A stretch of 38,679 bases of DNA from positions 1-38,679 of IMG/VR virus record IMGVR_UViG_3300042896_000896. The stretch is one strand, 5' to 3'. Position 1 is the stretch's first letter. Every line of letters starts with the position of its first letter. Both the position numbers and the translations under genes were made by a program. Below are positions 1-38,679 of the stretch, one piece after another. The notes under the pieces are model-generated. The model saw only the letters and a list, made by a program, of their open reading frames with translations. It had not been told where the DNA came from and did not search any database. The DNA comes from a virus.

Positions 1-560
1 ATTCGGGTATCAAAAGATGCGCTAGAATTTAAGTATGATCCTGAAAGTATTCCAATACTTGAGCTGTTATTTAGTATTCGAGTATCAAAAGAAGCACTTG
101 AATTAAGATATGAACTTGATAGAGCACCAATACTTGAGCTATTATTTAATATTCGGGTGTCAAATGAAGCACTTGAAGCTAAATAACTTCCACTTAATAA
201 ACCAATGCTTGAGGAATTATTAAGTATTCGAGTATCGAATGAAGCACTAGAGTTTAAGTATGAACCAGATAAAATACCAATACTAGAGGAATTGTTTAAT
301 ATTCTTGTATCAAATGATGCACTTGAAGCCAAATAGCTTCCACTTAATAAGCTAATGCTTGAGCTGTTATTCAATATCCTTGTATCAAATGATGCACTTG
401 AATTCAAATATGAACTTGATAAAAAGCCAATGCTAGAGGAATTATTAAGTATTCGAGTGTCAAATGATGCACTTGAATTTAAATATGAACTTGACAGAGC
501 ACCAATGCTTGAGCTATTGTTTAATATTCTTGTATCGAAAGATGCACTTGTATTTACATA
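1..560 (-). repeat. 75-bp coding tandem repeats (25 aa unit) in fibre-like gene
   Basis: The block GTATCAAA...GC recurs at exactly 75-bp steps (for example 11, 86 and 161). Each unit encodes S-S-A-S-F-D-T-R-I-L-N-N-S-S-S-I-G-x-L-S-(S/G)-S-Y-L-(N/A). Codons vary silently between copies (CGA/AGA, AAC/AAT) while the protein unit stays nearly fixed. Variable positions are mainly the residue after IG, (S/G) before SYL and (N/A) after it. About seven and a half copies are visible and the array continues beyond the left edge. Confidence 0.9.
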
Positions 561-1187
561 ATCTCTACCATTTATTGATAATGATCCTGTAATATTTACT
601 GAACCAGTAAATGTTTGTGTATCAGAGAATTCATCTCCAAATACATTAGATCCACTAGAGTATATTATACTTGAACTAATTGTTTGAACAACTAATTTTT
701 GTGCAGTTAATGTTCCTGCTACTGTAAAATTATCAGCGTATGATGATGTTTGTGCATATGAAGCACTTAAAGCATATGATGCACTTATTGCATTTATAAC
801 ATATGATGATGTTGAAGCAAAAGATGCACTTAAAGCGTATGAAGCACTTGTACTATTAAGAGCATAAGATGCACTAGTTGCATTATTAGCATTTAAAGCA
901 TGAGAAGCACTTGTTGATAATAATGCATATGATGCACTAGTTGCTACTAAAGCATATGATGAGGATGTGGCTGTATTAGCGTGACCAGCATTATTAGCAT
1001 ATGATGCAGATAATATACTTCCTGATGTACTAGCTATTTCAACTATACTTTCTGATCCGGAAACATCTTGTTTAAAAAATACCTTACCGTCGTATGTATT
1101 TATTGCTATCTCCCCTAAGTCTAATGAACTAGTGGTTGGTACTCTGCCAGGAACGGCACTACGCTTTAACTCAATTTTAACAGCCAT
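1..1187 (-). CDS. Repeat-rich tail-fibre-like virion protein, C-terminus missing
   Basis: The reading frame opens at the ATG at 1187 (MAVKIELKRSAVPGR) and stays open to the window edge, so only the N-terminal 395 residues or so are present. After a short N-terminal block with a LGEIAINTYDGKVFF segment, typical of the start of phage fibre or appendage proteins, come many short SASYAL/TSASYA repeats. A segment around FGDEFSDTQTFTGSVNITG follows, and then at least seven 25-residue units of the type SASFDTRILNNSSSIG plus L-S-x-S-Y-L. SASYA-rich proteins are common in marine and Bacteroidota phage virions, but the receptor-binding end lies outside the window. It sits downstream of the neck genes, where structural genes are expected. 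It could be a fibre, whisker or baseplate appendage; I cannot separate these. Confidence 0.7.
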   Translation of the reverse strand, partial: MAVKIELKRSAVPGRVPTTSSLDLGEIAINTYDGKVFFKQDVSGSESIVEIASTSGSILSASYANNAGHANTATSSSYALVATSASYALLSTSASHALNANNATSASYALNSTSASYALSASFASTSSYVINAISASYALSASYAQTSSYADNFTVAGTLTAQKLVVQTISSSIIYSSGSNVFGDEFSDTQTFTGSVNITGSLSINGRDYVNTSASFDTRILNNSSSIGALSSSYLNSSASFDTRILNNSSSIGFLSSSYLNSSASFDTRILNNSSSISLLSGSYLASSASFDTRILNNSSSIGILSGSYLNSSASFDTRILNNSSSIGLLSGSYLASSASFDTRILNNSSSIGALSSSYLNSSASFDTRILNNSSSIGILSGSYLNSSASFDTR

Positions 1188-1206
1188 ATGTATGGAAACA
1201 ATTTAA

Positions 1207-1238
1207 AAGTATATACTTGAATATAGCTTATATAAGCT
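1207..1238. promoter_or_regulatory. Two adjacent palindromes before the fibre-like gene
   Basis: The intergenic stretch between the 69-residue gene and the fibre-like gene holds a perfect 12-bp palindrome AAGTATATACTT (1207-1218) and a perfect 14-bp palindrome AGCTTATATAAGCT (1225-1238). They lie 20 to 51 bases upstream of the ATG at 1187 and directly downstream (in transcription) of a TATTTATA motif. They could be operator sites or simply AT-rich chance palindromes. Confidence 0.3.
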
Positions 1239-1242
1239 TATG

Positions 1243-1251
1243 TATAAATAT
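1243..1251 (-). promoter_or_regulatory. Candidate late-promoter motif ATATTTATA
   Basis: On the coding strand this reads ATATTTATA, 55 bases before the ATG of the fibre-like gene at 1187. It belongs to the recurring oriented motif described in the findings. Confidence 0.4.
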
Positions 1252-1255
1252 ATAG

Positions 1256-1465
1256 TTAAAATGTTCCTCCATCAATTGGTTCACCATTATATGAACCAGA
1301 GGCAACATTTGGTGAATCAACAACATAAAATGAACCAGATACAGCTAATGAAGGATTATTAGGATTTGTTTGAGTAATTTCTAATGCACCATCTACTCCC
1401 AATATATTTGTTGTTGGATTATAACTTAAATTGCTACGTAGTTGTTTAATTTTTAGAAGTGCCAT
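1256..1465 (-). CDS. Small hypothetical virion-like protein (69 aa)
   Basis: A 69-residue product (MALLKIKQLRSNLSYNP...) rich in Ser, Gly, Asn and Pro, with an SGSFYVVDSPN segment resembling the beta-rich repeats of fibre and baseplate decoration proteins. It starts 2 bases after the stop of the gp15-like gene and precedes the fibre-like gene, so it is probably a minor virion component or fibre attachment peptide. The short LSYNP stretch also occurs in the 101-residue protein at 35522-35827. No catalytic motif, membrane segment or leader is visible. Its function is not recognised. Confidence 0.6.
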   Translation of the reverse strand: MALLKIKQLRSNLSYNPTTNILGVDGALEITQTNPNNPSLAVSGSFYVVDSPNVASGSYNGEPIDGGTF

Positions 1466-1467
1466 AT

Positions 1468-2721
1468 TTATTGAAATTTACCTATTGCTATTACTTCATC
1501 ATCACTTTCTAAAGTATATCCTAAAGAAGTAGTATTAAATACTAATGTTACATTTCCACCACCTTCTGTTAATGTTACTAATGAAGAAGGAACATATTGT
1601 CCATTTATATAGAAAGTAAAGTTATTAATAGAAGTTGCAGGTAGTGATGATAAAGCACCAGGTTGTAATATAGCAGCTCCTATAATTACAGCTGTATTTC
1701 CTCCAGATATTGTATTTGCTGTTTTAGTTATATTAGTATCTAAATATGTTAAATCTCCAATATCTGCAGGAGATATATTAATGTTATTATTTGTTATATT
1801 ATTACCACCACCAATAAATGATGTAGAACCTACTACATTTACTGTAGATTTTGCTGTTGTTAAAGTATCAATATCACCCTCAACAGTTTCTAATTCAAAC
1901 ACTACTTGTGCCTTAGTATAAAATTTACTACGAGCTACAGCTAAATCCTTATTGATAGTATCAGGAAGCATATATCCAAATAATTTAATATTAAATGAAC
2001 TACGAGCAGCTCTATCAGCACCTTGTTCTAATATTATAGGAGTATTAAAACTATCTATATTAGCTCTAAATTTAAATCTATTAACATCACCCCAATATGA
2101 ATCTGAGGCAAATTGAACTGCTTCTACTATTTTATTATTTTGCTCTATATAATCAGTAAATATAACACATTCATAATTTACATTTATATAGTCAGGAACT
2201 GAACTTATATAGTATTGTTTTGAAGGTATTCTATTAGTTAGTACAGCAAAATTATCATATATATTTCTTTGATTAAATTTAGTACCTACTACTTGATAAT
2301 TATGTACTACGTTTCCATCTAATTTATTACCTAGTGTTCTATTTTTATCAATACTAACGCGTTTTAGCATAATTAGAGGAACCATCAACTTACTATTTTT
2401 ATCTCGGTAAAATCCATCGTTTTGAATTGATTTCCAACGCTCTTGTGAGCCATATATAACAGGTACCGCAAGTCGTTGTTCGTTTTGAATAACGGTTGGT
2501 TTAATGACATTATTGAAATAAAATAATACAGCATTATCTATATCTTGTAGACCTATACTTATATCTTTTACAGTATCATCTTTTAAAGAATAATCAGTTC
2601 CTCTATCTTTAGAAAACGAAGTTTCACTAATAGCTCTACCTTGAGATAGATAAGGAGTTGGTAACTCTGCTTGAGTTACTTGAGATTGATTACGTGGGAT
2701 TGGTTTTATTTTTTTAGCCAT
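1468..2721 (-). CDS. gp15-like tail completion (tail terminator) protein
   Basis: 417 residues. The N-terminal two thirds match the layout of T4 gp15, the protein that caps the tail tube and sheath and joins them to the neck. A VPVIYGSQERW segment (about residues 106-116) corresponds to the VPITYAS region of gp15. Later segments, NVNYECVIFTDYIEQNNKIVEA and SSFNIKLFGYMLP, correspond to the conserved region where gp15 has a multimerising beta sheet ending in WMYP. The last 130 residues (TTAKSTVNVVG... onwards) are an extra Gly/Asn/Thr-rich region absent from T4 gp15 (272 aa), probably a decoration domain. Its position directly after the gp14-like gene matches T4 order 13-14-15. Recognition is from remembered sequence patterns, not a search. 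Confidence 0.65.
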   Translation of the reverse strand: MAKKIKPIPRNQSQVTQAELPTPYLSQGRAISETSFSKDRGTDYSLKDDTVKDISIGLQDIDNAVLFYFNNVIKPTVIQNEQRLAVPVIYGSQERWKSIQNDGFYRDKNSKLMVPLIMLKRVSIDKNRTLGNKLDGNVVHNYQVVGTKFNQRNIYDNFAVLTNRIPSKQYYISSVPDYINVNYECVIFTDYIEQNNKIVEAVQFASDSYWGDVNRFKFRANIDSFNTPIILEQGADRAARSSFNIKLFGYMLPDTINKDLAVARSKFYTKAQVVFELETVEGDIDTLTTAKSTVNVVGSTSFIGGGNNITNNNINISPADIGDLTYLDTNITKTANTISGGNTAVIIGAAILQPGALSSLPATSINNFTFYINGQYVPSSLVTLTEGGGNVTLVFNTTSLGYTLESDDEVIAIGKFQ

Positions 2722-2724
2722 TTG

Positions 2725-3267
2725 TTATAATCTCTCTTGTGTAATACCAACTTTTTCTGGTCTGATGTAATGTGTTGATAATATAATTGATATTGAACTA
2801 CCAAAATTGTCTGTATCATTAGAATAAGAATATTCTGGGTATTTACCAACAAAATATTGATTTTCTTCTACATTATCTACTTCATAATAATCATTATTCC
2901 ACAATATTACATCACCTATTTGAGGAACTATATTATATGAAAATCCTTTTCCATCATTATTTAATTCAGTACTTAAATCATATCCTGCTAGATCATCTCT
3001 TAAAAATCTAAATTGTACATCTCTACTAATATCTGCACCAAAATCATCAGTTGATGATACTTGAGGAGATCTAGATATTAAACAATTAATTAATACAGGA
3101 TCATTATAGGTTTTAGTGCCATTAGCCTCCCCATATATGTTAGAAGTAGTTTTATCTAAAACAATTTGATAATAACCAATTTTTTGTTCAATAATTTGAT
3201 TTATTATTTCTCTACTTATATGTCTAAATAAGGAAATATCTCTAGATTCTCCAAAAAGTGCACACAT
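2725..3267 (-). CDS. gp14-like neck protein
   Basis: 180 residues (MCALFGESRDISLFRHISREII). In the middle is a segment PQIGDVILWNNDYYEVDNVEENQYFVGK (about residues 115-142), which resembles the GDVI-(aromatic)-(D/N)-(D/N)-x-(Y/F)-E-(I/V) pattern of T4-type gp14 neck proteins. In T4, gp13 and gp14 form the neck that closes the filled head and receives the tail. The gene lies between the 110-residue gene and the gp15-like gene with 1 to 3 bases between them, so it is translated from the same message. It is shorter than T4 gp14 (256 aa). The assignment rests on the pattern plus gene order. Confidence 0.55.
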   Translation of the reverse strand: MCALFGESRDISLFRHISREIINQIIEQKIGYYQIVLDKTTSNIYGEANGTKTYNDPVLINCLISRSPQVSSTDDFGADISRDVQFRFLRDDLAGYDLSTELNNDGKGFSYNIVPQIGDVILWNNDYYEVDNVEENQYFVGKYPEYSYSNDTDNFGSSISIILSTHYIRPEKVGITQERL

Positions 3268-3268
3268 A

Positions 3269-3601
3269 TTAATAAGCTCCTTTCTTTTCTAAAGTATTTA
3301 AACGAGGAACAAAACTAACTAATCCAGGAATAGTTTTTACAGCAAGTGATTTAATAGTATTTATATCATTTTCAGGAGTATCTTTTACAATATATTTCAT
3401 TTTTAATAATGAATATTCATATTGGTTTGTTGACTTGTTATCTAAAAAATCACTTTGAATTATAGTAACAACTACAATACCTGATACTGCTCTAACTTGG
3501 TTATATATTTCTACTTTATTCTCTCCTGCAATAGTTTTAATTAATGCCTCTATTGAATATACATCAATTCCTTCTAGTAATATGTTAGATAAATTTATCA
3601 T
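3269..3601 (-). CDS. Hypothetical neck-operon protein with capsid-targeting-like leader
   Basis: 110 residues starting MINLSNILLE|G, the same 10-residue leader pattern (Leu 8, Glu 10) seen on many proteins here. The rest is a small alpha/beta protein with a beta-rich core (SGIVVVTIIQSDFLDN) and no recognised motif. Its ATG overlaps the stop of the gp13-like gene by one base (TAATG), so the two are translationally coupled. Lying between gp13-like and gp14-like genes, it could be a neck or head-completion protein, and a head-targeting leader would suit a protein entering from inside the shell. The leader similarity may instead be chance, since this gene sits outside the main cluster of tagged genes. 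Confidence 0.6.
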   Translation of the reverse strand: MINLSNILLEGIDVYSIEALIKTIAGENKVEIYNQVRAVSGIVVVTIIQSDFLDNKSTNQYEYSLLKMKYIVKDTPENDINTIKSLAVKTIPGLVSFVPRLNTLEKKGAY

Positions 3602-4770
3602 TATATTATATAAATTGGGAGTGGAGCATTATTTAATATACTTTGCATATATCCAGTTTCTAATGATTGTTTTTCTAATTGATTTTTTCTAGATGTTTCC
3701 TCTAGCATTAATCTTAATTGTTCAAGTAATGCTATTTTTTCTGCTCTAGTGTCTGTAAATAAATCTGCTTGATTTAATGTTACTTCATCTCCTGGGATTG
3801 GTACAGTACCATATTTTCCTCGAATATAAGCTAATATTTCTTTAACTAATGCTAATGTGTATTGTCTTACCCAGTTTCTTCCAACAGAATTTATCTGAGA
3901 ATATACTGGATTATTGTAAGGTACATTAGAAGCATTAGTAATTAATGTTCCTGTATCATTAGGATTTAATACACTATCTCTTTCACTTACTTTAATATAA
4001 TGGAAAAATAATTTTTTTCTAAATGAATCATCAACATCATAGGGAATAGGAAATAATCTAATATTATTATTTACTAAATCAAATGAAAATGCTGATTTTC
4101 TAATTTGGTCATTAAATTCAATTGCTTGAATCTTCATCACATCAAAAAATATAGGCATTAATAAAAAGTTAATACCAGGAGACATTTGACCAAAACCAAA
4201 TGTTTCAAGTAGTGATTGAATACCAGTACCTGTACCAGCATATGGATCAAAATATCTTACAATAGCAGGAGGAGCTTCAAAAAATACTTTTTTAATTTCT
4301 ATTCTATCACCTGGAGATAAATTAGCACTAGCGGATGCCCATGCATTCATGTCATAATCTTGTTTACCATTTTCTAAATCTATAGATCCAGAATAATAAG
4401 TAACAGTACCTCCAGCTCCAGCCTCAGTTCCATATGTTTGAGATAATCTAATAATACTTCCTAAAGTTGGAGTAATAACTTTATTATTAAAGGAAGAACC
4501 AGTACTATTACCTTCCATAGAAAGATAATTTTCTCTTATTTTATATTGATAAACCTCATTACCATAAGTAGTAACAGCTTCTTCAAAAGCAGCATAAAAT
4601 GAACCAGATTGTAATTCAACATTAACTAATGGATATCCTAAACGTTGAGCACACCATTTAGCTACTTTATCAGCTTCAGATGAAAATGCACTATCAGTAT
4701 CATAAAATCCAAAGGGTGTTGATCCAGTAGTAAATGTTGATGAACCATTCCAAATAGCAATATTTGACAT
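3601..4770 (-). CDS. gp13-like neck / head completion protein
   Basis: 389 residues. The N-terminal third has KWCAQRLGYPLVNVELQSGSFYAAFEEAVTTYG split across about residues 38-70, like the helical start of T4-type gp13 neck proteins where a (L/V)GYP-V-x-VEL segment precedes a helix. Near the C-terminus WVRQYTLALVKEILAYIRGK, then TVPIPGDEVTLN and a Glu/Leu-rich helix, match the conserved C-terminal arm of the same family. T4 gp13 is 309 aa, so this copy is somewhat longer. Its place after capsid and PhoH genes and before gp14- and gp15-like genes agrees with a neck role. A TATTTATA motif lies 21 bases before the ATG. Confidence 0.6.
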   Translation of the reverse strand: MSNIAIWNGSSTFTTGSTPFGFYDTDSAFSSEADKVAKWCAQRLGYPLVNVELQSGSFYAAFEEAVTTYGNEVYQYKIRENYLSMEGNSTGSSFNNKVITPTLGSIIRLSQTYGTEAGAGGTVTYYSGSIDLENGKQDYDMNAWASASANLSPGDRIEIKKVFFEAPPAIVRYFDPYAGTGTGIQSLLETFGFGQMSPGINFLLMPIFFDVMKIQAIEFNDQIRKSAFSFDLVNNNIRLFPIPYDVDDSFRKKLFFHYIKVSERDSVLNPNDTGTLITNASNVPYNNPVYSQINSVGRNWVRQYTLALVKEILAYIRGKYGTVPIPGDEVTLNQADLFTDTRAEKIALLEQLRLMLEETSRKNQLEKQSLETGYMQSILNNAPLPIYII

Positions 4771-4791
4771 ATTTAATTATTGTTTATTTGG

Positions 4792-4800
4792 TATAAATAT
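4792..4800 (-). promoter_or_regulatory. Candidate late-promoter motif ATATTTATA
   Basis: Coding-strand ATATTTATA ends 21 bases before the ATG of the gp13-like gene, in the short gap after the PhoH gene stop. A new transcript could start here for the neck genes. Confidence 0.5.
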
Positions 4801-4801
4801 A

Positions 4802-5494
4802 TTAAGAATTTAGTTCTTTATATATAGATAATATAGGTTCAACTATCTCATGCCTATGATTAGTTTTTAAATGAACAGCAGAGGTACCAGGAACATATCC
4901 TGCTATAGCTTTATTAAGGAAATACAAACCTGACATTTTTTTATCTTTTAAATCAGTTTGTTGTACGTCACCTACTATAATCATTTTAGAACCAATACAT
5001 AAACGTGTAATAACTAATTCCATTTGCTTATCAGTAACGTTTTGTGCTTCATCTATAATGACAAAAGCATTTGAAATATTTCTTCCACGCATAAAGGCAA
5101 ATGGGATGATTTCAATTAAACCATCTTCAATATATTTATCAATTTTTTCTTTAGAATATAATCTATGCATATTTTCATAGATTGGAGCCATAAAGGGATC
5201 CATTTTTTCTTTAATATCACCAGGTAAAAAACCTAATTCTTCCCCAGAAGTAATAACTGGGCGAGCAATTATTATTTTTTCTATTTCTTTATTAAACAAT
5301 TGATCTAAAGCAATTTGACATGCTAATAATGTTTTTCCGGATCCTGCTCCACCAGTTAATACTGTAATAGTACTATCAAGTATTTTAGATTTAGCTGCTT
5401 TTTGCTCTTCATTTAATGAAAGATGAAAATTAATAGGATTTTTTGGTTTTCTTTTTGGGGTATATACCGAATCGGTATGTGGTTTAGAACTCAT
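4802..5494 (-). CDS. phoH: PhoH-like P-loop ATPase
   Basis: 230 residues. Walker A is GGAGSGKT (residues 48-55), Walker B is FVIIDEAQN (144-152), and the GD-x-QQ-x-D segment (175-181) and the NHRHE sensor region near the C-terminus are present, all in PhoH-family order (the ATPase half of a superfamily 1 helicase-like fold). PhoH is widespread in marine phages; proposed roles in RNA metabolism or phosphate stress remain unproven. The N-terminal 20 residues are basic and Pro-rich. The gene lies between the capsid gene and the neck genes, an unusual spot, preceded by a terminator and a TATTTATA motif, so it probably begins a separate late transcript. Confidence 0.95.
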   Translation of the reverse strand: MSSKPHTDSVYTPKRKPKNPINFHLSLNEEQKAAKSKILDSTITVLTGGAGSGKTLLACQIALDQLFNKEIEKIIIARPVITSGEELGFLPGDIKEKMDPFMAPIYENMHRLYSKEKIDKYIEDGLIEIIPFAFMRGRNISNAFVIIDEAQNVTDKQMELVITRLCIGSKMIIVGDVQQTDLKDKKMSGLYFLNKAIAGYVPGTSAVHLKTNHRHEIVEPILSIYKELNS

Positions 5495-5528
5495 AAAAAC
5501 ATTTATTTATATTTAGTTTATATTTTAA

Positions 5529-5537
5529 TATAAATAT
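5529..5537 (-). promoter_or_regulatory. Candidate late-promoter motif ATATTTATA
   Basis: Coding-strand ATATTTATA, 34 bases before the PhoH ATG at 5494 and immediately after the terminator that follows the capsid gene; this is where a fresh promoter would be needed. Confidence 0.5.
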
Positions 5538-5540
5538 ACA

Positions 5541-5573
5541 AAAAAAAAGACCGAGCTATTAAGCCCGGTCTTT
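5541..5573 (-). terminator. Rho-independent terminator after the capsid gene
   Basis: AAAGACCG (from 5547) pairs with CGGTCTTT (to 5573), with an inner GC/GC pair and a TATTAA loop. On the minus strand the stem is followed by a run of T residues (the A tract at 5541-5549). It lies about 20 bases after the capsid stop codon. Confidence 0.85.
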
Positions 5574-5595
5574 AATTAACTATATGTTAATTAGA

Positions 5596-7203
5596 TTAGA
5601 TAGTCTCTAAACCATTTACATAAATTTTTCCAAAATAATCTGGACGAATCATTTTCTTCGCGTAACGAGTCATAAGACCTTTACGTGGAGTAAATGTTTC
5701 TGGATCGTACAATAGAGGAGTCATGATCAAAGGAACATATGGAGCGAATACTGCACCTGCTTCTAAGAATTGAGCACCTTTGTAACCCATTAATATAACG
5801 TTTTCAGTCATATATGGATTCTTGTACACTTTGTAACGGCTATTTAATGAACCAATTTTCTGAATTCCGAAATTGTATTCTGCTTTTTCTCCATCACCAT
5901 CAGCAGCAAATCCTGGAATTGATTCCAATACAGTTGATATAGTTGGAGATACTACCATAAAGTTAGCACCACCACGTAATGATAATTGGTGAATTTTGTT
6001 AGATACTTTTTGTAATTTAGTACCTAAAGTTTGGAACCAACCACCTTGAGTGTTGTAGAAACCACCTGTTGTAGCTGAAGATTGTGTAAATCCACTACCA
6101 TTCCATACTTCGTTATTTCTTGCTGACCAGAAATCAACAGTGAAAGCGTTTTGGATCAACATATCTAACAATTCAAGATCAATTTCCATTGAAATGTATT
6201 GAGATAAGATACCAGTTAATTCTGCTTCAGCATCAACACTATGGTAAGCATTTAAATCCTGTGCAAATTCTGGAGTCCATTGTGCTTTTAACTTACGTGT
6301 TTTAGCAACAATAGCTTCTGATTTTAACTGAACATTGATTTCAGGAATTGAAATTGGATTAGCTTGAGATAAGTTTCCACCATCTTCAAAATCACCACGT
6401 GACTCAGGAGAAGTAACTTTGTTATAAGTTAATAAACCAGTAGTACCAGCAAAACCAGTGCTACCTGATACGATTAACGTTAAAGCACCACCTGGAGTGA
6501 AACTAGTGAATTGTTGTAAAATATTAGAAGCTGCTAAAGCATTAGATCCTGAAGTTACAACGAAAGATCTGATTCCGTTTACATCAAATGAACTAGAAAT
6601 AGAAGTTAATTGACCAGCAGCAACAGTAACTTTAGTTAAAGAACCAGTAGCTACAAATGCACCATCATAATTAACATCAGCAAAAGAAACTGAACCTGTT
6701 GAGAAAGTTACAGAAGCTGTTGGAGAGTTATATGAATAAGAGAAACGACCAGCCTCATATAAGCTACCGTTAATTTCGGTTACGTTAGTAGAAGCATTAG
6801 CACCATAAAGTGAATCTCCAGAAGTATATGGTTGTTTTGTAGTACCATATTTAAAATCTAGATAGAAAACTAGACCTGAAGGTAAGTTCATTGGTTGAAC
6901 TGAAACGAATTCTTTCGCTGCAATTTGACCAAATACTCTTCTTACTAAAGGTAAAGCAACACCAGCCCAGTTTTCTGAGTTGTATCCACCACCAGACATA
7001 CTAGCAGTTCCACCAGTTACGTTTCCTTCGGTGATTAATTGTTTTGCTTGATTTTCAAGCAACATTGACATTGTGTTTTGATCAATTTTATTAGAAATAC
7101 CTTCTAATAATCCTGAATTAACCCATTTATCAGATAGACGTTTTGCATCGTCAGATACCTGCTTAAATTGGTTAGATGATTCTAATAATTGTTGTACGTT
7201 CAT
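5596..7203 (-). CDS. gp23: Major capsid protein, gp23 family
   Basis: 535 residues. The segment LVRRVFGQIAAKEFVSVQPMN followed by P-S-G-L-V-F-Y-L (about residues 86-115) matches the T4 gp23 region where VRRAIPNLIAFDICGVQPM is followed by SPTGQVFAL. The N-terminal 59 residues form a propeptide-like helix-rich arm ending KQLITE|G at 57-60, a good match for T4 prohead protease specificity and close to the T4 cleavage point at residue 65. A Ser/Thr/Gly-rich insertion (about 165-270) corresponds to the variable insertion domain. The C-terminal TRYAKKMIRPDYFGKIYV is also typical. No Shine-Dalgarno sequence precedes the ATG; the leader is A/T-rich, as in highly expressed Bacteroidota genes. Confidence 0.97.
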   Translation of the reverse strand: MNVQQLLESSNQFKQVSDDAKRLSDKWVNSGLLEGISNKIDQNTMSMLLENQAKQLITEGNVTGGTASMSGGGYNSENWAGVALPLVRRVFGQIAAKEFVSVQPMNLPSGLVFYLDFKYGTTKQPYTSGDSLYGANASTNVTEINGSLYEAGRFSYSYNSPTASVTFSTGSVSFADVNYDGAFVATGSLTKVTVAAGQLTSISSSFDVNGIRSFVVTSGSNALAASNILQQFTSFTPGGALTLIVSGSTGFAGTTGLLTYNKVTSPESRGDFEDGGNLSQANPISIPEINVQLKSEAIVAKTRKLKAQWTPEFAQDLNAYHSVDAEAELTGILSQYISMEIDLELLDMLIQNAFTVDFWSARNNEVWNGSGFTQSSATTGGFYNTQGGWFQTLGTKLQKVSNKIHQLSLRGGANFMVVSPTISTVLESIPGFAADGDGEKAEYNFGIQKIGSLNSRYKVYKNPYMTENVILMGYKGAQFLEAGAVFAPYVPLIMTPLLYDPETFTPRKGLMTRYAKKMIRPDYFGKIYVNGLETI

Positions 7204-7236
7204 CGTAATTTAAATTGTGTTTTTGTTTATAATTTT

Positions 7237-8190
7237 TTACTTAATAATACCTGCTAATTGTTGCATTCTAGAAATAGTTTCGTTTATTTCAACGATTTGT
7301 TTCTTTGGTGCTACACCAGCAGCTTTTGAAGCAAATCCTAATGATTCTTTAATTTGTGATTTAACGTTTGATGTTACAGCGGTTAAAGTACTTTCTAAAG
7401 ATTCAAATATAATTTTAGCTTCGTTTGCAGTTGTTGCTTTGTCAAATGACGCAATAACTTTTACTTTTTGTGATTCGGTTAAGTTTTTAGCTTTGAAGAT
7501 TTTGTTTACATAAAGTAATTTAGCATTTAATAAATTAACTTCTTGTAATTCAGAGCGTAAAGTGTTGATAGTTTGAATAGCTTCGTCTAAATCGGATGAA
7601 TCACCGTTTTCTTCATCTAATGATTCTAATTCAGCTAATAATTCTTCTAAATTAATTTCTTCAGATTCTTCCATCATTTCATCTTCCATTCCTAGATCAA
7701 TTTCTTCATCTTCTATATTGTCCATTTCATCATCCATCATTTCATCATCACCCATTTCTTGAGCAATAATGTCTTTAATAAGATCTTTTAAATCTTCAAC
7801 AGACATATCAGAAACTTCTACTTCTTCTTCTTCTTCACCTTCTATACCTTCTTCTTCTTCACCTTCTTCTTCACCTTCTTCTTCACCTTCTTCAGCTTCT
7901 TTCATTTCTTCTTTATCTTCTTTTTTGCCTTCTTCAACTTCTTCAGCATCTAATTCAGCTAATATAGCAGATAAATCAAAATCTTCTTCTAAATCATTTT
8001 CTACTTCTTCAGCAGCTTCTACTTCATCGTCCATCATTTCATCTTCCATTTCTTGTAATCTGGTAGATAACATAGATTGAAGTCTTGGAGTAAGTGCTTC
8101 TTCTAAAGCAACTTTTGCATTTGCTAATGCTGCCTCACGTACTTGTTTAGCGTCGGCAATAGCTTCTTTGAATAAATCTTTGTTTGTCAT
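7237..8190 (-). CDS. gp22: Prohead core scaffold protein, gp22-like
   Basis: 317 residues, extremely acidic in the middle (Glu runs about residues 60-140, with a second acidic block to about 200) and helix-forming at both ends, the composition of T4 gp22. Its place between the gp21 protease and the gp23 capsid gene matches T4 order exactly. In T4, gp22 forms the core on which the shell assembles and is then digested by gp21; several (L/I)-x-E sites here would allow this. The C-terminus ends ISRMQQLAGIIK; the RMQxLAGI block recurs at the N-terminus of the 112-residue protein at 15547-15885, and LAGIIK ends the 79-residue protein at 21242-21481. I infer this is a shell- or core-binding peptide. 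Confidence 0.9.
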   Translation of the reverse strand: MTNKDLFKEAIADAKQVREAALANAKVALEEALTPRLQSMLSTRLQEMEDEMMDDEVEAAEEVENDLEEDFDLSAILAELDAEEVEEGKKEDKEEMKEAEEGEEEGEEEGEEEEGIEGEEEEEVEVSDMSVEDLKDLIKDIIAQEMGDDEMMDDEMDNIEDEEIDLGMEDEMMEESEEINLEELLAELESLDEENGDSSDLDEAIQTINTLRSELQEVNLLNAKLLYVNKIFKAKNLTESQKVKVIASFDKATTANEAKIIFESLESTLTAVTSNVKSQIKESLGFASKAAGVAPKKQIVEINETISRMQQLAGIIK

Positions 8191-8299
8191 TGTTTTTTGT
8201 CCTTAAATTTTTTTGTAGGAAATAAGATTATTATGAATCTTAATGGTAATTAATAATTTACCGTATTACAAAGGGTTAGTAATACATTGTGGTTTTGAG

Positions 8300-8308
8300 C
8301 ATAAATAT
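8300..8308 (-). promoter_or_regulatory. Weak late-promoter-like motif ATATTTATG
   Basis: Coding-strand ATATTTATG, one base off the recurring motif, lies 109 bases before the scaffold ATG and just after the protease-gene terminator. The spacing is longer than elsewhere, so this is uncertain. Confidence 0.25.
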
Positions 8309-8320
8309 ATGCAAATATAA

Positions 8321-8360
8321 AAAAACGAAAAAAAAAGCGCTTTCTTTTAAAGAAGCGCTT
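8321..8360 (-). terminator. Rho-independent terminator after the protease gene
   Basis: Self-complementary arms AAGCGCTT at 8335-8342 and 8353-8360 enclose a short inner stem (CTTT/AAAG). On the minus strand they are followed by a long T run (the A tract from 8321). The hairpin lies 35 bases past the gp21 stop, separating protease and scaffold transcripts. The 205-base gap 8191-8395 holds nothing else I can support. Confidence 0.85.
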
Positions 8361-8395
8361 GATTTATAAATACTATATAATATTAGAATATTATT

Positions 8396-9019
8396 TTAAC
8401 AAAGTGGACAAACCCCCGTCTGATTACAAATTATTTCTGTAATTAAATTATTTACTTTATTATAATCTTTTTGTGATTGATGGGTCTTTCCTTCAGCTAA
8501 AGACATATATGCTTCAGGAGTTGAAGGTACTGAAACTAAATCCCAACATAATAACTCAAAATCCTCTTGTACTTCAACTGTTTCTCCAATTTGCTTAACA
8601 GAACCCATACCACGAGAAGATATACCTAATGGAATACCTGCTGATATTAGTTCTTGAGCAATTTTACCTGATGGAGTATTTAATAACATTAATTCTCCCA
8701 TCACGTTATTTCCATCCCACCATACTTTAGTAATATTGTGGGAAACATTATTTAAGTTAACGATTGAGGATTCAGGATGATCTAATTCACCCATAGCTGT
8801 TTTTTGTGTTACTGGGCCTTCTATGTATTTTTCAATTTGTTTTAATAGAATATCTTTAGGATAAACACGACCATTACCATTTTTTACTTCAGCTTCTTGT
8901 AATTTACCTCTGATGCGCATTCTACCATCAGACATAGTTTTGCCTTCAGTTAATGATAATTTAGCGATGTGGAAGGGGGTATGATCTATTAATAATTGCT
9001 TATTCATATCTTTAGTCAT
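8396..9019 (-). CDS. gp21: Prohead core protein protease, gp21 family
   Basis: 207 residues from the ATG at 9019. A GTG at 9025 and an ATG at 9007 are in frame; 9019 is chosen because it overlaps the upstream stop (AATGACTAA) and follows GGTGAAA. The serine protease signature is present: His 81 in GELDHPES and Ser 134 or 135 in GISSRGMGS, in the order and spacing of T4 gp21. The N-terminal RGKLQEAEVKNGNGRVYP is typical of the family. In T4, gp21 digests the scaffold and trims gp23, gp24 and internal proteins after (L/I)-x-E. This copy has candidate self-cleavage sites (LTE|G at 23-26, LQE|A at 40-43, ITE near the C-terminus). It is the enzyme expected to process the tagged cargo described in the findings. 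Confidence 0.95.
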   Translation of the reverse strand: MTKDMNKQLLIDHTPFHIAKLSLTEGKTMSDGRMRIRGKLQEAEVKNGNGRVYPKDILLKQIEKYIEGPVTQKTAMGELDHPESSIVNLNNVSHNITKVWWDGNNVMGELMLLNTPSGKIAQELISAGIPLGISSRGMGSVKQIGETVEVQEDFELLCWDLVSVPSTPEAYMSLAEGKTHQSQKDYNKVNNLITEIICNQTGVCPLC

Positions 9020-10079
9020 TTTCACCAGTTACGTCAGTTAAATTATCACGTCCATCGAACATTTCTTTCATCATTTTACGAACTAATTCTTTTAATTTTA
9101 ATTTAGAATCTGGTTTCATTGCTTCGTTCATTTTATCAGAAATATAATATTGATATACTTCTGTCTCTCCAATATCACTAAGTCTATCAGCATCTACTTT
9201 AAATGAATTTCTTAATTTATCTAAATCTTTGTATGGTAGTTCTTTATAATCATCATATATAATACTAACACCCCCATTACTATCACCAATTTGTGAATTT
9301 TTTAATGTTTCGTCTGAAAGTAATGCTTTAATATCTTCTATTTTGGCTTCATTCATAGATGAAGATGTTAATTCTGCTATATCTTCCTCATCCAATCCGG
9401 TTTTTTCAGACACATTAGTACCATAAACAGGACCTGCTAGATTTTCCCATACTTTTGTAATTTTAATTACATCTCCAATCTTTACATTCTTATATACAGG
9501 ATAAGGGTCTTTTTGTAGGTTTTTTACTGTAAAGCTATCTCCAATTTTATATTTGTATGTATATTGACTTTCTTTAATAACAACCATTTTATTTTTATCA
9601 TCAACAAAATTGTCTCCATTTTTGTTAACTTCTTCCATTTCATCAAATTCAGACTTACGTTTAGTAGATGTAAATTCAGTTGGTTGTAAGCCTCTAATAC
9701 CTGTTAATTTATAATTAGTATAGTAAAATTGATCTTTTTTAAGATTTTTAATTACTAATTTAACTGCTTCTTTTTGATCTATATTAGGATTATCTTGTTT
9801 TTCCATAACATATCCTGCCATTATTTCTTGGGCGTTCATGTTATCCAATTCATTGAATTTACTATATTGTTCTTTACCGTCTTGATTGTAGTATCCTGTT
9901 GCTGAAGTGTCTTTAATTTCAGAGATAATACCCTTATTAATTAAGATTTTTTCAGCTTGTTTAAATAAAGTTACATTACTGATATATTCAGGTAAAGTCA
10001 TTCTAACATTGCGCATAAATTGCGCTTCTGACATTTTACCTTCCTTAAGAGCAATATATTGATTTTTTATACTTTTCAT
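9012..10079 (-). CDS. Conserved hypothetical protein upstream of the prohead protease
   Basis: 355 residues, no catalytic motif recognised. The first 55 residues (YIALKEGKMSEAQFMRNVRM, then a helix ending ILINKGII) form a helical module that I recall from marine T4-like phage proteins. A middle stretch has a beta-rich KIGDSFTVKNL...GDVIKITKVWENLAGPVYG part resembling a small SH3-like barrel. The C-terminal KELVRKMMKEMFDGRDNLTD is helical. It lies between portal and protease, where T4 has core proteins gp67 and gp68, and LKE|G at 11-14 would suit gp21 processing. I infer a prohead core or internal head protein, with low certainty. It overlaps the protease gene by 8 bases. Confidence 0.6.
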   Translation of the reverse strand: MKSIKNQYIALKEGKMSEAQFMRNVRMTLPEYISNVTLFKQAEKILINKGIISEIKDTSATGYYNQDGKEQYSKFNELDNMNAQEIMAGYVMEKQDNPNIDQKEAVKLVIKNLKKDQFYYTNYKLTGIRGLQPTEFTSTKRKSEFDEMEEVNKNGDNFVDDKNKMVVIKESQYTYKYKIGDSFTVKNLQKDPYPVYKNVKIGDVIKITKVWENLAGPVYGTNVSEKTGLDEEDIAELTSSSMNEAKIEDIKALLSDETLKNSQIGDSNGGVSIIYDDYKELPYKDLDKLRNSFKVDADRLSDIGETEVYQYYISDKMNEAMKPDSKLKLKELVRKMMKEMFDGRDNLTDVTGEND

Positions 10080-10099
10080 TATTGTTGTAAATTTTAGAT

Positions 10100-10378
10100 T
10101 TATGAATAAAACAACACAGGTGCACTAGTTGCATCTAATGATGCACTAGTAATAAGCATGTCAATTATTGTTCCAGGAGGAACAAACATTCCAGCAGAAC
10201 CAAATGAAGCTGATACTATGTCAATGCCATTATAATCTTTTAAAGCTTTAAAATGAGCAGGTGCAATAGAAGAAGATCCAGGAATAGAACCTGAAGCCAT
10301 TACTTGTATTTTGTTAAATGATCCAGTTACTGACTGTCCATTTTTTACTACTATTACTTTGGGAAAAGTGAGTGTCAT
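10100..10378 (-). CDS. Small hypothetical virion-like protein (92 aa)
   Basis: 92 residues (MTLTFPKVIVVKNGQSVTGSF), Ser/Ala/Gly-rich and mostly beta by pattern, with no leader, membrane segment or cysteine. GSIPGSSS and SAPVLFYS look like surface or fibre-type sequence. It sits 2 bases downstream of the 213-residue gene inside the head gene block. A capsid decoration or head-associated role is a guess from position only; no family is recognised. Confidence 0.5.
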   Translation of the reverse strand: MTLTFPKVIVVKNGQSVTGSFNKIQVMASGSIPGSSSIAPAHFKALKDYNGIDIVSASFGSAGMFVPPGTIIDMLITSASLDATSAPVLFYS

Positions 10379-10380
10379 AA

Positions 10381-11022
10381 TTATTGTAGATTTTGTATTT
10401 TAGTATTTAATTCATTTACCATTTCTGCTATTTTAGAAATATTAGCTTCTGTTGTTTTCCAATAATTTAATCCTTCTTCACCTTCACTTAACTCTTGTTT
10501 CATCATAGAAGTATATTCAACGATGCGATCAATTTCCATTAATTTGCGTTTTACTTCTTTAATAGCTTTATGTAGCATTTCATTCTTTGAACGTAATTTT
10601 ACTTCGTTTTTGAATTTAGAGTATGTTCCTTCTTTTAATATTTCTTCTTTAACTATTTTTTCTACAGATTGTTTTTCTTTTGCCATTAAAGCTTGTATTT
10701 TCTTTACTGTTTCTTTATCTTTATCAGATATTTTAACTCGTTTAGTAAATTCTTTTGTTTTAGGATCTTGATTCATTTCATATTCATCCTCAAACAATTG
10801 TTTGTAATCAACTACTTTAGAATTTTTAGGTAAACTAGTAGATGCTTTTTTAAATCCTTGAGATATTGCTGCTTTAGTAGCAGCATTTTCTCCTTTTTTA
10901 TTACCTCTAAAAGCATATGGAGTTGAATAAGCACCAGCAGCACTAGATGTAGACATTTCCTCTAATTCATCTTCAGAAACAATTTCACGTACTATATCCT
11001 TAATATATTCTTTTATATCCAT
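10381..11022 (-). CDS. Conserved head-region protein with leader-like N-terminus
   Basis: 213 residues, strongly charged and helix-rich. The N-terminus MDIKEYIKDIVREIVSE|D is amphipathic and ends in I-V-S-E, a candidate gp21 site. Then comes SSAAGAYSTPYAFRGNKKGE, a Gly/Tyr/Pro block I recall from many marine T4-like phage proteins of unknown function. The rest is coiled-coil-like (residues 75-213) with Lys/Glu heptads. Position between portal and protease matches T4 gp67 and gp68, which build the prohead core. I infer a core or internal protein. Its ATG overlaps the stop of the 285-residue gene. Confidence 0.6.
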   Translation of the reverse strand: MDIKEYIKDIVREIVSEDELEEMSTSSAAGAYSTPYAFRGNKKGENAATKAAISQGFKKASTSLPKNSKVVDYKQLFEDEYEMNQDPKTKEFTKRVKISDKDKETVKKIQALMAKEKQSVEKIVKEEILKEGTYSKFKNEVKLRSKNEMLHKAIKEVKRKLMEIDRIVEYTSMMKQELSEGEEGLNYWKTTEANISKIAEMVNELNTKIQNLQ

Positions 11023-11879
11023 TATTTTACAGATTTAATTTCATTTACCAATTGATGGAATTGTAATAAAGAAACAATATTATCATCCTTTACATTAGCT
11101 TTCTTTTCAATTGGTTTTAATAAAGTAATTACTTCAACCAATTTAATTTGAATAGTTTTATCTTCAATAGTAGGAATTAATTTTGTTAATTCAAGTACTA
11201 ATTTTTCTATATTATTATTAACAAATTCTCTTAACTTAGTAGTGTTAGAGATATTATTAATATATTCTTTTAATATTGATTTTTGGGATGTGGAAAGTTC
11301 AGAATATTTTTCATTAAATTTTTCAAGCAACATACGGTACGCTAATATACGAGTACCTTTATCCATACCTGAATATTCTTCTAGTATTCTATTTTTAACT
11401 TCATCTTTATTTATTGATTTACGAGATATATGTTCTAATAAAGTTACTTTATTATCTACAATACTTGAAGGATCAATAAATTCTAATGAATTATGTGCTT
11501 CAATTAAATTATATGATGCAGCATACTGAGAATAATTATTTATTTTTGCTTTAAAAAATTCATCAATATCATATTTTTCACGAATTTCTTTAATTAGATT
11601 ATATTTTTCTTTACGTAATGTAGATTTATTTAATCTAGAAGATAATTCTATAGTAGCGTTAATTAACGATTCTGCTTTTCCTTCTGTTAAAGTTGTTGAA
11701 TTAACTAATGTTTGATAAATTTTATATTCCTTGTTTAATTCAGTTTTAGAAAAGTATCTTTTAATTAAATCTATAGCAGGAGAATCTTTACCAGATACTG
11801 TATCTGATGCTACTTGTCTAACTAATAGTTCAAATAGAATACCTGTATTTTTAAATTTTGAATGTTTAATCTTAGACAT
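11022..11879 (-). CDS. Conserved hypothetical protein downstream of the portal gene
   Basis: 285 residues, nearly all helical by pattern, starting MSKIKHSKFKNTGILFELLVRQ. I recall this opening from T4-like marine phage genomes, where it also sits beside the portal gene, but its function is unknown to me. It has no membrane segment, cysteine cluster or nucleotide-binding motif. It occupies the region of T4 genes 67 and 68. The size and helical content would suit a scaffold, a portal-associated protein or a packaging helper; none of these can be separated from sequence. A TATTTATA motif lies 33 bases before the ATG. Confidence 0.6.
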   Translation of the reverse strand: MSKIKHSKFKNTGILFELLVRQVASDTVSGKDSPAIDLIKRYFSKTELNKEYKIYQTLVNSTTLTEGKAESLINATIELSSRLNKSTLRKEKYNLIKEIREKYDIDEFFKAKINNYSQYAASYNLIEAHNSLEFIDPSSIVDNKVTLLEHISRKSINKDEVKNRILEEYSGMDKGTRILAYRMLLEKFNEKYSELSTSQKSILKEYINNISNTTKLREFVNNNIEKLVLELTKLIPTIEDKTIQIKLVEVITLLKPIEKKANVKDDNIVSLLQFHQLVNEIKSVK

Positions 11880-11912
11880 TTAATTTTTATGTATAGTCAG
11901 AAATGTACTATT

Positions 11913-11921
11913 TATAAATAT
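11913..11921 (-). promoter_or_regulatory. Candidate late-promoter motif ATATTTATA
   Basis: Here the sequence TATTTATAAATA is palindromic, so the motif exists on both strands. It lies 33 bases before the ATG of the 285-residue gene and just after the portal stop. Confidence 0.45.
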
Positions 11922-11928
11922 GTGAGTT

Positions 11929-13806
11929 TTATATATCCTTAATATTTTTTTCATCTAACATATCAGTTTTTTCTGAAGTTTCTGGTTTGTTGAATACTAT
12001 AGATTTTAATAAATCTTTATTTCTATATAATTCTGCTAATGCTAAAGGAGAACCACCTTTTGGAGTTCCATTTTCTTCAGGTTTATTAGCAGTATATAAT
12101 GTTGAGTTTTCTTTGCTTCCTAATCTATCTTTTCCTAATGGATCTTTTTGTGTTCCAACAATAGATGATTTTTCTTTAGGACGTCCAACAGGTCTTGTTT
12201 CATTATATCCTGGAGGGACAGAGCCATCACTTCCAACACCATTTCTTCCTTTACCATATAATGTAGCTAAATCATGAGGTGTACCATATGATTTACCAGA
12301 TTGTGCTGGATCATTTCCTTCATTCTCAATTTGAGATAAACGGAATTTACGTTTTTGATCTTCAATTATTAAATCACGATAATCATCATATTGATCTTCT
12401 GAGAATTGGAATATATTATGATAAATCCAATCAGTAGGCATTAAATTACTATCAAGAATTTCTTGAGCTAAACTAACTTTTTCTTTCCATAATGCTACTT
12501 TTTCTTGTTCATAAATAATTGAAGGAACAGTTAATGATAATTCAAAATTAGATAATGCTTCACCATCAAATCCTTGAGTATATAAATGTACTAAAGCCAT
12601 TTTATATAATTCTGATAATGCAATACGTTGTATGCGTTCAACAGTACGAGCAAATCTTATATCTTCAGCAGCTAATGTAGCTTTACCTTGTAAATCTTTT
12701 TCAAATCCAAAATATGCTTTAGGAACTTTAAGAGCAGCTAACATTTCATCTCTTAAGAATATAACATCCTCAATAGCATTATATTCTAATCCCTTAATAG
12801 TATCAATTTTAGTATTTGAATTACCACCACGTTGAGGAATATAAAAATCCTCCATTAGGTTTTGTACGTTATATTTTAAGTTATATTCCCCAGTTGCCTG
12901 ATCAATATATGGAGTTTTTTTCATTTTTTGTTTTAACTTCTCCATATATCCATCAACCTCAGCATTTGGTAAATTACCAATATCAACATAAAATACACGT
13001 TTTTCTGGGGCACGAGTAATACGATGTAATAACATCGCATCCTTCATTAGAATATATTGTTTATAGGTTTTACGTGCGGGTTCAATATATGATCTACCAT
13101 AAGGTAGGTAATTAGCATCCGTTAATAAACGGAAGTGAGCAATTTCATAGTTTTCAAATTTAATTTTACCATCTCTGTCTTTTACTCTTGAATTCAAACC
13201 ACCTCCAGCAATAACCATTGGATCAATTCTAAAACAAACGTAAGATGGATTTTGAGGATCTTGACCTTCCTCACGAATCATATCATATACTGATAATGGT
13301 GTTACATTATATATACCAAATCCTTCTGCAACTTCCATATGTAAATAAAAATCACCATATTTACACATATTACGAATCCATAACCAAAGATTAAATTCAA
13401 CATTTAATATATCGTAAAATAAATTGTATAATATTTTTTGGATACGTTCATCTGGGGATTTAATTTGTAATATCTCACCCATTTCATTTTTTAATGTTGA
13501 TTCATCTGAAATGATATCAAGTGTAGAAGCAATAATAGATTCAGTATCCATAGCTTCATAATCAGTATACAACTGAATACGAAGTGTTTGGTAATTTATA
13601 GTTGGGTTATACGGCATGTTAGCTCCGTATCTATGTAACTTAGTAAATCTATCTATTAAGGCATTTGTTTTTACGTTTCCGTAAGCTTGAATACTGTCTG
13701 TATCATATACTTTTAATTGTTTACCACCAACATTTCTAATAATAACGTCAGTACTAAATAATCGTTTTAAATTTCCAAATAATCCTCCTTGATTGTTATC
13801 AGCCAT
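11929..13806 (-). CDS. gp20: Portal vertex protein, gp20 family
   Basis: 625 residues, larger than T4 gp20 (524 aa). Conserved gp20 segments are present: IIASTLDIISDESTLKNE (about residues 90-107), LWLWIRNMCKYGDFYLHMEV (140-159), YGRSYIEPARKTYKQYILMKDAMLLHRI (238-265) and APEKRVFYVDIGNLP (267-281). A downstream KVPKAYFGFEKDLQGKATLAAEDIRFARTVERIQ is the clip/stem region typical of the family. The portal dodecamer sits at one head vertex, nucleates prohead assembly and is the DNA channel. The last 100 residues are a Gly/Pro-rich tail with GTPKGGSPLALAELYRNKD, possibly an internal extension. It follows the terminase gene; T4 has genes 18 and 19 in between and they are missing here. Confidence 0.96.
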   Translation of the reverse strand: MADNNQGGLFGNLKRLFSTDVIIRNVGGKQLKVYDTDSIQAYGNVKTNALIDRFTKLHRYGANMPYNPTINYQTLRIQLYTDYEAMDTESIIASTLDIISDESTLKNEMGEILQIKSPDERIQKILYNLFYDILNVEFNLWLWIRNMCKYGDFYLHMEVAEGFGIYNVTPLSVYDMIREEGQDPQNPSYVCFRIDPMVIAGGGLNSRVKDRDGKIKFENYEIAHFRLLTDANYLPYGRSYIEPARKTYKQYILMKDAMLLHRITRAPEKRVFYVDIGNLPNAEVDGYMEKLKQKMKKTPYIDQATGEYNLKYNVQNLMEDFYIPQRGGNSNTKIDTIKGLEYNAIEDVIFLRDEMLAALKVPKAYFGFEKDLQGKATLAAEDIRFARTVERIQRIALSELYKMALVHLYTQGFDGEALSNFELSLTVPSIIYEQEKVALWKEKVSLAQEILDSNLMPTDWIYHNIFQFSEDQYDDYRDLIIEDQKRKFRLSQIENEGNDPAQSGKSYGTPHDLATLYGKGRNGVGSDGSVPPGYNETRPVGRPKEKSSIVGTQKDPLGKDRLGSKENSTLYTANKPEENGTPKGGSPLALAELYRNKDLLKSIVFNKPETSEKTDMLDEKNIKDI

Positions 13807-13847
13807 GTTTTTTTGTTAATGTTGTATATTCAATAAATATTATAAAA

Positions 13848-15431
13848 TTAAAATAACCACGTTATATCTTCTTTACCACCCATACCATTGTCAATTTCAT
13901 AAGGATTAATAAATCCTCCTGGCATTGTTGGATAAATACTATTATAACCAGTTTTTGACATTCCTGCTAATGATGCTCTTGTAATATCCATTCCTGCTGA
14001 TTGGTATTTTAATGCTGTATCTCTTAGAAATAATCCAAAACCACAACTTAATACTAAATCATCAGTATATCCATTTTGAGCTTGTGCCTTACCATTGTGC
14101 CAAATAAATACTCTTAATTCCTCTAATAAACGTTTTGAGTGGAATATAAAAGCACCTTCCCTAATATACGACTCCATTTTGGAGATGACAAGCGGTCTCG
14201 TCTTTACTGAGTTAGTGAATCCAGGAATTACTTGATCATTTTCTAATCTATCAAGATACTTGTCCATACTCATATCTCCATATGAACGAGGTGAATAATA
14301 TAAATTTTGATATCCTTTTTCAATTATAGTATTTACAACATCCCAACCAATATTAGCATTTTCTACTATTAACATAGCATTATTATATTCAGCAGCAACT
14401 GATGCTAACATATGTCCATATTCACGAGTACCAATGTGAGATTTAAATTCAGCTACTTGTTCACATGCTTCTACGTCTATAACATGGAATGCTGAATAAT
14501 CATTTCCATCACCGCGAGCAACATCGGCTGTTACCATATATTGTTTACTATAATCTGGATATTTCCATATCCAAAAATCTCCTCCTAAAAATCTATGTTC
14601 AATAGGATCAATAACATGATTTTCTTCATACCATTTTAATGTTTCGGGTTCTACTACTGAATTACCAGAACCCAAGAAGTCACAATCATATTCTTGAGCA
14701 AATTCACGAGGAGACATATTTGATTTTTCAGTATCATACCATATTTGATCTCTATCAGGGTGTAAATTCCACTTTAATTCTATTGAATTAAAATCATTTT
14801 TACCCATTTGAGCCTCAGTATACATCCTATGAAACCAATTTCCAATACCATTTGGGGAGGATAATGCTATAATACGTCCACCAGTTGCAATTGTTGGTTT
14901 TATACTAGTGTATATTTTATCAATACCTTCAATAAAGGCAGCCTCATCAATTAATAATAAAGATACAGCATAAGATCTACCAGCATCAGAGGCAGCAGAT
15001 GTTGCTATAATTTGAGAGTTGTTAGCTAATTTTAATGATAATTTATTATCTGATATTGGTTTTTTATTTCCACGTAACCATCCTGGTAGATTGTTGTACA
15101 TAAATTGTACTTTATCAACCATACCTTTAGCAGTTTCTTGTTTAGTAGCGATACATAACACTGTTTTATCTTTATTGAATAACATTGTATGTAAAGAAAA
15201 ACCAGCAGCTAATGTAGATATACCTAACTGACGTGATTTATTAATAATATTAAAACGTTGGTTTTGAAAATCATTTAATACATCCTCTTGAAAGGGATAT
15301 AAATGAAACAATATTCTTCCTTTTATAGGATGTTGAATATAACAATATTTGCGGAAAAAATGAATTGGATCTTGGCTACATTTAATATATTCTTGTGTTA
15401 TTATTTTTTTTATATTTTCTTGTTCAGACAT
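13848..15431 (-). CDS. gp17: Terminase large subunit, gp17 family
   Basis: 527 residues from the ATG at 15431 (MSEQENIKKI); a TTG six bases upstream is less likely. The packaging ATPase half has the variant Walker A SRQLGIST (66-73), Walker B LLLIDEAAF (158-166) and coupling motif ALSSPNG (189-195). The nuclease half has the RNase H-like start VTADVARGDGNDYSAF (about residue 300), MLIVENANIGWDVV and the last acidic residue in GYTDDLVLS. The protein pumps DNA into the prohead through the portal and cuts concatemers. It is the first gene of the head module after a terminator, with a TATTTATA motif 20 bases before its ATG. Confidence 0.97.
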   Translation of the reverse strand: MSEQENIKKIITQEYIKCSQDPIHFFRKYCYIQHPIKGRILFHLYPFQEDVLNDFQNQRFNIINKSRQLGISTLAAGFSLHTMLFNKDKTVLCIATKQETAKGMVDKVQFMYNNLPGWLRGNKKPISDNKLSLKLANNSQIIATSAASDAGRSYAVSLLLIDEAAFIEGIDKIYTSIKPTIATGGRIIALSSPNGIGNWFHRMYTEAQMGKNDFNSIELKWNLHPDRDQIWYDTEKSNMSPREFAQEYDCDFLGSGNSVVEPETLKWYEENHVIDPIEHRFLGGDFWIWKYPDYSKQYMVTADVARGDGNDYSAFHVIDVEACEQVAEFKSHIGTREYGHMLASVAAEYNNAMLIVENANIGWDVVNTIIEKGYQNLYYSPRSYGDMSMDKYLDRLENDQVIPGFTNSVKTRPLVISKMESYIREGAFIFHSKRLLEELRVFIWHNGKAQAQNGYTDDLVLSCGFGLFLRDTALKYQSAGMDITRASLAGMSKTGYNSIYPTMPGGFINPYEIDNGMGGKEDITWLF

Positions 15432-15451
15432 ATACAATTAATGTTGTTGTA

Positions 15452-15460
15452 TATAAATAT
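15452..15460 (-). promoter_or_regulatory. Candidate late-promoter motif ATATTTATA
   Basis: Coding-strand ATATTTATA, 20 bases before the terminase ATG and directly after the terminator at 15471-15497, so placed to start the head-module transcript. Confidence 0.55.
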
Positions 15461-15461
15461 A

Positions 15462-15497
15462 TAATAAAAAGAAAACCCGCAAAAATTGCGAGTTTTC
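15462..15497 (-). terminator. Rho-independent terminator before the head module
   Basis: GAAAAC (15471-15476) pairs with GTTTTC (15492-15497) and CGCAA with TTGCG around an AAA loop, with one C/A mismatch. The minus strand then runs into T residues (15462-15470). It ends the transcript of the 112-residue gene. Confidence 0.85.
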
Positions 15498-15546
15498 AGG
15501 GCACTGTATCCTCGGGAGAAGAGAATATCTATTTATTTTTATATAA

Positions 15547-15885
15547 TTATAAAGATTGTTTTTCTAAAACAGATTTTAAATATAAAATAAGAGCTTTAAC
15601 TTGTCTTTCTGTTAGTTTATCAAATTCTGGGTGATTTTCTGAGGAAGTAAATAATTTATTATTTATTATTAATGCTTTTTGTTCGGGAGTTAATCCTACT
15701 TGGTTCACAATTTTTTCTAGATTATTATCTAATAAATTAATATCTATATTATCAATATCTAATACATTATCATATAAATCAGACACATCTGCTTTTGAAA
15801 AACTTCCTTTTCCAATTTCTTTTTCATTAAGAATACCAGCCAATTCTTGCATTCTAAATACTTCGTTTATAAATTGTTTTTTCAT
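15547..15885 (-). CDS. Hypothetical packaged protein with RMQELAGI leader
   Basis: 112 residues. The N-terminus MKKQFINEVFRMQELAGILNE|K combines the RMQxLAGI block found at the C-terminus of the gp22-like scaffold with an L-N-E protease site. After it comes an acidic Asp/Leu-rich stretch and a helical end (ERQVKALILYLKSVLEKQ), with no known domain. It is the last gene before the head-module terminator and is preceded by a TATTTATA motif 20 bases upstream, inside the end of the previous gene. I infer an internal head protein removed from its leader by gp21. Confidence 0.65.
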   Translation of the reverse strand: MKKQFINEVFRMQELAGILNEKEIGKGSFSKADVSDLYDNVLDIDNIDINLLDNNLEKIVNQVGLTPEQKALIINNKLFTSSENHPEFDKLTERQVKALILYLKSVLEKQSL

Positions 15886-15892
15886 TTTTAAA

Positions 15893-16309
15893 TTATTTAG
15901 TTATGTATAAATATGTTACAGCAGCTAATCCGACTGTTAATCCAAATTTATTGTAAAATCCTTTAACTTTAGATTTTCTTAAATCTTTTTGTAGGTCAGT
16001 AGTCATATTTTTATATGCTAATACCTGTGAATCATAATTAGTGATCATTTGTTTCCATTGACCATCTTTAATCTCATATTGTTTAATAATAGAAGATTGA
16101 GAAGATATTTTATTTTCAGTATTTAATAATAATTCTTGAGTTGCTTTTAATTCTAGTTTAGTAGCATCATATGCAATTAAATCTTTAATTATTAATTTAG
16201 CAACTTTACTTGGAATTACAACTACACTATCTTTAGTATTTGTATCTGTCTGTGAAAAACTGGTTAAGCTCACTAATATTAAGCTTATCAACATTATTAA
16301 TTTTTTCAT
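15893..16309 (-). CDS. Secreted coiled-coil protein, possible spanin partner
   Basis: 138 residues. The signal peptide MKKLIMLISLILVSLTSFSQ has a Gln after the likely cleavage point, a hallmark of Bacteroidota secreted proteins. It is followed by a predicted periplasmic part with VAKLIIKDLIAYDATKLEL and a coiled coil (about residues 50-115), then a C-terminal hydrophobic segment FGLTVGLAAVTYLYITK that could anchor it in a membrane. Its first 77 bases overlap the end of the preceding coiled-coil membrane gene in another frame, like Rz/Rz1 spanin pairs, which join inner and outer membranes for lysis. There is no lipobox, so this is not a classical Rz1. Similar proteins are common in Bacteroidota phages. 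Confidence 0.65.
   Translation of the reverse strand: MKKLIMLISLILVSLTSFSQTDTNTKDSVVVIPSKVAKLIIKDLIAYDATKLELKATQELLLNTENKISSQSSIIKQYEIKDGQWKQMITNYDSQVLAYKNMTTDLQKDLRKSKVKGFYNKFGLTVGLAAVTYLYITK
15906..15914 (-). promoter_or_regulatory. Candidate late-promoter motif ATATTTATA
   Basis: Coding-strand ATATTTATA followed by C, inside the last codons of the secreted coiled-coil gene and 20 bases before the ATG of the 112-residue gene. Confidence 0.45.
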
Positions 16310-16586
16310 TAGCTTCTTGTTTGATTAAAACTATTTTTTCTTTAAGAACAATATTTTCTTTATCAATAATAATTATTTCTTTATGTAATGAATCTATAAT
16401 AATATCCGACTTTACAATCTCAGTTTTTAATGAATCAATATTATTTTGAGCTGAATCAATTGTTTGTTGGTATTGTTCTATATAATTAGGAGTGCTTGTT
16501 ACAAATAAGTAATAACATACAATAGATGCAATAATTAATGGAATTAAATACAGTGCTATTTTTTTAAAATAATAGTAATATTTCAT
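16233..16586 (-). CDS. Membrane-anchored coiled-coil protein, i-spanin (Rz)-like
   Basis: 117 residues from the ATG at 16586 (MKYYYYFKKIALYL); a longer frame to 16640 would run far into the upstream gene, and 16586 lies just after that gene's stop. One N-terminal transmembrane helix (IALYLIPLIIASIVCYYLFV) is followed by a periplasmic coiled coil with IDSL-type heptads (about residues 40-95) and a C-terminal ELNQFFTDRYKY. I recall ELxxFFxxRY endings from Rz-like proteins of Bacteroidota phages. With the overlapping downstream secreted gene it forms a plausible lysis pair. No holin or endolysin is adjacent in the window. Confidence 0.65.
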   Translation of the reverse strand: MKYYYYFKKIALYLIPLIIASIVCYYLFVTSTPNYIEQYQQTIDSAQNNIDSLKTEIVKSDIIIDSLHKEIIIIDKENIVLKEKIVLIKQEANEKINNVDKLNISELNQFFTDRYKY

Positions 16587-16587
16587 A

Positions 16588-17481
16588 TTATCTATCTTTA
16601 TTCTTATCTTCAGGTGCTTTACGACGTTGTAAATACTCACTACCTGCTACTAAATCCTCAATACGTTTTTCTAAATCAGTTTTCATATTTGATAATTTTT
16701 CTGCTTCACCTCTATCTTTAGAAATCATATCATCACCACCTCTAGATATTTTTTTATTTTGTCTAAGAGCACTATCAATTTTTCTTAAGCGTTCTTTATA
16801 ATCTAAAAATTTCATTAATTTATTATATTCTTCATCAGAAATAGTAGGTTTTACTTTTGGAGCATCTTTCTTTAAATTAGCAACAAATTCTTCTTCTCCA
16901 CCATCACCAGCAGCTCTAGCTTTAGCAAATGATGCTGCTATTTCTTCATCACTTGGTTCAAAAGCAGGGCTATCAAATTTACCTTTACCAATAAAAAAAT
17001 CTTCAGGTTCTATAGTTTGTTTTGTTGTTGGAGGAGCTACTTTACCTGTTTTTTTATCAACACGAGATGCAGCAATACCTGTACCACCTACTGGTTCTAA
17101 TACACCCGATGATACTAATGATTGTACTATAGGATTTATTGCTTGTTGAGGACGATCAAATTTTTCTTTAGCAATTTGAGCAACAGATGCTTCTTCGTTT
17201 GATTGTAGATAATCAATAATGCCTTGTACTCCTTTAGAATTTTTTACTTTATCACTTAAATCATCTAATTTAGATAAATCACTAATTTTATATTTAATTG
17301 AAATACGGGCCATTTCAGTTACACTATCTTTTTCAGATGATACTGCTGTTTTTTGGGCATTTAATGCTTTTAATTTAGCATCTATTGCTTTTAATTCAGC
17401 AGATTTTGCGGCATCTTCTAAAGGACCTTCAGCCATTACTTCTAAAATAGCTTCTTTAATTATTTTTTCTAGTTTTTTCAT
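16588..17481 (-). CDS. Tagged protein with winged-helix-like domain
   Basis: 297 residues. The leader MKKLEKIIKE|A has Glu at position 10 and a second candidate site at VMAE|G (residues 15-19). Residues 57-125 (ISDLSKLDDLSDKVK, then GVQGIIDYLQS, VAQIAKEKFDRPQQAINPIV and VSSGVLEPVGG) have the helix-helix-helix plus strand order of a winged-helix DNA-binding domain. The rest is Lys/Glu-rich and helical, ending in a coiled coil (about 220-285). A DNA-binding protein carried in the head could act on host or phage DNA on entry; this is inference. It overlaps the upstream gene by 4 bases. Confidence 0.6.
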   Translation of the reverse strand: MKKLEKIIKEAILEVMAEGPLEDAAKSAELKAIDAKLKALNAQKTAVSSEKDSVTEMARISIKYKISDLSKLDDLSDKVKNSKGVQGIIDYLQSNEEASVAQIAKEKFDRPQQAINPIVQSLVSSGVLEPVGGTGIAASRVDKKTGKVAPPTTKQTIEPEDFFIGKGKFDSPAFEPSDEEIAASFAKARAAGDGGEEEFVANLKKDAPKVKPTISDEEYNKLMKFLDYKERLRKIDSALRQNKKISRGGDDMISKDRGEAEKLSNMKTDLEKRIEDLVAGSEYLQRRKAPEDKNKDR

Positions 17482-18002
17482 TTTTTAATTATATTAAAAC
17501 CATCTCTAATGGTATATAAGTTATAGTTGGTTAAGGTTTTTATTTGTTTATCTAAGTATGCTTGGTATAAATATGACTTTTGTTCTTTTCCCGTTAATAA
17601 ATTTATATCTTTGTTTGTTGCTTCTATATACAAACCATCAGGATTATTATTTTGAATAAATTCTTTAACAATATATGATAATGTAGTCATTATTCTTAAT
17701 ATTGTTTTTATATCTGATTTTAATGCTTGGTTTTCAATTCCATTAATAGTAAATTCTACATTATAAAATTCTTTATTTTTATAATTAGGTACTTTAGAAA
17801 AATAATATTGTTTAGTAATATCATCTTCAATCAATGTAAATCTAACTTTAACTACATAAGAAATATCATTAAAATAAAATACAAATGAATAATTAGTATT
17901 ACTTATTTTTTTATAATCAAGTGGTTCCACAGACGCTTCACCTATTTCATTGATGATGATTTCGTCTACTATTTCAGTAATTAAAGTACGTAATGAAGCC
18001 AT
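17478..18002 (-). CDS. Tagged protein with recurrent alpha/beta domain
   Basis: 174 residues. Leader MASLRTLITE|I with Glu 10 and a second site at IINE|I. The body resembles a domain also seen in the 138-residue protein (27471-27887) and within the 799-residue protein (about residues 470-575): beta strands with NYSFVFYF and VVKVRFTL, then a helix ending FIQNNNPDGLYIEA and a later Tyr-rich helix (YLYQAYLDKQI). The counterpart in the large protein reads FINNNNPKALYISG. I recall the pattern from marine phages; the layout weakly resembles a GNAT acetyltransferase core, but no acetyl-CoA motif is clear. A TATTTATA motif lies 3 bases before the ATG. Confidence 0.6.
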   Translation of the reverse strand: MASLRTLITEIVDEIIINEIGEASVEPLDYKKISNTNYSFVFYFNDISYVVKVRFTLIEDDITKQYYFSKVPNYKNKEFYNVEFTINGIENQALKSDIKTILRIMTTLSYIVKEFIQNNNPDGLYIEATNKDINLLTGKEQKSYLYQAYLDKQIKTLTNYNLYTIRDGFNIIKK

Positions 18003-18004
18003 GA

Positions 18005-18523
18005 TTATAAATATTTCATTATCTCTGTAATGCGTTCTTCTGTAGTGCCTTTTATTTCAATTAATTTGTTTGGAGGATATTCTTTTAATAATTCTTTAAT
18101 TCCAAAATCAATTTTATCTCTATACTCAGCATTAGTTTCACGTACTGAATTGTCCTCAATTTCAACACCCTCTGGTGATACATAAAACACAACATCATAA
18201 TGTGGCATCAATAATGTTGCTGCTTCAACTAATGTTCGTTTTTGTGACCATTTAATTGATTTAGAACTCATTGTAAAAGCACAAACATCCCATATAGTAC
18301 GATCAGTTAATAGATTTTCGTATATTGTTTCTTGAGCACGTTCAGCCATGAACACAAATTGACCTTGAATAGATGAATCTGTATTTAATGGAATACCTAA
18401 ATCACGAAGATATTTTGAACGTTCTGTTGTAATGTGGTAATCTTTAAATTCTGGTAGTTCAGCTAATGCTTTAACTAATGTAGTTTTCCCAACACTAACG
18501 GTTCCTGTTAATCCTATTCTCAT
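18005..18523 (-). CDS. NadR-kinase-like P-loop ATPase (AAA_28 type)
   Basis: 172 residues beginning with beta strand and Walker A MRIGLTGTVSVGKTTL (GTVSVGKT at 7-14). A TERSKYLRDLG segment, FMAERAQETIY and a LLTDRTIWDVCAF segment (a Walker B-like Asp) follow, the order seen in the nicotinamide riboside kinase domain of NadR and related small kinases. No tag is present, so it likely acts in the infected cell. The window also has a NadR-like HxGH nucleotidyltransferase in the 799-residue protein, but the two are 9 kb apart. The substrate could equally be another nucleoside or nucleotide. The gene overlaps the upstream stop by ATGA. Confidence 0.75.
   Translation of the reverse strand: MRIGLTGTVSVGKTTLVKALAELPEFKDYHITTERSKYLRDLGIPLNTDSSIQGQFVFMAERAQETIYENLLTDRTIWDVCAFTMSSKSIKWSQKRTLVEAATLLMPHYDVVFYVSPEGVEIEDNSVRETNAEYRDKIDFGIKELLKEYPPNKLIEIKGTTEERITEIMKYL
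18006..18014 (-). promoter_or_regulatory. Candidate late-promoter motif ATATTTATA
   Basis: Coding-strand ATATTTATA spans the end and stop of the kinase gene and finishes 3 bases before the ATG at 18002. If it is a -10 element the transcript would be leaderless or start inside the gene. Confidence 0.4.
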
Positions 18524-18825
18524 ATTATTCCTAATGATTTAGCGCGAGCATATCCCACAATTTTACCATTATTTGGGTTAATATATTCTCTATATTTTAG
18601 AGGAAGTTTATTATTATTTTCATCCATTTTATCTTGAGCTGTTTTAAAATTCTTAGGATAAATTAATTCAACCTCTATTGGACCCCTATCAGTTATATCT
18701 AAATCATATTTCCATAGTGCTACAACTCCATCTGAATCCGGTTTCATCTCACGAGTAAATTTTCTAGGTAATTCTGATGGATCTGTAGGTAATGATTTAG
18801 GTCTTCCTCTTCGTTCTGTGTTCAT
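18520..18825 (-). CDS. Small basic hypothetical protein (101 aa)
   Basis: 101 residues, starting MNTERRGRPKSLPTDPSELP, an RRGRPK block resembling an AT-hook minor-groove binding motif. The central part (VVALWKYDLDITDRGPIEVELIYPK) is beta-rich and the end has YREYINPNNGKIVGYARAK. No known family is recognised. It is the first of a coupled run with the downstream kinase gene (ATGA overlap). DNA or RNA binding is a possible reading of the basic N-terminus only. Confidence 0.55.
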   Translation of the reverse strand: MNTERRGRPKSLPTDPSELPRKFTREMKPDSDGVVALWKYDLDITDRGPIEVELIYPKNFKTAQDKMDENNNKLPLKYREYINPNNGKIVGYARAKSLGII

Positions 18826-18865
18826 ATTCTTTATTTAATATTATAATATACAAAATGAATTCTGA

Positions 18866-19120
18866 CTATACCCTACCTCCACCACTTTTTGTAGATACTT
18901 GTTTATACCAAGGTAAACCATTATTGTGTTTTTTAATTTCATCAAATTGTTCCCTAGTATATGGAATACCAAAAATATGGTACTCTGCTTTTTTAAAATT
19001 GCCTTCAGGAATTAATGCTGGTCCATCCCAATTATGTAATTTACTATCTTTAACATAACGAATAGTACCATCTGGAGATTTATAACGTTGTGTTTGTGTA
19101 TTGATTGTTGATTTTTTCAT
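18866..19120 (-). CDS. Small protein with MORN-like repeat unit
   Basis: 84 residues. The stretch LHNWDGPALIPEGNFKKAEY followed by HIFGIPYTREQFDEIK resembles the short unit (H-x-x-x-G-P-A-x-I...W-x-x-(N/F)-G) found in tandem in many phage and bacterial proteins of unknown role. Only one clear unit is present here. A TRYVKD-like part precedes it and a Gly-rich SGGGRV tail ends the protein. It begins 4 bases after the stop of the FAD enzyme gene. Function unknown. Confidence 0.55.
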   Translation of the reverse strand: MKKSTINTQTQRYKSPDGTIRYVKDSKLHNWDGPALIPEGNFKKAEYHIFGIPYTREQFDEIKKHNNGLPWYKQVSTKSGGGRV

Positions 19121-19124
19121 AACT

Positions 19125-20468
19125 TTATTTATTTTTAATTAATGATTCTGCTACATAAATTCCATGTGCTCCAGATACTGTAATACCTCTAGCTGATAAT
19201 GCATCACCAACAAAGTGTACATTTGGAAATTGATTTAATGATAAGTCTGTGTAGTTTACTAGTGGTTCTGGTGATAAGTATTTTACTTCAGGAATATACA
19301 TTCCCCAATCATCTCCAAATTCAAATACTTTATTCATTTGGGTAATGAAATCTTCAATATAGTTAAAATATCCATCAAACGCTTCTTTAATTTTATTATA
19401 CCCACCTTCTCCATGCGTTATTTGAAAACTATTAACTTTATTCCCTTCAGAAGTTAATGATGGTTTTCTTGTTATATTAGGTGAATAATATATTCCTGCT
19501 TTAAATTTAAATTGTGGAACATCTATTTGACATTTTTGTACTACATTTCTACTCCATGTAAATGGATCTTCAATACCTTTGATTTCCATTAGAATACCAA
19601 AGTTAGTCATTTGATTTTCAAATTCCTTACCTTTCTTCGCATGACCATTATAGCTAACATCTCCATAAGTTTCTTCAACAGCAACAAAGGCAGCGTTATT
19701 ATTAGTGCAAAAGCTACGAAGAGATACGTTATCAAATTTCTGGTAAAGTTTAAAATCATAAGATACATCAATTAATTTTTGGAAGTATTTTTGTGGGGCT
19801 TCAAAACGTACTCCAATTTGTACTGATTTTGCTTCAGTCGGTAATACATATTGTTCAGCTAATTGTTTACCAAAATCAATACCTGATTTACCTACAGCAA
19901 ATATTAGAGTGTCATATACTAAACCTGATGTTCCATAATTTCCTTTAAAATTAATAAAAATTAATCTTTCTTGAAACTCGATTTGTGTAACTTCATGTTC
20001 CCATAAAAATTTAACACCTTTATCAACTAAATACTGGTACCATGCTTTAGCAATCTCATGTAGATAATTTGAACCAATATGCCATACAGGAAACAAACGT
20101 AATCCAAAATATGGTTTAATAAATTCGGGTTCTTCCTGAGGATCAGACATGAATATTTCTTCTGGTTTCGGGTGAAAACGTCTGAAGTTACTAATAACTT
20201 GATCCATTAATTCCATTGCTTTATCTTCACCACAATATTTTGATAATTGACCTCCAATGGCTGTATGGTATGTTAATTTACCATCACTCCAACCTCCACA
20301 ACCCATGAAACCAGTCATTACTTCTTCTGGTTGACGTTTGTAAGGATCGTTACCCATATCTATCATAGTAATAAGCTCACCTGGATATCCATTATCTACT
20401 AATTTAGTTGCTGCTTGTATTCCAGCTACTCCACTGCCTACAATTACAATTTTCTTTGTATATTTCAT
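19125..20468 (-). CDS. FAD-dependent dehydrogenase (COG2509-like)
   Basis: 447 residues. The N-terminal Rossmann motif is VIVGSGVAGIQAA (GSGVAG at 11-16), followed by a basic Arg-rich part and GFMGCGGWSDGKLTY (about 53-67), which matches the GGxG-(F/W)-SDGKL signature of COG2509 uncharacterised FAD-dependent dehydrogenases. The C-terminal FVGDALSARGITVSGAHG is the second flavin-binding GD motif. Members share a fold with geranylgeranyl reductase and other two-dinucleotide-binding flavoproteins, but their substrates are mostly unknown. No tag is present. It is an unusual gene for a phage and a candidate auxiliary metabolic gene. A homing endonuclease gene lies directly upstream in transcription. 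Confidence 0.85.
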   Translation of the reverse strand: MKYTKKIVIVGSGVAGIQAATKLVDNGYPGELITMIDMGNDPYKRQPEEVMTGFMGCGGWSDGKLTYHTAIGGQLSKYCGEDKAMELMDQVISNFRRFHPKPEEIFMSDPQEEPEFIKPYFGLRLFPVWHIGSNYLHEIAKAWYQYLVDKGVKFLWEHEVTQIEFQERLIFINFKGNYGTSGLVYDTLIFAVGKSGIDFGKQLAEQYVLPTEAKSVQIGVRFEAPQKYFQKLIDVSYDFKLYQKFDNVSLRSFCTNNNAAFVAVEETYGDVSYNGHAKKGKEFENQMTNFGILMEIKGIEDPFTWSRNVVQKCQIDVPQFKFKAGIYYSPNITRKPSLTSEGNKVNSFQITHGEGGYNKIKEAFDGYFNYIEDFITQMNKVFEFGDDWGMYIPEVKYLSPEPLVNYTDLSLNQFPNVHFVGDALSARGITVSGAHGIYVAESLIKNK

Positions 20469-20473
20469 ATTAT

Positions 20474-21064
20474 TTATTTATATTTCCATTTAAATCCAAA
20501 TGCTGTTTTTTGCCTTCCTAAGATACAATCTTTAATCTGACTAGTCACGTTGCTTGTTTTATTTGTTTCTTTTTTAATCCATTCAGCAGCTTGACCTTTA
20601 CTTTCCCATTCTTTTATAAAATTATCATTTAAATCAAACATTAACACAGGTATTGCAATTTTTCTTTTAGCTACTCCCATATTAATTTTATGTTCGTCTG
20701 TAAAGGGTTTTGGGAATTTATTACCAGTACTTATTCGTTTTCTAACATCTTCTGTATAATGTTTAGAATGATTTTTTAATGATTGTTTTATTTTATTATT
20801 TCTTTCAGGAGATGAAACCCATCCAGGACCTCTACCACCCCCACCATTATTTTTATTTTCTAAATTAAACCCCCAACTTTTAAATAATTCAATATACCAT
20901 GACTCCCAAAATCTCCATTCATCATCGTTAACACAATCAATTTCAATTATTTTACTATCTCTTTTCTTATTGCCGTGAGTATAAAATCTATCTTGTATTT
21001 CTTGTAAAGTTTTACCTACATAAAAAGGAATTTCATTTCTTTCGAGGATATATATTTTAGTCAT
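20474..21064 (-). CDS. GIY-YIG homing endonuclease with NUMOD domains
   Basis: 196 residues. The catalytic start IYILERNEIPFYVGKT gives the I-Y-I...Y-V-G signature; a conserved Arg lies in DRFYTHGNKKR and a Glu in FWESWYIELF. NNGGGGRGPGW and a KHYTEDVRKRIS/FTDEHKINM pair (about residues 95-130) match NUMOD3 DNA-binding repeats. The C-terminal VLMFDLNDNFIKEWESKGQA then CILGRQKTAFGFKWKY is a NUMOD1-type helix-turn-helix. Free-standing enzymes of this kind cut rival phage DNA and spread their own gene. It lies between the flavoenzyme gene and a structured intergenic region. No intron boundaries are visible. Confidence 0.9.
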   Translation of the reverse strand: MTKIYILERNEIPFYVGKTLQEIQDRFYTHGNKKRDSKIIEIDCVNDDEWRFWESWYIELFKSWGFNLENKNNGGGGRGPGWVSSPERNNKIKQSLKNHSKHYTEDVRKRISTGNKFPKPFTDEHKINMGVAKRKIAIPVLMFDLNDNFIKEWESKGQAAEWIKKETNKTSNVTSQIKDCILGRQKTAFGFKWKYK

Positions 21065-21158
21065 AATATTATTTTATAATAAATATGTATAACCCCATCG
21101 GACCAACATCCCATCTTCATATGATTTAATATATTAATTTTATTTTGACAAAACAAAA

Positions 21159-21184
21159 GTAGCCAACTCGTTAAAGTGGGCTAC
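21159..21184 (-). terminator. Terminator-like hairpin after the 79-residue gene
   Basis: GTAGCC (21159-21164) pairs with GGCTAC (21179-21184), with an inner ACT/AGT stem. On the minus strand it is followed by TTTTGTTTTG. Position is 58 bases past the stop of the 79-residue gene, before the endonuclease gene. Confidence 0.65.
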
Positions 21185-21233
21185 AGATCCAATTTTATTC
21201 CTCTAATGAGGCGAATAGGCTATAAATCTATTC
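21185..21233 (-). ncRNA. Possible structured 3' UTR or small RNA: two extra hairpins
   Basis: Between the 79-residue gene stop and the terminator are two small hairpins: CCTC-TAAT-GAGG (21200-21211) and GAATAG (21213-21218) with CTATTC (21228-21233). Together with the terminator they give three hairpins in 75 bases. No tRNA features (T-loop GTTCGA, CCA) and no known riboswitch pattern are present. The remaining gap to 21065 is AT-rich with nothing else supported. Confidence 0.3.
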
Positions 21234-21241
21234 TATATGTT

Positions 21242-21481
21242 TTATTTAATAATTCCAGCTAAATATTTAAAATTTTCTTGCATTTTTTGAGTTTCACTAT
21301 CAACAATTTGATCATAATCAGTCATTGTTAATATGTTTCCTGTTGAACTTAATTCAATAGCTTTCTCAGCTACATTATGTAAATCCATATCTGTTTTAGC
21401 ATCTTCACGAGCATATTCTAATAAACGAATAAATAAAGGAACATCTAATGTTATTTTATCTTTTGGGTTGATATTTTCCAT
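21242..21481 (-). CDS. Conserved small protein ending in LAGIIK
   Basis: 79 residues. MENINPKDKITLDVPLFIR followed by LLEYAREDAKTDMDLHNVAEKA is an opening I recall from many marine T4-like phages, function unknown. The last residues MQENFKYLAGIIK repeat the ending of the gp22-like scaffold (MQQLAGIIK), which suggests a shared binding partner in the prohead. It is small, acidic and helical. A TATTTATA motif lies only 3 bases before the ATG, and a terminator-like hairpin follows, so it may be a single-gene transcript. Confidence 0.65.
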   Translation of the reverse strand: MENINPKDKITLDVPLFIRLLEYAREDAKTDMDLHNVAEKAIELSSTGNILTMTDYDQIVDSETQKMQENFKYLAGIIK

Positions 21482-21484
21482 GTA

Positions 21485-21493
21485 TATAAATAT
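21485..21493 (-). promoter_or_regulatory. Candidate late-promoter motif ATATTTATA
   Basis: Coding-strand ATATTTATA ends 3 bases before the ATG of the 79-residue gene and lies directly after the stop of the 379-residue gene. Confidence 0.45.
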
Positions 21494-21499
21494 AATAAT

Positions 21500-22639
21500 T
21501 TATTTTAAATCTTCAAAATCTATTTCGGCACTTGATCCTTTTAATTCATTATCTTTATATAATAAGCCTTTACTAAATGATCTAAATTCAATACCATATG
21601 CTTGACCAATATGATTTGAAAAGGCAAATACAGGTTCATCTTCTGTTCCTATTACATCTTCAACATCAGTATATATTTTATAACAATTAACAGTTAATAC
21701 TCCATTTTCAAAAGTATAATCATTATATCCTTCAAAATCTTCTTTAATTACTATTGTTTTGGGAACATCGTTACCAAATATAACATCATTAATTACTTCT
21801 GGAGGAGTATTTTTTATAATTACCTTAGATAATATTTTTTCATTTTGTGGATCAAATAATTTAAATTTATTTTTTGTTCCTTCAATAGGAAGTAAACTTA
21901 CATTTTCAAATTCATTTTGGTTTACTTTTTCTATAAAATTTTTAAATACATTAATTCCTCCAACAAGTCTTGATTTTGAACTTTCCCATCTAACAGCATT
22001 TCTTTGTTTTAAAGAAATATTAGATAATATTTTATCAGATGAATCTAATAATTGAGCATCAGCTTTAGCAAATTCTGTGGCACCGGTAATTGAACTATCT
22101 ATACACTTATCTACATTTTTAACTACTATATTCTTTTTATCACTTTTAAATATAACAGTTATAGGACCTCCGTTCTCATCAACTTTATTATTAATTAATT
22201 CATAAAAAGATGCCTCATTTTGTTTACCTGATGATTGAGCCCCCTGTCCTGATTTTGGTTTAACTAAAATCTGAACATCATCTTCATTTTTAAAACCACC
22301 TTGACCAGAACCTGGTATTGATTTATCTCTTATGTATCCTAAATCTTCGAGTTGCTTAAATATTTTAGGTCTAGATTCATCACTTAGTATAATTAAACGA
22401 TTAGATGATGAATATAATATATCATCTTGAGAAATATTTAATTGTTGCATTAATTGTTTTCCTACTTCTTGAGCTTTAGGAGATAAAGAAGAAAAAGGTT
22501 TTTTAGCTTCATTTAAATCAATTCCTAATTCATTTAAAACTTGCTCTAATATAGCTTTTTTTTGAGGATTATTTAAGTCAACAACACCATCATTGCAACG
22601 ATATGACCATTCTAATAATATGCTATCTATAGTAATCAT
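21500..22639 (-). CDS. Tagged putative nuclease-like protein
   Basis: 379 residues. Leader MITIDSILLE|W with Glu 10; a second candidate site is DLNE|A at residues 41-45. The middle part carries GKQNEASFYELIN (Glu 142), VVKNVDKC, AKADAQLLDS (Asp 194) and ILSNISLKQRNAVRWESSKSR (Lys 211). The acid-acid-(x)-x-K order and the SLKQ strand suggest a PD-(D/E)XK-type nuclease, but the usual Glu before x-K is Ser here, so this is tentative. The first 130 residues are helical plus a QILVKPKSGQG strand. The C-terminal 120 residues are beta-rich. If packaged, a nuclease would enter the host with the DNA. It overlaps the upstream stop by one base. Confidence 0.55.
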   Translation of the reverse strand: MITIDSILLEWSYRCNDGVVDLNNPQKKAILEQVLNELGIDLNEAKKPFSSLSPKAQEVGKQLMQQLNISQDDILYSSSNRLIILSDESRPKIFKQLEDLGYIRDKSIPGSGQGGFKNEDDVQILVKPKSGQGAQSSGKQNEASFYELINNKVDENGGPITVIFKSDKKNIVVKNVDKCIDSSITGATEFAKADAQLLDSSDKILSNISLKQRNAVRWESSKSRLVGGINVFKNFIEKVNQNEFENVSLLPIEGTKNKFKLFDPQNEKILSKVIIKNTPPEVINDVIFGNDVPKTIVIKEDFEGYNDYTFENGVLTVNCYKIYTDVEDVIGTEDEPVFAFSNHIGQAYGIEFRSFSKGLLYKDNELKGSSAEIDFEDLK

Positions 22640-23139
22640 TATACTTCAATTTCTTCCTCAGGTGCTTCTTCTGGAGTTTCTGCTGGTTCATTAGCGGCTG
22701 CTAATTCAGCTCCTAATTCAGCTCCTTTATCTGTAGGTGGGGCTGCTTCCTCTTTTACTTCAGTAGGAGCATAATTTAATTCTAATAATGAAGTTATACT
22801 AGATGATGCTCTTTCTAATTCACCAAGATTTTCAGCATAATATTTTTTACCAGATACTTTAACCATAAATTCATCTTTACCTAAATAATATATGTAAAAA
22901 AATTGTGAATTTATTAAACTAATTTTAAAAGTTGTTGGTTTTGGAGCAATAACACTAACATCAGAAATATATCTTCCAAAAGCAGGAGACATTAATTCTA
23001 CTAATGTTTTTTTTAAACCAGGAAATCGATATACTAAATACATCGATTTTACTGATTTCTTTTCTGCTACTTCTTGTTCTTTTAGGGCTTTTTGAACAGC
23101 AACTGAAATATATTTTTCTAATATTAATTTATTCATCAT
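22639..23139 (-). CDS. Conserved tagged protein with acidic Ala/Glu/Pro tail
   Basis: 166 residues. The leader MMNKLILEKYISVAVQKALKE|Q is longer than most here but ends in L-K-E. The core LMSPAFGRYISDVSVIAPKPTTFKI followed by FFYIYYLGKDEFMVKVSGKKYY (each about residues 48-105) is a beta-rich domain I recall from marine T4-like phages, function unknown. The C-terminal 45 residues are low-complexity (Ala, Glu, Pro). It starts inside the end of the upstream 146-residue gene (ATGATGAATAA overlap). Confidence 0.6.
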   Translation of the reverse strand: MMNKLILEKYISVAVQKALKEQEVAEKKSVKSMYLVYRFPGLKKTLVELMSPAFGRYISDVSVIAPKPTTFKISLINSQFFYIYYLGKDEFMVKVSGKKYYAENLGELERASSSITSLLELNYAPTEVKEEAAPPTDKGAELGAELAAANEPAETPEEAPEEEIEV

Positions 23140-23569
23140 TTTTTATTTCATGAAAACCTTGAGCAGCTTGCTCAATATAGTTTTCTGCTTTAGCAATGTG
23201 GTCTTGAATCCAACCTGGGATATTACGTTCTGTATTTCCTAATTGTTGTCTTAATTCAACAATTGCTTTTGCAATTTCTTCTAAGCTAGAAACAGCCATT
23301 GCTACTTCGTGATCACCTTCTTTAAGATTAGCAGCTACTGCTTTACGGCGCTTAGATAAGTATTTATCTGTCTTATCTACTTTACCATCGTTATTAATAT
23401 CATCATCTTCTTTACCTACTGGATCTAATGCTTCAGATTTAGAAGCAGCAATAGCATACATAGCAGGATCATTCTTTTTAAATTTTCCTGTTTTCTTTAA
23501 TGCTTTAACTATTTTTTCTTCTTTAGCAGATATATTGCGTTCAGAGATAAGGTCGATTAATTTTATCAT
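23129..23569 (-). CDS. Tagged protein with calcium-loop (EF-hand/dockerin-like) motif
   Basis: 146 residues. Leader MIKLIDLISE|R has Glu 10. Residues about 57-68 read DINNDGKVDKTD, a complete Ca2+ loop (acidic or Asn side chains at 1, 3, 5, 9 and 12, Gly at 6), followed by KYLSKRRKAV. I recall the same unit in many marine phage proteins. The C-terminal NIPGWIQDHIAKAENYIEQ followed by AAQGFHE is another recurrent phage module. A small helical protein that could bind calcium inside or after leaving the head; the real role is unknown. A (K/N)DPAMYAIAASK segment precedes the loop. Confidence 0.65.
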   Translation of the reverse strand: MIKLIDLISERNISAKEEKIVKALKKTGKFKKNDPAMYAIAASKSEALDPVGKEDDDINNDGKVDKTDKYLSKRRKAVAANLKEGDHEVAMAVSSLEEIAKAIVELRQQLGNTERNIPGWIQDHIAKAENYIEQAAQGFHEIKNDE

Positions 23570-23579
23570 TTTTTTTAAC

Positions 23580-24365
23580 TTATGGTTGGGATTTAAGTTT
23601 TTTTATAACAGCAATTTCTTTTTTAGGAATGGGAAATTGTGAAAGTGTTCCATCTGGTTTATAGGATCCAATTACTATAGTTGATGGATTAATTTTTACA
23701 ATTTCTCCTATCCTTTCTATTTGAACTACATCCCCACTATAGCCTCTTTTAATTTCATATTTAACTTTATCTCCAACTTTAAGATTTGCAAATTTTTGTA
23801 AATAAGCGTCTTCGGGTTCCCATGACATTGTTTGGGATCCAGAACCTGCTCCACCTCCACTTAATTTAAAAGCTTCTTTAATTTCTTCTTTTTTTTCAGC
23901 TTTTTTTTCAGCTTTTTTTCCTTTTTCAAATTCATATTTTTCATCATCTCCCACATATTTTTCTTCTTGATCTTCGTCTTTTTTAGGAGCTTTTTTATCT
24001 TTTTTTTTAGGAGCTTTAGGAGCTTTTTCAATAAGACCCATCAATTCTTTAATTTTTTCAGTTTCAGATTTAATTTTACCTTCAACTTCAGTAATTTGAC
24101 CACCTAACATTTCAGATAATTTAGCAGAAGCCATTTTAATTTTTTCTAATTCATTAACATATTTTTGCATATGAGCATATTCAGCAACAACTGGGGCTAA
24201 ATTATTTTCATTCATTGTAAGTTGACTTACAGATTCTTGCATTTGTTTTAGACTAGCTAATTCTTTTTTAAGGTGTACTAATTTACCACCACTCTTAGGT
24301 AATCCTGATTCTTTAGCTTCTGCTATTACTTGAGAGATTACTGATTTTATTTCGCTTAATTTCAT
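23580..24365 (-). CDS. Tagged coiled-coil protein with C-terminal SH3-like domain
   Basis: 261 residues. Leader MKLSEIKSVISQVIAE|A ends in I-A-E|A, very like the T4 internal-protein cleavage FIAE|A. Residues 25-115 form a coiled coil, 115-165 a Lys/Glu/Pro-rich linker, and a Gly/Ser spacer precedes a C-terminal beta-rich domain (LKVGDKVKYEIKRGYSGDVV, then IGEIVKINPSTIVIGSY) typical of SH3-like barrels. A second LTMNENN block is present in the coiled coil. The function is not recognised. An internal DNA-condensing or structural head protein would fit the composition. Confidence 0.6.
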   Translation of the reverse strand: MKLSEIKSVISQVIAEAKESGLPKSGGKLVHLKKELASLKQMQESVSQLTMNENNLAPVVAEYAHMQKYVNELEKIKMASAKLSEMLGGQITEVEGKIKSETEKIKELMGLIEKAPKAPKKKDKKAPKKDEDQEEKYVGDDEKYEFEKGKKAEKKAEKKEEIKEAFKLSGGGAGSGSQTMSWEPEDAYLQKFANLKVGDKVKYEIKRGYSGDVVQIERIGEIVKINPSTIVIGSYKPDGTLSQFPIPKKEIAVIKKLKSQP

Positions 24366-24383
24366 TTTTATTGGGTTTATTTT

Positions 24384-24563
24384 TTATAATAATTTTTTAT
24401 ATTTGTTAATTACTTTAAGTTTAGTAATAGGGTCTTTAGCATTATTAAATTCTCTTTCTAAACCAACTATTGATTTTGATTTTTGTTCTAATTTATTTTT
24501 TAATTCATTAAATAATTTATCAAAATCTAAATTCTCATTTATTAAATCTATTAATTTTATCAT
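24384..24563 (-). CDS. Tiny tagged protein (59 aa)
   Basis: 59 residues, read directly from the sequence: leader MIKLIDLINE|N, then a Lys/Glu/Leu/Asn-rich helix (DKLFNELKNKLEQKSKSIVG) ending INKYKKLL. The ATG at 24563 overlaps the TGA of the preceding small basic gene (ATGA), and the stop is at 24384. With 10 of 59 residues matching the shared leader, it is among the clearest cases: almost nothing but leader plus one helical hairpin. It may be an internal head peptide like those T4 packs. Confidence 0.65.
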   Translation of the reverse strand: MIKLIDLINENLDFDKLFNELKNKLEQKSKSIVGLEREFNNAKDPITKLKVINKYKKLL

Positions 24564-24700
24564 CCTTGTCCTCTACTTAATTTAATATAATTTCTTGATT
24601 GTTTTAAAGATGATGCTTTAGTTTTAGCATGTACGCCTTTTCTACGTACTTTTGAGCGTCTTTTAAACGTTTTAACGGTTTGAGTTTTTGCCTTTGCCAT
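24560..24700 (-). CDS. Small basic protein (46 aa), KTFKRR...KGVHAKTK type
   Basis: 46 residues from the ATG at 24700: MAKAKTQTVKTFKRRSKVRR, then KGVHAKTKASSLKQSRNYIK and a LSRGQG end. About a third of residues are Lys or Arg with almost no acids, as in nucleic-acid-binding or DNA-condensing proteins. I recall close matches (KGVHAKTK...SKNYKK...RGQGR) from marine T4-like phages. It has no leader of the tag type. It is translationally coupled to the tiny tagged gene. A packaged histone-like or ribosomal-protein-like role are both possible. Confidence 0.7.
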   Translation of the reverse strand: MAKAKTQTVKTFKRRSKVRRKGVHAKTKASSLKQSRNYIKLSRGQG

Positions 24701-24741
24701 TTTTATCGGTAATAACTTTTTAGTTTAAATTAATTGTTATA

Positions 24742-24750
24742 TATAAATAT
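24742..24750 (-). promoter_or_regulatory. Candidate late-promoter motif ATATTTATA
   Basis: Coding-strand ATATTTATA, 41 bases before the ATG of the small basic gene and 18 bases past the stop of the 293-residue gene. Confidence 0.5.
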
Positions 24751-24767
24751 TAACAAATTTTATATTA

Positions 24768-25649
24768 TTACCATTTGCGGCAACTCCAATATCTTGCTTT
24801 AGTACGTGGTCCAGGATTATCGCAATTATGTCTAGCTCTAAATGCTTTACGTCGTACAGGATTATTTTTCTTTATATTCATCCCTTTAGCACCAAAATTG
24901 ACTTTAACAACTTTACCTGTTTTAGGGTTTTTAACATATACTTTAAATTTCTTACTATCACCCTGCATTGGTTTACCTAATGGTACAGTACGACCTTGAT
25001 ATTTAGCTTCAAGTAAACAGTTACAATCAACTTCAGATAATTGTTGTTGATATTCTCTCATAAACTCAATAAATTCTTTTATGTCTTGTTCATTTTCAAC
25101 ATCATATTCATCTAAATCATTATTGTATTTATAACTATTATCAAAATTACATTTATGACATAGATATGGATCTTCTCCTCCATCAGATAATTTCCATCTC
25201 CATCCACATTTTTCACATTCAATATTTAAGTCTTGTATTTCTTTAAGACTAACTTTTGCTTTTTTAGTATTAGGAACAAACTGTTTATCTGATGCTGCTT
25301 TTTTCTTTGATGTAGCAGCGCGTTCTGCTTTAGTTAAACTATTTGCTTTAGCACGAGGTAAACAACGAGTTGTTTTATTACCTTTTTTCATTGTACCACA
25401 AGGACCAGTTATGTTACCTGCTGTATCTATTCTTACCCAATCTTCTTTTTGAAACCAATCACGCAATGATTCATGCATGTCTAAATCATCTTCTTCCATT
25501 AACCCCTTACATACTTTTACAGCACGACCTGAAAGATAAGCGGATGGTTTTTCACCAGCAGCTTTACGGCGGTTATAGTAAGCTTTACCCTTAGGGCATA
25601 GTTTTTTTTCAGTTAGTATTTCGTTTAATATGTCTGTTAATTTAGTCAT
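24768..25649 (-). CDS. Tagged multidomain basic protein with zinc ribbon (DUF5872-like)
   Basis: 293 residues. Leader MTKLTDILNE|I with Glu 10 and a second site ILTE|K at 11-15. Then LCPKGKAYYNRRKAAGEKPS and AYLSGRAVKVCKG (17-49), and ESLRDWFQKEDWVRIDTAGN with PCGTMKKGNKTTRCLP (60-100), which I associate with DUF5872-type phage proteins. A zinc ribbon has Cys 145, Cys 148, Cys 164 and Cys 167. After an acidic spacer and LLE|A at 212-215, the C-terminal part (KFKVYVKNPKTGKVVKVNFG, then FRARHNCDNPGPRTKARYW) is a separate module often found alone in marine phages. The Lys/Arg-rich composition suggests nucleic-acid binding; the exact job is unknown. Confidence 0.65.
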   Translation of the reverse strand: MTKLTDILNEILTEKKLCPKGKAYYNRRKAAGEKPSAYLSGRAVKVCKGLMEEDDLDMHESLRDWFQKEDWVRIDTAGNITGPCGTMKKGNKTTRCLPRAKANSLTKAERAATSKKKAASDKQFVPNTKKAKVSLKEIQDLNIECEKCGWRWKLSDGGEDPYLCHKCNFDNSYKYNNDLDEYDVENEQDIKEFIEFMREYQQQLSEVDCNCLLEAKYQGRTVPLGKPMQGDSKKFKVYVKNPKTGKVVKVNFGAKGMNIKKNNPVRRKAFRARHNCDNPGPRTKARYWSCRKW

Positions 25650-26265
25650 TTTTAATTTCTTTCATATCATAATAAAATGAATCTCCATCTTCAGTTATCC
25701 ATCTATCTGATTGATTTTCAACTGATGGTAATTCAGTATCTACTTTAAATTGTTTTAAATCTTTTGGAAGTGATTTAGTTACCCAATTTGAATCTTTCCA
25801 AAATATTCTATTGTTTGGCATACATAATAAATATCCTTCATCTGATTCAAATATATGCCCACATTTGTAATCTGAAGGTTCATCACTATATGGATTATTA
25901 TACCAATCTACTGTAAATAAATATGTACCCCAAACTTTACTACCATCTCTTAAAACAACTTGTGCTCTATGAAATGCTAAAAAATCATATTCTGTTATAG
26001 AAACATTTTCGCTAAAGCAATCCCAAAGTTGTTTAAAATTAAATGGTATATCATTTGTTGGAATTTTTGTATAAATTTCTGATAATGGGACTCTAGAGCG
26101 AACCATTCCATTATCTACCATAACATGAAATGTTAATATAGTTCCAGCACATGATTGAAGTCCAAAAACATATACATCATAAAACTCATCCGAATCTTTA
26201 TGATTTTTAGTAAAATATGATTTGCGAACTAATGCTTTAAAACTTGGAATATTTGCATTTAACAT
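25642..26265 (-). CDS. Conserved hypothetical protein (207 aa)
   Basis: 207 residues (MLNANIPSFKALVRKSYF). The segments FHVMVDNGMVRSRVPLSEIY, LWDCFSENVSITEYDFL and KVWGTYLFTVDWY, followed by CGHIF and MPNNRIFW, are ones I recall from T4-like cyanophages and other marine phages, where the protein is conserved but uncharacterised. It is beta-rich, Trp/Phe/Tyr-rich and lacks the tag. It overlaps the upstream gene by one base and the downstream tagged gene by 8 bases. A virion or regulatory role cannot be decided from sequence. Confidence 0.65.
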   Translation of the reverse strand: MLNANIPSFKALVRKSYFTKNHKDSDEFYDVYVFGLQSCAGTILTFHVMVDNGMVRSRVPLSEIYTKIPTNDIPFNFKQLWDCFSENVSITEYDFLAFHRAQVVLRDGSKVWGTYLFTVDWYNNPYSDEPSDYKCGHIFESDEGYLLCMPNNRIFWKDSNWVTKSLPKDLKQFKVDTELPSVENQSDRWITEDGDSFYYDMKEIKND

Positions 26266-26582
26266 TATTTATCTCTTATTAGTAATTCACCTATTACTTC
26301 TAAACGTCCAACTTCACGTTGAAATTCTATTTGAGTCATATTTAATGATATGCTTTTTAGTGTTTTTTCAAATTCTTTTTTAGCAGCTTCTTTATCAAAT
26401 TTACCTTCAGTAGCTTTTTTATAATATGGAGCCTTAACTTTAAAATGATGCCATGTTAGTAAAGATAATCCACCTTTTTCTTCAGCAGTAGAAGCAATTT
26501 TAGCAGCACCTTTACCACGAATAGTAGCAAAATTTTCAAATGTTTCTTTTACTTCGTTTAATATATCAACTAGTTTAATCAT
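26265..26582 (-). CDS. Small tagged protein (105 aa)
   Basis: 105 residues. Leader MIKLVDILNE|V with Glu 10. The body is Lys-rich and helical: IRGKGAAKIASTAEEKGGLS, LLTWHHFKVKAPYYKKA, then QIEFQREVGRLEVIGELLIR. I recall this core from marine T4-like phages, usually without assigned function. Single-base overlaps tie it to both neighbours (stop and start share a base). It may be an internal head protein processed by gp21. Confidence 0.65.
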   Translation of the reverse strand: MIKLVDILNEVKETFENFATIRGKGAAKIASTAEEKGGLSLLTWHHFKVKAPYYKKATEGKFDKEAAKKEFEKTLKSISLNMTQIEFQREVGRLEVIGELLIRDK

Positions 26583-26848
26583 TATTGTTTTGATAAAAAT
26601 TCTACTTTAACACGTAATTCTGCTACTTCAGATGTTAATTTTAATACTAAACCTCTTAATTCATCTTTTTCTTTACCAGCTGCTTCTAAAAGAGTTTCTA
26701 ATTTTGCAATTCTATCTTTACAATCATGTCTAATAAATTCATCATCACGTTCTCTAAACATTGCTCGTTTTTCGTAGTAACGAAATGCCTGAGAGCCACC
26801 TAAAACCGTTATTGCTGTTATTAAAACAGTCCAGATATTACTTTCCAT
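26582..26848 (-). CDS. Membrane-anchored coiled-coil protein (88 aa)
   Basis: 88 residues. One N-terminal hydrophobic segment (IWTVLITAITVLGG, residues 5-18) followed by SQAFRYYEKRAMFRERDDE and a long coiled coil (about 45-88, ending VAELRVKVEFLSKQ). The topology, a short membrane anchor and coiled coil, is found in small phage proteins of the lysis or tape-measure-helper kind, but no pinholin or spanin signature is clear. It follows a TATTTATA motif 24 bases upstream and starts the run of genes leading to the DUF5872-like gene. Confidence 0.6.
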   Translation of the reverse strand: MESNIWTVLITAITVLGGSQAFRYYEKRAMFRERDDEFIRHDCKDRIAKLETLLEAAGKEKDELRGLVLKLTSEVAELRVKVEFLSKQ

Positions 26849-26872
26849 ATAATTTTTAAGTGTGAATTTGAG

Positions 26873-26881
26873 TATAAATAT
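26873..26881 (-). promoter_or_regulatory. Candidate late-promoter motif ATATTTATA
   Basis: Coding-strand ATATTTATA ends 24 bases before the ATG at 26848 and touches the stop of the upstream 194-residue gene. Confidence 0.5.
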
Positions 26882-27465
26882 TATGAATTACTATGTTCCT
26901 TAAGAGAATTAATATATTCTACTAAGTCATTCATTATTGTTTTCTTATCTATATTACCACCAGACCATTTTTCAATATCTCCTGCCTCAGTAACAAATGA
27001 CTCATTATTATCATTTAAAGCTAATTCTAATAAAAAATCTTCTAATTCTTTAATATAAACATCTAAACCTTTATCTATTATATTACGTTCATATTCTTTA
27101 TATGTTCCTAACATTTTTAGTTTAGTTTCAAATTCGATAACACAATTAAAACACATTTTGTGGATTGAATACATTTTTCTATTCAATTCAAAATTCTTCA
27201 TATGTTTACTACATTTAGGACATATTAAGGGGAGTTGTAATATTTTTTTAATATCATCTAATTTAGAAACAGTCATTTTAATACCGTTTTTTATAGTCCA
27301 TGTTTTACTATTTTCTTCCCATATATCTCCTTCATTTCGTTCTATATATTCTTTAGAATATCCTACTTGAGATTGTGTTTTTGCACTATAATCTTTTGTA
27401 ATTAGATTACGCATCCTTTGAACATCGCGTTGACGAAATTCACGTTGTAACTTTGATTCAGACAT
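26881..27465 (-). CDS. Conserved hypothetical protein with Cys4 zinc-binding motif
   Basis: 194 residues. KLQREFRQRDVQRMRNLITK is an N-terminal helical module that I recall from T4-like marine phages, followed by GYSKEYIERNEGDIWEENSK and a strand TWTIKNGIK. Two Cys pairs, CPKC (about residues 88-91) and CFNC (111-114), probably bind zinc. The C-terminal half is helical and acidic. Function unknown; the zinc module and the conserved basic helix would suit nucleic-acid binding. No tag. Confidence 0.65.
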   Translation of the reverse strand: MSESKLQREFRQRDVQRMRNLITKDYSAKTQSQVGYSKEYIERNEGDIWEENSKTWTIKNGIKMTVSKLDDIKKILQLPLICPKCSKHMKNFELNRKMYSIHKMCFNCVIEFETKLKMLGTYKEYERNIIDKGLDVYIKELEDFLLELALNDNNESFVTEAGDIEKWSGGNIDKKTIMNDLVEYINSLKEHSNS

Positions 27466-27470
27466 AATAA

Positions 27471-27887
27471 TTATTTTATTTCAGTTTTTTCTATTACCTC
27501 GGGATTAAGGAGTTTTGGGAAAAAGTGTTTATATACTCTTCTACGTTTTTCATCAGTACCATCAATAATAATTTTGTCTATTTCTTCTTCATATTGATAA
27601 TAAAAATCATTAATTATTTCAGCTATTGTTTGGAGAATATTTCTAACATCACCTTCTCCAGTCATTTGAAATGTATCTATCTTATTAAATTTACCAGTGT
27701 TTATCCCAAATGCTACTTCAAATTCTCTAGCTTTTTCTTTAGAATTTAATACAACTGTATAATTATTTTTCTTTGATTTAAAATTATATTCAACAGTTAT
27801 TAAACTATTATCTTCGTCATCATATACTATATCATATTCTGAAAAAGGGTATGATGATTCTTTTAGTATACTTATTAATTTAATCAT
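27471..27887 (-). CDS. Small tagged protein with recurrent alpha/beta domain
   Basis: 138 residues. Leader MIKLISILKE|S with Glu 10. Beta strands (SLITVEYNFKSKKNNYTVVL) lead into a helix NILQTIAEIINDFYYQYEEE, then IDKIIIDGTDEKRRRVYKHF. This layout (helix, then a short strand with an (I/L)-(I/Y)-I-(D/S/E)-(G/A) end, then Arg/Lys-Tyr helix) parallels the 174-residue protein at 17478-18002 and residues about 515-560 of the adjacent 799-residue protein. It overlaps the stop of that large gene by ATGA, so the two are translated together. Confidence 0.6.
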   Translation of the reverse strand: MIKLISILKESSYPFSEYDIVYDDEDNSLITVEYNFKSKKNNYTVVLNSKEKAREFEVAFGINTGKFNKIDTFQMTGEGDVRNILQTIAEIINDFYYQYEEEIDKIIIDGTDEKRRRVYKHFFPKLLNPEVIEKTEIK

Positions 27888-30283
27888 AATTCTAGTTTTT
27901 TTAATTGTTCTATTGTATTATTAGTAGATGTATGTAAAATACCTATACCTCCAGCATCTTTCCATTGTTGAATATTATCTTTTCTATCATCAATTAATAT
28001 AGCATTGGGTTCTGCTAATTCTTGTTTTTCAGGTGCTGGTTTAAGTATTAATTCAGTTCCAGGTATATTAGTTCTAACCCAAATTTCTTTTCCTACTCTA
28101 GATGATTTCTCTCTTGATGGTGCTGATAATATAGATGGAGAATAATTTTTAATATATTTCCATAATTGTTTTCCATCGGGCATCCAATCTAAATTTATCC
28201 AAAAATTAGCACCAGCATCTGTAATAGGTTGCCAGAAATCAGCATCACCTTTAACATGGTTTCCTTTAATATCTTTACCTGTTAATCTTTCATAACCATC
28301 TTCAAAATCTACGAGTACCCCATCCATATCGCAGTATATTTTATATTGTTGTTCTTCATTTATATTGTATAGTTCTTTTAAAACTTCTCTTTTTATTTTT
28401 TTTAATATTGATTTATTTCTTTCTATTTTTGATTTTGAATTTAAATCACCATTTTGCCAATAATCTAATGCTTGTTCATATGATTCATTTAAAGTCTTCA
28501 TTCTTTTTTTGATATTATCTTTTGCAACTTCTTCAATAGATCTTAAAACAACTCTAGTTTCATCACTATTATCAATTTTATATTTATCATTTAATATAGT
28601 TTGAAGTTTAGTTATATAATTTTTATATAAAGATGTTTTTCCTTCAGTATTACCTGATATATATAATGCTTTTGGATTATTGTTATTTATAAAATCATTA
28701 ATAATTTTAAAAGAAGTAGCAGTTACTTGTTTCCAAGCTTCTGATGAGGTATTTTTATTATTTGGGGTAAAGTTCCAATTTATTGAGTATTTACCTTCCC
28801 AATTTTCAAATTTAAAGTAATACTTAGCTTCAATATCATCTCCATTCCCGACTATATATTCAGTATTAGATATTTTTTCTATGTTAGGTAGATCTTTTTC
28901 AAATAATTCATTTAGAAAATATTTTTTATATTCGTTTTTTTTTTCTATCATAACACCTTCATATATTCCTTTATTGTCTTTTCCAAATTTACGTAATAAA
29001 ACACCTGCTTGTGCATTTGCTTCATTTTCAATTTCAGATCCAGTTTCACCCGATCCTTGTTTTATTCTATTATCTTCACCTTGTTTATGATGAACTAATT
29101 CATGTGCTAATGTTCTTAATATATCAGCTGTATTTCTATTTTTAATATAAATCCAAATATGATTTGAATTTGGATTAAAATATCCAAATGTACCTTTTTC
29201 TTGAGATTCATTAGTATCGTATGAAAATTTAACTGTAGGTAGTTTTTGGATTCCTAATTCATTAATAGCAAACTTTACAAATTCAGCTATTTGAGATTTT
29301 TTTTGAATTTTATTTTCGTTAATTTGTAAATTTAAAGTTGCTTGTAATACAGTAGGTATTATTTTTAAAGCTTTATATAATGCTAATATAACTTCTCCAC
29401 CTACTAAATAATATTTATCTTGACTATAATTTAATACTAATGGTAAAGGTAATTCTTCTCCATTCTTTATAGCTTCAATATATGGTTTTACTTTTATTCC
29501 TTTATCATGAGCATATCTAATAGCATGTTCTAAATTATTAATACTATATGAATTTGTATTTTGTAATTTAGACCAAACATCATCACCTAATACAACAGGA
29601 GTTCCAGCATTAAAAGCATATTCCATATCAGGAATAGGAAGATTAAAATAAGCAGCTGCTTTTTCTATTTTATCTCTTTGTTTTAGAATATAATCTTGAT
29701 AATCATCTTGTTCAAATTCAAGAGGAGGAGATTCTTGTAATTTTTCAGAAGTAGCAATACTTAAAGCATTTTTAAATTCTTCAACGTCAACATCTTTAGG
29801 AATATATTTTTCAATTTCTTTTGAATTTTTCCAACGTAACGCATTACGTAAATAAGTTGCACTAATACCTTCTTCAGCTGAACCAGCATCATATATAGAG
29901 GCATTATTATATTTTCCTGATGTTTTTATTTGGTTAAATCTATCTGATTCGCCTTTACCAAAAGCAACTATAAATTTTTGATCAGGATTATTTTTTATAA
30001 CATCATATGCCTCACTAACAGGGCTTGTAGCTGCAATTTTAAATGATACATTTGAATCTAAAAATGGAGCATATAGTTGCCATATAGCAAAGCTTTCTTC
30101 TGCACTAACTCCATCTCTTGAATTTGGGGAAATTAAAACAATAACTTCATCAGCTAATGTAGAAAGTTGTTTAACTACATCATAATGACCTTTATGTGGT
30201 GGTTTAAAGGCACCAGGAAATATTGCTATTGTTTTTTGGTTTTCTTCTAATAATAGATTTACTAAATATTCTCCTAAATTCAT
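27884..30283 (-). CDS. Tagged multi-enzyme protein: nucleotidyltransferase, ParB-like, metallopeptidase, HAD phosphatase
   Basis: 799 residues. Leader to LLE|E at 11-14. Domain 1 (17-170): HxGH nucleotidyltransferase, FPGAFKPPHKGH at 22-33 and GISATYLR at 139-146, the family of NMN adenylyltransferase and cytidylyltransferases. Domain 2 (about 215-318): ParB/sulfiredoxin-like, with LPLVLNY and YYLVGGEVILALYKAL. Domain 3 (325-435): zincin peptidase, HELVH at 394-398 with a possible third ligand in ENEANAQ (419-425). Domain 4 (470-575): alpha/beta domain shared with two neighbours. Domain 5 (646-799): HAD phosphatase, DMDGV at 652-656 and ILIDDRKDN at 762-770. Between domains lie (L/I)-x-E motifs at 182-184, 321-323, 457-459, 598-600 and 641-643. 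I infer a polyprotein cut by gp21 in the head. The substrates are unknown. Confidence 0.8.
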   Translation of the reverse strand: MNLGEYLVNLLLEENQKTIAIFPGAFKPPHKGHYDVVKQLSTLADEVIVLISPNSRDGVSAEESFAIWQLYAPFLDSNVSFKIAATSPVSEAYDVIKNNPDQKFIVAFGKGESDRFNQIKTSGKYNNASIYDAGSAEEGISATYLRNALRWKNSKEIEKYIPKDVDVEEFKNALSIATSEKLQESPPLEFEQDDYQDYILKQRDKIEKAAAYFNLPIPDMEYAFNAGTPVVLGDDVWSKLQNTNSYSINNLEHAIRYAHDKGIKVKPYIEAIKNGEELPLPLVLNYSQDKYYLVGGEVILALYKALKIIPTVLQATLNLQINENKIQKKSQIAEFVKFAINELGIQKLPTVKFSYDTNESQEKGTFGYFNPNSNHIWIYIKNRNTADILRTLAHELVHHKQGEDNRIKQGSGETGSEIENEANAQAGVLLRKFGKDNKGIYEGVMIEKKNEYKKYFLNELFEKDLPNIEKISNTEYIVGNGDDIEAKYYFKFENWEGKYSINWNFTPNNKNTSSEAWKQVTATSFKIINDFINNNNPKALYISGNTEGKTSLYKNYITKLQTILNDKYKIDNSDETRVVLRSIEEVAKDNIKKRMKTLNESYEQALDYWQNGDLNSKSKIERNKSILKKIKREVLKELYNINEEQQYKIYCDMDGVLVDFEDGYERLTGKDIKGNHVKGDADFWQPITDAGANFWINLDWMPDGKQLWKYIKNYSPSILSAPSREKSSRVGKEIWVRTNIPGTELILKPAPEKQELAEPNAILIDDRKDNIQQWKDAGGIGILHTSTNNTIEQLKKLEL

Positions 30284-31053
30284 TTTATAAAATTATTAAT
30301 TTTTGTTTTTGCTGTATCTATTGAATCAAATTCAGGTATGTTTTGGATTAACTGTGTTATATCAGTATTTAGTTGTTCTCTATCAGCAGCGGCTTTAGCT
30401 GCTTCTTCAGGTGTTTTTTCTTTACCTTTAAATTTAGCAGTATCAAAAAAACGTTTTTTAATATCCTCAACGTTATATTCAGTTTCAGCTTCTTTAGGAT
30501 TATTATTAATTAATACAAAGTTATCTCCAAATATTTTTTCATATTCATCAATATTTTTATTTACATCTCTCCATGTACGTAATACGATTTGGGGTAATAA
30601 AGAACGTCTATTATCCACCCCACGTGCTAAATTTCTTTCTAATGAAGTTAAAGGAGAAACCCATATCATAATCATGAATGTTTCATATCCTAATGCTTCT
30701 AGTTCTTCTTTTTTCTTTAATACTGGTTTAATAGCAGCTCCTGTACCATCAATTATAATATTTTGTCTTTGAGATGATAACTCTGTGTATTTTTCTTTAG
30801 TTGATTTTTTAGCTTGGGCCATTAATTTAGCAGATTGTGATAATTCTTCAGGACCAAAATCCTTTTGTGACATACCTAAACCAGCCGTTTTTAACAACTC
30901 CTCATATGTATCATCGATGTTTATGACATTAAATTGATCGGGTTGAATTAACTGTTTAATCGTGTAACTTTTGCCAGATCCAGCAGGACCAGCCAAAAAT
31001 ATTGCTTTAGGCTTTTCAGCTATTTCTTTTAATATATTTATTAATTTTATCAT
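30280..31053 (-). CDS. Tagged P-loop kinase (zeta-toxin / AAA_33 type)
   Basis: 257 residues from the ATG at 31053 (MIKLINILKE|I, Glu 10). An in-frame upstream start at 31089 would lie inside the terminator hairpin and add SGHLFTFILTL, so it is rejected. Walker A GPAGSGKS is at 22-29, followed by an NIDD segment, IIIDGTGA (Walker B-like) and LERNLARGVDNRR (lid arginines). This order fits the zeta-toxin/polynucleotide-kinase-like group of small kinases, which phosphorylate sugars, nucleotides or nucleic-acid ends; the substrate cannot be told here. The C-terminal 60 residues are Lys/Glu-rich and helical. ATGA overlap couples it to the 799-residue gene. Confidence 0.75.
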   Translation of the reverse strand: MIKLINILKEIAEKPKAIFLAGPAGSGKSYTIKQLIQPDQFNVINIDDTYEELLKTAGLGMSQKDFGPEELSQSAKLMAQAKKSTKEKYTELSSQRQNIIIDGTGAAIKPVLKKKEELEALGYETFMIMIWVSPLTSLERNLARGVDNRRSLLPQIVLRTWRDVNKNIDEYEKIFGDNFVLINNNPKEAETEYNVEDIKKRFFDTAKFKGKEKTPEEAAKAAADREQLNTDITQLIQNIPEFDSIDTAKTKINNFIK

Positions 31054-31066
31054 TAATGTTAAAATA

Positions 31067-31101
31067 AAAGTAAAAAGGTGACCTGACAAAGCAAGTCACC
31101 T
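31067..31101 (-). terminator. Rho-independent terminator after the lipoprotein gene
   Basis: AGGTGAC (31076-31082) pairs with GTCACCT (31095-31101), extended by TG/CA around a mismatch. On the minus strand it is followed by a T-rich run (TTTTTACTTTT). It separates the lipoprotein gene from the kinase gene. Confidence 0.8.
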
Positions 31102-31109
31102 ATAAATAT
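31101..31109 (-). promoter_or_regulatory. Candidate late-promoter motif ATATTTATA
   Basis: Coding-strand ATATTTATA, directly before the terminator hairpin and 47 bases before the kinase ATG at 31053. Read-through would have to pass the hairpin, so this site may instead be coincidental. Confidence 0.3.
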
Positions 31110-31130
31110 TATTTCTTTTGAAAATAATAA

Positions 31131-31328
31131 TTACTTAGATAATTCAGGTGTAATTTTAGCTGTAGTTGAATCACCTGTTAAAGCAGTTGAATCAGTAGCA
31201 ACAGCAGCAGAATCAACAATAGTTGAATCAACAACAGTTGAATCAGAAGTTGATTCAGTTGATGAATTTGAAGTACAAGCTGTAAAACCGATTGCAATTA
31301 ATGCAAGAAATAAAATTGTGTTTTTCAT
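31131..31328 (-). CDS. Small Ser/Thr/Asp-rich lipoprotein
   Basis: 65 residues. The signal peptide MKNTILFLALIAIGFTAC has lipobox F-T-A-C (Cys 18), so the mature chain would be a lipid-anchored peptide of about 48 residues (TSNSSTESTSDSTVVDSTIV...), low in hydrophobics. Ser/Asp-rich residues after the Cys fit Bacteroidota lipoprotein export to the outer membrane or cell surface. It is encoded alone between a TGTCACAACT box 39 bases upstream and a terminator downstream, so it is probably expressed early. A superinfection-exclusion lipoprotein or an o-spanin are both possible; early position favours the first. Confidence 0.7.
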   Translation of the reverse strand: MKNTILFLALIAIGFTACTSNSSTESTSDSTVVDSTIVDSAAVATDSTALTGDSTTAKITPELSK

Positions 31329-31366
31329 AACGTGTTTTTTTGTTTTTATTTGTTAATTAATGGTTA

Positions 31367-31389
31367 AATATAATGAAAGAGTTGTGACA
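31367..31389 (-). promoter_or_regulatory. Conserved 23-nt box TGTCACAACT...TTATATT
   Basis: Coding strand TGTCACAACT, five bases, then CATTATATT. A near-identical box precedes the RecA/RadA-like gene and a weaker one the primase gene. It ends 38 bases before the lipoprotein ATG. Candidate early or middle promoter with an activator box. The gap 31329-31398 holds nothing else. Confidence 0.5.
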
Positions 31390-31398
31390 TTCCTAATT

Positions 31399-32181
31399 TT
31401 AAGCATAAGCTTCAACTAAATTATATAGTTTTTGATTTACAGCTATATCTTGTTTAACTGAAGTTGTTCCAGTTAATAATTTACCATTAGCATCAACCAT
31501 CATATTAGATTTAGTTAAGTTTTCTTGAATACGATTAAATACAGTCCATAAATCATCTCCTTTATCTTCTTCACGATGTACGTTTAATAGTTGTTGACTG
31601 TTAATATTTTGAGCTTTATTAAAACGAAGTCTTAAAGCATCAGTAGCTAATTTTTCAATTTGTTTTGATGTTAATACTTTATTTTTAAAACTATCAAAAT
31701 ATGATAATGCGGATTTAGCTATTTCGTTTACATTGTTTATAATAGTGGGATATTTATTAATTCCTTTTTCAGTATGAGGAATACTACCTACATCTTCTCT
31801 AACTCCAGTAATAGCTCCATTAGAACAAACTAAACGAAATAATCCATAATCAACTTGGAGTGCTGTATTACCAGTTGTAGAATTAGTTAAATAAACATTT
31901 GATAAACATTCAGTTTGACCTTGATTATTTTTCATTGTTAAATCAGGATGGTATAATTTAACATAATTATCACTAATTTGTTTTGTTTTTTTATTTCTAG
32001 TTTCACAAACTCCACCGATTTTCCATCCTTCTTTTTGTAAATCATTAACAACATCAGCTGTTTCGATATAATTAGGTACAGATTTAATTGCTTGAGATTG
32101 TCGATATGATTGACTTAATGATGGAGCAAATGCTAACATCTTATCAATATTATTATTTACAGGTATAAATGAATTTTTCAT
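31399..32181 (-). CDS. DUF932-like protein
   Basis: 260 residues. The central part, with CLSNVYLTNSTTGNTALQVD, YGLFRLVCSNGAI and a later LWTVFNRIQENL, follows the pattern of DUF932 (phage/plasmid-like TIGR03299) proteins, in which R-x-x-C-x-N-G is the hallmark. Family members are common on phages and plasmids and lack an established function. It lies in the early replication gene run after the 41-residue gene with no tag. The N-terminus (NSFIPVNNNIDKMLAFAPSL) is not distinctive. Confidence 0.75.
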   Translation of the reverse strand: MKNSFIPVNNNIDKMLAFAPSLSQSYRQSQAIKSVPNYIETADVVNDLQKEGWKIGGVCETRNKKTKQISDNYVKLYHPDLTMKNNQGQTECLSNVYLTNSTTGNTALQVDYGLFRLVCSNGAITGVREDVGSIPHTEKGINKYPTIINNVNEIAKSALSYFDSFKNKVLTSKQIEKLATDALRLRFNKAQNINSQQLLNVHREEDKGDDLWTVFNRIQENLTKSNMMVDANGKLLTGTTSVKQDIAVNQKLYNLVEAYA

Positions 32182-32183
32182 AA

Positions 32184-32309
32184 TTATTTTTTTAAATATA
32201 TTGGTTTAATGTTTCCTTTTTTATCTATTTCGTATCCTATTGGATTTTTAAGGTTATTAATTTTATTGTAATTACCTTTTTTAGTTGATTTTCCTCCTGA
32301 ACAACTCAT
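32184..32309 (-). CDS. Short basic protein (41 aa) with strong ribosome binding site
   Basis: 41 residues read from the sequence: MSCSGGKSTKKGNYNKINNL, then KNPIGYEIDKKGNIKPIYLK and a final K. The ATG at 32309 is preceded by AGGAGGAATAAT, an ideal Shine-Dalgarno, although the same bases encode the end (EEE) of the upstream ATPase. Lys-rich with a single Cys. No family is recognised. It fits neatly between the two neighbours with 1-2 base gaps, which supports it being real. Confidence 0.55.
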   Translation of the reverse strand: MSCSGGKSTKKGNYNKINNLKNPIGYEIDKKGNIKPIYLKK

Positions 32310-32310
32310 A

Positions 32311-33189
32311 TTATTCCTCCTCTTTAGTTTCATATGAATAATGTACTTTATTATTCATAATTGTAAAATATACTTTATAATCTTTATCACTATCTCTATT
32401 TTTAGAGAAATATAATGAACGTTCTAAACCATCTTTAGATCTATCAACATGCATCATTGCATCCATCATATGTTTTAATCTATTTGAACCAACAAACTCG
32501 CCAGCTTTAGTTACTTGCTGAATATTGATAAATGAAGTATAATACTTGTATTTATTTTCACCTTTTTTATGTTTTTGTTGTAATTCTAATAACCATTTTT
32601 CAGCAGCACTTTCAGTAGTACGATAAACAATTTTAAATGATTCAATAACTTCTGCTATTGAGTCAATACAAACAGCATCATAACCTTCATTTAAAACATA
32701 ATCAAGTGTTTCTTTAAAATGATCAGTATAGTTGTTTAAGAATAAAACAGGAACTTTAGCAATTTTAGGTAAACGTTTACAATATTTAAAGTATGAAATT
32801 TCATCCATTTCAGCACTTATAAATAAACATTTAAAACCTTGTTCAACCATATCAGCTAACATATCAAGTGCTACGGTTGTTTTACCTGAACCAGGAGAAC
32901 CAACTAATATCATATTAGTAGCAGGCATTAAACCACCTTCAGTTGATAATATAACATCTACTTCATTCCCAGTTTTAATTGGTTGAAAAATTGCATCTCC
33001 AAAAGTTAAATCACTTCCTCTAAATGTTTTAATTAATGAAGGATTAAATAGTGAGATTGATTTTGTTGATAATGGTTTTCTACCTCTTGTTTCCTTTTTA
33101 TTAATAATTAGAGATTTTCTTGATTTTCTACTTTTTTTTTGTTTTGTTGGAATAATAATTTTTGGTTTTTTTAATAATAAATTTTCCAT
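32311..33189 (-). CDS. RecA/RadA-like P-loop ATPase
   Basis: 292 residues. A basic N-terminal tail (about 40 residues, with KKSRKSRKS) precedes a RecA-fold core: Walker A GSPGSGKTT at 97-105, FISAEMDE at 123-130 (the RadA/KaiC-type SxE position), Walker B DAVCIDS at 171-177, INIQQVTK near 220 (motif 3 Gln), and a FSKNRDSD segment resembling the KNRFG motif of RadA. It may be a phage recombinase (UvsX role) or a DnaB-like helicase motor; the small size and missing DNA-binding domains of UvsX favour a RadA-like remodelling ATPase. It is placed with primase and PD-(D/E)XK nuclease genes. Confidence 0.8.
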   Translation of the reverse strand: MENLLLKKPKIIIPTKQKKSRKSRKSLIINKKETRGRKPLSTKSISLFNPSLIKTFRGSDLTFGDAIFQPIKTGNEVDVILSTEGGLMPATNMILVGSPGSGKTTVALDMLADMVEQGFKCLFISAEMDEISYFKYCKRLPKIAKVPVLFLNNYTDHFKETLDYVLNEGYDAVCIDSIAEVIESFKIVYRTTESAAEKWLLELQQKHKKGENKYKYYTSFINIQQVTKAGEFVGSNRLKHMMDAMMHVDRSKDGLERSLYFSKNRDSDKDYKVYFTIMNNKVHYSYETKEEE

Positions 33190-33234
33190 ATCGTTTGTAA
33201 TTTTATGTGTATGTGTGACTTAACTAACGACATG

Positions 33235-33257
33235 AATATAATGAAGGAGTTGTGACA
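33235..33257 (-). promoter_or_regulatory. Conserved 23-nt box TGTCACAACT...TTATATT
   Basis: Coding-strand TGTCACAACTCC, then TTCATTATATT; 21 of 23 bases or better match the copy at 31367. The 5' flank GGAG completes a GGAGT/ACTCC inverted repeat (33246-33261) over the box. It ends 45 bases before the ATPase ATG. Confidence 0.5.
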
Positions 33258-33271
33258 CTCCTCCATTTATG

Positions 33272-34066
33272 TTAAGATTCCAATTTTACTGATGTTGGAT
33301 ATTTTTCACTATAAGGTTTCATATCTGGATTTTCCAATTTAAATATATCATAAACTTTCAAAAATGATAATAAATTATCTTGATATGGATTATGTGGTAC
33401 TTTTAAAGCCCAACCATCACCTTGTAATTTTTTACCTGATGAATCTGGTTTTCTACTTGATGATTTTAACCAAATAATACCTGTATTTTCAATTGGAGTA
33501 TCAAAATTTTCATTCCATGCTTGAGCATAAGCTCCTAATTGTAAGTCATATGATGTATGTAATGAATTTGATGTTTTAATATCTAATAACCAAATCTTTC
33601 CATCTATCTCTACCACTAAATCAATTGTACCAGCATATTGGTATTTATCTGAAAATATATGTTGTTCAGTAGCAATTAATCTAGGTTTAACAGTATTCCA
33701 AAAATCAGCAAAACGCAATATCATTTGCCAAACTATTAAACTATGGTTAGCTTTACCATATTCATTAATCCATACTATTTCTTTTCCATTTAAAAAATCC
33801 TCAATAGCGTTGTGGGTTTCTGTTCCTTCATCAGCTGCTTTTTTAGCAATAATATCAGAATTATGACCTACATCTTTCATCCAATTTTCAAAAAATTTAC
33901 CTTTTGGAAAATATGATAAGACATATGTTACAGATGGATAAAATGTTTTAGCTTTTCTTTGATAAAAGCGTTGATCTCCTATTGTTATTTGTTTTGTGTC
34001 TTCGTTATATTCTAAAACACGTTTAATTTTTTTGTCGTGTATAACACTACTTGTTTTTTCAATCAT
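33272..34066 (-). CDS. PD-(D/E)XK exonuclease, RecB/Cas4-like
   Basis: 264 residues. Conserved nuclease order: GTETHNAIEDFL (about 78-90, motif with His), YAGTIDLVVEIDGKIWLLDIKTS (catalytic D...D-x-K, around 145-167), then the QLGAYAQAW motif (about 176-184), as in RecB-family and PDDEXK_1 phage nucleases. The likely role is exonuclease processing in replication or recombination, comparable to the 5' exonucleases paired with phage recombinases. It overlaps the primase stop by ATGA, so both are made from one message. Confidence 0.9.
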   Translation of the reverse strand: MIEKTSSVIHDKKIKRVLEYNEDTKQITIGDQRFYQRKAKTFYPSVTYVLSYFPKGKFFENWMKDVGHNSDIIAKKAADEGTETHNAIEDFLNGKEIVWINEYGKANHSLIVWQMILRFADFWNTVKPRLIATEQHIFSDKYQYAGTIDLVVEIDGKIWLLDIKTSNSLHTSYDLQLGAYAQAWNENFDTPIENTGIIWLKSSSRKPDSSGKKLQGDGWALKVPHNPYQDNLLSFLKVYDIFKLENPDMKPYSEKYPTSVKLES

Positions 34067-35007
34067 ATTAATTCTAATTTTTTGGACATTAATCCGTGAA
34101 ATGTTAATGGATATGTATTTTCAATTGTATTAAGAAAATTCTCGTAACCTATTTCGTTAGCATCTTTACCTTTCATTTCTACTAAATAAACTTTTTTTCC
34201 ATAAGACATCAATTGCTCACAGTGTTTTAAAGCATCTTTAATAGCATCATCATCTAAAGCAATATAAATTCTATTAACTTCAGATTTAACTAATTTCATC
34301 ATTAATTTTTCATGTAATACTTTACCAAATAATGGTATTACATTTCTTTTAATTGTTAAAGCATCGAATATACCTTCACAAAGTATAATAGGAGCTTTCC
34401 AATTTATATATAATTCAAATCCAATAATATTTTTAACTGCTATTGGTGGATTTTTATATTTTCTATTTGATATATCATTATAATCTCTAGCTATATAATA
34501 ATTAATTTTACCTTCATCATCATAAGAAGGAACAATTACTCTACCCTCATATTTACCTTCTTTACAAAATCCAATATTATATTTTATAATATCTTTATCT
34601 GTTATGTTTCTTTGATGAAGGAATTTTATAGCGTGTTTTGCTTGTATTTTTGTTAATTTATCTAAATTATCTATATTACATAATGAAATAAATTCTTTAG
34701 GTAAATCTATAATTTCTTCAGTAACATATTCTTTTTTAGTTCCTGGTTGAATTATGAATTTTAATTCTGATAGTTTATTGTGTGGAACTTTAATTGTTTT
34801 TAATAATGATCTAATTGTTTTACCTTTAGAATCACAAATCCAACAATGCCATGGATTTTCCATTTTTGAATTAGTATTCAAATTAATTTCTAATTTAGGT
34901 TTATGGTGAGTACATAATGGACAATGAAAAGCATAGTTACCTTTACTTGTAGCATTTCCCTTACCTAATACAGATTCTAATAATAATAATAAAGCATTAT
35001 TTTCCAT
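34063..35007 (-). CDS. DNA primase (CHC2 zinc finger plus TOPRIM)
   Basis: 314 residues from the ATG at 35007 (MENNALLLLL); an upstream TTG at 35037 runs through a conserved regulatory box and is rejected. The zinc finger is CPLC (29-32) and CWIC (55-58). The TOPRIM core has YYIARDYND, PIILCEGIFDALTI (catalytic Glu) and YIALDDDAIKDALKHC (Asp pair), the order of DnaG/gp61-type primases. It makes RNA primers at the replication fork. The partner helicase is not obvious in the window. It is first in the primase-nuclease pair. Confidence 0.9.
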   Translation of the reverse strand: MENNALLLLLESVLGKGNATSKGNYAFHCPLCTHHKPKLEINLNTNSKMENPWHCWICDSKGKTIRSLLKTIKVPHNKLSELKFIIQPGTKKEYVTEEIIDLPKEFISLCNIDNLDKLTKIQAKHAIKFLHQRNITDKDIIKYNIGFCKEGKYEGRVIVPSYDDEGKINYYIARDYNDISNRKYKNPPIAVKNIIGFELYINWKAPIILCEGIFDALTIKRNVIPLFGKVLHEKLMMKLVKSEVNRIYIALDDDAIKDALKHCEQLMSYGKKVYLVEMKGKDANEIGYENFLNTIENTYPLTFHGLMSKKLELI

Positions 35008-35013
35008 TATAGA

Positions 35014-35036
35014 AATGTAAGGATAAAGTTGTGACA
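35014..35036 (-). promoter_or_regulatory. Divergent copy of the 23-nt TGTCACAACT box
   Basis: Coding strand TGTCACAACTTT then ATCCTTACATT, aligned without gaps to the two other copies. It ends 6 bases before the primase ATG, so if the 3' part is a -10 element the message would begin at or near the start codon; alternatively the box is a repressor site. Confidence 0.4.
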
Positions 35037-35047
35037 AACCACAAATA

Positions 35048-35506
35048 TTAAATAAGATCTTTTTTAAAAAATTTACCTAATATGTTGTCATTAATATACT
35101 TACTTTCAGGTTCTAAAACACCATATTGAAATAGATATTTACATTCGTAATATGTTAACTCTTTCTTGGATTTACAAATATGAAGTACAGAACGTATAAC
35201 TCTATCTTTAGGAGTTATTTTTAATAAATCCTTTACTTCTTGAGACGAACCATAATATGTCTTCCAATCAGATTCTTTTGTAACTTTCTTTTTTGAAGGT
35301 TTTTTACCTCGAGCAGTAGGGAGATTTGCTAGTTCTTTTTTACCTAATTTAACATTAGTATTGTGAAAGAAATTTTTCTTACCAATATATTGTCTATTAA
35401 CATCAAGAAATGAAGTCATGTAAATATAACCTTCATAATCATTAATATTAAAATTTTCATTGTTAATTAAATTTTCAACAGTAAAGTTTGAATGAACTTG
35501 TAACAT
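35048..35506 (-). CDS. GIY-YIG-like endonuclease (Seg-like)
   Basis: 152 residues. GYIYMTSFLDVNRQYIGKKNFF (about residues 25-46) gives the G-Y-I-Y...Y-I-G pattern of GIY-YIG enzymes. ESDWKTYYGSSQEVKDLL and then VIRSVLHICKSKKELTYYE with a conserved Glu match a group annotated as Seg-like endonucleases in marine T4-like phages. No NUMOD domain is present. It precedes the primase gene by 41 bases. Some members of this group may have housekeeping roles in the phage rather than homing. Confidence 0.7.
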   Translation of the reverse strand: MLQVHSNFTVENLINNENFNINDYEGYIYMTSFLDVNRQYIGKKNFFHNTNVKLGKKELANLPTARGKKPSKKKVTKESDWKTYYGSSQEVKDLLKITPKDRVIRSVLHICKSKKELTYYECKYLFQYGVLEPESKYINDNILGKFFKKDLI

Positions 35507-35521
35507 AACTTTATTTTTATT

Positions 35522-35827
35522 TTATAAATCGTATTTAACTATAAACGTCATATCTGTATCTGGTGATATAAGTAATGGTTTTCCAAATTTAGCAACCGCT
35601 AATAATTGATTTGAATCATTATATAAACCAAGTGTAGTTACATATGGATTAAAAAATGAACCAGTTGCAAAAGAATATAATGAACCACTATCATCAGATT
35701 GTAATGATGGATTATAACTTAAATTAAATTCACTTTCTTTAACAATACATCGTACTTCATTTTCATAAATGATATGTTCATTTTGAAATGATAAATTAAA
35801 GGAACCTGAATGTATTACTGATGGCAT
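35522..35827 (-). CDS. Small conserved virion-like protein (101 aa)
   Basis: 101 residues, beta-rich: FNLSYNPSLQ, SGSLYSFATGSFFNPYVTTL, then GLYNDSNQLLAVAKFGKPLL and a TDMTFIVKYDL end. I recall the GLYND-x-x-x-LLAVAKF-x-(K/R)-P pattern in structural or tail-associated proteins of marine phages. It follows the Thr-rich gene in transcription and its ATG is 3 bases after a TATTTATA motif, so it is probably a late virion gene lying beside early genes. Confidence 0.6.
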   Translation of the reverse strand: MPSVIHSGSFNLSFQNEHIIYENEVRCIVKESEFNLSYNPSLQSDDSGSLYSFATGSFFNPYVTTLGLYNDSNQLLAVAKFGKPLLISPDTDMTFIVKYDL

Positions 35828-35830
35828 GTG

Positions 35831-35839
35831 TATAAATAT
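35831..35839 (-). promoter_or_regulatory. Candidate late-promoter motif ATATTTATA
   Basis: Coding strand TATAATATTTATACACATG: the motif ends 3 bases before the ATG at 35827, with an upstream TATAAT. This suggests a very short or absent leader. Confidence 0.45.
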
Positions 35840-35851
35840 TATAATTTATTT

Positions 35852-36583
35852 TTATTCACAACAATTTAAACCACTGGCACTACCAGATGATAAAGTTGAT
35901 GTAACTTTATTATATGGTGGTATAGGATCATAATAATATACGTCTGGTTCAAGAACTAATGCATTTAGACTAATACATACATCGCTAGGATATGTTCCAG
36001 CACTCATATATGATTCACTTCCTGTGATTGCACCTCCACCAAAACAAGTATAATAATCAACAATAACAGTATTATCTTTTGCATTATTTATATCAGTTTG
36101 GTGAATGAATATATTATAATATTCACAAAATTCAGCACATGTTGTAGTAGTTGTAGTTGGTGTAGCAGTTGTGGTTGTAGTTGTTGGTGCAGCAGTTGTA
36201 GTTGTAGTTGTTGTCGTAGGTGCAGCAGTTGTAGTTGTTGTCGTAGGTGCAGCAGTTGTGGTTGTAGTTGTTGGTGTAGCAGTTGTTGTTGTAGTTGTTG
36301 GTGCAGCAGTTGTTGTTGTTGTCGTACTTGTAGTTGTGGTAGTAGGTGGAACAACATTAACTAATTTTATATTTCCACAACCCTCTGCTAAATTTTCAAG
36401 ATATATATTATTAACATCATCAGATACAATAATATTTACTCCTGATAATAATGATGCTTTAGTAGCACTACTAGGAGAAGCAGCAACAAGATTACTATCA
36501 CTTATAGTATTATAGTAGATATTAAAAGGACCAGGACTTGTACTTGTTGCGGGGTCTAATGTTATTAAAAAGTTTTTAGCCAT
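35852..36583 (-). CDS. Virion-like protein with mucin-like Thr/Pro tract
   Basis: 243 residues. Residues 1-80 form a beta-rich head (FLITLDPATSTSPGPFNIYY). Residues about 81-148 are TTTTTTAAPTTTTTT-type repeats with almost only Thr, Ala and Pro. The C-terminal 95 residues contain six Cys (CAEFCEYY, YYTCFGGG, SDVCISLN, LNCCE) and may be disulphide-bonded. Thr/Pro tracts serve as stiff linkers and O-glycosylation targets; two glycosyltransferase genes lie directly upstream in the same run. Proteins with such tracts are frequent in Bacteroidota phages, often as fibre or decoration components. A TATTTATA motif ends 4 bases before the ATG. Confidence 0.65.
   Translation of the reverse strand: MAKNFLITLDPATSTSPGPFNIYYNTISDSNLVAASPSSATKASLLSGVNIIVSDDVNNIYLENLAEGCGNIKLVNVVPPTTTTTSTTTTTTAAPTTTTTTATPTTTTTTAAPTTTTTTAAPTTTTTTTTAAPTTTTTTATPTTTTTTCAEFCEYYNIFIHQTDINNAKDNTVIVDYYTCFGGGAITGSESYMSAGTYPSDVCISLNALVLEPDVYYYDPIPPYNKVTSTLSSGSASGLNCCE
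36141..36350 (-). repeat. Thr-codon low-complexity repeat
   Basis: ACA/ACT/ACC runs broken by GCTGCACC-type Ala-Ala-Pro or Ala-Thr-Pro units, about every 24 to 30 bases, inside the Thr-rich gene. Such tracts change length easily by replication slippage. Confidence 0.9.
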
Positions 36584-36587
36584 ATAT

Positions 36588-36596
36588 TATAAATAT
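36588..36596 (-). promoter_or_regulatory. Candidate late-promoter motif ATATTTATA
   Basis: Coding-strand ATATTTATA follows directly after the glycosyltransferase stop at 36597 and ends 4 bases before the ATG at 36583. Confidence 0.45.
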
Positions 36597-37388
36597 TTAA
36601 AAATTACAATATCTATTATAATAATTAATATTAATTTTATCTATATTATCCTTAATCCAGTTATAATACTTATTATATACTAATTGTATTTCATATTCAG
36701 TTAATTTAACTAAAGGTCTTAAAGCATAATCTTTGGATGCTTCTTTGTGATTTTCAAAATTATTAGGAGAACCGATTGCTCCACTTTGTTTATGCCCTGC
36801 TATTTCAGCTGGATCACTCCAGTTGAAACAATATGATGGAATATAATTTGGATTATATTCATTTAATTGACCTTCATCTCTTAATTTAGTATACCAACTT
36901 AATCCTTCATATCCTGTTATGTCTGAGCGGAATCCTATTTCTCTTATTCTATTCATTTTAACTATGACACTGGCTTCTAATGTGTTTTGACATAGTTCAA
37001 CTATGTTACTTATAGCAAATAAACTTTTTTGAGGTTTCCAAGCGTCAGTACCTAATTCCTCTATACCATCTACAGCTTGTTGAATATGCCAAGGTAAATA
37101 AATGTCATCATCATCTGCTAACATAAAATAATCACCAGTTGCATGAGTAACCGCATCTCTACATATTTGTCCTCTATTTTCATACTCACATGCTGTCTGA
37201 TAGTTTATATTGTTATTCACAATTATAATACTATTATCTTCAAATCCTAAAGAATATGGGTGTTCTTCATCAGTATTGAATATAATCAATTCTTTGTTTG
37301 GATATGTTTGTGAATGATATTGTGCAACTATCCTTTCTACACAAGTAAATCTACCATAGGTAGTACATACAAAACTAACTTTTTTCAT
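36597..37388 (-). CDS. Glycosyltransferase family 2
   Basis: 263 residues from the ATG at 37388, which overlaps the upstream stop as ATGA; an in-frame ATG at 37397 is possible. The GT-A fold is shown by VSFVCTTYGRFTCVERIV at the N-terminus, ELIIFNTDEEHPYS, and the metal-binding DDDD in DYFMLADDDDIYLP (about residues 90-105). The C-terminal part (SDITGYEGLSWYTKLRDEG) provides an acceptor side. It probably transfers a sugar to a virion protein or to host surface glycan. It stands between a GT25-like gene and the Thr-rich protein, a good candidate acceptor. Confidence 0.85.
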   Translation of the reverse strand: MKKVSFVCTTYGRFTCVERIVAQYHSQTYPNKELIIFNTDEEHPYSLGFEDNSIIIVNNNINYQTACEYENRGQICRDAVTHATGDYFMLADDDDIYLPWHIQQAVDGIEELGTDAWKPQKSLFAISNIVELCQNTLEASVIVKMNRIREIGFRSDITGYEGLSWYTKLRDEGQLNEYNPNYIPSYCFNWSDPAEIAGHKQSGAIGSPNNFENHKEASKDYALRPLVKLTEYEIQLVYNKYYNWIKDNIDKININYYNRYCNF

Positions 37389-38032
37389 ATTATCCATTTT
37401 TTATAAGCATTTTTATATATTTCTACACTTTTTTTATGATGTCCCCATAAATCAGATATACTTTCATCATCTTGTAAAACTAATAATTCTTTTGATATTG
37501 TATATTTTTTATCATCAATGTACCAACTAAGATATATTGTATCAATTACACCCGATGCCGGCGTTACACTTAAAATCTTATCATAAAATGTATGATTTAT
37601 AGCGTAAGCATGTGTACCATAGACTCCATTTGTTTTATATATGTTTTCCGTAATTGGTGTACAATAATCATTTGGTTCACCTCCCATATAAAATAAATCC
37701 CACTCAACATTTTTTAAATCATCAACACATTTTTGCATATTACTTAAATAATCTTCTGTAAATACACAATCATCTTCAAATATAAGACAATTTTTCCAAC
37801 CTCTATTTTTTGCTTCCTTTACCATATTAATGTGAGATTGTGTACATGATATTTTTATATACCATCTATCATCTCCCCATGCGCAGTTTACATCTTCTTT
37901 ATTAAATTGAAATGCTGGAAATCTTTCTATATAAAATCCAAAATGCTTTGTTTTCATTTCAAATTGCTTACGTCTATCCGTTCTGCTATCTAAATTTAAA
38001 TAAAATGCCCCATCAAAATAATCAAATATCAT
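37385..38032 (-). CDS. Glycosyltransferase family 25-like
   Basis: 215 residues. AFYLNLDSRTDRRKQFEM at the N-terminus is the conserved start of GT25 (LPS galactosyltransferase/procollagen-type) enzymes. CTQSHINMVKEAKNRGWKNC then LIFEDDCVFTEDYL carries the SH and EDD metal-binding motifs, and GTHAYAINHTFYDKIL plus the later IDTIYLSWYI match the family's C-terminal half. Sugar donor unknown. The gene follows the methyltransferase-like gene by one base and overlaps the GT2 gene by 4 bases, so the set acts together. Confidence 0.85.
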   Translation of the reverse strand: MIFDYFDGAFYLNLDSRTDRRKQFEMKTKHFGFYIERFPAFQFNKEDVNCAWGDDRWYIKISCTQSHINMVKEAKNRGWKNCLIFEDDCVFTEDYLSNMQKCVDDLKNVEWDLFYMGGEPNDYCTPITENIYKTNGVYGTHAYAINHTFYDKILSVTPASGVIDTIYLSWYIDDKKYTISKELLVLQDDESISDLWGHHKKSVEIYKNAYKKWII

Positions 38033-38033
38033 A

Positions 38034-38591
38034 TTATCTTTTTAACAATGCCTGTGAATCCATAAAATACACTAATTCAAATCCATTATCTAAAAGATAT
38101 GGTATTGAAAACTTTCCTTTACCATCCCAATTATCAGCAAATACATCATCTATTAAAATGAAGCAATTATCATTTAATTTATCCCATGCCGCCTTTACTT
38201 CGTTTAAAGAATGCATATGGCATTTTAAAATATTATCAGCATCTCCACAATAATCGTAACTATCTGCAAATAATAAATCTATTTTTTTATCAAAATTTTG
38301 TAAATAATTAACCGAATCATCTTTCGTATATTCAACGAATTCAGATGGTGGGACTATTTTCATAGATTGGTTGATATGGTCTTGATTTATATCTACAACA
38401 TATACTTTAGAATTTGTTTTTTTACAATAATAATCCCAATTTAATGTACTCCACCCATCACCAAATTTACTTTCTTCTGTTACATTTCTTATACACCCCG
38501 TTTCAACAATAGTAATAGGTTGTTCGTATGTTTCTTCTAAAATCTTAATTACTTTTAAAAAAGATTTGTTTCTACCTGTTTCTGGTTTCAT
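38034..38591 (-). CDS. Class I SAM methyltransferase-like protein
   Basis: 185 residues. ITIVETGCIRNVTEE (about residues 26-40) is the glycine motif I strand, followed by GDGWSTLNWDYY, KVYVVDINQDHINQS (motif II acid), a DSVNYLQNF segment and IDLLFADSYDY (motif for substrate side), then ILIDDVFADNWDGKG. This resembles Methyltransf_24-type proteins found beside phage and bacterial glycosyltransferases, where they modify glycans. Direct SAM binding cannot be proved from motifs alone. It is joined by ATGA overlap to the partial gene at the window edge. Confidence 0.75.
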   Translation of the reverse strand: MKPETGRNKSFLKVIKILEETYEQPITIVETGCIRNVTEESKFGDGWSTLNWDYYCKKTNSKVYVVDINQDHINQSMKIVPPSEFVEYTKDDSVNYLQNFDKKIDLLFADSYDYCGDADNILKCHMHSLNEVKAAWDKLNDNCFILIDDVFADNWDGKGKFSIPYLLDNGFELVYFMDSQALLKR

Positions 38592-38679
38592 ATTAATACT
38601 GATTTTTGTCCTACCTTCCTAATCCATTGATAATAATACCAACTAGCCGTTCCTTCTTTTATATCCAATATATCTCCAT
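38588..38679 (-). CDS. C-terminal end of an unidentified upstream gene (partial)
   Basis: The frame is open from the right edge to a TGA at 38588-38590, giving a 29-residue C-terminal end (GDILDIKEGTASWYYYQWIR then KVGQKSVLI). Its stop overlaps the methyltransferase ATG (ATGA). The aromatic SWYYYQWIRK segment is not enough to name a family; by context it may be another glycan-modifying enzyme. Confidence 0.6.
   Translation of the reverse strand, partial: GDILDIKEGTASWYYYQWIRKVGQKSVLI

Follow-up and report, generated by a model that had tools for sequence, protein, structure and literature searches.

In phage T4, the prohead protease gp21 has the specificity L/I-X-E; an IPIII leader with Asp at P1 still directs targeting but is no longer processed (PMC9026906). 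The T4 internal head proteins and Alt carry a short N-terminal leader that ends in L/I-x-E and occur in the same phage as a Peptidase_S77 protease (PMC9026906, PMC9958956). In the available sections of these papers, T4 cargo is described as losing terminal peptides only, and multiple gp21 cuts are described for the core proteins gp22, gp67 and gp68, which are degraded (PMC9026906, PMC9958956). Head and ejection proteins of SPN3US and phiKZ are cut by a gp21-related protease (gp245/gp175) after a short x-x-E motif, with several sites per protein; in SPN3US the cut takes off an N-terminal propeptide at 13 of the 14 sites and a C-terminal propeptide at the remaining one, and the excerpts of PMC10052503 and PMC9026906 mention no separation of enzymes. 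In phiKZ-type phages the motif preferred by the protease is S/A-x-E. Polyvalent proteins combine many enzymatic domains, including a zincin, in one phage polypeptide, are rapidly shuffled and are presumed to be delivered with the DNA (PMC5512222). Their processing is ascribed to an embedded peptidase, and the accessible part of PMC5512222 describes neither prohead-protease sites at junctions nor a capsid-targeting leader.

The DNA analysed here, referred to below as the window, is an IMG/VR fragment of 38.7 kb and 28% GC that derives from a T4-type phage. It contains a gene for a 799-residue chain which resembles T4 cargo in its short leader and in the presence of Peptidase_S77 in the same phage, and which resembles polyvalent proteins in its many enzymatic domains, a zincin among them, in the rapid shuffling of these domains and in its presumed delivery with the DNA. 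With adenylyltransferase, zincin and HAD deoxyribonucleotidase domains it has more than one distinct catalytic domain in a single polypeptide, as do the polyvalent proteins of phages and plasmids. Unlike T4 cargo, the chain would be split into several enzyme domains. Judged by comparison with relatives and by structure prediction, the product is probably a cargo polyprotein that a T4-type phage packages into its head under one leader and whose modules are cut apart by the gp21-like protease. Targeting and protease are known from T4 internal proteins, and the multi-enzyme chain from polyvalent proteins. We did not find the combination described: in the open-access literature searched, no multi-enzyme cargo was reported to be processed by a prohead protease.

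The candidate polyprotein gene and its phage

The 799-residue reading frame was present as originally predicted, on the minus strand, which the prediction had left unsaid. As for T4 cargo, the gene lies on the same strand and in the same region as gp20-gp23, and its presumed end product is an injected protein. The minus strand of the window also carries genes for a gp23-like capsid protein, a scaffold-like protein, a Peptidase_S77 (gp21-like) protease and further head proteins (Table 1). The LITE motif of the capsid protein is likely its own gp21 site. By capsid protein, the closest named phage is Flavobacterium phage vB_FspM_immuto (Immutovirus; 58.5% identity), which is also the closest cultured relative found; the host of the window phage probably belongs to Bacteroidota. 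Peptidase_S77 was present in 14 of 16 large contigs that carry the polyprotein gene. A leader motif occurred in 22 of 46 window genes, weakly above background (p 0.018); this signal is weak because cargo and other genes are mixed in the count.

Table 1. Features of the window. Residues refer to the 799-residue chain; an arrow marks the bond after the Glu of a motif.
Feature	Residues	Position	Strand	Remark
Gene for multi-enzyme chain (P0001), 91.5 kDa	1-799	27884..30283	-	799 residues
N-terminal leader MNLGEYLVNLLLE↓, candidate capsid-targeting sequence with gp21-type site	1-13	30245..30283	-	
Module 1, HxGH adenylyltransferase (PPAT/NMNAT fold)	14-184	29732..30244	-	predicted product 19.0 kDa
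Site LQE↓S	182-184	29732..29740	-	linker 176-193; in relatives L-x-E↓S or A, with x and left context variable
Module 2, conserved domain	185-323	29315..29731	-	predicted product 15.8 kDa
Site INE↓N	321-323	29315..29323	-	low-confidence linker 319-327
Module 3, zincin-like metallopeptidase (HELVH...ENEAN)	324-442	28958..29314	-	predicted product 13.6 kDa
Site IYE↓G	440-442	28958..28966	-	absent from original list; Glu in 24 of 27 relatives with a following module
Sites LNE↓LFE↓K	457-462	28898..28915	-	low-confidence linker 442-466
Module 4, DUF6934 domain and helical tail	463-643	28355..28897	-	predicted product 21.3 kDa
Motif LNE↓S, unsupported as site	598-600	28484..28492	-	predicted helix 589-610; M-D-E in L003
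Site INE↓E	641-643	28355..28363	-	segment 640-645; position of leader end in separate HAD genes (...IKE↓E...QYKIYCDMDG)
Module 5, HAD 5'(3')-deoxyribonucleotidase	644-799	27887..28354	-	predicted product 17.8 kDa
gp21-like prohead protease (Peptidase_S77), presumed cutter		8396..9025	-	E 2.3e-34
gp23-like major capsid protein		5596..7203	-	LITE↓GN near residue 60
Separate leader-bearing gene		22639..23139	-	homologous to C-terminal module of immuto second polyprotein, where the leader is internal

The leader MNLGEYLVNLLLE ends in an L/I-x-E motif (residues 11-13), and a leader is retained in relatives, with variable sequence. Module 1 contains HKGH at residue 30 and matched PF01467 above the cut-off; in a VIA structure comparison, residues 16-178 had a phosphopantetheine/NMN-adenylyltransferase fold (Z about 14). 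The zincin has HELVH at residue 394 and matched the phage metalloprotease family phrog_87 (E 1.4e-4) and, weakly, Peptidase_M78. Residues 491-575 correspond to Pfam DUF6934 (E 1.4e-6). The last module has DMDG at residue 652 (DxDG motif), a phrog_2643 match and, over residues 645-798, the HAD fold of 5'(3')-deoxyribonucleotidases (VIA Z 15.8). The HxGH nucleotidyltransferase and HAD domains of the original prediction were thereby confirmed, its zincin is supported by the motif and the family matches, and its alpha/beta domain proved to be DUF6934. Its ParB-like label for residues 186-318 found no confirmation, in that no Pfam ParB match and no PDB match by sequence were obtained; the VIA match list was filled by two domains, and a missing ParB or zincin match there is uninformative.

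Placement of the sites in the chain

The window chain contains 15 (L/I)-x-E motifs, and shuffled sequences contain 11.5 +/- 2.9; the number of motifs is therefore uninformative, in agreement with the original estimate that about ten would occur by chance and that number was not the argument. All six motifs originally listed (11-13, 182-184, 321-323, 457-459, 598-600 and 641-643) are there, but the list was incomplete and missed a good site at 440-442. Besides this one, further motifs are located at 332-334 and 340-342 (both in zincin helix 1), 460-462, 583-585, 635-637 and 756-758.

An AlphaFold model of the chain, made with a 27-row alignment of relatives, had a mean pLDDT of 74. Low-confidence segments were found at the module joints (176-193, 319-327, 442-466 and 640-645), and four more elsewhere. 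Six of the 12 non-leader sites, those ending at 184, 323, 442, 459, 462 and 643, fall inside or at segments with pLDDT <50, which comprise 87 of 785 residues (hypergeometric p 8e-4). In this model, the placement of sites in low-confidence segments is thus more than chance. The proposed check of linker exposure by structure prediction placed most boundary sites (184, 323, 442-462 and 643) in low-confidence linkers and gave no support for 598-600. The latter motif lies within a predicted helix and is M-D-E in a relative with 88% identity; it was rejected as a cleavage site. The motifs at 332-334, 340-342, 583-585, 635-637 and 756-758 are inside folded parts, and shielding would therefore be needed if gp21 cuts the chain.

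Within domain cores [LI].E was scarce, with O/E 0.54 vs 1.12 in other ORFs and a value <1 in every family. Non-cargo HAD proteins of other phages were about equally poor in [LI].E; we therefore rejected core depletion as proof of counter-selection and retain it as weak support.

Cassette exchange among relatives

In IMG/VR, 80 relatives each were found for the chain and for the zincin, and 13 for the second domain, with some contigs represented more than once; many relatives come from water metagenomes. A search with the DUF6934 domain alone confirmed no relatives. The usual layout places the adenylyltransferase first and the zincin near the chain end, with variable cassettes between them. Nearly all members found possess the zincin, on which the search was built. 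The longest chain with an adenylyltransferase or zincin domain has 2214 residues. Most relatives encode the HAD separately, in the gene that follows, under a leader of its own (MYKLTDLYKQIKEE...QYKIYCDMDG); fusion to the chain is confined to some clades, including that of the window. Cassettes are swapped at or adjoining the motif, as a comparison of L026 with L029 illustrates. In L029, which has another architecture, the boundaries of cassette presence and absence (423, 577 and 784/785) coincide with the Glu of LNE423, LNE577 and IKE785. In a structure model of L029, whose overall confidence is low, LNE423 and LNE577 lie within low-confidence segments, and another such segment begins at IKE785.

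For an unsupervised scan, cassette breakpoints were defined as sharp local-alignment ends between non-identical relatives, which gave 511 breakpoints in 97 non-redundant proteins, and every ordered residue pair with gaps of 0-3 was counted within 12 residues of a breakpoint. By significance of enrichment the top pair was L.E (4.5x; 204 near, 190 elsewhere), followed by I.E (4.0x); among pairs at this spacing V.E ranked third (2.9x). The two top pairs are the published specificity of T4 gp21 (L/I-X-E, as given in the excerpts of PMC9026906). The controls L.K and L.D reached 1.26x and 0.99x, and [KR].E was not enriched. The ranking of L.E and I.E survived redundancy cuts at 50% and 40% identity, and a cluster bootstrap gave 4.27x (2.69-8.35) for [LI].E vs 0.96 for [LI].D and 1.08 for [LI].K, with 10 clusters, one of them large. 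The P-values of the scan ignore relatedness; the ranking and the bootstrap carry the weight. In other ORFs with a leader-like start that lack both adenylyltransferase and zincin, L.E and I.E were again in the top three at breakpoints. ORFs picked as leaderless likewise showed enrichment of the motif at breakpoints; since this set included composite cargo genes and ORFs with wrongly called starts, it was rejected as a negative control. At junction motifs P1' favours Gly and Ser; in cores it favours Leu and Ile. At the DNA level the 361 junction motifs correspond to 127 different 9-mers that use nearly all Leu and Ile codons, which makes a DNA hot spot unlikely. Judged by these sequence comparisons, cassettes are gained, lost and exchanged at L/I-x-E joints.

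Sites at the joints

The C-terminal end of the zincin was compared between chains that end there and chains in which a module follows. In terminal zincins (n=34) the residue after I-Y/F was Gln in 25, Glu in 5 and Asp in 4, whereas in fused zincins (n=27) it was Glu in 24, Asp in 3 and Gln in none (Fisher 4e-9). All 27 fused chains, Asp cases included, had [LI].E within 32 residues of the zincin end, as compared with 15% of core 28-mers. The best tree of the zincin domain has 11 changes between the fused and the terminal state, but no more than two are required by well-supported branches, and independent switches are therefore not proven.

Fused HADs gave a similar picture: in 20 of 20 distinct forms, [LI].E lay in the 28 residues that precede the catalytic strand, vs 15% of core windows. 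Among free-standing HADs, 42 of 50 distinct forms have [LI].E before the domain, and six begin directly at the domain. The second domain is preceded in most relatives by L-x-E↓S (LQE, LKE, LHE or LNE), and the linkers on the N-terminal side of this site are unrelated and often rich in Pro. When the second domain comes first in the chain, the leader before it ends at the same point. Junction sites thus keep P3 and P1, and P2 and the left context vary. By sequence comparison, L/I-x-E sites are under selection at the joints. In some Zn-HAD fusions the IYE site is retained but no leader can be recognized, which implies either another route of head entry or another role of the residue there.

When a Pol-beta-like domain is fused in front of the chain, the leader is kept inside, as in L006 (...TLSE↓TNLGRYLASLILE↓AED) and similarly in L007 and L094. 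Phage immuto has an adenylyltransferase-zincin chain (907 aa) with L-x-E junctions like that of the window; unlike in the window, its HAD is a separate leader-bearing gene and a Pol-beta-like domain is fused in front. This immuto chain is annotated solely as NMN adenylyltransferase. Immuto also encodes a second polyprotein of 841 aa, without HExxH, that has the same kind of L/I-x-E junctions as the window chain. In the window, the counterpart of its last module is encoded by a gene of its own with a leader, and the leader inside the immuto protein aligns with the leader of that gene. The original view that sites resemble internal copies of the leader applies to only some junctions; the majority resemble a cleavage site on its own.

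Discussion

The original prediction of one chain, loaded under one leader and cut by the gp21-like protease, was supported by comparison, namely by the breakpoint ranking, the Glu at the fused zincin end, the internal leaders and the co-occurrence of Peptidase_S77. In the explanation that we propose, the leader would act as a capsid-targeting sequence through which the entire chain enters the prohead core. Once activated, the gp21-like protease would cut after the Glu of L/I-x-E at 13, 184, 323, 442, 459/462 and 643, in flexible linkers, to release the adenylyltransferase, the unclassified second domain, the zincin, the DUF6934 domain and the deoxyribonucleotidase in equal numbers. The freed modules (about 19.0, 15.8, 13.6, 21.3 and 17.8 kDa) would be injected with the DNA. 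Head entry, cleavage, injection and enzyme function are steps that we infer. The predicted adenylyltransferase and nucleotidase activities suggest that the modules may act early in infection on the metabolism of nucleotides or NAD. Some chains begin with a Pol-beta-like domain and hold the leader internally, and some Zn-HAD fusions have IYE but no obvious leader; the head entry of such chains is harder to explain and counts against this explanation.

If the chain were a polyvalent protein as described by Iyer et al. (2017), separation of the parts would be the work of its own zincin and not of gp21, whether it took place ahead of packaging, inside the head or in the host. The chain does have a HELVH zincin, as do nearly all members found in our zincin-based search, and such domains have been proposed to autoprocess (excerpts of PMC5512222). 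However, the junction motif is of the gp21 type and also occurs in leaders, the zincin is itself flanked by such sites, and the second polyprotein of immuto has the same kind of junction without HExxH, an argument against cutting by the zincin alone. We consider autoprocessing improbable. We give slightly less credence to an uncut multifunctional enzyme whose motifs are leader relics of gene fusion. Relics would decay; yet P3 and P1 are kept at the junctions while P2 and the left context vary, the fused zincin end has Glu and not Gln, and many junctions are a bare site without a leader. Some internal sites do lie within clear leader relics, and leaderless free-standing HADs exist, as expected from that explanation.

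Exchange of cassettes at or adjoining the motif, as between L026 and L029, could also arise if the motif were a conserved DNA word where recombination joins cassettes and not a protease site. The 127 different 9-mers among the junction motifs and the Glu/Gln switch at the zincin end, which is a protein-level signal, make such a word very improbable. Even harder to credit is an accident of composition, by which Glu-rich linkers would happen to hold L/I-x-E. Such an accident would account for a motif count in the window chain close to that of shuffled sequences, but not for the lack of enrichment of [LI].D, [LI].K and [KR].E at breakpoints, nor for a site at every fused zincin and HAD junction (27/27 and 20/20) where 15% is expected.

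Beyond the probable cleavage of the window chain by its gp21-like protease, it seems rather likely that a widespread group of T4-type phages uses modular cargo polyproteins, in which every cassette has a gp21 site at its boundary and can be swapped between chains of ~300 to >2000 residues, one leader loads many effectors in a fixed ratio, and the head-maturation protease frees them. If so, these proteins would be a phage counterpart of the polyproteins of eukaryotic viruses, with the protease outside the chain. Such an arrangement would explain how large multi-domain phage proteins enter the head in equal numbers and are released ahead of injection and, for these phages, would tell which peptidase separates the domains, a question that is open for polyvalent proteins. 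It would also provide a sequence rule to find packaged effectors, with their exact ends, in T4-type metagenomic phages. Besides maturing the shell and removing propeptides, the head protease would then release a set of injected enzymes from one precursor.

Composite proteins in the window and its relatives

One leader-bearing protein of 293 residues looked composite as well: its single chain matched both phrog_23735, an 81-position family, and phrog_7595, which has 96 positions, with the joint near CLLE|AKYQGR. The protein is perhaps a second small polyprotein. Two adjoining separate window genes (22639-23569) matched parts of an 841-residue second polyprotein of Flavobacterium phage immuto, a cultured phage.

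Among the IMG/VR relatives, fusions of the zincin and deoxyribonucleotidase (HAD) modules (L133, L137, L147-L150, L155-L158 and L161) retained the zincin C-terminal IYE site at the joint, and several clearly had no N-terminal leader. In the largest chain of the set, the zincin ended near residue 1380 and was followed by 832 more residues.

Coordinates of composite proteins and associated genes
Feature	Location	Strand	Remarks
293-aa protein	window 24768-25649	-	leader-bearing, composite-looking
Immuto second polyprotein, 841 aa	L002 18015-20540		annotated hypothetical
Zeta-toxin/P-loop kinase-like protein	window 30280-31089	-	PF06414, E 1e-13
DUF6934-like copies, three, divergent	window 17478-18002, 27471-27887, 28490-28921	-	
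Largest chain, 2214 residues	L128 212-6856		

Leader-bearing gene cluster

The third DUF6934-like copy sits within the 799-residue polyprotein; the other two are free-standing, each with its own leader. The first had no Pfam match and was alignable only to the other two window copies. The kinase-like gene lies immediately 5′ of the polyprotein gene, and its product, read from an internal start, has the leader MIKLINILKE. The minus-strand gene at 35852-36583 encodes a protein that contains a long repeat of the TTTTTTAAPT type, rich in threonine and proline.

Small genes cluster at 21500-31089 (minus strand), most beginning with similar amphipathic leaders that end in L/I-x-E. Leader patterns were MIKLxxIL.E and MITIDSILLE. 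This cluster is likely a cargo island.
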